Assembly (NCBI RefSeq): GCF_902826655.1
Contig: NZ_CADEFR010000028.1
Location: forward strand, 1 to 42,081
Source of the DNA: an uncultured Methylibium sp.
GTDB taxonomy: Bacteria > Pseudomonadota > Gammaproteobacteria > Burkholderiales > Burkholderiaceae_C
Direction of reading: 5' to 3'
Length of the DNA stretch: 42,081 nt
The notes under the pieces are model-generated. The model saw nothing but the letters and a program-made list of their open reading frames with translations. It was not told the DNA's origin and did not search any database. The translations under genes and the position numbers were made by a program. Of this stretch, positions 1 to 42,081 are shown one piece after another. The first letter of the stretch is position 1, and each line of letters begins with the position of its first letter.

Positions 1-775
1 TCAGGCCCTGGTTGCCCAGCTCCTTGTAGAAGGGCACGTTGGAGTCGCCGTTGATCGTCGACACCACCGCGGTCTTCTTGCCCTCGGACGAGAACTTCTT
101 GATCTTGGCGATGATGGTCTGGTAGTCGCTGTGGCCGAAGGGGGTGTACTCCTCCATGATGTCGGCCTCGGCGACGCCCTTGCTCTTGAGGAAGGCGCGC
201 AGGATCTTGTTGGTGGTGCGCGGGTACACGTAGTCGGTGCCCAGCAGCACCCAGCGCTTGGCCGAGCCGCCGTCCTTGCTCATCAGGTACTCCACCGCGG
301 GGATGGCCTGCTGGTTGGGTGCGGCGCCGGTGTAGAACACGTTCTTCGACAGTTCCTCGCCCTCGTACTGCACCGGGTAGAACAGCAGCGAGTTGGTCTC
401 CTCGAAGACCGGCAGCACCGACTTGCGCGACACCGAGGTCCAGCAGCCGAACACGACCGCGACCTTGTCCTGCGTGATCAGCTGCTTGGCCTTCTCGGCG
501 AACAGCGGCCAGTTGGACGCCGGGTCGACGACCACCGCCTCGAGCTTCTTGCCCATGACGCCGCCCTTGGCGTTGATCTCGTCGATGGTCATCATCACCG
601 TGTCCTTGAGCACGGTCTCCGAGATCGCCATCGTGCCCGACAGCGAGTGCAGCACGCCGACCTTGATGGTGTCGGCGGCGCGCGCGCCGAACGAGGCACC
701 GAAGCCGAGCGTGGCGACCGCGGCAGCGGCCAGGGTCCGTACGGCGAAGGTGCGGCGGGTGGTGGAAAGCGACAT
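1..775 (-). CDS. urtA: Urea ABC transporter substrate-binding protein (partial, 3' end beyond left edge)
   Basis: Periplasmic binding protein that captures urea for the UrtBCDE ABC importer. About 258 codons are present and the frame is still open at base 1. The N-terminus carries a Tat/Sec-like signal ([20 protein letters not shown], then an ASFGARA cleavage region), and the mature part begins [19 protein letters not shown]. Further stretches typical of UrtA rather than of branched-chain amino acid binding proteins are [40 protein letters not shown] and [20 protein letters not shown]. The start is set by an AGGAGG Shine-Dalgarno just upstream. The gene reads leftward, so urtBCDE should lie outside the window. 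It is separated from the urease genes by about 18 kb of unrelated material. Confidence 0.95.
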
Positions 776-965
776 GGACGAACCTCCTGGGGAGATGGAC
801 GTGACGGACGTGATGGACGGGAGACCGACGGAGAAGACAGGAACCGACGCAGTGTCCGGAGCGCGCCGCGGGCGGGGAATACGGCAGATGTCGTAGGTGC
901 GCCGGCGGGCGGCCCTCGCTTTCCCTGAGGCGTCGAAGGCGGAATCCGGGTCCAATCGCAAGCTT

Positions 966-988
966 GTCGCCCGAATGATTCAGGCGAC
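966..988. promoter_or_regulatory. Inverted repeat in the urtA / SGNH-hydrolase divergent region
   Basis: GTCGCC (966-971) and GGCGAC (983-988) form a 6-bp dyad with an 11-nt AT-richer centre. It lies in the 266-bp gap between the divergent genes urtA and the SGNH-like gene. It could be an operator for either gene. No convincing sigma-54 promoter was found upstream of urtA, and no regulator is assigned. Confidence 0.25.
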
Positions 989-1041
989 GAAACGCGACGA
1001 GACAAGACGCGACGCCAGATCGCCGAGCCAGGGAGAGGACC

Positions 1042-2253
1042 GTGCAGGACAGGTGGTGGATGCGGCCGTTGGCCGTGGTGGTCGGCCTGCTGGTCGGCTG
1101 CCTGCTCGCCGAAGCGGCCGTGCGCCTCTACTTCGCGTGGAGCGTCGGACCGCGCGTGCTGCTGTACGGGACCGGCTGGTACCGCAACACCACCGGCACC
1201 GACGGCAGCCAGCCCAAGACCCTCACCGACGACGAGGCCCGGCAGGCAGTGGCCGAATGGGCCCGCGACGACTCGGTCGAGCGCCACGGCAAGGCGCTGC
1301 AGGGCTACACGAAGTTCTTTCCCAACGAACTCAAGACCACCCAGGATCCGGACAGCGGCGAGCGCATCCCGGTGCGCATCAACGGCAGCGGCTTCCGCGG
1401 CGCGGACTTCGCGCCGACCAAGGCCCCCGGGGTGGTGCGGGTGCTGACCCTCGGCTCATCGTCCACCTTCGGCTACTACAACCCCGACGACGCCACCTAC
1501 CCGGTGCTGATGGAGCGGGCGCTGAACGCCGCGTGCGGCGGCACGCCGCGCTTCGAGGTCATCAACTTCGCGGTGCCCCATGCCACGGCCGAGAAGGTGG
1601 CCGCGATGTTCCTGGCCGAGGGCGTCGCGCTGGCGCCCGATGCCGTCACCTTCTACGAAGGCCGCAACGACAGCACGCTCGCCGCCGATCGCGGCGGCCC
1701 GGTCGAGCGCGCGTACGCGGTGGCGACGCGCCGGCTGCTGCTGGTCGCGCTGGTCGACCAGCTGCTGGTCGGCGAGCGCGTCTCGCTCACCGATCCGACG
1801 CTGAAGTTCGAACCCTATGCCGCCGAGCGCAGCGGGGTGTTCCTGGGTCACGTCGCGCGCATCCTCGACGCGGCGCGCGCGCGCAAGATCGTGTTCGTCG
1901 CGGCGAACCAGCAGGCGACCTCGCGGTCGCCGCTGCCCCACGATCAGGAAGACCGCCTCAAGCTCAAGGGCGTCACCTACGCCCAGGAAACCGGCGAGAT
2001 CCGCCGCCGGCTCGACCGCGGCGAGCGCGTGAGTTCCTTCGAGTACTCGCTGCTCGTCCACCAGCGCCTGATGCAGGACCTGCGGCAATGGGCCGAGCGC
2101 GAGCGCCTGCCCTTCGTCGACGTGATCGACGCGCTGGACCAGGACCGGCACCTGCTGCTGTCCTGGGTCCACCTGCACCCCGACGCCAACCGCGTGATCG
2201 CGACACGCTTCGCCGAGGCGCTGCAGCGCCAGTTCTGCCCCGCCGCGCGCTGA
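1042..2253 (+). CDS. SGNH/GDSL-hydrolase-like membrane-anchored protein
   Basis: 403 residues from a GTG start preceded by GGGAGAGG. An N-terminal hydrophobic anchor (residues 9-25, PLAVVVGLLVGCLLAEAA) is followed by a long extracytoplasmic domain. The SGNH pattern is recognisable: VLTLGSSSTFG with the block I serine near residue 140, FYEGRNDS with the block III Asn, and SWVHLHPDANR at the C-terminus with the block V His. The usual Asp three residues before that His (DxxH) is Ser here, so activity may be altered or lost. Relatives act on acyl or acetyl groups of lipids or cell-envelope glycans. No operon partner is visible and the substrate cannot be inferred. Confidence 0.7.
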   Translation: MQDRWWMRPLAVVVGLLVGCLLAEAAVRLYFAWSVGPRVLLYGTGWYRNTTGTDGSQPKTLTDDEARQAVAEWARDDSVERHGKALQGYTKFFPNELKTTQDPDSGERIPVRINGSGFRGADFAPTKAPGVVRVLTLGSSSTFGYYNPDDATYPVLMERALNAACGGTPRFEVINFAVPHATAEKVAAMFLAEGVALAPDAVTFYEGRNDSTLAADRGGPVERAYAVATRRLLLVALVDQLLVGERVSLTDPTLKFEPYAAERSGVFLGHVARILDAARARKIVFVAANQQATSRSPLPHDQEDRLKLKGVTYAQETGEIRRRLDRGERVSSFEYSLLVHQRLMQDLRQWAERERLPFVDVIDALDQDRHLLLSWVHLHPDANRVIATRFAEALQRQFCPAAR

Positions 2254-2401
2254 CAGCGGCGGCCGGCGCGCGGTTCATCCCGGTTCCGCGCTTGCTGGCA
2301 GGGCGCGGCGTTCAGGGGTGAGCGGCGGCTTGCGGCCATCTGCAGACGTTCAGTACCGGCAGCATTCGGGCACTTCATTGAGCTGCACCACGCGGCGCCG
2401 A

Positions 2402-3364
2402 TCAGGCACGTGCACGCAACTCCCTCACGCCGCGGCCCAGCTTGCGTCGCAACAGGTTGCGAAGGGTCACACCGTCGGAATAGCCGATCTGTGCGGCGAT
2501 TTGGTCGACGCTCTCGCTGCCGGTTCGCAGCAGATGCACCGCACGCTCGACGCGCAGATCCTGGAAGTACGAGAGGGGTGTCTTGCCCAATACGCTTTGC
2601 ACGCGCCGCGCCAAGGTGCGTTCACTGGCGCCCGCTGCGATGGCCGCATCGGCGAGAGAGAACCCGTGCGCGAGTTGCTGCCTGGCCCAGCCCTCAAAGC
2701 GCTCGACCACTGGGTCGGCATGGGCCAGGTGATCGGGGATCACGAACTCAGCTTGCGAGCCGCGGGCCTCTACCAGCAGGTATCGCGCCGCCAGAGCCGC
2801 CAGCGCTGGGCTACGGCTGCGCACGACGCTCAATGCCAGGTCGAGATGAGCCAAGGCGGCGCCGGCCGTGGTGAAGCCGGCCGAATTCACAAGCATGCGG
2901 GACTCGTCGAGCACCACGTGCGGATAGCGCTGCCGAAACATTGGCGCCAGCCACCACGAAGTTGTGGCGCGCTGGCCATCTAGCAGCGCGCTTTCCGCCA
3001 GCAAGAACGTGCCAGTGCAGGCGGCGCCAGCGGCCGCGCGGGCGCTTGACCATTGCTGCAACGCGACGACCGCGTCGGCCACGTCCGCATGCGCGAGACG
3101 CGCGGCGAGTGCGTCTGGCATCTTGGCGCCGAGTGCGGGCACCAGAACAACGTCAGGGTTTTCCACGCGGTGCACTGGCACGACCGGTACCGCCAGACCG
3201 TGCGCGGTGCGCACGCGACGCCGAACGCCGACCAACGTGACGTTGATGGGCGGCGGCGCCTGTGCGAGCGAGCCTGCCAGTTCATTGGCCGTGCTCAGTG
3301 TGTCCATGAGTGCAGCAAGACCCAGGTCGAACACGCCATCGAGAACAAGAAGGTGCAGATTCAT
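2402..3364 (-). CDS. GlxA-family transcriptional regulator (DJ-1/PfpI-like domain plus AraC HTH)
   Basis: 320 residues. Residues 1-175 form a class-I glutamine amidotransferase/DJ-1-like ligand domain (MNLHLLVLDGVFDLGLAALM, with the usual elbow-type stretch AAAGAACTGTFLLAESALLD). Residues 215-318 form an AraC-type double HTH (FSLADAAIAAGASERTLARR, then QIAAQIGYSDGVTLRNLLRR). Family members usually act as ligand-responsive activators of small catabolic or detoxification genes. It diverges from a small monooxygenase-like gene 109 bp away, which is the likely target. A near-perfect dyad overlaps its own promoter (3371-3391), suggesting autoregulation. Base composition is visibly less GC-rich than the flanks. 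Confidence 0.88.
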   Translation of the reverse strand: MNLHLLVLDGVFDLGLAALMDTLSTANELAGSLAQAPPPINVTLVGVRRRVRTAHGLAVPVVPVHRVENPDVVLVPALGAKMPDALAARLAHADVADAVVALQQWSSARAAAGAACTGTFLLAESALLDGQRATTSWWLAPMFRQRYPHVVLDESRMLVNSAGFTTAGAALAHLDLALSVVRSRSPALAALAARYLLVEARGSQAEFVIPDHLAHADPVVERFEGWARQQLAHGFSLADAAIAAGASERTLARRVQSVLGKTPLSYFQDLRVERAVHLLRTGSESVDQIAAQIGYSDGVTLRNLLRRKLGRGVRELRARA

Positions 3365-3370
3365 GGCGGA

Positions 3371-3391
3371 AATGATATCAATGTTGTCATT
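3371..3391. promoter_or_regulatory. 21-bp imperfect palindrome, candidate operator of the glxA-like/monooxygenase divergon
   Basis: AATGA and TCATT arms at the two ends plus an internal CA-n-TG give a dyad in which 8 of 10 pairs match. It lies 6 nt before the regulator's ATG and includes TATCAT on the minus strand, which is placed as a -10 box for a nearly leaderless transcript. Binding by the adjacent regulator is an inference. Confidence 0.4.
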
Positions 3392-3473
3392 CCTGCCACT
3401 CGCAAAAACTGCCGTCGCACCCGAGACTTCGGACTCGCCAACGCTTTCACCCGTTCAACCAGAGGATCACTCC

Positions 3474-3776
3474 ATGACCAAGTTCGCCCTGTTCGTCCGC
3501 CTTGAAGCCAAGCCTGGCCAGGAAGCCGCCGTTGCCGACTTTCTGAGAAGCGCGTTGCCGCTCGCCAACGCCGAATCGGGCACCACCGCCTGGTTCGCAT
3601 TGAAGTTCGGCCCATCGACGTTCGGCGTCTTTGACGCTTTTGCGGACGAGGCCGGCCGCGAGGCTCACCTGCACGGCCAGATCGCCGCCGCGTTGATGGC
3701 GAACGCAGCCGCCTTGCTCAGTACACCGCCTAACATCGAGAAGATCGAGCTGCTGGCGGCGAAATTGCCTGGCTGA
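3474..3776 (+). CDS. Small antibiotic-biosynthesis-monooxygenase (ABM)-like protein
   Basis: 100 residues. The start is placed at ATG 3474 because an AGAGGA element lies 7 nt upstream and the protein then begins with the first strand of a ferredoxin-like alpha/beta fold (MTKFALFVRLEAKPGQEAAV). The pattern KPGQE...DFLRSALPLA...TTAWFALKFGPSTFGVFDAFADEAGREAHL is typical of ABM/YgiN-type proteins: cofactor-free dimeric quinol monooxygenases or heme-degrading-like enzymes of about 100 residues. It is divergent from the GlxA-type regulator, a common arrangement for a stress- or aldehyde/quinone-responsive pair. The exact substrate is unknown. Confidence 0.75.
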   Translation: MTKFALFVRLEAKPGQEAAVADFLRSALPLANAESGTTAWFALKFGPSTFGVFDAFADEAGREAHLHGQIAAALMANAAALLSTPPNIEKIELLAAKLPG

Positions 3777-4122
3777 CGAGCTGTCCGCGGCGGCAAATGT
3801 GAAGCTCCACATGGCTTGAGTGATCGGGATGAAGAGGCCCTGTCCTCGTGCGCCGCTCCTTCAAACCGATCCCGATTGAACCGCTCTTGCCGGCGGTGGT
3901 CGCAACGAATTCGTCGCTGCCACAAACCGCCTCTGCGAGCGGGCGGCTAGGCCGCACGGTCTTAACCCGCGCGTTGCGCCTCCATCGCGCTGACTACCGT
4001 CTACCCGCGTGTGCCGTCCACGGGGCGACCGGCGTACCGGGCCGACCGCTTCGTGACGCCGGATTCAGGGCCGTGGATGTCGGTTCAGGGTCGAAAGCCG
4101 CCCCTGTGCGATCCTCCGCCCC
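3777..4122. other. 346-bp intergenic region without a recognisable gene
   Basis: No credible coding region was found. It contains a 16-bp near-palindrome at 3797-3812 (ATGTG...CACAT around AGCT), 20 bp after the monooxygenase stop, and an 8-bp inverted repeat ATCGGGAT (3823-3830) / ATCCCGAT (3869-3876). The minus strand is open from 3925 into the monooxygenase gene, but the translation looks non-coding. It may be the edge of an inserted segment. Confidence 0.5.
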
Positions 4123-4608
4123 ATGCTGCGCACCCTCAAGGATCTCTTCGAGTCGATCACGACGCCCGCCGCCTCGACATCGCAGGCTGCGACCGAGCAC
4201 ACGTTGCAGTTGGCCACCGCCGTGCTGCTGGTCGAGGTGATGCGCTCCGACGCCGAGCTGCATGCCGACGAGCGCTCGGCGGTGATCCATGCGCTGCGCG
4301 ACAAGTTCGCGCTGGCGCCCGACGAGCTGGAGCGGCTGCTCGAGCTGGCGCTGCAGACCTCGCGCGAGGCGACCGACTTCTTCGGCTTCACCTCGCGGCT
4401 CAACGACGCCTTCTCGATGGAGCAGAAGCTGCGCATGGTCGAGCACCTGTGGCGCGTGGCCTATGCCGACGGCACGCTGTCGGCGCACGAGAACCACGTG
4501 ATGCGCCGCCTGTCCGACCTGCTGTACATCCCGCACGGCGCCTACGTCGCGGCCAAGCAGCGCGCGCAGCAGGCGGTGGCGGCGGCCGCGCCGCGCGCTC
4601 AGAGCTGA
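4123..4608 (+). CDS. TerB-family (tellurite resistance-like) protein
   Basis: 161 residues, all-helical. It contains the paired TerB acidic motifs VEVMRSDAELHADERSAVIH (residues 38-57) and VAYADGTLSAHENHVMRRLS (111-130), which in TerB-like proteins lie at the ends of a two-fold repeat and bind metal ions. No terA, terC, terD or terE is nearby, so this is the widespread stand-alone TerB-like type (COG4103-like) rather than a tellurite operon. Its 3' end overlaps the convergent PanB-like gene by 10 bp. Function in this context is unknown. Confidence 0.82.
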   Translation: MLRTLKDLFESITTPAASTSQAATEHTLQLATAVLLVEVMRSDAELHADERSAVIHALRDKFALAPDELERLLELALQTSREATDFFGFTSRLNDAFSMEQKLRMVEHLWRVAYADGTLSAHENHVMRRLSDLLYIPHGAYVAAKQRAQQAVAAAAPRAQS

Positions 4609-5477
4609 CGGCGCTTCTCGACCCGGCTCAGGAAGACCTCGTACTCGCGCTCGTCGACGCCGTAGCTGTGGTCGTCGTCCGGGAAGCGCCCGGACTTGAC
4701 CTCGTCGATGTAGACCTTGAGGCCCTGCACCGCCACCTCGGTCAGGTTGGCGTAGCGCTTGGTGAACTTGGGCTTGAAGTCGGTGAACACGCCCAGCAGG
4801 TCGTAGGACAGCAGGATCTGCCCGTCGCAGCCCGCGCCGGCGCCGATGCCGATGGTCGGGATCTCCAGCTGCTCGGAGATCACCTTCGCGATCTTCGCCG
4901 GCACCGCCTCGAACTCGAGCATGAAGCCGCCGGCATCCTGGATCGCGAGCGCGTCCTCCAGGATCTTCATCGCCGCGTCGGCGCTGCGGCCCTGGATGCG
5001 GAAGCCGCCGAACATCGCGATCGTGTGCGGCGTCAGGCCGATGTGCGACGCGGTCGGGATGCCGGCGTCGACCAGCGCCTTCAGGATGTGCGCCTGCGAC
5101 TTGCCGCCCTGCGGCTTGACCGCGTCGCAGCCGCCGTCCTGCATGAAGCGCGTGGCGTTGGCCAGCGCGCGCTCCACCGTGTGATAGCTCTGGTAGGGCA
5201 TGCAACCGAGCGTGAAGGTGTTGGGCGCGCCGCGCCGCACCGCCTGGGCGTGCATCACCATCATGTCCATCGTCGCCGGCACGGTGCTGGTGTGGCCGTG
5301 GGCGACCATCGCCAGGCTGTCGCCGACGACCGCGACGTCGACGCCCGCGGCCTCGGCCCAGCGCGCCGAGGTGTAGTCGGGCACCGAGGTGTAGACCATC
5401 TTCTCGCCGGTCCGCTTGGAGTCGCGGATGTCGGTGATCGTGCGCTTCTTGCGGTCGGCGGGCGTCGGGGCGTTCAT
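4599..5477 (-). CDS. PanB-like protein (ICL/KPHMT superfamily) with altered metal site
   Basis: 292 residues, colinear with ketopantoate hydroxymethyltransferase, a TIM barrel that adds a hydroxymethyl group to 2-oxoisovalerate. Conserved: VVGDSL (Asp53, equivalent to E. coli Asp45), Lys121 in AVKPQGG, His145 in SHIGLTPH, FGGFRIQGR, and Glu190 in LEFEAVP (the catalytic Glu181). Changed: ADLPF is GCMPY here, so metal-ligand Asp84 is Cys92; IEGG is PQGG, so ligand Glu114 is Gln123. A C-terminal extension of about 25 residues follows the usual HSY end. It is the last gene of an eight-gene catabolic operon, which argues for a degradative or lyase-like role rather than pantothenate synthesis. It could still be annotated automatically as panB. 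Confidence 0.85.
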   Translation of the reverse strand: MNAPTPADRKKRTITDIRDSKRTGEKMVYTSVPDYTSARWAEAAGVDVAVVGDSLAMVAHGHTSTVPATMDMMVMHAQAVRRGAPNTFTLGCMPYQSYHTVERALANATRFMQDGGCDAVKPQGGKSQAHILKALVDAGIPTASHIGLTPHTIAMFGGFRIQGRSADAAMKILEDALAIQDAGGFMLEFEAVPAKIAKVISEQLEIPTIGIGAGAGCDGQILLSYDLLGVFTDFKPKFTKRYANLTEVAVQGLKVYIDEVKSGRFPDDDHSYGVDEREYEVFLSRVEKRRQL

Positions 5478-5494
5478 GGCGGGTCCGGGAGGAG

Positions 5495-6343
5495 TCAGCG
5501 GCGGAAGATCGTGTTGAGCTCGGCGAAGGGCAGGGCCTGCTGCGCGAAGTCGAAGCGGCCCTGGTCGCGCACCTCGCGCGCCGCGCGCATCAGCTCGCCC
5601 AGCGCGGCGCGCGCCAGCGACGAACCCAGGCTCACGCGCCGCACGCCCAGCGCGGCCAGCTCGGGCAGCGTCGGCGTCGCGCCGGACAGCCCCATCACCA
5701 CGTTGACCGGCTTCGGCGCGACCGCCTGCACCACCGCGCGGATGTCCTCGGCGCTCCGCAGCCCGGGCGCGAACAGCACGTCGGCGCCGGCCTCGGCATA
5801 GGCCTGCAGGCGGCGGATCGTGTCGGCCAGGTCGTTGCGGCCGTGCAGCAGGTTCTCGGCGCGCGCGGTCAGCGTGAAGGGGAAGGGCAGCGACTGCGCC
5901 GCCTGCACCGCGGCGGCCACGCGCTCGACGGCCAGCTCGAAGGGATGGATCGGGTCCGCGGGCCGGCCGGTCGCGTCCTCGATCGAGCCGCCGACCAGGC
6001 CGCATTGCGCGGCCAGGAGAATGGTTTCGGCGCAGTGCGCCGGCGTATCGCCGAAGCCGCCCTCGAGGTCGGCCGAGACCGGCAGCTCGGTCGCGTCGAC
6101 GATGGCCCGTGCGTTGGCCAGCGTCTCCTCGCGGCTGACCTGGCCCTCGGCGTCGGGCCGGCCCAGCGAGAACGCATGGCCGGCACTGGTGGTGGCCAGC
6201 GCCTCGAAGCCCAGGCCGGCCAGCAGCCGCGCCGAACCGGCGTCCCAGGGGTTGGGGATGACGAAGATGCCGGCGCGCTGGTGCAGCGCGCGCAGGCGCG
6301 CGCCCTTGCGGGCTTGCGTCGCGGCCGGTGTCGGCGCGCTCAT
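5495..6343 (-). CDS. Isocitrate lyase/PEP mutase family protein
   Basis: 282 residues of the PEP mutase/isocitrate lyase TIM-barrel superfamily. Visible elements: IFVIPNPWDAGSARLLAGLG (substrate phosphate/carboxylate region), TTSAGHAFSLG, the metal-binding SADLEGGFGDTP with Asp and Glu, GGSIEDATG with the conserved Glu-Asp, and FTLTARAENLLHG. The family includes lyases for 2-methylisocitrate, 2,3-dimethylmalate and oxaloacetate as well as PEP mutases, so C-C cleavage or decarboxylation of a 2-hydroxy or 2-oxo acid is the best general call. The KKCGH motif of true isocitrate lyases is absent. Its ATG overlaps the stop of the dehydratase gene (ATGA), showing translational coupling; 17 bp separate it from the PanB-like gene, another member of the same fold. 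Confidence 0.88.
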   Translation of the reverse strand: MSAPTPAATQARKGARLRALHQRAGIFVIPNPWDAGSARLLAGLGFEALATTSAGHAFSLGRPDAEGQVSREETLANARAIVDATELPVSADLEGGFGDTPAHCAETILLAAQCGLVGGSIEDATGRPADPIHPFELAVERVAAAVQAAQSLPFPFTLTARAENLLHGRNDLADTIRRLQAYAEAGADVLFAPGLRSAEDIRAVVQAVAPKPVNVVMGLSGATPTLPELAALGVRRVSLGSSLARAALGELMRAAREVRDQGRFDFAQQALPFAELNTIFRR

Positions 6344-8040
6344 GGCTTGACCACCGGCAGCGCCGGCCGACGGCCCAGCACCGCGCCCTGCGACAGCGGC
6401 TGCACCAGCTGGCCGTAGAGGTGCAGCCAGCCGTAGCGGCCGGTCGGTACCGGCGGCGTGAAGCCCTCAAGCCGCCGCGCGATCTCGCCGGCGGCGACTT
6501 CCAGTTCGATGCGGCGCGCCGTCAGGTCGATCGTGATCATGTCGTCGTCGCGCACCGCGGCCAGCGGGCCGCCCTCGGCCGCCTCGGGCATGACCTGGCC
6601 GATGGTGATGCCGCTGTTCAGGCCCGAGAGTTCGCCGTCGGTGACGACCGCGACCTCGCTGCCCAGGCCGGCGCCGACCAGGGCCGCCATGAAGCTGGCC
6701 GCGAACACCGTGCCCGGGCCGCCCTTGGGTCCCAGCATGCGCAGCACGATGACCTGGCCGGGGCGCACGGCGCCGGTCTTCAGGCCTTCGATCGCGATGG
6801 CTTCGTCCTCGAAGACCTTGGCCGCGCCGCGGAAGCGCCGGATCGCCGCCGGCACCGCCGCCAGCTTGACCAGCGCGCCGTCGGGCGCCAGCGAGCCGCG
6901 GATGATCATCAGGCCCGGCTCGGCCGCGAAGGGCTCGGCGAGCGGGCGGATGTAGCGCGCGTCGGGCTCCGGCGTCTCGTCGACCCAGGCGCCGAGCGGC
7001 CGGCCGGTGACCGTCTGCACGTCCAGGTCCAGCACCGCGGCCAGGCGGCGCTGCACGCCGCGCACGCCGCCGGCGGCCTCGAAGGTCTCGATGCGGTCGG
7101 GTCCGTTCGGGCGGATGCGGGTCAGCATCGGTACCAGATCGGCGGCGCGCTCGAACTCGGCGATCACGTCGACCGGGCACTCGGCCTCGATCGCGATCGC
7201 GATCAGGTGGCGCATCACGTTGACCGAGCAGCCGGTCGCGACCGCGAAGCGCACCGCGTTGCGGAAGGCCGCGGGCGTGAGGATGGCGCGCGGGCGCAGG
7301 TCCTCGGCCACCATCGCGACGATGCGCGCGCCGGCCTGGTCGGCCAGCGCGTGCAGGCGCGGCCCGTCGGCGCGGATCGGCGCGTTGCCCGGCAGCGCCA
7401 TGCCCAGCGCCTCGGCCAGGCAGTGCATCGAGTTGGCGGTGGCGAGGCCCGCGCAGACGCCGGGCCCGTCGATCGCGACGCGGCACATGTCCTGCAGTTC
7501 ACCCAGCGCCATCTGCCCGGCCTTGACGCTGCCGACCGACTTGTAGACCTCCTCGATGTCGACGTGGTGCTCGCCGCACTGGCGGCCGAGCTGGTAGCCG
7601 CAGGCCAGCACCAGGCTGGGCACGTCCAGGCGGCCGGCGGCCATCAGGTGGGCCGGCGTGGTCTTGTCGCAGCTCGACAGCAGCAGCATGCCGTCGAGCT
7701 CGGCGCCCTCGACCTGGACCTCGATGTCGTTGACGATCAGGTCGCGCGTCGGCATCAGGTAGCGGCCCTGGCGGCCGGCGCTGGTCACGAAGTCCGACGG
7801 CGCGGCGGTGCGGATCTCCAGCGGCAGGCCGCCGGCCGCGCGGATCGCCGAGGCGACGCGCTTCGCGATGCCGTCGAGGTGCTGGAAGCACACCGACAGG
7901 CCGCTCGAGGTGTTGACGACCGCGATCTTGGGCTTGTCGAAGTCGGCCTCGGCGATGCCCATCGCGGTCCATTGCGCGTGGCGCACCGCCCAGCGCGTGG
8001 AGCCGGGTTCGAAGTTGCTTCTCAGGGGTTTGCGGGACAT
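6340..8040 (-). CDS. IlvD/Edd-family dehydratase (dihydroxy-acid or sugar-acid dehydratase type)
   Basis: 566 residues. The family dehydrates 2,3-dihydroxy acids to 2-oxo acids with an Fe-S cluster and Mg. The three expected cysteine ligands can be seen: NTSSGLSVCFQHLDG (near residue 50), LLLSSCDKTTPAH (near 120) and GPGVCAGLATANSMHC (near 192). Downstream lie GPKGGPGTVFAASFMAALVG and VAVVTDGELSGLNSGITIGQ, matching the Mg and substrate region of the family. The divergent N-terminus (SNFEPGSTRWAVRHAQWTAMG) and the catabolic operon point to a sugar-acid or branched hydroxy-acid dehydratase rather than biosynthetic IlvD. It lies 15 bp downstream of the FAD oxidoreductase gene. Confidence 0.88.
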   Translation of the reverse strand: MSRKPLRSNFEPGSTRWAVRHAQWTAMGIAEADFDKPKIAVVNTSSGLSVCFQHLDGIAKRVASAIRAAGGLPLEIRTAAPSDFVTSAGRQGRYLMPTRDLIVNDIEVQVEGAELDGMLLLSSCDKTTPAHLMAAGRLDVPSLVLACGYQLGRQCGEHHVDIEEVYKSVGSVKAGQMALGELQDMCRVAIDGPGVCAGLATANSMHCLAEALGMALPGNAPIRADGPRLHALADQAGARIVAMVAEDLRPRAILTPAAFRNAVRFAVATGCSVNVMRHLIAIAIEAECPVDVIAEFERAADLVPMLTRIRPNGPDRIETFEAAGGVRGVQRRLAAVLDLDVQTVTGRPLGAWVDETPEPDARYIRPLAEPFAAEPGLMIIRGSLAPDGALVKLAAVPAAIRRFRGAAKVFEDEAIAIEGLKTGAVRPGQVIVLRMLGPKGGPGTVFAASFMAALVGAGLGSEVAVVTDGELSGLNSGITIGQVMPEAAEGGPLAAVRDDDMITIDLTARRIELEVAAGEIARRLEGFTPPVPTGRYGWLHLYGQLVQPLSQGAVLGRRPALPVVKP

Positions 8041-8055
8041 GGCATTCGAGTCGGT

Positions 8056-9378
8056 TCAGTCGTCGAGCCGCGCGCCCTGGCGATTGAGCGCCTCGCGGAT
8101 CGTGCGGCCGGGGATGTCGCGCGGCGCGACGCGCTCGCGCGCGGCCAGCGTCGCGGCGACGCCGAGCGCCTGGCCGTAGGAGAAGCACTGCGCGGTGACG
8201 CGCGCCGAGGCCACCGCCTCGTGCTCGGCCGACAGGCAGCGGCCGCCGAACAGCAGGCCTTCGCCGCGCGCCGGCACGAAGCAGCCCCAGGGCACCTCGT
8301 ACCAGTCGTTCAGCAGCCACTCGACGCGCGGCCTGGCGCCGGCGTGCAGCTCGATCGGCCAGGGCGAGCGCGCCACGCCGTCGGCGAACTTGCTGCCGGC
8401 CACGACGTCGGCATTGCGCAGCATCGCGACGCCCTTGCCCTGGCGCGTCTGGCGCACGCCGACCTGCACCGCGGTGTCGTTGATCCAGCTGGCTTCGCAG
8501 CCGGCGAGCCGGTCCTTGAAGAAGCGGGCGTACTCGCGGGCCTGGCGGCGGCCCTCGACCTCGGCCTCGGTGAAGTCGGCGGCGATCACGGTGTTGAGCT
8601 CGCGGCCGTCGGCGCCGCGCACGCGCGTGCAGTTGCACAGCAGCTCGCCGGGGCGCGTGGTCTCGAACAGCCAGATCTTCTGGCGCGGCAGTGCGTAGCC
8701 GGCCTCGGCCGCCTCGGCGATCAGCGCGCTGACCTGCGGCGGCATGATGGTGTCGCTGCCGTAGGCGGCCTTGAAGCGCGCGGTGTCCACGCCCTGCAGG
8801 CGGAAGATCATCGTCGGGTTCTGCACCGTGCCGTCGGCGCCGCACCAGGTCTCGAGGCCGGCCATCGCCACGAGGTCGGCGTCGCCGCTGGCGTCGATCG
8901 TCAGGCCGGCGCGCACGTCGAGCAGGCCGCCCTTGGTCCAGACCGTCGCGCCGCCGATCGCGTCGCCGTCGCGGTGCACGCCGATCGCCAGCGCGTGGTA
9001 CGCGAGCTGCACGCCGGCGTCGACCAGCAGCGCGTCGGCCGACTCGCGCCAGGCCAGCGGTTCATGCACGCGCGTCCAGGTCTTGCCGTAGAGCACCGGC
9101 GCGGCGAGGCCGCCGCGCTGCTCCATCGCGGCGATGAAGTCGTCGACGAAGCCGTGCACCAGCTGCTTCGGCCGGGTCGGCGACGCCTCGGCTTCGTACA
9201 GGCCGCAGATCGTGCCGGACAGGCCGGCCACCGCGCCGCCGCCGCAGAAGCCGTAGCGTTCGACGAGCAGCGTCTTCAGGCCGGCGCGCGCCGCGGTGGT
9301 GGCGGCCGCGACGCCGGTCGCGCCGCCGCCGACGACGAGCAGGTCCACGTCGACGCGGCGGGAGGGTCGGGCATCCAT
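8056..9378 (-). CDS. FAD-dependent oxidoreductase (FAD_oxidored family)
   Basis: 440 residues. An N-terminal Rossmann dinucleotide fold is seen as DLLVVGGGATGVAAATTAAR with the Glu ending the second strand in LLVERYGFCGGG (residues 11-48). The central DASGDADLVAMAG and the C-terminal FGGRCLSAEHEAVASARVTA are typical of PF12831-type flavoproteins, which occur mostly in catabolic clusters and often act on hydroxy acids. No Fe-S motif or partner subunit is visible. It lies 13 bp after the TRAP permease gene and 15 bp before the dehydratase, so it belongs to the same transcript. A likely role is oxidation of the imported hydroxy acid or of an intermediate. Confidence 0.85.
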   Translation of the reverse strand: MDARPSRRVDVDLLVVGGGATGVAAATTAARAGLKTLLVERYGFCGGGAVAGLSGTICGLYEAEASPTRPKQLVHGFVDDFIAAMEQRGGLAAPVLYGKTWTRVHEPLAWRESADALLVDAGVQLAYHALAIGVHRDGDAIGGATVWTKGGLLDVRAGLTIDASGDADLVAMAGLETWCGADGTVQNPTMIFRLQGVDTARFKAAYGSDTIMPPQVSALIAEAAEAGYALPRQKIWLFETTRPGELLCNCTRVRGADGRELNTVIAADFTEAEVEGRRQAREYARFFKDRLAGCEASWINDTAVQVGVRQTRQGKGVAMLRNADVVAGSKFADGVARSPWPIELHAGARPRVEWLLNDWYEVPWGCFVPARGEGLLFGGRCLSAEHEAVASARVTAQCFSYGQALGVAATLAARERVAPRDIPGRTIREALNRQGARLDD

Positions 9379-9391
9379 CGCAGGGCCTCCG

Positions 9392-10714
9392 TCAGCGCAG
9401 CTGCATCGCGACGCCGGGCAGCCAGGTCACGAGCTGCGGCCACATCAGCGTGCAGGCCAGCGTGATGACCTGCAGCACGATGAAGGGGATCATGCCCCAG
9501 TACATGTGGCGCATCGTGATCTCGGGCGGGGCGACGGCGCGCAGGTAGAAGATCGCCGGCGCCATCGGCGGCGTCAGGTAGCTGGTCTGGATCATGATCA
9601 GGAACAGGATGCAGAACCAGACCGGGTCGAAGCCGGCGGCCTTGACCAGCGGCGTGAAGATCGGCAGGAAGATCAGCACGATCGAGATCCAGTCCAGGAA
9701 GAAGCCGGCCAGGAACAGGATGAACAGCATCATCCCCAGCAGCGCCCAGGGCGACAGGTCCAGGTGGGTGATGATCGAGCTGGCGAGGTTGATGCCGCCG
9801 CCGCCGATGAACACCCCGGTGAACAGCGTGCCGCCGAGCAGCACGAACATGATCATCGCGGTGACGCGCAGCGTCTTCAGCAGCGACTCGTACAGGCCGG
9901 CCCAGGTGAAGCGGCCGTAGAGCGCGGTCAGCCCCACCGAGCACACGGCGCCCAGCGCGGCCGCCTCGGTCGGCGAGGCCAGCCCGGCGAGGATGGAGCC
10001 CAGCACCGCGACGATCATGCCCATCGGCGGCAGCAGGTTGCGCGTCGTGATGCCGAGCTTCTGCACGAACGTCGGATCGCCCGGCTCGGGCGGGATGCGC
10101 GGGCCCATCTCGGGCTTGAAGAGGCACAGGAAGAAGATGTAGACGAGGTAGAGCCCGGCCATCAGGAAGCCCGGCAGCACCATGCCGTACATCAGGTCGC
10201 CGACCGACAGGTTGGCCAGCGGGCCCATCACCACCACCACGACCGAGGGCGGGATGATGGTGCCCAGCGAGCCGCCGGCGCAGATCGTGCCGCTGATCAG
10301 GCTCTTGTTGTAGCCGTAGCGCAGCATGATCGGGATCGTCAGCAGGCCGACCACCGACTCGGTGGCGCCGATCACGCCGCTGGAGGCCGCGAAGACGATG
10401 CACATCAGCACCGTCGCCAGCGCCAGGCCGCCGGGCAGGCGGCGCGTCCAGATGTGGATGGCCTCGAACAGCCGGTCGGCGATGCCGGACTTCTCGAGCA
10501 TCGCGCCCATGAAGACGAACAGCGGCACCGCGGCGAAGACGAAGTTCGACGACAGGTCGTCGATCTTCTCGATGAACTGGTGGATGACGTTGGGACCGAA
10601 GATGACCAGGCCGAAGGCGGCCGCGGTCAGCATCATCGCGAACGCGACCTGCACGCCGAGGAACATCAGCCCGAAGGCCAGCGGCAGCATGAAGAAGGGC
10701 AGGTACTCGGTCAT
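9392..10714 (-). CDS. dctM: TRAP transporter large permease (DctM type)
   Basis: 440 residues, very hydrophobic, with the 11-13 membrane helices of DctM proteins. Diagnostic stretches are FAAVPLFVFMGAMLEKSGIA (residues 67-86), AASSGVIGATESVVGLLTIP, and GTICAGGSLGTIIPPSVVVV. The start at 10714 is chosen because its ATG overlaps the DctQ stop (ATGA) and MTEYLPFFMLPLAFGLMFLG is the usual first helix; earlier in-frame codons fall inside dctQ. It carries the sodium-driven translocation pathway for the solute delivered by the DctP protein encoded two genes upstream. Confidence 0.93.
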   Translation of the reverse strand: MTEYLPFFMLPLAFGLMFLGVQVAFAMMLTAAAFGLVIFGPNVIHQFIEKIDDLSSNFVFAAVPLFVFMGAMLEKSGIADRLFEAIHIWTRRLPGGLALATVLMCIVFAASSGVIGATESVVGLLTIPIMLRYGYNKSLISGTICAGGSLGTIIPPSVVVVVMGPLANLSVGDLMYGMVLPGFLMAGLYLVYIFFLCLFKPEMGPRIPPEPGDPTFVQKLGITTRNLLPPMGMIVAVLGSILAGLASPTEAAALGAVCSVGLTALYGRFTWAGLYESLLKTLRVTAMIMFVLLGGTLFTGVFIGGGGINLASSIITHLDLSPWALLGMMLFILFLAGFFLDWISIVLIFLPIFTPLVKAAGFDPVWFCILFLIMIQTSYLTPPMAPAIFYLRAVAPPEITMRHMYWGMIPFIVLQVITLACTLMWPQLVTWLPGVAMQLR

Positions 10715-11223
10715 GACGGCTGCGACGGGTGGTCGTTGGTCGCGCTGCGCAGCGACTTGAGCAGCTCGCACAGCACCTGCAGCGCGAACATCGCGAAGGC
10801 GATCACGAAGACCGCGCGGAAGGGCCACACCGGCAGGTTCAGGGCCGACTGGCCCGAGGTCTCGCCGCGCGTGTAGCCGGACAGGAAGTAGTTGAAGAGC
10901 GCGACGCTCAGCCACACCAGCAGCGGCAGCACCAGCGCGTAGGCCACGGCGTCGATGCGGCGGCGCGTGCGCGGCGCCAGGTGCATGCTGAGCACGTCGA
11001 TGCGGATGTGCTCGCCCTGCCGCAGCGTGTAGGCCAGGCCCAGCAGGAAGTGCGAGCCGGTCAGCAGGTAGCCGACCTCGTAGGCCCAGATGGTGGGCGC
11101 GCCGAACGCATAGCGCGCGACGACCTCCCAGGTGGTGGCGAGCACGAGCGGCACCAGCAGCAGCGCGGCGATCACGCCGACCGCACCCACCGCACGCTCG
11201 GCCCAGGCGATGAGGCGATCCAC
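10711..11223 (-). CDS. dctQ: TRAP transporter small permease (DctQ type)
   Basis: 170 residues, four predicted membrane helices (around residues 10-30, 45-65, 90-110, 130-150) and the family motif TTWEVVARYAFGAPTIWAYE. The start is placed at GTG 11223, with GGAG 6 nt upstream and a typical DctQ length. An upstream in-frame ATG at 11334 would add a Pro/Arg-rich tail overlapping the dctP coding end and is unlikely. It overlaps dctM by 4 nt and lies 67 bp downstream of dctP. Confidence 0.88.
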   Translation of the reverse strand: MDRLIAWAERAVGAVGVIAALLLVPLVLATTWEVVARYAFGAPTIWAYEVGYLLTGSHFLLGLAYTLRQGEHIRIDVLSMHLAPRTRRRIDAVAYALVLPLLVWLSVALFNYFLSGYTRGETSGQSALNLPVWPFRAVFVIAFAMFALQVLCELLKSLRSATNDHPSQPS

Positions 11224-11290
11224 TCGCGTCTCCGGCTCAGGGGTTCGGGATCGGCCCGCCGCGTCGGCGGCGGGCCGGGGGAGGGACGGG

Positions 11291-12361
11291 TCAGGCCTGC
11301 TTGACCTTGACCTTGCGCCAGTGGTCGGCGTCACGCCAGGCCGCGTCGAAGTCGACCTGGCTCTTGTGCACCTTGGCGAACCACTTGTACTTGCCGTCCT
11401 TGGCCGTCTTCTCGGCCCAGTCGAGGCCGATCTTGCGGGCCGCGAACTGCACCTCGTCGTCGAGCTCGACCATCTGCACGCCCTGCTTCTTGAAGAAGTC
11501 GAAGGCCTTGACGTCCTCGGCGCCGATGCGCGTCCAGGTCTCCATCGTCACCAGCTTGGCGACCAGCTCGACCAGCTGCCGGTCGGCCGGCGGCATCTTG
11601 TTCCAGACGTCCTTGTTGATGACCAGCTCGAAGGGCGCGGTCGGCTGGTGCACGCCCGGGTAGCTCAGGTACTTGGCGACCTTGTAGAAGCCCGGCGAGA
11701 TGTTCTCCCACAGCGTGCCCCACTCGGTGGCGTCGATCGCGCCGCGCTCGAGCATCGGGAACACGTCCCCGGCAGCGGTGGTCACCGGCGCGGCGCCGAG
11801 GTCCTTGGACATCTCCAGCCAGGCGCCGGCGGTGCGCAGCTTCAGGCCCTTCAGGTCGGCCAGCGACTTGACCGGCTTGCGCGAGTGCAGGAAGACCTCG
11901 GCGGTGCGGATGAACAGCGGCATCGAGATGACGCCGTCGGCCTCGTCGCGGAACTGGCGCTGCAGGTCGACGCCGCCGCTCTCGTACAGCCAGTGCAGCA
12001 TGCGCTCGGTGTCGAAGGTGCCGGCGTAGCCGCCGAACAGCACGGTCGTCGGGTCCTTGCCCCAGTCGTAGCCCATCCAGGTGTGGCCGCACTCGGCGAG
12101 GCCGTTCTTCACCGTCTCGGGCACCTTCAGCGCGTTGCCGAGCCCGCCCCCCGGGAAGGGCTGGATCTTGAAGCGCCCGCCCGAGAAGAAGGCCATGCGC
12201 TCGCAGAAGGCCTTGGCGCCGACGTCCATGACGGGACCGCCGGCCCAGCCGGTGGCCATCTTCCAGTTGTAGGTCGGTCCGCCGGCCTGGGCGGCCGCGC
12301 CGGCGGCGGCCATGAGGCCCGCGCTGCCGATCGCGGCGTTCACGAAGTTGCGACGCTTCAT
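11291..12361 (-). CDS. dctP: TRAP transporter solute-binding protein (DctP type, 2-oxo/hydroxy-acid-like)
   Basis: 356 residues with an N-terminal Tat-like signal (MKRRNFVNAAIGSAGLMAAA, AAAQA cleavage region). The mature protein starts YNWKMATGWAGGPVMDVG. The motifs GHTWMGYDWGKDPTTVLFGG and ATEWGTLWENISPGFYKVAK, with a carboxylate-binding Arg region at KLRTAGAWLEM, resemble the subgroup of TakP and lactate/2-oxoacid binders rather than C4-dicarboxylate DctP. AGGAG lies 8 nt before the ATG. A monocarboxylic 2-oxo or 2-hydroxy acid is therefore the best guess for the imported substrate, which suits the lyases and dehydratase downstream. Confidence 0.9.
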   Translation of the reverse strand: MKRRNFVNAAIGSAGLMAAAGAAAQAGGPTYNWKMATGWAGGPVMDVGAKAFCERMAFFSGGRFKIQPFPGGGLGNALKVPETVKNGLAECGHTWMGYDWGKDPTTVLFGGYAGTFDTERMLHWLYESGGVDLQRQFRDEADGVISMPLFIRTAEVFLHSRKPVKSLADLKGLKLRTAGAWLEMSKDLGAAPVTTAAGDVFPMLERGAIDATEWGTLWENISPGFYKVAKYLSYPGVHQPTAPFELVINKDVWNKMPPADRQLVELVAKLVTMETWTRIGAEDVKAFDFFKKQGVQMVELDDEVQFAARKIGLDWAEKTAKDGKYKWFAKVHKSQVDFDAAWRDADHWRKVKVKQA

Positions 12362-12423
12362 CGTTGGTCTCCTGGGGTGGGGCGAGCGGTCGCTCGCGGG
12401 GCGGGGCGGGTCGGTCGTGCCGG

Positions 12424-13236
12424 TCAGGCGAACGCCTTCTCTTCTTCGGACGTGAGCTGCGGGCCGTCGAGCGTGACGCGCTGCTCCTGGACATCGGCCG
12501 CGCGGAAGCGCGCGATCAACGGCCTGAGCTCGGGCTTGATGTGCGTCTCGTCGTAGCCGTTGAACAGGTGGCCGACCAGGCCGCGCTTCAGGTCGCTGGT
12601 GCCCATGAACCAGTCCGCGATCGGGAAGCTGAGGTTCATGTTGAGGTGCATCATGATTCCCTGGTTGTGGTGCGACTTGTGGTGGCGGCGGATCGTGTTG
12701 ACGAAGGGGACGTTGCGCACGAACCAGTTCTCGTGGACGTGGCAGCAGAAGTGGAAGACCTCGTAGACGAGGTAGTGCGAGACCATCGTCATGTAGAGGA
12801 TGTAGCCGGCGTTCGGGTTGATCAGCACCGACGCCAGCCAGCCCAGCGTGCCGCCGGCCACGCCCAGCACGATCAGCACGCGCCACGGGAAGAACACGAT
12901 GCGGAACTCGCGCAGCGTGTCGATCGTGACGTCGTTGTCGGTGAAGTACTGGTGGTGTTCGCGGGTGTGGCGCTCGTAGATCGCCCGCAGCGCGAACACG
13001 TCGATGCGACGGTGCATCACGTACTTGTGCATGAACCACTCGACGAAGTTGCCGGCCAGGAACACCGGCAGCACCAGCGCCCACTCCCAGGTCGGCGACT
13101 GCAGGTGCTGCACGCAGTACCAGATCGCCCCGAGCCCGGCGGCGAACATCACCACCACGTGCAGCGGGCCGTTGTAGAGCGGGTTGATGTTGGACTTGTA
13201 CTGCTCGCGGAAGCGACGCTGGCGTTCGGACATCAT
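12424..13236 (-). CDS. Fatty acid hydroxylase/sterol desaturase superfamily protein (di-iron membrane hydroxylase)
   Basis: 270 residues, multi-pass membrane protein with the histidine boxes of the superfamily: HKYVMH (HX4H), HTREHH (HX3HH), HFCCHVHEN and HHKSHH (HHX2HH). These bind a di-iron centre used for O2-dependent hydroxylation or desaturation. The start is placed at ATG 13236 (an ATG also follows directly at 13233); an in-frame ATG at 13248 is also possible. It is the first gene of the operon, 62 bp before dctP and divergent from the GntR gene. Either it performs the first oxygenation of a hydrophobic precursor or it modifies a membrane lipid and is only co-regulated. Confidence 0.82.
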   Translation of the reverse strand: MMSERQRRFREQYKSNINPLYNGPLHVVVMFAAGLGAIWYCVQHLQSPTWEWALVLPVFLAGNFVEWFMHKYVMHRRIDVFALRAIYERHTREHHQYFTDNDVTIDTLREFRIVFFPWRVLIVLGVAGGTLGWLASVLINPNAGYILYMTMVSHYLVYEVFHFCCHVHENWFVRNVPFVNTIRRHHKSHHNQGIMMHLNMNLSFPIADWFMGTSDLKRGLVGHLFNGYDETHIKPELRPLIARFRAADVQEQRVTLDGPQLTSEEEKAFA

Positions 13237-13254
13237 CGTGATCACCATCCACAC

Positions 13255-13266
13255 AACTGATATGTT
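13255..13266. promoter_or_regulatory. AT-rich dyad, candidate GntR-type operator
   Basis: AACTGATATGTT forms an AAC-N6-GTT dyad in an AT-rich patch of an otherwise GC-rich divergent region. It sits about 20 nt before the hydroxylase start, where the promoter of the eight-gene operon should be. Assignment to the neighbouring GntR regulator rests on position only. Confidence 0.3.
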
Positions 13267-13383
13267 AGTGGCATCGTAATTGCCGATGACGAATCGCCCA
13301 TCGGGAACAACCCGCATCGCCGCGGCCGGCGGCCGGCGGCTCGGCTATCGTCGCGACCGCGGGACCCCGGAGTACAGACCACG

Positions 13384-14115
13384 ATGAAAGCTGCGCCGAA
13401 GAAGATCGCCGCCCGACGCACGCCGCGGGCCGCTGCGGCCCCCGCGCCGGTCGCGCGCCCGCCCGCGGCCCGCCCGAAGAGCCTGACCTCGCAGGCCTAC
13501 GAGCGCATCGAGGAGCTGATCGTCACGCTGGAGCTGCCGCCCGGCACGGCGCTGTCCGAAGCCGAGCTGTCGGCGCGCCTGGCGATCGGCCGCACGCCGG
13601 TGCGCGAGGCGCTGCAGCGCCTGGCCCGCGAGCACCTCGTGGCGATCCTGCCGCAGCGCGGCGTGCTGGTGTCCGAGATCGACATCAAGCGCCAGCTGCG
13701 CCTGCTGGAGACGCGCCGCGAGGTCGAGCGCCTGGTGGTGCGCTGCGCCGCGCGGCGCTGCAGCGAGGCCGAGCGTTCGCGCTTCGAGGCGCTGGCGAAG
13801 GAGTTCGAGGCCGCCGGCCGCGCCGACGACGAGACGCGCTTCATGCGCGCCGACAAGGAGTTCAACGACCTGTCGCTGGTGGCGTCGCGCAACGAGTTCG
13901 CGGCCGGCGCGATGGGCCTGATGCACGGCCTGTCGCGGCGCTTCTGGTTCCTGCACTACCGCCAGGCCGCCGACACGCCGACGATGGCGCGGCTGCACGG
14001 CGACATCGCGCGCGCGATCGCGCAGCGCGACGAGGCCGGGGCCACGAAGGCCCTGGACACGCTGATCGACCACAACGAGGCCTTCACGCGGGCCACCGTC
14101 AGCACCGACTTCTGA
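13384..14115 (+). CDS. GntR-family transcriptional regulator (FadR/FCD type)
   Basis: 243 residues. A basic Ala/Pro/Arg-rich N-terminal extension (residues 1-32) precedes a winged HTH (SLTSQAYERIEELIVTLELP; LSARLAIGRTPVREALQRLA) and an all-helical FCD ligand domain (residues 105-230) with likely metal ligands in ADKEFNDLSLVA and MARLHGDIARAI. Such regulators usually repress an adjacent organic-acid catabolic operon until a small carboxylate binds. It is divergent from the operon starting at 13236, its obvious target. GGAG lies 10 nt before the ATG, and a TATCGT -10-like box occurs at 13346-13351. Confidence 0.92.
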   Translation: MKAAPKKIAARRTPRAAAAPAPVARPPAARPKSLTSQAYERIEELIVTLELPPGTALSEAELSARLAIGRTPVREALQRLAREHLVAILPQRGVLVSEIDIKRQLRLLETRREVERLVVRCAARRCSEAERSRFEALAKEFEAAGRADDETRFMRADKEFNDLSLVASRNEFAAGAMGLMHGLSRRFWFLHYRQAADTPTMARLHGDIARAIAQRDEAGATKALDTLIDHNEAFTRATVSTDF

Positions 14116-14116
14116 G

Positions 14117-15091
14117 TCAGCGCCCGCGCGCCAGCGCCATGTTGGCCGCGGCGGTGCGCGTCTCCACGCCGAGTTTCTCGAACACGTGCTCGAGGTGCTT
14201 GGTCACGGTCTTGGGGCTGGTGCCGAGGATCTCGCCGATGTCGCGGTTGGTCTTGCCCTGCGTCACCCAGTGCAGCACCTCGGCCTCGCGGGCGGTCAGC
14301 CGGAAGGCCAGCGCCAGCGACTCGATCGTGCCGCGGTCGTCGCTCTCGGTCAGCACCAGCAGCCACTCGTCGTCGCCGGTCGACTCGTGCAGCGCGAAGC
14401 TGGCGCGCCGGCCGTCGCGTGCCAGCAGCAGCGGCTGGCCGCCCGGGCGCGCCTGGCGGCCGGTCGCGGCCAGCACGGCCTGGGCCTGCAGCCAGTCGGC
14501 CACCGGCGCGGCCAGTTGCTGGCCGTTGCCGCCGCCGCCGACCTGCACCGCGTGCAGCGCGACCAGCAGCTCGCGCGCCAGCGGCGTGGCCCAGACGATG
14601 CGCGCGTCGCGGGCCCGCACGGTGATGACCGCGTGGCCGAAGGCGTCGAGCGCGTTGCGGGCCTGGCGCTGCAGGCGTGCGCCGCGCAGGTGGGTCTCGA
14701 TGCGCGCGATCACCTCGCGCGGCCGGATCGGCTTGGTCACGTAGTCGACGCCGCCGGCGGCGAACGCCGCCACGACATGCTCGGTCTCCGACAGGCCGGT
14801 CATGAAGACCACCGGCACCTGCGCGGTGACGGCGTCGGCCTTCAGCCGGCGCGCGACCTCGAAGCCGTCGAGCCCCGGCATCACCGCGTCCAGCAGCACC
14901 AGGTCGGGCTGGGTGCGGGCACAGCGCTCGAGGGCGCCTTCGCCGGAGGTGGCGACCAGCACGGTGTAGCCCGACTCGTCGAGCGCGTCGTGCAGCATCG
15001 CCAGGTTGTCGGGCTGGTCGTCGACGATGAGGATCACGCCGGCCCCGCCGGCGCCGGCCTCACGCGGCGCGGGGCTGGCGGGCGCCGTCAT
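14117..15091 (-). CDS. LuxR-type response regulator
   Basis: 324 residues. Residues 18-135 form a receiver domain (VILIVDDQPDNLAMLHDALD; phosphoacceptor Asp in LVLLDAVMPGLDGFE near residue 71; Lys in DYVTKPIRPREV). Residues 165-240 form a PAS-like segment. Residues 255-318 form a LuxR/NarL HTH (LTAREAEVLHWVTQGKTNRD; ILGTSPKTVTKHLEHVFEKL). It overlaps the 3' end of the permease-kinase gene by 32 bp, so the pair is co-translated. Its targets are likely the divergent urease genes. Confidence 0.93.
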   Translation of the reverse strand: MTAPASPAPREAGAGGAGVILIVDDQPDNLAMLHDALDESGYTVLVATSGEGALERCARTQPDLVLLDAVMPGLDGFEVARRLKADAVTAQVPVVFMTGLSETEHVVAAFAAGGVDYVTKPIRPREVIARIETHLRGARLQRQARNALDAFGHAVITVRARDARIVWATPLARELLVALHAVQVGGGGNGQQLAAPVADWLQAQAVLAATGRQARPGGQPLLLARDGRRASFALHESTGDDEWLLVLTESDDRGTIESLALAFRLTAREAEVLHWVTQGKTNRDIGEILGTSPKTVTKHLEHVFEKLGVETRTAAANMALARGR

Positions 15092-18000
15092 CGTCGTCGG
15101 GTCGGGTCGCGGCGAGCGCCTGCTCGACGCGCGCCGTCAGCGCGTCGAGGCGGAAGTCGCGCGCCAGCGTGCGCAGGCCGTCCACGAAGGCGGCACAGCG
15201 CGGGTCGGCCGCCGCCATGCGATCGAGCTCGGCGTGGATGCCTCGCACATAGCCCAGGTGCAGCGGGCCTGACAAGGCCTGCAGGGCGGCGGCGTCGGGC
15301 AGATGGAGCGACGCCGCCGACGCGGCCGCGGCCGGCTCGGCCGGCACCGCGGGCTGCGCTTCGAGCCATTGCAGTCCCAGCCGCGCGCCCAGCCAGTCGA
15401 GCAGGTCGTCCAGCCGCACCGGCTTGACGATGAAGTCGGCCGGGCCGATGCCGACGTCGTTGTCGAGCGCCTTGTCGAAGGCATTGGCCGAGACGATGGC
15501 CGTCGGGGCGCCGGGCGCCAGGCCCTCGGCGCGGCGCCGGCGCAGCGTTTCCCAGCCGTCGATGCCGGGCATCGCCAGGTCCATCAGCACGGCGTCGGGC
15601 GCGGGGCCGCCCTGCAGCAGCGCCAGCGCCTCCTCGCCCGACGCCGCGAGCACGAGCTCGAAGCCCAGCGGCTGCAGCAGGTGGGCCAGCAGGTCGCGGT
15701 CGACCTCCTCGTTGTCGACCACCAGCACGCGCCGGCGCGGCCCGAGGTAGCCGCTGCGGGCGTGGCGCGCCGCGGCGCGCGGCACGACGGCGCCGGTCAG
15801 CTCGGGCAGGAAGAGCCGGATCGCGAAGCGGCTGCCGACGCCGGGCGTGCTGGTGGCCGTCATCTCGCCGCCCATCAGCTCGGTCAGCATGCGCGCGATG
15901 GTCAGGCCCAGGCCCGAGCCGGCGACGCTGCTGGCGCCGGCCGCCGCGCCGCGCTGGAAGGGCTCGAAGACGCGCGCCAGTTCGTCGGCGTTCATGCCCG
16001 GGCCCGAGTCCTCGATCTCGAAGCGCGCCGTCTCGCGCAGGTGGCTGACGCGGAACACGACGCGCCCGCGCGCGGTGAACTTGACCGCGTTGCCCAGCAG
16101 GTTGATGAGGATCTGGCGCAGGCGCTGCTCGTCGGCGCGCACCACCTCGGGCAGCGAGGCCGCGAAGTCGGTGTCGAAGGCGATGCCCTTGGCCGAGGCC
16201 TGCAGCTGCATCAGGCCGGCGATCTCGTGCAGGCCGTCGGCAAAGCGCATCGGGCGGGGCTCGAGCGCCAGCTTGCCGGCCTCGATGCGCGCCAGGTCCA
16301 GCGTGCCTTCGATCAGGCCCAGCAGGTGGTCGCCGCCGCGGCGGATCACGCGCACCGCCTGCGCCCGCTGCGGCGGCATCGCCTCGTCTTCCTCCAGCAG
16401 CTGCGCGTAGCCGAGGATGCTGTTGAGCGGCGTGCGCAGCTCGTGGCTGATCGCGGTGATGTAGCGGCTCTTGGCCTGGTTGGCGCGGTCGGCGACCTGC
16501 CGCGCCTGCTGCAGCTGCGCGTCGGTGCGGCGGTGCGACTCGATCTCGCGCATCAGCAGCTGGGTCTGGCGGTTGGACTCCTCCTGCGCGACCTGGCGGC
16601 TCTTGTGCGCCAGCACCAGCCACCAGCACACGACGCCGGCCACCAGCAGCATCACCGCGAAGGCCTTGCCGAAGCCGTGGCGCTCGAGCATCAGCGTGAT
16701 CGCGGTCAGCAGTGGCAGCACCACCAGCATCAGCAGCAGGTAGTGCGCGAGGCCGGTGTCCAGATAGGGCCAGGCGCGCCGCGGCAGCAGCCAGCGCAGC
16801 GCGCTGCCCCACTGCGTGGCCAGGCGCGCCGGCTCGGGCTTGCACAGGTCGCCGCAGCGCGCGTCGAGCGTGCAGCACAGCGAGCAGATCGGCCCGCCGT
16901 AGGCCGGGCAGCCGGCCATGTCCTCGCCCTCGTAGTCGCGCTCGCAGATGCAGCAGCGCTGCAGGCGCGTGGTGGTGCCGGACTCCGAGGCGGGGGCGGG
17001 CGCCGGCGTGTCGCTGCGCGCCAGGTAGTAGCGGCCCTTCGTCCACCAGGCCAGCAGCGGCGAGGCGACGAAGGCCGTGACGAGCGCGATCGCCGCCGAG
17101 AAGGCCTGCGCCGCCGCGCCGAACGCGCCCAGGTGCGCAGCGACCGACAGCGCCGAGGCGATGCCCATCGCGCCGACGCCGACCGGGTTGACGTCGTAGA
17201 GGTAGGCGCGCCGGTACTCGACGCCCGCCGGCGACAGCCCCAGCGGCTTGTTGACCACCAGGTCGGCCACGACCGCCATCATCCAGGCGATCGCGATGTT
17301 GGAGTACAGGCCCAGCACTTCGCCCATCGCGGCGAAGACGTTCAACTCCATCAGCAGCAGCGCGATCATCGTGTTGAAGACGACCCAGACCACGCGCCCC
17401 GGGTGGCTGTGCGTGACGCGCGAGAAGAAGTTGGACCACGCCAGCGACCCGGCGTAGGCATTGGTGACGTTGATCTTGAGCTGCGAGATCACGACGAACA
17501 GCGCCGTCACCGCGACCGCGGTGCCGTAGTGCGAGAACACCATCTCGTAGGCCGCCAGGTACATCTGGTTGGGGTCGACGGCGCGCTCGGCCGGCACGCT
17601 GAGCGTGATCGCCAGGTAGGCCAGCAGCGCGCCGCCCAGCATCTTGAGCACGCCCGGCAGCACCCAGCCCGGTCCGCCGATCAGCACCGCGGTCCACCAG
17701 CGGCGCCGGTTGGCCGTGGTGCGCTCGGGCATGAAGCGCAGGTAGTCGGCCTGCTCGCCCATCTGCGTGATCAGCGCGATGCCGACCGTGGTGGCCGCGC
17801 CGAAAGCAAGCCAGCCGAAGCCGGGGTGGCCGCCGGTCTCGCCGGCGTAGGCCGTCAGGCCGCCGATCAGCCCCGGGTTGGCGTGCAGCACCGCGACGTA
17901 GGGCGCCACCAGCAGGGCGGCCCACAGCGGCAGCGTCCAGGCCTGCAGCCGGCCGATCGCGGTGACGCCGTGCGTCACCAGCGGGATCACGACCAGCGCG

Positions 18001-18512
18001 CACACCAGGTAGCCCCAGGCCGGCGGGATGTCGAACACCAGCTCCAGCGCGTAGGCCATCACCGCGGCCTCGAGCGCGAAGAAGATGAAGGTGAAGCTCG
18101 CGTAGATCAGCGAGGTGATGGTCGACCCGATGTAGCCGAAGCCCGCGCCGCGCGTCAGCAGGTCCATGTCGACGCCGTGGCGCGCCGCGTAGACGCTGAT
18201 CGGCAGCCCGGCCAGGAAGATCACCAGCCCGGTCGCCAGGATCGCCAGCGCCGCGTTGACGAAGCCGTAGCGCAGCAGCAGCGTGGCGCCGATGGCCTCG
18301 AGGATCAGGAAGGAGGCCGCGCCGCCGAGCGCGGTGTTGGCCACCCGCAGCGGCGACCACTTGCGAAAGCTGCGCGCGGTGAAACGCAGTGCGTAGTCCT
18401 CCATCGACTCGCGCGCGACCCAGGAGTTGTAGTCGCGGCGCACCTTGACGACGCGCTGGGGGGCGTCGTCCAGGCGGGCGGGCGGAGGCGGATCGAGGGC
18501 GGCGGGATCCAT
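15060..18512 (-). CDS. NCS1 permease-hybrid histidine kinase fusion (transporter-sensor kinase)
   Basis: 1150 residues. Residues about 40-490 are a complete nucleobase:cation symporter-1-type permease of about 12 helices ([78 protein letters not shown]). A cytosolic Cys-rich module follows at about 514-555, with ten cysteines in CxxC and CC pairs. Next come two more helices (570-640), a coiled coil, HisKA with phospho-His near residue 690 ([20 protein letters not shown]), HATPase_c ([27 protein letters not shown]) and a receiver near 925-1040 with Asp in [14 protein letters not shown]. The last about 100 residues are helical without a clear HPt histidine. The start at 18512 begins the conserved region; 66 bp separate it from divergent ureA. 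By analogy with CbrA-type transporter-kinases it probably senses a transported nitrogenous solute. Confidence 0.9.
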
Positions 18513-18518
18513 GGCGGC

Positions 18519-18544
18519 GTGGTTAGCATCAAGAACCGAACCAC
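18519..18544. promoter_or_regulatory. GTGGTT-N14-AACCAC dyad between the sensor kinase and ureA
   Basis: Perfect 6-bp inverted repeat (18519-18524 and 18539-18544) within the 66-bp divergent gap. It is the only clear symmetry there and overlaps where both promoters must lie. It is a candidate binding site for the LuxR-type regulator; this is positional inference. Confidence 0.35.
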
Positions 18545-18578
18545 CCGGCGTGGCATCCATCCTGCAGAGCCCGAACCC

Positions 18579-18881
18579 ATGGACCTGACCCCGCGCGAGA
18601 AGGACAAGCTGCTGCTCTTCACCGCCTCGCTGTTGGCCGAACGGCGCAAGGCGCGCGGCCTGAAGCTCAACCACCCCGAGGCGGTGGCGCTGATCTCGGC
18701 CGCGATCCTGGAAGGTGCGCGCGACGGCAAGAGCGTCGCCGCGCTGATGAGCGAAGGCCGCCAGGTGCTGGCGCGTGCCGACGTGATGGAGGGCGTGGCC
18801 GAGATGATTCCCGAGATCCAGGTCGAGGCCACGTTCCCGGACGGCACCAAACTGGTTACCGTGCACCAACCGATTGCATGA
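18579..18881 (+). CDS. ureA: Urease gamma subunit
   Basis: 100 residues, the normal length. The sequence is typical from end to end: [40 protein letters not shown], and the conserved [20 protein letters not shown] near the C-terminus. UreA is the small structural subunit of the (UreABC)3 apoenzyme that hydrolyses urea to ammonia and carbamate in the cytoplasm. It is the first gene of the urease locus and is followed after 10 bp by a small membrane-protein gene instead of ureB. Confidence 0.97.
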
Positions 18882-18891
18882 GGCATGCACC

Positions 18892-19068
18892 ATGAAGAAC
18901 CTTCGCTCGCTGCTGTTCACCGTTCCGGGTCTGGGGGTCGCGGCCGTCGCCCGGGCCCACGAAGGGCACGGCCAGGAGGGCCTGCACTGGCATGCCTTCG
19001 ACGCCTGGGGCTGGGTCGCGCTGGCCGTGGCGGCGGCCGCGGCGCTGTGGTTCGCGCGTCGCAAGTGA
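18892..19068 (+). CDS. 58-residue membrane peptide with His-rich ectodomain, between ureA and ureB
   Basis: Small hydrophobic protein: an N-terminal signal or helix ([16 protein letters not shown], residues 7-22), a short His-rich stretch [15 protein letters not shown] (22-36, five His), a second helix ([17 protein letters not shown], 39-55) and a basic end RRK. It starts 10 bp after ureA and ends 13 bp before ureB, so it is co-transcribed. The start of such His segments after a cleavable signal recalls the N-terminus of HupE/UreJ nickel permeases, but the remaining helices are missing. It may be a small metal-handling accessory or a UreJ-like remnant. It is not identified further. Confidence 0.7.
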
Positions 19069-19081
19069 AGAGCCGGCCGCG

Positions 19082-19393
19082 ATGCTGATCCCCGGCGAAC
19101 TGATCCCGGCCGACGCGCCCGACCACGCGCTGATGCCCGGCCGGCGCGCGCTGACGCTGGTGGTCGAGAACCGCGGCGACCGGCCGATCCAGGTCGGCTC
19201 GCACTACCACTTTGCCGAGACCAATCCGGCGCTGGCCTTCGACCGGACCGCCGCGCGCGGCATGCGTCTGGCCATCGCCTCGGGCACCGCGGTGCGCTTC
19301 GAGCCCGGCCAGCAGCGCACGGTGACGCTGGTGGACTACGCCGGGGCGCGCGCGGTCTGGGGCTTCCGCGGCGAGGTGCAGGGCACTTTGTAA
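19082..19393 (+). CDS. ureB: Urease beta subunit
   Basis: 103 residues, normal length. Typical stretches are [40 protein letters not shown], and the family signature continuing [20 protein letters not shown]. The C-terminus [20 protein letters not shown] is typical. It forms the structural part of urease with UreA and UreC. ureC does not follow directly: an ATP-grasp gene is inserted with a 32-bp gap that holds a hairpin or promoter-like palindrome. Confidence 0.97.
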
Positions 19394-19409
19394 CAGTGAC
19401 CGCTGCCCG

Positions 19410-19425
19410 GCCCGAATAATCGGGC
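19410..19425. promoter_or_regulatory. Perfect palindrome with ATAAT core directly before the ATP-grasp start codon
   Basis: GCCCGA (19410-19415) and TCGGGC (19420-19425) flank ATAA and end at the base before the ATG. AATAAT reads as a -10 box placing the transcript start at the ATG. In read-through RNA from ureB the same bases form a hairpin covering the ribosome-binding region, where no Shine-Dalgarno is visible. Confidence 0.45.
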
Positions 19426-20601
19426 ATGACCTCGATCCTGGTGGTGGATGTCGGCTGGGCGCAGGTGTTCCGGCTGGCCAGCGACCTGGCGGCGGCGGGC
19501 CTGCGGGTCTTCGTCGTCGGGGGCGACACCGGCAAGGCCTGGCTGCTGCCCGCCGGCGTGACGGCGCTGCCCGGGCGCATCGATCCGCTGGACGCGCCCG
19601 GGATGATCGCGACGATCGGCCAGGCCCGCGAGCGTTGCGGCGCCGACTGGGTGCTGGCGCTGGCCGAGCCGGTGCTGGCGGCCTGCTGGCGCTACCTGCC
19701 CGGCTGGATCGACCGCCTGCTGCCGGCGGTGGCGGCCGCACACCGGCCGCTGTTCGGCCACAAGCAGCGCATGCTCGAGTACGTCGCGGCTCACGGCGTG
19801 CCGGTGCCGCGCGGGGTCTGGCTCGTGCGCGGCGACGACGCCGAGATCGAGGCGGCCGGCGGGCAGCTGGGCTGGCCGCTGGTCGTCAAGGTCCCGAACG
19901 GCTATGCCGGGCACGGCGTGGTGATCGCGTCGCGCCTGCCCGAGGCCACGCAGGCCGTGCGCTCGCTGTGGAGCGACGACCCGGCGCGCCGGCCGACCTT
20001 GCAGGCCTGGCTGCCGGGCGCCACCCGGCTGGTCGGCGGCCTGTTCGAGAACGGTCGGGCGGTGCACCTGATCGGCGCCGAGCGGACCGCCTGCGGCGGC
20101 CCGCCGACCGGTCCGGCGCTGCGCTTGCGGACCGAGGCGCAGCCCCGGCTGCTGGACGCCGGGCGGCGCTGCTTCGAGGCCCTGGCCTACACCGGGATCG
20201 CCTGCGCCGACTTCGTCGACGACGCCGACGGCTGCCCGCGGCTCGTCGACGTGAACCCGCGGCCCTGGGGATCGATCGGCGTGGCCCGCAGCGCCGGCGT
20301 CGACCTGATCGGCGCCTGGGCGCGGCGCTTGCAAGGTGACGACGTCGCGCTGCCGCCCGAGGCGCGACCGGGCATCGACTGGGTGAAGATCCCCGACTAC
20401 CTGTGGCCCGAGACGACCAGCGGCCTCGACTTCCTGTCGCGGCTGTTCGAACCCGTGGTGTGGCGCTCCTGGTCGCGCCACCGCGCCGCCGACTTCCTGA
20501 TCGAGATCAAGCTGGCCCAGTACCTGTTGCGCCAACGACTGCGGGAACCCCGGGCCGATCGTGGCCGCGCCGCCGCCGGCCCGCCGCCCCCGCCCTGCTG
20601 A
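19426..20601 (+). CDS. ATP-grasp domain protein inserted between ureB and ureC
   Basis: 391 residues. Residues 1-110 form a Rossmann-like pre-ATP-grasp domain ([20 protein letters not shown]). The ATP-grasp fold follows: [20 protein letters not shown] near residue 150 with the ATP-binding Lys and Gly-rich loop, and the Mg/ATP-binding [20 protein letters not shown] near 275. Such enzymes form amide, peptide or thioester bonds through an acyl-phosphate. The closest general type is the carbamoyl-phosphate-synthase-like, D-Ala-D-Ala-ligase-like stand-alone ATP-grasp. It lies 13 bp before ureC, so ureC depends on the same transcript. Substrate unknown. A role linked to urea or carbamate is tempting but only guessed from position. 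Confidence 0.85.
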
Positions 20602-20614
20602 TGGAGAACCTTCG

Positions 20615-22339
20615 ATGAGCCTCTCGCGCCGCGCCTACGCGGAGATGTACGGCCCCACCGTCGGCGACCGCGTGCGCCTGGCCGACACCGAACTGGTCGT
20701 CGAGGTCGAGCGCGACTTCACCTTGCTGGCCGGCGGCTACGGCGAGGAGGTCAAGTTCGGTGGCGGCAAGACCATCCGCGACGGCATGGGCCAGAGCCAG
20801 CGCATCAACGGCATCGGCCCCGGCGACGCGATGGACTGCGTGATCACCAATGCGCTGATCGTCGACCACTGGGGCATCGTCAAGGCCGACATCGGCCTGC
20901 GCGGCCAGCGCATCGCCGCGATCGGCAAGGCCGGCAATCCCGATGTGCAGCCGGGCGTGGACATCGTCATCGGGCCGGGCACCGAGGTCATCGCGGGCGA
21001 AGGCATGATCGTCACGGCTGGCGGCATCGACAGCCACATCCACTTCATCTGCCCGCAGCAGATCGAGGAGTCGCTGGCGAGCGGCGTGACGACGATGCTG
21101 GGCGGCGGCACCGGCCCGGCGACCGGGACCTTCGCCACCACCTGCACGCCGGGGCCCGAGAACCTGGCGCGCATGCTGATGGCGGCCGAGGCCTTCCCGA
21201 TGAACCTGGGCTTCCTCGGCAAGGGCAATGCGAGCCGGCCCGAGGGCTTGAGCCAGCAGGTCGAGGCCGGCGCGATCGGCCTGAAGCTGCACGAGGACTG
21301 GGGCACCACGCCCTCGGCCATCGACCAGTGCCTGGCCGTCGCGGACGAGACCGACACCCAGGTCTCGATCCACAGCGACACGCTCAACGAGAGCGGCTTC
21401 GTCGAGGACACCATCGCGGCGACGAAGGGCCGCACGCTGTGCGCCTTCCACACCGAGGGCGCGGGCGGCGGGCACGCGCCCGACATCCTGCGCGTGGTCG
21501 GCGAGGCCAACTTCCTGCCCAGCTCGACCAACCCGACGATGCCCTTCACGGTGAACACCGTCGACGAGCACCTCGACATGCTGATGGTCTGCCACCACCT
21601 CGACGCCAGCATCGCCGAGGACCTGGCCTTCGCCGAGAGCCGCATCCGCAAGGAGACCATCGCCGCCGAGGACGTGCTGCACGACCTGGGCGCCATCAGC
21701 ATGATGAGCAGCGACAGCCAGGCCATGGGCCGCGTCGGCGAGGTCATCCTGCGCACCTGGCAGACGGCGCACAAGATGAAGGTGCAGCGCGGCGCGCTCG
21801 ATGGCGATTCCGCGCGCAATGACAACACGCGGGTCAAGCGCTACGTCGCCAAGTACACGATCAACCCGGCCCTCGCCAACGGCATCGCCCACGAGGTCGG
21901 GAGCATCGAGGTCGGCAAGTGGGCCGACCTGGTGCTGTGGCGGCCGGCCTTCTTCGGCGTCAAGCCCAGCCTCGTCATCAAGGGCGGCTTCATCGCCAGC
22001 GCGCTGATGGGCGACGCCAACGCCAGCATCCCGACGCCGCAGCCGGTGCACGTGCGGCCGATGTTCGGCGCCTACGGCGGCGCGCTGGGGCGCGGCTCGC
22101 TCACCTTCCTCAGCCAGGCCGGCGTGGCCGCGGGGGTGGGTGAACGCCTGGGGCTGCGCAAGACCGTCTCGGCCGTGCGCGGATGCCGCACGGTGAAGAA
22201 GACCGACATGGTCCACAACGCCTGGCTGCCGGCGATGCAGATCGACGCCCAGACCTACGAGGTGCGCGCCGACGGTCAGCTGCTGAGCTGCGAGGCGGCC
22301 GCCGTGCTGCCGATGGCGCAGCGCTACTTCCTGTTCTGA
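20615..22339 (+). CDS. ureC: Urease alpha subunit (catalytic)
   Basis: 574 residues, full length. All active-site elements can be read: HIHFICPQQ (two Ni-ligand His), [11 protein letters not shown] (the Lys that is carbamylated to bridge the two nickels), [12 protein letters not shown] (Ni-ligand His), [13 protein letters not shown] (Ni-ligand His and mobile region), MVCHHLD (flap Cys-His) and [10 protein letters not shown] (Ni-ligand Asp). The start ATG follows GGAGAACC at a proper distance, 13 bp after the ATP-grasp stop. The gene ends 15 bp from the convergent parA-like gene, so the structural urease transcript must terminate here and the accessory genes need their own promoter. Confidence 0.98.
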
Positions 22340-22354
22340 GGCGCTGACGGACCC

Positions 22355-23263
22355 TCAGGCGCGACGTGCTTGCCGCATCGGCCAGACCCGCAGCCACTCG
22401 GCGACGCGCTGGGCGACGCCGCGGCGCGGTGCGGCCTGCAGGATGCCGAGCGGCACCTGGCCCGTGGCGCCCGGTGCAGGCCGGTGCGGCGCGGTGTGCG
22501 CGACCGGCGCGCTGCTGCGCTCGGTGGACACCGTGGTCAGCGACGCCGGGCGTCGCTCGGCCGTCACGGCGCAGGGCCGGGTCGGCTTCAAGGCAGGGGT
22601 TTCGGCGGCGGCCGGCAGCGGGCGCAGCACCGGATCGAGCCAGTCGAGGATGGGTTGCCACTGCGCGCGGTCGATCGAGGTCTGCGAGGCCGGCAGGTCG
22701 AAGATCGTGAGGCCGTGCTCGACGCAGCGCACATAGGTCTGGGTCTCGCGCAGCGCGCCGACGTAGGGCAGGTCGATCTCCGCCGCCCAGCGCGCCAGCA
22801 CCTCGCCGGCCTTGGTGCGCCCGTCCAGGCGCATGCCGATCGCCGCCACCTTGCAGCGGCCGTTGGCCACCCGCGGCAGCGTCTTCAGCTCGGCATAGCA
22901 CTCGGCCGCGGCTTCGCGGTCGAACATCGACTGGCACACCGGGATCAGCACCGCGTCGGCGTACGAGACGACCTTGGCCAGCTCGAAGCCGTGCGTGCCG
23001 CCGGGCGTGTCGAGCACGACGTGGGTCACGCCGACCGGCGGACGCAGGGAGTTCTTCGGGTCGATCGCCCAGCCGACGATCGGCTTCGAGCCGGGCAGGG
23101 TCTGCGCGGCGCGGGCGCGCAGCCAGGCCTGGGTCGATTGCTGCCGGTCGGTGTCGCCCAGCATCGCGCGCAGCCCGGCGCTGGCGCAATGGCCGGCGAG
23201 GTGGGTGGCCAGCGTGCTCTTGCCGCTGCCGCCCTTGCGGTTGATGACTGCGATGACGGGCAT
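22355..23263 (-). CDS. ParA/MinD-family ATPase on the opposite strand inside the urease locus
   Basis: 302 residues. It has the deviant Walker A AVINRKGGSGKSTLATHLAG (residues 5-24) with the signature Lys, the switch I region GDTDRQQSTQAWLRAR, and Walker B THVVLDTPGG (near 80). About 200 residues of ATPase domain are followed by an Ala/Pro/Thr-rich linker and a basic amphipathic C-terminus (GVAQRVAEWLRVWPMRQARR). No parB-like gene or parS-like repeat is nearby and the setting is chromosomal, so plasmid partition is unlikely. Stand-alone ParA proteins can position protein assemblies on the nucleoid or membrane. It is convergent with ureC and divergent from ureE. Confidence 0.88.
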   Translation of the reverse strand: MPVIAVINRKGGSGKSTLATHLAGHCASAGLRAMLGDTDRQQSTQAWLRARAAQTLPGSKPIVGWAIDPKNSLRPPVGVTHVVLDTPGGTHGFELAKVVSYADAVLIPVCQSMFDREAAAECYAELKTLPRVANGRCKVAAIGMRLDGRTKAGEVLARWAAEIDLPYVGALRETQTYVRCVEHGLTIFDLPASQTSIDRAQWQPILDWLDPVLRPLPAAAETPALKPTRPCAVTAERRPASLTTVSTERSSAPVAHTAPHRPAPGATGQVPLGILQAAPRRGVAQRVAEWLRVWPMRQARRA

Positions 23264-23352
23264 GGTGACGAGGGCGTCCTTTCACGGAGGCGGCCGCTGT
23301 CCTCGATTCGACCACCCTGCCGGCGCGCGCGGCGCACGCATCCGCGGCGCTT

Positions 23353-23370
23353 CGTGAGCCAATGCTCACG
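23353..23370. promoter_or_regulatory. Perfect 7-bp palindrome in the parA-like/ureE divergent promoter region
   Basis: CGTGAGC (23353-23359) and GCTCACG (23364-23370) flank CAAT. It lies in the 164-bp gap between parA-like and ureE. It is too far from either 3' end to be a terminator, so it is best seen as an operator candidate for one or both genes. Confidence 0.4.
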
Positions 23371-23427
23371 CCGGCCGTGCGGTATCTGGCGTCTGTGGCG
23401 GATAAGCGGCGCGCGCACAATCCGGCC

Positions 23428-24042
23428 ATGCTGACCCTGACCAAGTTGATCCCCGCCGGCCGCGGCCTGGCGCCGGTGCTCGTGAAGCGTGCCGCGACCG
23501 TCGAACTCGACTGGGATGTGCGGCAGAAAAGCCGCTTCGAGGCCACCGATTCGCAAGGGCGCAGCCTCGGCGTCGTGCTGCCGCGCGGCAGCGCGGTGCG
23601 CGGCGGCGACGTGCTGGTGGCCGAGGACGGCTCGCTGGTGCGCGTGATCGCCGCTGCCCAGCCGGTGCTGCGCGTCACCGTCTGCGCCGAGCACGGCGCG
23701 CCCTTCGACCTGCTGCGCGCGGCCTACCACCTGGGCAACCGCCACGTGCCGCTGGAGCTGCAGCCGGACGCGCTGCAGTTCGAACCCGACCACGTGCTGG
23801 CCGACATGCTGCGTGCGATGCACCTGATCGTCACCGAAGCGCAGGCGCCGTTCGAGCCCGAGGGCGGGGCGTATGCGGCGGGCGGCCACGGGCATCAGCA
23901 TGAGCACGCGCAGGGTCATGCACACGACCATGAGCACGCGCGTGCACCGGCCGCACCGGCACGCGGCCGCCCGATCGGCATCGCGGTGAAGCCGGCGGCC
24001 ACGCCCCACGTGCACGGTCCGGGCTGCGGGCACGACCACTGA
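23428..24042 (+). CDS. ureE: Urease accessory protein UreE with His-rich nickel-binding tail
   Basis: 204 residues. Residues 1-75 form the peptide-binding domain ([20 protein letters not shown]). Residues 80-150 form the metallochaperone domain with the conserved interface His in [11 protein letters not shown] long His-rich tail follows ([18 protein letters not shown] and a final [11 protein letters not shown]), which can store several nickel ions and makes the protein longer than tail-less homologues. UreE delivers nickel to UreG. The ATG is chosen because upstream in-frame sequence is non-conserved; CACAAT six nt upstream could be a leaderless -10 box. It is the first gene of the second urease unit. 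Confidence 0.96.
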
Positions 24043-24056
24043 GCGCCGGCGCGCCG

Positions 24057-24749
24057 ATGTCCGAGCCGACCCTCGCCGCCGGCCCGCTGCTGCAGCTGAT
24101 GTGGCTCGCGTCGCCGGCCTTGCCGGTGGGCGGCTTCAGCTACTCCGAGGGGCTGGAAGCCGCGGTCGATTCGGGCCGTGCACGCAGCGAGGCCGAGGTG
24201 GCGCGCTGGCTGGTCGACCAGCTGGACCTCACGCTCGCCCGCAGCGAGCTGGCCGTCGCGGCCCGCGCCTTCGACGCCTGGCAGCGCAGCGACCTCGCGG
24301 CCGTGCGCGCGCTCGACGACTGGGTGCGCAGCACCCGCGAGACGCGCGAACTGCGCCTGCAGACCGAGCAGATGGGCCGCTCGCTCGTCGCGTGGCTGAA
24401 GAACCGCGGCGGCACCCCGGACCCGCGCGTCGCCGACGCGGCGGCGCTGTCGCCGACCTGGCCGGTGGCCTTTGCGCTGGCCGCGGTGCTGGCGGGCGCG
24501 CCGCGGCGTGAGTCGCTGCTGTCGCTGGCCTTCGGCTGGGCCGAGAACCTGGTGCAGGCCGCGATCAAGGCCGTGCCGCTGGGGCAGAGCGCCGGCCAGC
24601 GCATCCTGGCCGCGCTCGTCGAGGCGATCCCGCCGGCCGTCGACCGCGCACTGGCGCTGGCCGATGGCGACCGCCAGGCCTTCTCGCCGATGCTGGCGAT
24701 CCTGTCGGCGCAGCACGAGACGCAGTACTCGCGCCTGTTCAGGTCCTGA
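24057..24749 (+). CDS. ureF: Urease accessory protein UreF
   Basis: 230 residues, all-helical. Typical stretches: [20 protein letters not shown] near the N-terminus, [20 protein letters not shown], and [20 protein letters not shown] near the C-terminus. UreF bridges UreD and UreG in the activation complex and controls the UreG GTPase. It starts 14 bp after ureE, so the two are co-transcribed. It is followed by a 110-bp gap with a strong inverted repeat, then the dioxygenase-like gene rather than ureG. Confidence 0.96.
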
Positions 24750-24762
24750 GCGGCGGCCGTCG

Positions 24763-24782
24763 GCGGACACGATTGTGTCCGC
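24763..24782. terminator. 8-bp perfect inverted repeat downstream of ureF (terminator- or operator-like)
   Basis: GCGGACAC (24763-24770), loop GATT, GTGTCCGC (24775-24782), starting 14 bp after the ureF stop. No T-run follows, so intrinsic termination is uncertain. A third copy of GCGGACAC occurs at 24805-24812 in direct orientation, which fits an operator array as well. Confidence 0.4.
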
Positions 24783-24859
24783 GCAGAAACGAAGCAGAGA
24801 GATTGCGGACACCTGAGGTCGCGAGCATCGCGGGTCCCCAGCCCCAACGCGATGCCTGC

Positions 24860-25708
24860 ATGAACGACGACCCCCACGACCTGGGCCTGGCCCACGACCT
24901 CGACACCCTGATGCGCCGCAGCGCCGAGCGGCGCCGCCTGCTGACCTGGCTGGCGGCCGGCAGCGCCGCGCCCCTGGGCCTGCTGGCCTGCGGTGGCGGC
25001 GGCGAGGCCGGCGCCGCCACGAGCGGCAGCGCTTCGAGCGGTGGCGGCAGCTCCAGCGCCAGCTGTGCGGTGATCCCCGAGGAGACCGCAGGCCCCTATC
25101 CGGCCGACGGCTCCAACAGCAACGCCTCCGGCGTGGTCAACGTGCTGGGCCTGTCGGGCATCGTGCGCAGTGACATCCGGACCAGCGTCGCCGGCGCCTC
25201 GGGCACTGCGGCCGGCGTGCCGCTGACGGTGCGGCTGCAGCTGGTCGACACCAGCGCGAGCTGCGCCGACCTGGCCGGTTACGCGATCTACCTGTGGCAT
25301 TGCACGCAGGGCGGCGCCTACTCGCTGTACTCGGCCGGCTTCACCGGCGAGAACTACCTGCGCGGCGTGCAGGCCACCGACGCCGACGGCCTCGCGAGCT
25401 TCACGACCATCTTCCCCGGCTGCTACGCGGGCCGCATGCCGCACATCCACTTCGAGGTCTACCGCAGCCTGGCGACGGCGACCGCGTCGACCAGCAAGCT
25501 GCGGACCTCGCAACTGGCCTTGCCGGTGGCGGCCTGCCAGCAGGTCTACGCCACCAGCGGCTACGGCCAGAGCGCCGCGAACCTGGCGCAGATCAGCTTC
25601 GCCACCGACAACGTCTTCAGCGACGGCACGGGCCTGCAGCTGGCCACGCTGAGCGGCGACGTCGCCAGCGGCTACATCGCGACGCTGCAGGTCGGCATCG
25701 CCGCCTGA
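24860..25708 (+). CDS. Intradiol ring-cleavage dioxygenase-like lipoprotein
   Basis: 282 residues. The N-terminus has paired Arg ([16 protein letters not shown]) and a lipobox-like LLAC followed by a Gly/Ser/Ala-rich linker, indicating export and lipid anchoring, possibly by Tat. The catalytic domain keeps all four non-heme Fe(III) ligand positions of intradiol dioxygenases: Tyr in [11 protein letters not shown], Tyr in [10 protein letters not shown] and both His in PHIHFEVY. The substrate-entry motif [10 protein letters not shown] is also present. Cytosolic members cleave catechols; exported single-domain members are common but mostly uncharacterised. It lies between ureF and ureG. The start is the first ATG before the signal; no clear Shine-Dalgarno precedes it. 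Confidence 0.85.
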
Positions 25709-25719
25709 CGGAGGTGACG

Positions 25720-25736
25720 GCGTCGATAATCGACGC
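25720..25736. promoter_or_regulatory. Perfect 7-bp palindrome with ATAAT core directly before the ureG start codon
   Basis: GCGTCGA (25720-25726), TAA, TCGACGC (25730-25736), then ATG. GATAAT is positioned as a -10 box for a leaderless ureG mRNA. GGAG lies upstream at 25710-25713 but too far from the ATG. The layout copies that before the ATP-grasp gene. Confidence 0.45.
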
Positions 25737-26399
25737 ATGACGACGAACGCACCGCTCCGCCGAAGCAAGAAACTCCCCGCGCTGCGCGTCGGCGTCGGCG
25801 GCCCGGTCGGCTCGGGCAAGACCACGCTGGTCGAGATGCTGTGCAAGACCTTGCGCACGCGCTACGACCTGGTCGTCGTCACCAACGACATCTACACCAG
25901 GGAAGACCAGCGCCTGCTCACCGTCGCCGGCGCGCTGGAGGCCGACCGCATCATGGGCGTCGAGACCGGCGGCTGCCCGCACACCGCGATCCGCGAGGAC
26001 GCGTCGATCAACCTCGAGGCGGTCGACCGGATGCTGGCGAAGTACCCCGAGGCCGACATCGTCTTCATCGAGAGCGGCGGCGACAACCTGGCCGCGACCT
26101 TCAGCCCCGAGCTGAGCGACCTGACGATCTACGTGATCGACGTCGCCGCCGGCGAGAAGATCCCGCGCAAGGGCGGGCCCGGCATCACCAAGAGCGACCT
26201 GCTGGTCATCAACAAGACCGACCTCGCGCCCTACGTGGGCGCCGACCTCGCGGTGATGGAGTCCGACACGAAGCGCATGCGCGCCGCCACCGGCGGTGGC
26301 GTGAAGCCCTACGTCATGACCAACCTCAAGACGAACGCCGGGCTGGACGAGGTCATCGCCTTCATCGAGCGCAAGGGCTTGCTGAAGACGGCAGCATGA
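25737..26399 (+). CDS. ureG: Urease accessory GTPase UreG
   Basis: 220 residues, normal length. P-loop [20 protein letters not shown], the metal-binding Cys-Pro-His motif in [37 protein letters not shown], and the guanine-specificity motif VINKTDLA. UreG is a SIMIBI-class GTPase that carries nickel from UreE to the UreD-UreF-apourease complex. The N-terminal His cluster of some homologues is absent, in line with a His-rich UreE here. It overlaps ureD by 4 nt. Confidence 0.98.
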
Positions 26400-27241
26400 G
26401 CTGGGCGGGGCGGCTGGAGCTGCGCTATCGCAGCGAGGACTGGCGCGACGGCGGCCGGCGCAGCGTGCGCCACGATCGTCACGACGGCCCGCTGCGCGTG
26501 CTGGCCAGCCTCTACCCCGAGGCGCCGGCGGTCTGCCACGACGTGCTGGTGCATCCGCCGGGCGGCATCGCCGGCGGCGACACACTCGATCTCGATATCG
26601 ACGTGGCCGAAGGCGCGCACGCGCTGCTCACCACGCCCGGCGCCACGCGCTTCTACCGCAGCGGCGGCGCGCCGGCGCTGCAGACCGTCGACGCGCGGCT
26701 CGCGCCCGGTGCGCGGCTCGAGTGGTTGCCGCTCGAGGCCATCGTCCACAGCGGCGCGCTGGCCGAGAACCGCCTGCGCTTCACGCTCGCGCCGGGTGCC
26801 GAGATGATCGGCTGGGACCTGCTGGCGCTCGGCCTGCCGGCGGCCGGCCAGGCCTTCGAGCGCGGCCGCTACCTGCAGCACCTGGAACTGCCGGGCCGCT
26901 GGCTCGAGCGCGGCCTCGTCGACGCGGCCGATGCCCGGCTGCTGGACTCGCCGCTGGGCTGGGACGGCCAGCGGGTGCTCGGCATGTTGTGGTTCGCGGC
27001 CGGCGGCGCGCTGGAAGCGACGCGGGTCGAGGCCCTGCTCGATGCGGCGCGCGAGCCGGCGGCCACCAGCCCGCTGGCCGCACGCGCCGGTGCGACCTCG
27101 CCGCACGAAGGCGTCGTCGTGCTGCGCGTGCTGGCGCCGCGGGTCGAGCCGGCGATGCAGCTGCTGGCCGCGGTGTGGGCGCGCTGGCGCGAGATCGCCT
27201 GGGGCCTGGCCGCGTGCGCGCCGCGGGTCTGGAAGACCTGA
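26396..27241 (+). CDS. ureD: Urease accessory protein UreD
   Basis: 281 residues, beta-rich scaffold. Conserved [20 protein letters not shown] near residue 47, [15 protein letters not shown] near 76, and [20 protein letters not shown] near 104. UreD binds apourease and forms the nickel transfer tunnel with UreF. Its ATG overlaps the ureG TGA (ATGA), giving translational coupling. Placement after ureG at the end of the locus is unusual for proteobacteria, where ureD normally precedes ureA. Confidence 0.96.
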
Positions 27242-27257
27242 GCGCACGGCGCGCGAT

Positions 27258-27276
27258 GCGCAGGGCTATGCTGCGC
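27258..27276. promoter_or_regulatory. Palindrome centred on a -10-like box upstream of selD
   Basis: GCGCAG (27258-27263) and CTGCGC (27271-27276) flank GGCTATG; TATGCT at 27267-27272 could be the -10 of selD with a leader of about 20 nt. The dyad could equally be a weak hairpin after ureD, which ends 16 bp earlier. Confidence 0.35.
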
Positions 27277-27299
27277 GCCTCGCCGACCTGCGCCCGCGT

Positions 27300-28367
27300 A
27301 TGAACGCCCCTGCCACCACCGAACCCCGCCTCACCTCGCTGTCGCACGGCGGCGGCTGCGGCTGCAAGATCGCGCCCGGCCTGCTGAGCGAGATCCTGCG
27401 CGGCAGCGGCGCGCGCCTGCCGCTGCCGCCGGAGCTGCTGGTCGGCATCGAGACCTCGGACGATGCGGCCGTCTACCGCCTCAACGACGAGCAGGCCCTG
27501 GTCGCGACGACCGACTTCTTCATGCCCATCGTCGACGACCCCTACGACTTCGGGCGCATCGCGGCCACCAACGCGATCTCGGACGTCTACGCGATGGGCG
27601 GCCGGCCCATCATGGCGCTGGCGCTGGTCGGCATGCCGATCAAGGTGCTGGGGCCGCGCACGATCGCGCGCGTGCTCGAAGGCGGCGAGGCGGCGTGCCG
27701 GGCGGCGGGCATCCCCATCGCGGGCGGGCACAGCATCGACTCGGTCGAGGCGATCTATGGCCTGGTCGCGCTGGGCCTGGTGCATCCGCAGCGCGTCAAG
27801 CGCAATGCCGACGCGAGGGCCGGCGACCGCTTGGTGCTCGGCAAGCCGCTGGGCGTGGGCGTGCTGTCGGCGGCGCTGAAGCAGGAGCGGCTGGATGCCG
27901 ACGGCTACGCCCGCATGATCGAGACCACGACGCGGCTCAACACGCCCGGCCCCGACCTGGCCGCGCTGCCCGGCGTGCACGCGCTGACCGACGTCACCGG
28001 CTTCGGCCTGGCCGGGCACGCGCTCGAGATCGCGCGCGGCGCGCAGGCCGACGTGGTCATCGACTGGTCGCGCGTGCCGCTGCTGGCCGGCGCGCGTGCC
28101 CTGGCGGTGCAGGGCTTCGTCACCGGCGCCTCGGGCCGCAACTGGGCCGGCTATGGCGCCGAGGTGGTCGTGCCCGAAGGCTTCGACCCGGTCGATCGCG
28201 CGCTGCTGACCGACCCGCAGACCAGCGGCGGCCTGCTGGTGAGCTGCGACGCGGCCGCGGTCCCCGAGGTGCTGGCGGTGTTCGGCCGCCACGGCTTCGA
28301 GGCGGCGGCCGAGATCGGCGAGGTGCGGGCAGCGTCGGACGCGGCGCCGCGACTCAGGCTGCAGTAG
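27300..28367 (+). CDS. selD: Selenide, water dikinase
   Basis: 355 residues. SelD makes selenophosphate from selenide and ATP. The N-terminal catalytic loop HGGGCGCKIAPG carries Cys rather than selenocysteine, followed by the essential Lys. Other family elements: GIETSDDAAVYRLND, TTDFFMPIVDDPYDFGRIAA, AISDVYAMGGRPIMALALVG and LTDVTGFGLAGHALEIAR. No selA, selB or selU is in the window, so whether selenophosphate feeds selenocysteine or 2-selenouridine tRNA synthesis cannot be told. It lies 58 bp after ureD on the same strand but has its own candidate promoter. Its 3' end overlaps the convergent dehydrogenase gene by 14 bp. Confidence 0.96.
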   Translation: MNAPATTEPRLTSLSHGGGCGCKIAPGLLSEILRGSGARLPLPPELLVGIETSDDAAVYRLNDEQALVATTDFFMPIVDDPYDFGRIAATNAISDVYAMGGRPIMALALVGMPIKVLGPRTIARVLEGGEAACRAAGIPIAGGHSIDSVEAIYGLVALGLVHPQRVKRNADARAGDRLVLGKPLGVGVLSAALKQERLDADGYARMIETTTRLNTPGPDLAALPGVHALTDVTGFGLAGHALEIARGAQADVVIDWSRVPLLAGARALAVQGFVTGASGRNWAGYGAEVVVPEGFDPVDRALLTDPQTSGGLLVSCDAAAVPEVLAVFGRHGFEAAAEIGEVRAASDAAPRLRLQ

Positions 28368-29661
28368 CCTGCGGCGCCCGCGCCGACGACGGGCAGGCTT
28401 CTGCGTCCGGTGCGTAGGGCCGCGGATCGATGCCGGGCTCGGCCCGCGCCATCAGGCGCGCCAGCAGCGCCGCGCTGCCGGCCGCCAGCGTCAGGCCCAG
28501 CGCGCCCTGGCCGGCGTTGATCCAGAGATTGGGGAAGCGGGTCGCGCCGACGCGCGGGCGTCCGTCCGGCGTGGCCGGTCGCAGGCCGGCCCAGGCGGCC
28601 GGCTCGCGCAGGTCGCAGGCGCCGGGGAAGGTCTGCCGGACCGCGTCGCACAGCGCCTCGATGCGCGCCGGCGCGATGCGGCGGTCGGCGCCGACCAGCT
28701 CGGCGAAACCCGCGACGCGCAGCCGGTCGCCGAGACGCGCGTAGACGAGCTTGCGCGCGGTGTCGGTGACGCTGACGCGCGGCGCCGCGGTGGCGTCGAC
28801 GACCGGCACGGTGATGCTGTAACCCTTGATCGGCTCGATCGGCAGGTGCAGGCCCAGCGGCCGCAGCAGCGTCGCGGCGCCGGCGCCGGTGGCGACGACG
28901 AAATGAGCGGCCGCGATGACGTCGTCCTGCAGCCGCAGCGCGTGCAGGCGGCCGTCGCGCTGCTCGAAGCCCAGCGCCTTCTCGCCCAGGCGCAGGCGCG
29001 CGCCGCTGGCCTGCGCCAGCGCCTGGGCCAGCCGCGCGGCGTCGACGACTTCCTCGCTGTCGGTCCACACGCCGAAAGCGATGGCGCCGCGGTCGGCGGC
29101 GAGCGCGGCTTCGATCGCGACGCACTCGTCGCGATCGACGACGCGCTGCCGGCAGCCCAGCGCCGCCTGCGCGTCGAGCTGACGCTGCACGCCGGCGCGC
29201 GCCGCGGCGTCGCGATACAGCACCAGCTTGCCGGGCCGCCCGTGACCGCTGCGCGCCGCGGCGCCCGGCTGTTCGGCCAGCCAGGCATGCAGCGTGTCGC
29301 GGCTCAGGAAGGACAGCACCAGCAGCGCCGCGGTGGTGTCGCGCACCTGCGAGGCGCGGCAGGCCCGCACGAAGGCCGCGAGCCAGCGCAGGTGGTCGAC
29401 ATCCGGCCGCGGCCGCCAGCGCAGCGGGCTGTCGGCCTTGAGCAGCCAGCCGGGCAGCGCGCGCAGCGCGGCCGGCGTGGCCAGCGGCTCGACGTAGCTG
29501 TAGCTCAGCTGCGCGCCGTTGGCCAGGCTCGCGCCCTGGCCCGGCTGCGCGGCTGCGTCGACCAGCGTGACCTGCCAGCCGTCGCGCGCCAGCGCGTAGG
29601 CCGTCGCGCAGCCGACGATGCCGGCGCCGACCACGCAGACGCTGCCGCGCGGCGCGTTCAC
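28354..29661 (-). CDS. D-amino-acid dehydrogenase-like FAD oxidoreductase (DadA/DAO family)
   Basis: 435 residues from a GTG start overlapping the racemase stop (GTGA). The N-terminus SVCVVGAGIVGCATAYALAR with the acidic residue of TLVDAA is the FAD fold. GQGASLANGAQLSYSYVEPL is the DadA-type motif. HFVVATGAGAATLLRPLG and the C-terminal PDGRPRVGATRFPNLWINAG with GQGALGLTLAAGSA complete the family pattern. DadA-like enzymes deaminate D-amino acids at the inner membrane and pass electrons to quinone. In an operon with an amino-acid binding protein and a racemase, use of D-amino acids is the natural reading; the exact substrate is not determined. Confidence 0.88.
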   Translation of the reverse strand: MNAPRGSVCVVGAGIVGCATAYALARDGWQVTLVDAAAQPGQGASLANGAQLSYSYVEPLATPAALRALPGWLLKADSPLRWRPRPDVDHLRWLAAFVRACRASQVRDTTAALLVLSFLSRDTLHAWLAEQPGAAARSGHGRPGKLVLYRDAAARAGVQRQLDAQAALGCRQRVVDRDECVAIEAALAADRGAIAFGVWTDSEEVVDAARLAQALAQASGARLRLGEKALGFEQRDGRLHALRLQDDVIAAAHFVVATGAGAATLLRPLGLHLPIEPIKGYSITVPVVDATAAPRVSVTDTARKLVYARLGDRLRVAGFAELVGADRRIAPARIEALCDAVRQTFPGACDLREPAAWAGLRPATPDGRPRVGATRFPNLWINAGQGALGLTLAAGSAALLARLMARAEPGIDPRPYAPDAEACPSSARAPQATAA

Positions 29662-30440
29662 TGCCGGGGCACCGCCGGGTTGCGCCGCCGTTCCATCGAC
29701 CACGCGACCGCGCGGCGCGCCAGCGCGCCGGTCGCGTCGACCAGCGGCAGCGGCGCGTCGGCGGTGTCGAGCGCGACCGGGATCTCGGTGCAGCCCAGCA
29801 CCACCGCGCTGGCGCCGCGACGCTGCAGCGCGTCGACCGCAGCCAGCAGCAGCTCGCGCGCCTGCGGCAGCCGGCCGGCCTTGACCGCGGCGATGCCGGG
29901 CATCACGCGCTCCAGCATCTCGCCGGCGGTCGGCAGCAGCCATTGCACGCCGGACATGGCGCGGTTCAGGTAGAGGCCCGACGCCAGGGTCGCGTCGGTC
30001 GCCAGCAGGCCGATGCGCCCGCCGTCGCCGGCCTGCGCCACCGCGTCCTCGAGCGCGGCGTCGACCAGGTGCAGCATCGGCAGGCCGAGCGCGTCCTGCA
30101 GCTCGTCGAACCACAGGTGGGCGGTGTTGCAGGGCATCACCACCAGCTCCGCGCCAGCCGCCACCAGGCGGCGGCCGCTGGCGACCATCGCCGCGAGCGG
30201 CGAATCGCCCTCGCCGCGGAAGGCGCGCGTGCGGTCGGGCACCTGCGGGATCGAGCTGACGACCACCGGCACATGCTCCTGGTCGATGGCAGCGGGCGTG
30301 GCCGCCAGCATCTTGCGCATGAAGTCCAGCGTCGCCAGCGGCCCCATGCCGCCGAGGATGCCGACCACGCCGCCGGTCGCGTCGGGCCAAGCGCTGCCCG
30401 CGCCGCGCGCGGTGCGCGGCGGAAGGTCGATCGCGTTCAC
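29658..30440 (-). CDS. Aspartate/glutamate racemase family protein
   Basis: 260 residues, GTG start. GGVVGILGGMGPLATLDFMR near residue 25 and the two catalytic cysteines, in VVMPCNTAHLW (near 102) and VVLGCTEIPVA (near 216), mark a cofactor-independent Asp/Glu racemase of the YgeA type with both acid-base Cys kept. It lies 19 bp downstream of the binding-protein gene and overlaps the DadA-like gene by 4 nt. It could interconvert L- and D-forms so that the dehydrogenase can act on its preferred enantiomer. Broad-specificity amino acid racemase is also possible. Confidence 0.9.
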   Translation of the reverse strand: MNAIDLPPRTARGAGSAWPDATGGVVGILGGMGPLATLDFMRKMLAATPAAIDQEHVPVVVSSIPQVPDRTRAFRGEGDSPLAAMVASGRRLVAAGAELVVMPCNTAHLWFDELQDALGLPMLHLVDAALEDAVAQAGDGGRIGLLATDATLASGLYLNRAMSGVQWLLPTAGEMLERVMPGIAAVKAGRLPQARELLLAAVDALQRRGASAVVLGCTEIPVALDTADAPLPLVDATGALARRAVAWSMERRRNPAVPRQ

Positions 30441-30459
30441 GTCGAGGGGGGCGCGCCGC

Positions 30460-31353
30460 TCAGGTCGCCGGCTTGTCCGACAGCGCCTTCAGGTTGTCCT
30501 TGAGCTCCTGGCTCATCGGCGCGTTGAGGTTGATGCCCTTGGGCGGGATCGGCGACTGGAACCACTTCTTGTACAGCGCCTCGAACTCGCCGCTCTTCAT
30601 CAGCCCGGCCAGCGTGTCGTCGACCAGCTTCTTGAAGGCCGGGTCGTCCTTGCGGATCATGATCGCGTAGGGCTCGACCTGGATCGCCTCGCCAACCACC
30701 GCCAGCTCGGCCGGGTTCTGCGCGCTGGCGCGCAGGCCGTACAGCAGGATGTCGTCCATGCCGAAGGCGTCGGCGCGGCCGGCCTGCACCAGCAGCGCGG
30801 ATTCGGCGTGGTCCTTGGCGCTCAGCAGCTCGAAGTCGAGCGCGCGGTCGGCGTTGAGCTTGCGCAGGATCTGGTAGTTGGTGGTGCCGGTGGTCGAGAC
30901 GACCTTCTTGCCCTTCAGGTCGGCGATCGACTTGACCGGCGAGTCGGCCTTCACCAGGAAGCGCGTGCCGGTGTAGAAGTAGTTGGTCGCGAAGGCGACC
31001 TGCTTGCCGCGCTCGCTGTTGTTGGTGGTCGAGCCGCACTCGATGTCGATGGTGCCGTTCTGCAGCAGCGGGATGCGGTTCTGCGAGGTCACGGCCTGGG
31101 TCGCGAGCTTGAGGTCGGCGCGGCCGGTGGCCTTTTTCACGGCGTCGACGACCTTGCCGCAGATCTCCCAGCCGAAGCCGACCGGCTGTGCGTCGGCGCC
31201 GAGGTAGGAGAAGGGGATCGAGGCTTCGCGGTAGGCCACGGTCATGCTGCCGCTGGCCTTGACCTTGTCGAGCGTGCCGGCGGTCTGGGCCGAGACGGCG
31301 GCACAGCTCAGGGCGGCGAGGGCGGCGAGGCCGGTGCGGATCGAGGGGCGCAT
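30460..31353 (-). CDS. Amino acid ABC transporter substrate-binding protein (GltI-like)
   Basis: 297 residues. Signal peptide MRPSIRTGLAALAALSCAAV with cleavage at VSAQ. The mature part is a cluster-3 periplasmic binding protein: TLDKVKASGSMTVAYREASI, PVGFGWEICGKVVDAVKKAT, DIECGSTTNNSERGKQVAFA, and KGKKVVSTTGTTNYQILRKL. It is most like glutamate/aspartate binding proteins. AGGA precedes the ATG. No permease or ATPase genes follow, so it must use a transporter encoded elsewhere. It is first in the operon with the racemase and the D-amino-acid dehydrogenase. Confidence 0.93.
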   Translation of the reverse strand: MRPSIRTGLAALAALSCAAVSAQTAGTLDKVKASGSMTVAYREASIPFSYLGADAQPVGFGWEICGKVVDAVKKATGRADLKLATQAVTSQNRIPLLQNGTIDIECGSTTNNSERGKQVAFATNYFYTGTRFLVKADSPVKSIADLKGKKVVSTTGTTNYQILRKLNADRALDFELLSAKDHAESALLVQAGRADAFGMDDILLYGLRASAQNPAELAVVGEAIQVEPYAIMIRKDDPAFKKLVDDTLAGLMKSGEFEALYKKWFQSPIPPKGINLNAPMSQELKDNLKALSDKPAT

Positions 31354-31451
31354 GCGGAGGTCCTTTCTGGCGGTGGCCGGAATTGCGGGAAGGGGTGCGC
31401 CGGATGCTAGCGAGTGCCGTGCCGGCCGGCGCATCGCATTTGACGGGTAGA

Positions 31452-31470
31452 CCATAAGCTGACCTAATGG
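31452..31470. promoter_or_regulatory. LysR-type operator box (CCAT-N11-ATGG) overlapping the lysR start region
   Basis: CCAT (31452-31455), 11 nt, ATGG (31467-31470): a perfect T-N11-A dyad, the classic LysR-family box. It overlaps CCTAAT (31463-31468), a -10-like hexamer six nt before the lysR ATG. Binding would repress lysR and, from the other side, activate the divergent binding-protein operon. Confidence 0.6.
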
Positions 31471-31474
31471 CTCG

Positions 31475-32359
31475 ATGCGCTTGAAGCACATCGAGGTCTT
31501 CAACGCGGTGATGCTGACCGGCACGGTGAGCGCCGCAGCGCGGCTGCTGCACGTGACGCAGCCGGCCGTCACGCAGACGCTGCAGCATGCCGAGCTGCAG
31601 CTGGGCTACGCGCTCTTCACGCGCCAGCGCAACCGCCTGGTGCCCACGCACGAGGCCCAGGCGCTCTATCCCGAGGTGCAGCGCCTGATGTCGCAGCTGG
31701 AGTCGGTGCGCCGCATCGCCGGCGCGCTGGGCAGCGGCGAGGGCCAGCAGTTCCGCATCCTCATCGTGCCCTCGCTCGCGGTGCGCGCGCTGCCGCGGGC
31801 GCTGGAGCGCTTTCGCGCGCGGCACCCGCAGATGCCGGTGACCATCAAGACGCTGCACTCGGCCGAGATCGCGCGTGCCATCGCGCTGCAGGAGGGCGAC
31901 GTCGGCATCGTCTACGGCAGCCTGCCGCATCCGGCGTTGCACGAGGAACTGGTCGCGACCGGCCGCCTGGTCTGCGTGACGCGCACCGGCGACTCGGCCG
32001 CGGACCGCCGCACGACGGTGTCGCTGGAGGACCTGCTGCGCTCGCCCTTCATCCGCATCGACGAGCGCGACCCGCTGGGCACGGTGCTGGCCGATCAGTG
32101 GGCGCGCCTGGGCGTGGCGCCGCGCGCCGGCATCACCGTGCAGACCCACCACATCGCGATGGTGCTGGCCGAGCAGGGCTTCGGGCCGGCGATCATCGAC
32201 TCCTTCACCGCGCAGGCCGGCCGCAGCGACGCGCTGCACGTGCGCACGCTGCTGCCCGAGGTGCCGGTCGAGGTGCGTGCGCTGCTGCCCCAGGGCCTGC
32301 GTTCGCCGCAGCCGGTGGCCGACTTCATCGCCGCCTTCCGCGCGGTGACGGCGTCATGA
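31475..32359 (+). CDS. LysR-family transcriptional regulator
   Basis: 294 residues. Residues 1-60 carry the winged HTH (MRLKHIEVFNAVMLTGTVSA, RLLHVTQPAVTQTLQHAELQ, RNRLVPTHEAQAL). From residue 90 a periplasmic-binding-like effector domain follows (FRILIVPSLAVRALPRALER; VGIVYGSLPHP; TVQTHHIAMVLAEQGFGPAI). It is divergent from the amino-acid binding protein/racemase/dehydrogenase operon across 121 bp and is its likely activator, with an amino acid as effector. A T-N11-A box lies directly before its start codon. Confidence 0.95.
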   Translation: MRLKHIEVFNAVMLTGTVSAAARLLHVTQPAVTQTLQHAELQLGYALFTRQRNRLVPTHEAQALYPEVQRLMSQLESVRRIAGALGSGEGQQFRILIVPSLAVRALPRALERFRARHPQMPVTIKTLHSAEIARAIALQEGDVGIVYGSLPHPALHEELVATGRLVCVTRTGDSAADRRTTVSLEDLLRSPFIRIDERDPLGTVLADQWARLGVAPRAGITVQTHHIAMVLAEQGFGPAIIDSFTAQAGRSDALHVRTLLPEVPVEVRALLPQGLRSPQPVADFIAAFRAVTAS

Positions 32360-32394
32360 GTGACGCCGGCTTCGCGGCGCGGGCCTGACGCGCG

Positions 32395-32916
32395 TCAGCG
32401 CGCGCGGAAGATCGCCGCGTAGTCGTCCGCGTCGTAGGGCCGGTCGTCGCAGTCGCTGGCCCAGGTCTGGCGCAGGCCGTTGTAGGTCTGCGCCTGCCTC
32501 GCGTACGCGGGCGCCTTGGCGTTGTAGTCGGCGACCATCTGGCGGCGCTGGTCGAGGCGCGCGTTGTAGGCGTCGACCGCGGCCTTGTCGGTGGCGACCA
32601 GCGTGGCGCGGTCGGCCTGCAGCTGCGCGTCGAAGCGCTCGAAGGTTTGCCTGGCGGCATCGAGCTCGGTCTGGTCGCGCTGCAGCTCGGCGCCTTCCTG
32701 CTCCAGCTGCCGCTGCAGGTCGAGGCAGGCCTTGAGCTGCGGCTGGCTCAGCGGCTTGCCCTTGGGCGGACCGTCGCCCAGCACCGGCGCCTTGCCGGCG
32801 GACTGCGCCTGCGCCGGCGTGGTGATCCACAGGGCGGCGCCGACCAGCAGCAATGCAGCCAGTGCGGCGAGCGGTCGCCAGGCCGACCGTCGTTTCGTCA
32901 GGACTCGTGCTTGCAT
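32395..32916 (-). CDS. Exported coiled-coil protein of unknown function
   Basis: 173 residues. An N-terminal signal (RRSAWRPLAALAALLLVGAALW, AQA cleavage region) is followed by a mature part dominated by a long helix rich in Gln, Glu, Asp and Arg (residues 63-150), with heptad-like pattern in DLQRQLEQEGAELQRDQTEL. It has one Cys near the helix start and another in SDCDDRPYDADDYAA near the end, possibly a disulfide. No family is recognised with confidence. AAGGAG lies 7 nt before the ATG. Likely a small periplasmic structural or scaffold protein. Confidence 0.75.
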   Translation of the reverse strand: MQARVLTKRRSAWRPLAALAALLLVGAALWITTPAQAQSAGKAPVLGDGPPKGKPLSQPQLKACLDLQRQLEQEGAELQRDQTELDAARQTFERFDAQLQADRATLVATDKAAVDAYNARLDQRRQMVADYNAKAPAYARQAQTYNGLRQTWASDCDDRPYDADDYAAIFRAR

Positions 32917-33051
32917 ACCGCGCTCCTTCTTGTGTGTGCAGCCCGAGGGACCGCGTGCGTCGGGCGAGGTTCCCGCCGTGCGCCGACGCAATCGCGTTCG
33001 CCATGTTCGAATCGTGACCATCCGTAGCCATCCCCAGCGCCAGGCACCGCC

Positions 33052-34014
33052 GTGCAGACCCTGATCGACCTCGTCACGACGCACGGTGCGCTGCTCGTCT
33101 TCGTCGCCACGCTGGCCGCGCGCATCGGCGCGCCGGTGCCGGCCGCACCCTTGCTGGTGGTGGCCGGCGGGCTGTCGGCGGTGGGCGTGGTCTCGCTGCC
33201 GCTGGCCTTCGCGGTCGCGGTGGCGGCCAATGTGCTGGGCGACGGGCTGTGGTTCTGGGCCGGCCGCGCCCAGGGCCATCGCGTGCTGGGCCTGCTGTGC
33301 CGCTGGTCGCTGTCGCCCGACAGCTGCGTGCGCCAGAGCGAGGCCCTGGTCGCACGCTGGGGCGGCAGCTCGCTGGTGGCGGCCAAGTTCGTGCCCGGCG
33401 TGTCCGTCGTGGCGGCGCCGATGGCCGGGGCGATGGGCATGTCGCTCGGCCGCTTCGTCGCCAGCGACGCGCTCGGCGGCGCGCTCTGGTCCGGCGTCTT
33501 CCTCGGCTTGGGCGTGGTCTTCGCCGGCGAGGTCGAGCGCCTGCTGGTCGCGCTGGCCAGCGCCGGCACCACGGCGACGCTGCTGCTGCTGGCCCTGCTG
33601 GCCGGCTTCGTCGCCTGGCGCTGGTGGCGGCGCCAGCGCTTCCTGCGCGAGGCCGCGGTGCCGCGCATCGCCGCCGACGAGCTGCAGGCCCTGATCGACG
33701 CCGCCGGCGACGGCGAGCCGGCGCCGCTGATCATCGACGTGCGTTCGCTCGCCGCGGCCGAGCTCGACACCCGCCACATCCCCGGCGCCCTGATCGCCGA
33801 CCTGGACGGCATCGCCGCGCGGGCCGCCTCGCTGCCCCACGACCGCGAGATCGTCACCTACTGCAACTGTCCCAACGAGGCCTCGGCGGCGACCGCGGCG
33901 CTGCGCCTGCGGGCGGCCGGCCTGCCGCGCGTGCGGCCGCTGGCGGGCGGCCTGGAGGGTTGGGCCGCGGCCGGGCGGGCGGTCGCCACGGCCCGGCCGC
34001 AGCTCTTGCCGTGA
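33052..34014 (+). CDS. DedA-family membrane protein fused to a rhodanese domain
   Basis: 320 residues, GTG start. Residues 1-205 form a DedA/SNARE-associated membrane domain (AARIGAPVPAAPLLVVAGGL; ANVLGDGLWFWAGRAQGH; VAAKFVPGVSVVAAPMAGAM with the conserved Phe-Val-Pro-Gly). Residues 215-315 form a rhodanese domain (PLIIDVRSLAAAELDTRHIP; GALIADL; active-site-like loop VTYCNCPNEASA with Cys in the catalytic position; LAGGLEGWAAAG). DedA proteins move or flip lipids such as undecaprenyl phosphate and need proton-motive force. The rhodanese part suggests sulfur transfer or redox sensing at the inner face. The one-polypeptide fusion is clear because the frame runs through without interruption. Confidence 0.92.
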   Translation: MQTLIDLVTTHGALLVFVATLAARIGAPVPAAPLLVVAGGLSAVGVVSLPLAFAVAVAANVLGDGLWFWAGRAQGHRVLGLLCRWSLSPDSCVRQSEALVARWGGSSLVAAKFVPGVSVVAAPMAGAMGMSLGRFVASDALGGALWSGVFLGLGVVFAGEVERLLVALASAGTTATLLLLALLAGFVAWRWWRRQRFLREAAVPRIAADELQALIDAAGDGEPAPLIIDVRSLAAAELDTRHIPGALIADLDGIAARAASLPHDREIVTYCNCPNEASAATAALRLRAAGLPRVRPLAGGLEGWAAAGRAVATARPQLLP

Positions 34015-34071
34015 GCGGTTGTGGCCTAATCCCGCCTTCGTTCCGCAATTCACGAGCCAGAGTCAACCACC

Positions 34072-34239
34072 ATGGGCAACAAGATCACCACCGAAGCCGA
34101 CCGCAAAGCCACCCCGCGTCCCGCCGCGCCCAAGGGCGTCGCGCTCACCGCCGGCCATGGCCAGAAGGTCAGCCTGGAGCGCGGCTCGCACACCCGCAGC
34201 AAGAAGAACCCGGGCAAGCGCGCCAAGAAGGGCGGCTGA
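34072..34239 (+). CDS. Small basic protein of unknown function (55 residues)
   Basis: Begins MGNKITTEADRKATPRPAAP and ends in a Lys/Arg-rich tail (HTRSKKNPGKRAKKGG). Strongly basic, low complexity, no hydrophobic core, so probably disordered and nucleic-acid binding. It lies 57 bp after the DedA-rhodanese stop, with CCTAAT at 34025-34030 as a possible -10 box. Coding is supported by an ordered amino acid pattern and third-position GC bias. A conserved small ORF is likely, but the function is unknown. Confidence 0.6.
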   Translation: MGNKITTEADRKATPRPAAPKGVALTAGHGQKVSLERGSHTRSKKNPGKRAKKGG

Positions 34240-34306
34240 CGCCCCCCGCGGCGGCGTGCGAACGCCGCCGCCCCTGGTTTCGGCCCCGACCCGGCCGCAC
34301 CCGACC

Positions 34307-36001
34307 ATGCTGCGCATCAACGAACTGCGCCTGCCGCTGGACCATGCCGAGGACGCCCTGCGCCCGGCCGTCCTGGCCCGCCTCGGCATCGCCGACGCGC
34401 AATTGCTGGACCTGCACGTCTTTCGCCGCGGCCACGACGCGCGCAAGAAGACCGCGATCCAGCTCGTCTACACGCTGGACTGCGAGGTCGCCGACGAGGC
34501 GGCCGTGCTGGCCCGCGTGCAGCCGCACGACCCCAAGATCCGGCCCGCGCCCGACACGCGCTACCGCGGCGTCGGCCACGCGCCGGCCGACTTCGCGGCC
34601 GCGGGCGGCCCACGCCCCGTGGTCGTGGGCTTCGGGCCCTGCGGCCTGTTCGCCGCGCTGATCCTGGCGCAGATGGGCCTGCGGCCCATCGTGCTGGAGC
34701 GCGGCAAGGCGGTGCGCGAACGCACCCAGGACACCTGGGGCCTGTGGCGCAAGGGCGTGCTGGAGCCGGAGTCCAACGTGCAGTTCGGCGAGGGCGGCGC
34801 CGGCACCTTCAGCGACGGCAAGCTGTGGAGCCAGATCAGCGACCCGCGTCACCTGACGCGCAAGGTGCTGGACGAGTTCGTCAAGGCCGGGGCGCCGGAG
34901 GAGATCCTCTTCGTCAGCAAGCCGCACATCGGCACCTTCCGGCTGGTGAGCATGATCGAGAAGATGCGCGCCGGGATCGAGTCGCTGGGCGGCGAGATCC
35001 GCTTCGGGCAGCGCGTGACCGACGTGTCGATCGAAGGCGGTGCGATCCGGGGCCTCACGCTCGCGTCCGGCGAGCAATTGCGCGCCGACCACGTCGTGCT
35101 GGCGCTCGGCCACAGTGCCCGCGACAGCTTCCAGATGCTGCACGCGCGCGGCGTCTTCATGGAGGCCAAGCCCTTCTCGATCGGCTTTCGCATCGAGCAC
35201 CCGCAGGGCGTGATCGACAGGGCGCGCTTCGGCCCCGGCGCCGGCCATCCGCTGCTGGGCGCGGCCGACTACAAGCTCGTGCACCACGCGAAGAACGGCC
35301 GCTCGGTCTACAGCTTCTGCATGTGCCCCGGCGGCACCGTGGTGGCCGCGACCTCGGAGCCCGGGCGTGTGGTGACCAACGGCATGAGCCAGTACTCGCG
35401 CAACGAGCGCAACGCCAATGCCGGCATCGTCGTCGGCATCGCGCCGCAGGACTACCGGCAGGACGCGCTCCTGGGTCGTCCGGCGGAAGGCCCGGTGAGC
35501 CCGCTCGACGGCCTGGCCTTCCAGCGCCTATGGGAGTCGCGCGCCTACGAGCTGGGCGGCGGCGGCTACCTCGCACCCGGCCAGTTGCTGGGCGATTTCC
35601 TGAAGGGCCGGCCCAGCCGCGTGCTCGGCGGCGTCGAGCCCTCGTACAAGCCCGGCGTGAGCCTGACCGACCTGGCCCCGGCCCTGCCGCCCTACGCGAT
35701 CGAGGCGATCCGCGAGGCCCTGCCCGCCTTCGAGAAGCAGATCAAGGGCTTCGCCATGCCCGACGCGATGCTGACCGGCGTCGAGACCCGCACCTCGTCG
35801 CCGCTGCGCATCACGCGCGGCCGCGACTTCCAGAGCCTCAACGTGCACGGCCTCTACCCGGCCGGCGAGGGTGCGGGCTACGCGGGCGGCATCATGTCGG
35901 CCGGCGTCGACGGCATCGAGGTGGCCGAAGCGGTGGGTGCGGCGCTGCTGGGCCTCGAGCGCCCGTCGGGCAAGCCGTCCGCATCGGCGGCGCTGTACTG
36001 A
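34307..36001 (+). CDS. NAD(P)/FAD-dependent oxidoreductase (COG2509-type flavoprotein)
   Basis: 564 residues. An N-terminal domain of about 90 residues (MLRINELRLPLDHAEDALRP; VFRRGHDARKKTAIQLVYTL) precedes the FAD fold PVVVGFGPCGLFAALILAQM with the Glu of LERGKAVRERTQDTWGLW. The diagnostic SNVQFGEGGAGTFSDGKLWS follows. The C-terminal PAGEGAGYAGGIMSAGVDGI closes the FAD site. This family is widespread and conserved in bacteria but has no established reaction; distant similarity to geranylgeranyl-reductase/GidA-like flavoproteins is seen. The start at 34307 gives the full N-terminal domain. Confidence 0.9.
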   Translation: MLRINELRLPLDHAEDALRPAVLARLGIADAQLLDLHVFRRGHDARKKTAIQLVYTLDCEVADEAAVLARVQPHDPKIRPAPDTRYRGVGHAPADFAAAGGPRPVVVGFGPCGLFAALILAQMGLRPIVLERGKAVRERTQDTWGLWRKGVLEPESNVQFGEGGAGTFSDGKLWSQISDPRHLTRKVLDEFVKAGAPEEILFVSKPHIGTFRLVSMIEKMRAGIESLGGEIRFGQRVTDVSIEGGAIRGLTLASGEQLRADHVVLALGHSARDSFQMLHARGVFMEAKPFSIGFRIEHPQGVIDRARFGPGAGHPLLGAADYKLVHHAKNGRSVYSFCMCPGGTVVAATSEPGRVVTNGMSQYSRNERNANAGIVVGIAPQDYRQDALLGRPAEGPVSPLDGLAFQRLWESRAYELGGGGYLAPGQLLGDFLKGRPSRVLGGVEPSYKPGVSLTDLAPALPPYAIEAIREALPAFEKQIKGFAMPDAMLTGVETRTSSPLRITRGRDFQSLNVHGLYPAGEGAGYAGGIMSAGVDGIEVAEAVGAALLGLERPSGKPSASAALY

Positions 36002-36011
36002 GCCGCTGCCG

Positions 36012-36530
36012 ATGAATGCGCGTCGTCGATTGCTGATGAGTCTGCTGGGCGCGGCGGTCGCCGCACCGGCGACCGCCGCGCCGCTGCCGCGTCCCTGGCC
36101 GGCCAACCGCGCCACGCCGAACCTCGCCTTGCCCGGCCACGATGGGCCGCCCTTCGACCTGGCCAGCGCGCGCGGCCAGGTCGTGGTGCTCAACTTCTGG
36201 GCCAGCTGGTGCCCGCCCTGCGTCGACGAGCTGCCCTTGCTCGACGTGCTGGCCGAGCGTCATGCAGCCGACGGCCTGCAGGTCGTCGCGGTGAACCACC
36301 GCGAGACCGACCAGGCGCTGGGCAAGTTCATGCAGTTCATGCCGCTCAGCCGGACCCGCGTCGTGCGTGATGCCGACGGCGCGGCCTCGCAGGCCTGGGG
36401 TGTGCGCGTGTTCCCGACCACGGTCGTCGTCGGCCGCGACGGGCGCGCGGCGTTCTCGGTCATCGGCGAGGCCGACTGGGCCGGCGCCGAAGCCGCCCGA
36501 TGGATGGCGCCCCTGTTGCGCGCCCGCTGA
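36012..36530 (+). CDS. TlpA-like periplasmic thiol-disulfide oxidoreductase
   Basis: 172 residues with a signal peptide (RRRLLMSLLGAAVAAPATAA). The thioredoxin fold has the active site NFWASWCPPCVDELP (near residue 66-80) and the cis-Pro in VFPTTVVVGRDGRAA. It belongs to the TlpA/ResA/DsbE group: reducing or reshuffling disulfides in exported proteins, for example in cytochrome c maturation. It starts 10 bp after the flavoprotein stop and ends 31 bp before the exported transglutaminase-like gene, so the three look like one transcript. Confidence 0.92.
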   Translation: MNARRRLLMSLLGAAVAAPATAAPLPRPWPANRATPNLALPGHDGPPFDLASARGQVVVLNFWASWCPPCVDELPLLDVLAERHAADGLQVVAVNHRETDQALGKFMQFMPLSRTRVVRDADGAASQAWGVRVFPTTVVVGRDGRAAFSVIGEADWAGAEAARWMAPLLRAR

Positions 36531-36561
36531 TCTTCCGACCTTCAACCAGGAGCCCCCCACC

Positions 36562-37674
36562 ATGTCCGACACCGTCTCCCGCCGCTCGCTGATCCAGGGT
36601 GCCTGCGCGCTGGCCGCTGCCCCGCTGCTGCCGCCGGTCCTTGCCCAGGAGCGCCGCTACGAGCCGCAGGTCGGCCCGTGGCGCGGCTTCGAGACCACGA
36701 CCACGGTCACGGTCGCCGACCACCAGGGCACGACGCGCGTCTGGCTGCCGCTGCCCGACGTCGAGACCGACTACCAGCGCTCGCTGGGCCACGACTGGAC
36801 CGGCAATGCCACCACGATGAAGCTGGTGGCCGATGCCGGGCGCGGCGTGCGCATGCTCTACGCCGAGTTCCCGCCCGGCGTCGGCGCGCCCACGTTCACG
36901 CTGGTGAGCCGCCTGCAGACGCGCGGCCGCAGCATCGACTGGTCGAAGCCGGGCCGCGCCAGCGAGGACCCCGAGGTGCTGCGCGCCGCGCTCGCGCCGA
37001 GCGAGCTGATGCCGACCGACGGCATCGTGCGCAAGACGGCGCTCGAAGCCACGCGCGGCGCCAGGACCGAGATCGAGAAGGTGCAGGCGCTGTACCGCTG
37101 GGTGGTGACGAACGCGCACCGCGAACCCAAGGTCAAGGGCTGCGGCACCGGCGACGTGCGCACCATGCTCGAGACCGGCAACCTCGCCGGCAAGTGCGCC
37201 GATCTCAACGCGGTCTTCGTCGCGATGAGCCGCTCGGTCGGCATCCCGGCACGCGACGTCTACGGCCTGCGCGTCGCCCCCTCGGCCTTCGGCTACAAGG
37301 AGCTCGGCGCCGGCAACCCGGCCAGCCTGAAGAGCGCCCAGCACTGCCGCGCCGAGGTCTTCCTGCGCCAGCACGGCTGGGTCGCGATGGACCCGGCCGA
37401 CGTGCTGAAGGTGATGCGCCAGGAGACGCCGGAGTGGATCAGGGACCCGGCACACCCGGTCGCCGCGCCGGTCAACAAGGGCCTGTTCGGCCACTGGGAA
37501 GGCAACTGGATCGCCTACAACACCGCGCACGACGTGCGCCTGCCCGGCAGCGCCGGCAAGGGCACGCTGCCCTTCCTGATGTACCCGCAGGGCGAGAACG
37601 CCAGCGGCGCCTTCGATTCGCTGTCGCCGGACAGCTTCCGCTACACGATCGCGGCGCGCGAACTGGGCGCCTGA
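36562..37674 (+). CDS. Exported transglutaminase-like protein
   Basis: 370 residues with a twin-Arg signal (SRRSLIQGACALAAAP). A beta-rich N-terminal domain is followed by a transglutaminase-like core: Cys in GNLAGKCADLNAVFVAMSRS (near 213), His in SAQHCRAEVFLRQHGW and Asp in VAMDPADVLK form the expected papain-like triad. Such exported proteins may act as proteases, amidases or crosslinkers in the cell envelope; substrates are unknown. It follows the TlpA-like gene, so a disulfide-dependent folding link is plausible. Confidence 0.9.
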   Translation: MSDTVSRRSLIQGACALAAAPLLPPVLAQERRYEPQVGPWRGFETTTTVTVADHQGTTRVWLPLPDVETDYQRSLGHDWTGNATTMKLVADAGRGVRMLYAEFPPGVGAPTFTLVSRLQTRGRSIDWSKPGRASEDPEVLRAALAPSELMPTDGIVRKTALEATRGARTEIEKVQALYRWVVTNAHREPKVKGCGTGDVRTMLETGNLAGKCADLNAVFVAMSRSVGIPARDVYGLRVAPSAFGYKELGAGNPASLKSAQHCRAEVFLRQHGWVAMDPADVLKVMRQETPEWIRDPAHPVAAPVNKGLFGHWEGNWIAYNTAHDVRLPGSAGKGTLPFLMYPQGENASGAFDSLSPDSFRYTIAARELGA

Positions 37675-37702
37675 TCGCGGGATGCCGTGCTGGTTCCCGC
37701 CC

Positions 37703-37731
37703 TTGTCGAAAGTCGCACTCCCGCGTTAGTC
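37703..37731 (+). promoter_or_regulatory. Candidate sigma-70 promoter of the small acidic-protein gene
   Basis: TTGTCG (37703-37708), 17-bp spacer, TTAGTC (37726-37731), about 70 nt before the ATG at 37804. The hexamers are imperfect but the spacing is ideal and no other gene starts here. Confidence 0.35.
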
Positions 37732-37803
37732 TTCGCGGGCACACATCCTGTTACATCGCGCGGCCGCTCCGGCCCGGCGCGACGCTGACGCAAGGAGACG
37801 ACG

Positions 37804-37995
37804 ATGAGCGAAGCCAGGACGCCCGTGACCCACCAGGAATCGAAGATCGAGGACGAGCCCATCCTCGGCCCGGTGCTGTTCCTGCCCGACGGCAGCATCC
37901 AGCCGCTGACGTGGATGGAGCGCCTGCTGGTGGCGCTGCGGCTGACGAACGCGAAGGCGCTGGAAGCGCGCTACTTCCGGTCCGCCGCGGCCTGA
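37804..37995 (+). CDS. Small acidic conserved-looking protein (63 residues)
   Basis: AAGGAG lies 6 nt before the ATG, a strong ribosome-binding site. An acidic N-terminus (EDEPILGPVLFLPDGSIQPL) is followed by an amphipathic helix (TWMERLLVALRLTNAKALEA). No signal peptide or membrane segment is seen. The protein is short but has a structured sequence and its own promoter-like elements. No family is recognised. It lies between the transglutaminase-like gene and the AraC regulator. Confidence 0.65.
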   Translation: MSEARTPVTHQESKIEDEPILGPVLFLPDGSIQPLTWMERLLVALRLTNAKALEARYFRSAAA

Positions 37996-38042
37996 GTCCG
38001 CGGTCCCGCGCCGGCCGCGGGGCGTCTGCGATCATCGGCGCC

Positions 38043-38870
38043 ATGCACGGCGTCCCGCAGTCCTTCGAGCATCCGCTCGACCGCGCCGAGTTCAAGCGGC
38101 CGGCGCATCGCGACGGCGTCGAGCTGTACCGCGCGCACATCGTGCGCCACACCTTCGATCCGCACACCCACGAGGCCTTCGGCCTGGGCGCGATCGAAGC
38201 CGGCGTCGAACGCTTCCGCTACCGCGGCAGCGACCACCTGGCGCCGGCCGGGTCGCTGGTGACGATGAACCCCGACGAGCTGCACACCGGCCGCGCCGAG
38301 ACCGACGGCGGCTGGCGCTACCGCATGGTCTACGTCGACGCCGACGTGGTCGAGCGCGTCAGCGGCGACCGCGGCTGGCACTTCGGCGACGCGGTCGGGC
38401 ACGACGCGCCGCGCGCGCGCCGCGTGGCCGCGCTGCTGGACGCGCTGTGGCGGGCCGACGAGCCGCTGGCCTTCGACAGCCTGCTGCACACGCTGCTGGC
38501 CGAGTTCCGCCGCCATGCGCGCAGTGCGCGCACCGCCGCACCCGAGGGCGCGCTGCGTTTCGCGCCGGTGGTCGACTACCTGCGCGCGCACCTCGATCGC
38601 CGCCTCACGCTCGACGAGCTGGCCGCGGTCGCGGGCTTGAGCCCCTTTCACTTCCTGCGCCAGTTCAAGGCGCGCTACCACGCGACGCCGCAGCAGATGC
38701 TGATGGCGCTGCGGCTCTTCGAGGCCAAGCGCCTGCTGGCGGCCGGCGATGCGCCGGCCGAGGTGGCGGCGGCCACCGGCCTCACCGACCAGGCGCACCT
38801 CACCCGCGCCTTCGCGCGGCGCTACGGCGTCACGCCGGCCCGCTACCAAAGGCAGACGCGCCGGGCTTGA
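38043..38870 (+). CDS. AraC-family transcriptional regulator (cupin sensor domain)
   Basis: 275 residues. N-terminal cupin-like arabinose-binding-type domain (IVRHTFDPHTHEAFGLGAIE, then PAGSLVTMNPDELHTG), C-terminal double HTH (LTLDELAAVAGLSPFHFLRQ; EVAAATGLTDQAHLTRAFAR; RRYGVTPARYQRQ). The proteins of this type often control an adjacent exporter of the LysE or EamA class; here an EamA transporter gene starts 50 bp downstream on the same strand. GATCAT lies seven nt before the ATG and could be a leaderless -10 box. Confidence 0.93.
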   Translation: MHGVPQSFEHPLDRAEFKRPAHRDGVELYRAHIVRHTFDPHTHEAFGLGAIEAGVERFRYRGSDHLAPAGSLVTMNPDELHTGRAETDGGWRYRMVYVDADVVERVSGDRGWHFGDAVGHDAPRARRVAALLDALWRADEPLAFDSLLHTLLAEFRRHARSARTAAPEGALRFAPVVDYLRAHLDRRLTLDELAAVAGLSPFHFLRQFKARYHATPQQMLMALRLFEAKRLLAAGDAPAEVAAATGLTDQAHLTRAFARRYGVTPARYQRQTRRA

Positions 38871-38920
38871 GCAAGCCGGTACAAGACCGCAGCGCCGCGA
38901 GCACCTACGCTCGCCGGATC

Positions 38921-39892
38921 ATGTTGCTCACCGGAACCCTGTTCGCCCTGGCCGCCGGCCTGATGTGGGGCCTGGTCTTCGTCGCGCCGACGATGCTGGC
39001 CGACTACCCGCCGGCGCTGCTGTCCTTCGCGCGCTACCTCGCCTTCGGGCTGATCGCGCTGCCGCTGGCCTGGCTGGACCGTGCGCGGCTCGCGCAGTTC
39101 ACGCGCGGCGACTGGCGCGAGGCGCTCAAGCTCTCGCTGATCGGCAACCTGCTGTACTACCTGTGCCTCGCGGCGGCGATCCAGCGCGCCGGCGGGCCGC
39201 TGCCGACGATGATCATCGGCACGCTGCCGGTGGTGATCGCGATCACCTCGAACTTCCGCGACGCGGCGCGCGACGGCCGCCTGCCGTGGGGGCGGCTCGC
39301 GCCGTCGCTGGGGCTGATCGCCGCCGGCATCGCCTGCGTCAACCAGGCCGAGCTCGCCGCGCTGCGCGCCGACCCGCAGGCCGACCTGGCGCGCTATGCC
39401 AGCGGCGCGCTGCTGGCCGTGGCGGCGGTGGCCTGCTGGACCTGGTATCCGATCCGCAATGCCGACTGGCTGCGCGCGCATGCCGACCGCAGCCCCCGCA
39501 CCTGGGCCACCGCGCAGGGCGTCGCCACGCTGCCGCTGGCGGCCGTGGGCTATGCGGGTTTCTGGATCTGGAACAGCGCGTCCGGCCAGGCCTTCGACAT
39601 GCCGCTGGGGCCGTCGCCCGAGCGCTTCGTCGCGCTGATGCTCGCGGTCGGCCTGTTCGCGTCGTGGCTGGGCACGCTGTGCTGGAACGAGGCCAGCCAG
39701 CGCCTGCCGACCTCGCTGGTCGGCCAGCTGATCGTCTTCGAGACGCTGTCGGCGCTGGCCTACGCCTACGCGCTGCGCGGCGAGTGGCCCGGGTCGACGA
39801 CGCTCGGCGGCGTGGCGCTGCTGGTGGCCGGCGTGCTGTGGGCGCTGCGCGTGAAGCCCGAGCCGCTGGCGGCGGAGGGGCACGCGGGCTGA
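38921..39892 (+). CDS. DMT-superfamily transporter (EamA family)
   Basis: 323 residues, about ten membrane helices in two EamA repeats (LTGTLFALAAGLMWGLVFVA at the start; the second repeat from about residue 160, LLAVAAVACWTWYPIRNADW, to VALLVAGVLWALRV). EamA proteins export amino acids, metabolites or purine derivatives. It lies after the AraC regulator and is probably controlled by it. The substrate cannot be told from sequence. Confidence 0.9.
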   Translation: MLLTGTLFALAAGLMWGLVFVAPTMLADYPPALLSFARYLAFGLIALPLAWLDRARLAQFTRGDWREALKLSLIGNLLYYLCLAAAIQRAGGPLPTMIIGTLPVVIAITSNFRDAARDGRLPWGRLAPSLGLIAAGIACVNQAELAALRADPQADLARYASGALLAVAAVACWTWYPIRNADWLRAHADRSPRTWATAQGVATLPLAAVGYAGFWIWNSASGQAFDMPLGPSPERFVALMLAVGLFASWLGTLCWNEASQRLPTSLVGQLIVFETLSALAYAYALRGEWPGSTTLGGVALLVAGVLWALRVKPEPLAAEGHAG

Positions 39893-40006
39893 GGGTGGTT
39901 CAACGGAAGAAGACCTATGTCAGAAGCGGGAGCTGCGCAATCGACGGTCACCTCGAATTCTTCACTGGACACGGCCCGGCAACGGCGATCGAATTCTGGC
40001 CTCCCC

Positions 40007-40852
40007 TCATCGGGCCGGCCGAGCGCGGAGCTGCTCAGCGATGATCTTTCGTACATCGGCGCTCATGATCTTGTAGTCCGCCAAGAAGCGCGCGTCAGAG
40101 GTCCAGAGCTGAAAGACCCCGTTCTCAACGTGATGGAACCAGTACTTCCACACGTCCAGCTGGCTTCGCAACAACCAGTCCTCCGATTCGAGCTTCAAGG
40201 CCTCGGCATCAAGATGTCGAAGACGCGAAAGATCGACGCCGGGCGGCAGCGCGGCCGAGAGCTGATCGCTGACCAACATGTGCCGTATGGCTCGGTGCTC
40301 GGCGTCCAATAGCCAAGTCGCGTGGCGTGTCGAGACTCCAGACTCATCATGCATCCTGGCGGGAGCGAATCGCATGAGTACGTCTCGGTACGCGATAAGC
40401 CGATAGCCTTCGCGGAAAAACTCGGTTCGCAGGGCCAGCCACTTCGCTGCTTTGGGGTTGGGCTTGCCCCAGAACTCCAACGTGCTTTGGTCAGGCGGCC
40501 GAAAGATGGCGAGCTGTCGGCGAACCACGTCTCGAACCGCCGGTGTGTCGGCATCGATCAGCGCCACACCCCGCGCGGACACTTCGTCCAGACGCGTCAT
40601 GATGCTTCGCAAGTCTGCATCGGTGACGACACCCGCGGCCTGTGGTTGCGGATAGTCGCACGGTGACGGCTTGCTGCACGCGTTGCTGATGGCACTGGCG
40701 AGAGCGTTGCCCCGGAGTCTTTCCTTGATCCAGTGGGCTGGCAGGAATCGCTCGGCCAGTGCATCGAACTCGGCCGCAACTGAAGCGCCAGCCACGAGCG
40801 TCATGCTCAATGTCATGAGCAGCGTCCTGAGTGCTCTGGGCGCGAAGTTCAT
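40007..40852 (-). CDS. Exported protein of unknown function, atypical composition
   Basis: 281 residues. Signal peptide MNFAPRALRTLLMTLSMTLV with cleavage near ASVAAE. The mature part is helical, with two Cys close together (NACSKPSPCDYPQP) and a Trp/His-rich C-terminal part (LDVWKYWFHHVENGVFQLWT). No known domain is recognised. AAGGA lies 8 nt before the ATG. Codon use and base composition are visibly less GC-rich than in the neighbours, and it sits between unrelated genes with a 114-bp featureless gap to the EamA gene, so recent acquisition is likely. Confidence 0.75.
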   Translation of the reverse strand: MNFAPRALRTLLMTLSMTLVAGASVAAEFDALAERFLPAHWIKERLRGNALASAISNACSKPSPCDYPQPQAAGVVTDADLRSIMTRLDEVSARGVALIDADTPAVRDVVRRQLAIFRPPDQSTLEFWGKPNPKAAKWLALRTEFFREGYRLIAYRDVLMRFAPARMHDESGVSTRHATWLLDAEHRAIRHMLVSDQLSAALPPGVDLSRLRHLDAEALKLESEDWLLRSQLDVWKYWFHHVENGVFQLWTSDARFLADYKIMSADVRKIIAEQLRARPAR

Positions 40853-40882
40853 CGAGGTGTCCTTACCGAGTTTCAGGTCGGC

Positions 40883-42081
40883 TCACGGGCGCAGGGCCTC
40901 GTCCAGCACCTCGACCCAGTGCTTCACCGGCGTCACGGTGCTGCCGCTCTGCAGGTGCTGGATGCAGCCGACGTTGGCCGAGACGATGCACTCGGCGCCG
41001 GCCTGCGCCAGCGCGTCGAGCTTGCGGTCGCGCAGCTGGTAGGCCAGCTCGGGCTGCAGCACCGAGTAGGTGCCGGCCGAGCCGCAGCACAGGTGGCTGT
41101 CGACCGGCGTGAGCTGGATGTCGAAGCCCAGCTCGCGCAAGGCCGACTCGACGCCGCCGCGCAGCTGCTGGCCGTGCTGCAGCGTGCAGGGCGGGTGGTA
41201 GACCAGCTTCGGCGGCCTGGCGCTGCGCAGGCGCGGCTTCAGGCGCGGTGCCACGTCGGGCAGCAGCTCGCTCAGGTCGCGCGTCAGCGCGGCGATCTTC
41301 TGCGCGCGCTCGGCGTAGGCCGGGTCGTGCCGCAGGTGGTGCGTGTACTGCTTGACGGTGGCGCCGCAGCCGGAGGCGTTCATCACGACGGCCTCGACCT
41401 TGCCCTGCGCGGTGAGGCCCTGCACCAGCGGCCACCAGGCGTCGACGTTGCGGCGCATGTCGGCCAGTGCGCCCTCGTGGTCGCCGAGGTGGTCGCGGAT
41501 CGCGCCGCAGCAGCCGGCGCCGTCGGCCACCAGGGTCTGGATGCCGGCGGCGTCGAGCACGCGCGCGGTCGCGCTGTTGATGTTGGGCGCCATCGCCGGC
41601 TGCACGCAGCCCAGCAGCATCAACACCTTGCGCGGGTGGCGGCGCGTCGGCCAGTCGTGCGCGCGCGGGCCGGCCCGGGGCGGGACCTTGGCCTTCAGCG
41701 CGGCGGGCACGAAGGGGCGGAACCACTGGCCGAGCTTCATCGCGGGGGCGAACAGCGGCGAGGTCAGGCCCTCCTTCAGCGCGGTGCGCACGGCGCGTTC
41801 GGCCGGCGGGCGCTCGACCTTGGCATCGACGACGCGCCGGCCGATGTCGACCAGCGCGCCGTACTGCACGCCCGACGGGCAGGTGCTCTCGCAGTTGCGG
41901 CAGGTCAGGCAGCGGTCCAGGTGGAGCTGCGTGCTGCGCGTGGGTTGCGCGCCTTCCAGCACCTGCTTGATCAGGTAGATGCGGCCGCGCGGGCCGTCGA
42001 GCTCGTCGCCCAGCAGCTGGTAGGTCGGGCAGGTGGCGGTGCAGAAGCCGCAGTGCACGCACTTGCGCAGGATGGCTTCGG
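40883..42081 (-). CDS. glcF: Glycolate oxidase iron-sulfur subunit (partial, 5' end beyond right edge)
   Basis: About 399 codons; the frame enters from the right edge with EAILRKCVHCGFC, so only a short N-terminus is missing. Two 4Fe-4S motifs, CVHCGFCTATCPTYQ and CLTCRNCESTCPSGV, are followed by two CCG domains (GAGCCGAIRDHLGDHEG; VYHPPCTLQHGQQLRG with SHLCCGSAGTYSVLQPELA). GlcF passes electrons from the flavin subunits GlcD and GlcE, which oxidise glycolate to glyoxylate at the membrane. glcD and glcE should lie to the right of the window, upstream in transcription. Confidence 0.96.
   Translation of the reverse strand, partial: EAILRKCVHCGFCTATCPTYQLLGDELDGPRGRIYLIKQVLEGAQPTRSTQLHLDRCLTCRNCESTCPSGVQYGALVDIGRRVVDAKVERPPAERAVRTALKEGLTSPLFAPAMKLGQWFRPFVPAALKAKVPPRAGPRAHDWPTRRHPRKVLMLLGCVQPAMAPNINSATARVLDAAGIQTLVADGAGCCGAIRDHLGDHEGALADMRRNVDAWWPLVQGLTAQGKVEAVVMNASGCGATVKQYTHHLRHDPAYAERAQKIAALTRDLSELLPDVAPRLKPRLRSARPPKLVYHPPCTLQHGQQLRGGVESALRELGFDIQLTPVDSHLCCGSAGTYSVLQPELAYQLRDRKLDALAQAGAECIVSANVGCIQHLQSGSTVTPVKHWVEVLDEALRP

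Follow-up and report, generated by a model that had tools for sequence, protein, structure and literature searches.

One 1150-residue protein encoded in the 42,081-nucleotide stretch of DNA analyzed here (the window) joins an NCS1-type permease to a histidine kinase and is probably a transceptor kinase that responds to urea, short-chain amides or both, a reading to which we assign a likelihood of roughly two in three. In this role, the fusion would control the urea transporter genes urtABCDE in the window and amidase genes elsewhere. The protein and its parts are located as follows.

15060 to 18512, minus strand: permease-kinase fusion, a hybrid histidine kinase of 1150 aa (uninterrupted frame, Pfam, AlphaFold2 fold)
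17025 to 18386, minus strand: NCS1-fold permease domain, residues about 43-496 (fold and profile-profile comparison)
16842 to 16955, minus strand: Cys module, residues 520-557, CxxC-x11-C-x7-CxxCC-x5-C-x3-C (alignment)
16593 to 16781, minus strand: two extra membrane helices and the start of the signalling helix, residues ~578-640 (AlphaFold2 model)
16275 to 16475, minus strand: HisKA, residues 680-746, with the phospho-acceptor His690 (Pfam and alignment)
15807 to 16133, minus strand: HATPase_c, residues 794-902 (Pfam)
15396 to 15728, minus strand: Response_reg receiver, residues 929-1039, with Asp978 (Pfam and alignment)

A sequence-only reading of this DNA had described a single 1150-codon frame in which an NCS1-type permease provides the sensing part of a two-component system, followed by a second membrane block, HisKA, HATPase and a receiver. 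Translation of the frame encounters no internal stop, and Pfam matches all three kinase-half domains. His690 is found in 136/136 aligned proteins and Asp978 in 134/136, with a gap in the other two; the presence of HisKA, HATPase_c and a receiver with the conserved His and Asp makes the fusion a hybrid histidine kinase. The second membrane segment is present, but in the AlphaFold2 model it amounts to two helices, one at residues 578-608 and the other from residue 614 on. The kinase output half differs in two relatives, L153 and L161, yet formamidase and AmiS genes adjoin them. In those plasmid records that were listed, the fusion protein is mostly labelled 'ATP-binding protein' and in some 'ArcB'.

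The NCS1 identity of the permease half was borne out by both fold and profile. Fold ranking of the permease model placed CodB first and Mhp1 next, and hhalign comparisons with accepted NCS1 proteins gave 95.6% (E 1.2e-8) and 96.0% (E 4e-9). A PF02133 profile search, the check initially proposed, produced no direct match to the permease at E<=0.1, and the permease half was not matched when the organism's own genome was searched with PF02133 to E<=10. A bridging protein, L171, is 29% identical to the permease and scores over the PF02133 cut-off; it matches TIGR00800 at 2.5e-16, under the cut-off of that model. The NCS1 assignment therefore draws on fold, profile-profile comparison and L171 despite the PF02133 miss. 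Sequence searches of solved structures returned nothing at E<=10 for the permease half and a chance match only for L171. An SLC5/SSF permease was rejected, given that hhalign to eight SSF proteins yielded 1.7% (E 0.029), and a plain 7TM/PAS sensor, which the sequence-only reading had named among the outcomes that would refute it, was ruled out by the fold.

The fusion gene is accompanied in the window by a regulator gene and by genes of urea uptake and hydrolysis.

1 to 775, minus strand: urtA, substrate-binding protein of the urea ABC transporter, truncated at the contig end (TIGR03407)
14117 to 15091, minus strand: LuxR-type response regulator, REC plus GerE (Pfam Response_reg and GerE)
18579 to 18881, plus strand: ureA (PF00547)
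19082 to 19393, plus strand: ureB, start codon chosen by eye (PF00699)
20561 to 22339, plus strand: ureC (PF00449, PF01979)
23362 to 24042, plus strand: ureE (profile match)
24057 to 24749, plus strand: ureF (profile match)
25737 to 26399, plus strand: ureG (match to the CobW/HypB/UreG family)
26402 to 27238, plus strand: ureD (tblastn, 35% identical to the PF01774 protein of another locus)

As initially described, the regulator gene overlaps the 3' end of the kinase gene, by 32 bp, and ureA starts 66 bp away on the other strand. The REC and GerE domains identify the regulator as a NarL/LuxR-type protein. The truncated urtA, absent from that description, matches TIGR03407 with 393 bits over profile positions 1-216 and starts with an ATG at 775.

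The proposed linkage of the fusion to urease recurs in relatives. A contig scan, composed mostly of Burkholderiales by title, detected ureA at 68 of 80 loci and urt, ure, fmdA or amidase genes at 71/80, and six loci with DNA on both sides (L042, L045, L058, L060, L075 and L080) are devoid of urea/amide genes. In a Pseudomonadota sample, urea-transporter, urease, formamidase or amidase genes lie near 53 of the 55 relatives, the remaining two loci being cut by contig ends, and the usual partners are urtABCDE (48/55) and formamidase (37/55). Urease linkage was further found in differing gene arrangements, and a tree suggests that it arose several times with different gene orders. Moreover, AmiS/UreI neighbours the fusion at two loci, and the kinase and a response regulator occur together with urtABCDE on pSymB of Sinorhizobium meliloti. 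These neighbours were identified by curated models using one representative each of UrtA-E, FmdA, aliphatic amidase, AmiS/UreI and UreD. A more distant, class-wide sample chosen by the Cys module contains urea/amide genes at 7/14 loci. The sequence examined at the other seven (L223, L226 and L228-L232) contains no such gene; it covers little upstream DNA at L228 and L232, and the 8 kb covered at L230 and L231 hold neither a urea/amide gene nor an adjacent regulator match.

What compound does the permease half recognize? The NCS1 domain could respond to a nucleobase, a hydantoin or an allantoin-type breakdown product and turn on urease for the resulting urea, given that characterized members of this fold carry such rings and that urease is adjacent at most contig-scan loci. 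However, urtABCDE and formamidase are the usual partners, and the position of Mhp1 Trp220, a ring-stacking residue, is occupied by Leu in 136/136 aligned proteins. Because urtABCDE, formamidase, aliphatic amidase and AmiS/UreI recur as neighbours and the Trp is replaced, the nucleobase or purine breakdown product originally proposed as the ligand is unsupported, and we consider this explanation highly improbable. Besides W220, the residues W117 and Q121 and the Na2-site pair S312/T313 have functional roles in Mhp1; in the alignment, they correspond to Phe, Glu and Lys346/Ile347, respectively. Mhp1 Asn318 aligns with the invariant Asn351 of the fusion family. The candidate pocket residues (E148, N351 and Q250/E253/Q254) are invariant or nearly so, the Q250/E253/Q254 cluster being invariant. 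In a transceptor kinase for urea or amides, the ligand would bind the central NCS1 pocket at these candidate residues, and the ensuing permease shift would reach His690 by way of the Cys module and the two helices. From there, phosphate would pass to Asp978 and/or to Asp68 of the regulator (position counted by eye), and the regulator would bind the palindrome ATACGYCANNTGRCGTAT to control urtABCDE in the window and fmdA/amiE, sometimes ureA, elsewhere.

The Cys module had been described as containing ten Cys residues; the module is present, but the count in this protein is nine. Eight of them are invariant in 136/136 aligned proteins, including the window protein. Its fold matches are weak and mostly to PHD, RING, FYVE and LIM fingers, and the zinc-finger-like model indicates that it is possibly a zinc cross-brace finger. 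A Pfam search with the module of three members found nothing at E<=5, and PDB sequences gave mostly short zinc-finger matches at E>=0.022. Across 274 genomes of the class, the module occurs at 20 places, 17 of which are open frames of 1007-1543 aa; the other three are a 617-aa kinase-less permease, a 661-aa frame and a 43-aa fragment with stops. This module raises an alternative in which the permease is a mere membrane scaffold and the signal for the kinase is ammonia, a metal or the nitrogen status, the Cys residues being one possible route of detection. The invariant Cys residues and the finger-like model are consistent with such a role, as are the metal cofactor requirement of urease and the absence of urea/amide neighbours in half of the distant sample. 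The near-invariance of the candidate pocket residues argues against a mere scaffold, and zinc fingers are usually structural. Furthermore, the permease and Cys module occur kinase-less in amidase operons, and this suggests that both take part in transport. On balance, we regard a scaffold permease as unlikely, although it is the least unlikely of the alternatives considered here.

One lineage has a permease that lacks the kinase but contains the same eight Cys residues; fmdA and amiE follow it, in the usual place of urtABCDE. A second kinase-less permease, also with the Cys module, precedes a PF01425 amidase. In Actinomycetota, free-standing relatives at a greater distance have no amide genes next to them, and one adjoins biotin-synthase-like and aminotransferase genes. 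We tentatively propose, with belief and doubt close to balance, that a widespread transceptor-kinase class arose when a kinase was fused to an ancestral permease for short amides that carried a zinc module at its C terminus, that the free-standing permease-zinc protein persists in amidase operons, and that fusion involved at least two kinase types. Together with the LuxR regulator, the palindrome and urt/fmd/ami or ure genes, the fusion would constitute a portable urea/amide-utilization unit that plasmids carry as well. If so, the kinase-less permease and the fusion are a natural pair, showing the states before and after a transporter turned into a receptor.

The palindrome would connect the fusion with the transporter genes. 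When the training gaps are set aside, it lies upstream of 29/31 urtA genes at <=3 mismatches, whereas the match rate at this threshold is 0.9% among 1113 random stretches.

879 to 896, no strand: predicted regulator binding site ATACGGCAGATGTCGTAG, 104 bp before the start of urtA (pattern search)

This is the only window match at <=3 mismatches, where 0.07 is expected. The urtA palindrome is present in 4/4 kinase-bearing members of the window's family and in 4/4 of its genus, it precedes 0/42 urtA genes in kinase-less genomes (0/40 plus 0/2 in congeners), and it is absent from 16/16 second urtA copies in kinase-bearing genomes of other taxa. The shared palindrome suggests that the fusion controls urea/amide uptake genes. 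The direct urease switching originally proposed is not borne out in the window: it has its predicted site before urtA and none between the kinase and ureA, as in two congeners, whereas 24/67 kinase-ureA gaps contain one. A dyad search of the kinase-ureA gaps alone produced G+C-rich dyads with no clear winner. In genome G393, among the matches listed, the two at <=2 mismatches lie ahead of urtA and between the kinase gene and ureA. The organism's whole genome has five sites at <=3 mismatches versus 12 for a reversed-pattern control, and a search of 12 genomes at 3 mismatches likewise remained at the control level; therefore, we claim no wider regulon.

The LuxR-type regulator is the putative binder of the palindrome by virtue of co-occurrence, and the palindrome could instead be the site of another regulator co-inherited with the kinase, with the LuxR-type protein acting elsewhere. 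L225, which has the kinase, the regulator and a divergent urtA and no palindrome at <=4 mismatches, fits that alternative. However, the palindrome tracks the kinase within one genus, lies between the kinase and the permease-fmdA operon, and precedes the kinase gene in L228 and L232, and the L153 and L161 kinases, which lack this regulator, also lack the palindrome at <=4 mismatches. These observations make a different regulator distinctly improbable.

Bacteria of soil and water commonly carry genes for the uptake of urea and amides. If the LuxR-type protein does act on the palindrome downstream of a urea/amide transceptor kinase, the sensor, regulator, DNA site and target operon have been obtained together, and urea/amide sensing can thus be tested in a model organism, for example Sinorhizobium meliloti. 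A literature search, with most subscription journals outside its coverage, returned nothing on an NCS1-kinase fusion or this regulator and no two-component system of such make-up that senses urea or amides. Clusters of urtABCDE, formamidase and amidase genes, the same transporter and enzyme genes as those beside the fusion, appear in two reports whose available text suggests amide cargo (PMC3098086, PMC13209695); the term 'histidine kinase' is absent from the available main text of both.

The fusion resembles CbrA, CrbS (MxtR) and RpuS, in which, according to the available portions of the reports, a LeuT-fold transporter is joined to a histidine kinase by a dedicated linker. The likeness extends furthest to CrbS, described there as a hybrid kinase with a regulator that switches on a gene for substrate utilization. 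Unlike the SLC5 permease of the CbrA type, the permease here belongs to NCS1, and unlike CbrA, CrbS and RpuS, the fusion is linked to urea/amide genes. The linker also differs: the four-helix STAC domain reported in the accessible text on CbrA contrasts with a Cys module and two membrane helices, and the Pfam matches of the fusion include no STAC-type linker domain. CodB and Mhp1 share their fold with the permease half, and Mhp1 has the counterpart of Asn351 but differs at W117, Q121, W220 and S312/T313. Ks-Amt5 similarly joins a nitrogen-compound transporter domain to a kinase but uses an Amt domain and an ammonium ligand, and the available part of that report describes a transporter domain that has lost transport and kept binding (PMC5764959). 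If our reading is correct, transporter-kinase fusions extend from SLC5 and Amt to NCS1.

The permease-kinase is encoded by a single open frame of 1150 codons on the reverse strand of the window (15060-18512), as the sequence-only reading had described, and Pfam matches on the fusion are confined to its kinase half (HisKA 680-746, HATPase_c 794-902 and receiver 929-1039). The LuxR-type regulator that the same reading saw overlapping the 3' end of the kinase gene was recovered as a REC-GerE gene. The reading took no account of a truncated urtA at the contig start.

1-775, minus strand: urtA, cut by the contig start
14117-15091, minus strand: REC-GerE regulator (Pfam), next after the kinase gene on its strand, with a 32-bp overlap
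18579 (start), plus strand, opposite to the kinase gene: ureA

The urea ABC transporter of the organism probably continues past the window edge. In the regulator, ~130 residues without a Pfam match (about 133-264) separate REC from GerE. From ureA, the gene order is ureB, ATP-grasp, ureC, ParA/MipZ-like, ureE, ureF, dioxygenase-like, ureG and ureD, and the urease operon is thus broken up by the ATP-grasp (19426-20601), ParA/MipZ-like (22355-23263, opposite strand) and dioxygenase-like (24773-25708) genes. Beyond the urease genes lies an AIR-synthase-like protein (26931-28367), which we take to resemble a member of the Nit1C cluster. Between the regulator and urtA, the minus strand (5495-11334) encodes TRAP DctQ/DctM, an FAD oxidoreductase, an IlvD/Edd-type dehydratase and a PEP-mutase-type protein, and a GntR/FCD regulator (13384-14115) is located on the strand opposite to these TRAP transporter genes.

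The fusion is widespread. Kinase matches were found in 60 of 398 evenly drawn Pseudomonadota genomes and in three of the six genomes of the window's genus, the window's own genome being counted in both sets. In the 398-genome draw, 57 places in 52 genomes exhibit at least 52% identity across most of the query and open frames of at least 899 aa. The phylum sample consists of 55 of the 56 places other than the window's, one in genome G048 being left out. A contig scan of GTDB yielded 582 stretches confirmed by tblastn, the best 80 of which, mostly Burkholderiales by title, constitute the contig-scan sample. A third, more distant class sample of 14 loci was picked by the Cys module in 274 genomes of the window's class.

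The regulator follows the kinase in 79/80 contig-scan and 53/55 phylum-sample loci. At least one urea or amide gene accompanies the kinase in 71 of the 80 contig-scan loci; three of the other nine are cut by contig ends, and the remaining six (L042, L045, L058, L060, L075 and L080) contain no such gene in the DNA examined. The corresponding count in the phylum sample is 53 of 55, with the other two cut by contig ends, and the examined stretches contain urt genes (48), formamidase (37), amidase or AmiS (19) and ureA (11). By a rough estimate based on inference, a random gene would be linked at a rate of one or two per cent. The most frequent arrangement is urtA-B-C-D-E-fmdA-fmdB-amiE divergent from the kinase-regulator pair. 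The proposed linkage to ureA holds in 68 of the 80 contig-scan loci (divergent within 700 bp in 61; urt genes in 23) and in 11 of the 55 phylum-sample loci, and separate branches bear urease in differing gene orders (L121; L165/L168; L154/L160; L164; the Burkholderiales clade). However, urea or amide genes occur in only 7/14 class-sample loci and were absent from the DNA examined in the other seven (L223, L226 and L228-L232, with L228 and L232 short upstream). Linkage to urea or amide genes is therefore strong in the phylum and contig-scan samples, but it is not universal. In L231, the unlinked family kinase (7849-11520) has a LysR-like neighbor, followed by a gene (12966-14348) that, judged by eye, is presumably a RuBisCO large chain.

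A predicted binding site of the regulator was derived from the kinase-urtA gaps. The dyad ATACG-N8-CGTAT occurs in 11 of 27 non-redundant kinase-urtA gaps, compared with at most two for any dyad after one shuffle of each gap, and gave the palindrome ATACGYCANNTGRCGTAT. At ≤4 mismatches, the palindrome is found in 29/32 kinase-urtA gaps (shuffled, 3.6%), in 24/67 kinase-ureA gaps (shuffled, 1.1%), the window's not among them, and in 7/34 of the remaining kinase-upstream regions. Where urtA lies outside the kinase's own divergent gap, the palindrome precedes it in 29/31 cases at ≤3 mismatches (23/23 contig scan and 6/8 phylum sample; 0.9% of 1113 random stretches). None of 40 urtA genes hand-picked from listed places in genomes without a kinase match in the 398-genome draw has it at ≤4 mismatches. 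Among 20 hand-picked urtA genes located elsewhere in kinase-bearing genomes, it is present in 4/4 of the window's family and in 0/16 of other taxa, all of which have a further urt copy linked to the kinase. Within the window's genus, it precedes 4/4 urtA genes in two other kinase genomes and 0/2 in genomes without the kinase. Another seven loci have both the kinase and urtA: six of them (L220, L221, L222, L224, L227 and L244) contain it at ≤3 mismatches, and it was not found in L225; it also lies upstream of the kinase in L228 (exact) and L232 (three mismatches). The window has one match at ≤3 mismatches (879-896; 0.07 expected), 104 bp upstream of the urtA start. Its kinase-ureA gap has none (best, seven mismatches), nor do the gaps of two congeners.

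The permease half also occurs on another kinase and without any kinase. In L153 and L161, the permease, Cys module and two helices shared with the family are joined to another, receiver-less kinase that adjoins formamidase and AmiS/UreI, and no palindrome was found there at ≤4 mismatches. A REC-HisKA-HATPase protein (7561-8811) adjoining the L153 fusion is a possible second stage of its signaling path. Three genomes of one genus of the window's class encode a kinase-less permease with the Cys module (559 aa in L218), divergent from the kinase; fmdA and amiE come after it in all three, and fmdB was detected in two. The permease and fmdA/amiE occupy the usual position of urtABCDE, and all three loci contain the palindrome at one or two mismatches. 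A second kinase-less permease, again with the Cys module, is present in one of the three genomes and is followed by a PF01425 amidase. A FastTree tree rooted with distant NCS1 proteins places both outside all kinases (support 97 and 99), a placement that is suggestive only, the second being a long branch. In more distant free-standing relatives (Arthrobacter and a Streptomyces plasmid), the Cys module is decayed or partial and no amide genes were found among the neighbors scanned, and thus the wider permease family may carry other cargo; the Arthrobacter relative (L325; 7935-9611 and 6692-7789) adjoins biotin-synthase-like (BATS) and class-III aminotransferase genes. A further NCS1-like group (L172-L175) has an Arg near the Na2-site position, and at three of its four loci two large genes adjoin the NCS1-like gene, presumably hydantoinase/oxoprolinase-like subunits from their protein starts.

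The permease half matches 524 plasmid records, 342 of them from Klebsiella. On Burkholderia vietnamiensis plasmid pBVIE02 (L323), the kinase-LuxR regulator unit lies between transposase genes together with a HAAT (amino acid/amide) transporter, formamidase, fmdB and a nitrilase-family gene. The conjugative IncF plasmid p1-KP21317 of K. pneumoniae (L324) carries the kinase gene together with urtABCDE and an annotated formamidase gene.

Starting from the observed architecture, partners, gene linkage and co-occurrence of the palindrome with the kinase, we propose that the fusion would sense urea and/or short amides. The pocket residues, signal path and phosphotransfer are likewise predictions, as are the identity of the palindrome-binding protein, putatively the regulator, and the direction of control. 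In the window's lineage, urtABCDE is the best-supported target, and urease may be coupled via urea supply or another route. Sensing of formamide or acetamide, in addition to or in place of urea, is suggested by loci that have fmdA/amiE but no urease nearby. Two papers have argued that urt-like transporters of this kind carry amides (PMC3098086; PMC13209695).

Transporter-kinase fusions described in the literature consulted use an SLC5 permease (CbrA, CrbS and RpuS) or an Amt domain (PMC5764959). Because the SLC5 and Amt versions are known and no NCS1-kinase fusion was found in the literature searched, the protein described here represents a new form of transporter-kinase fusion.
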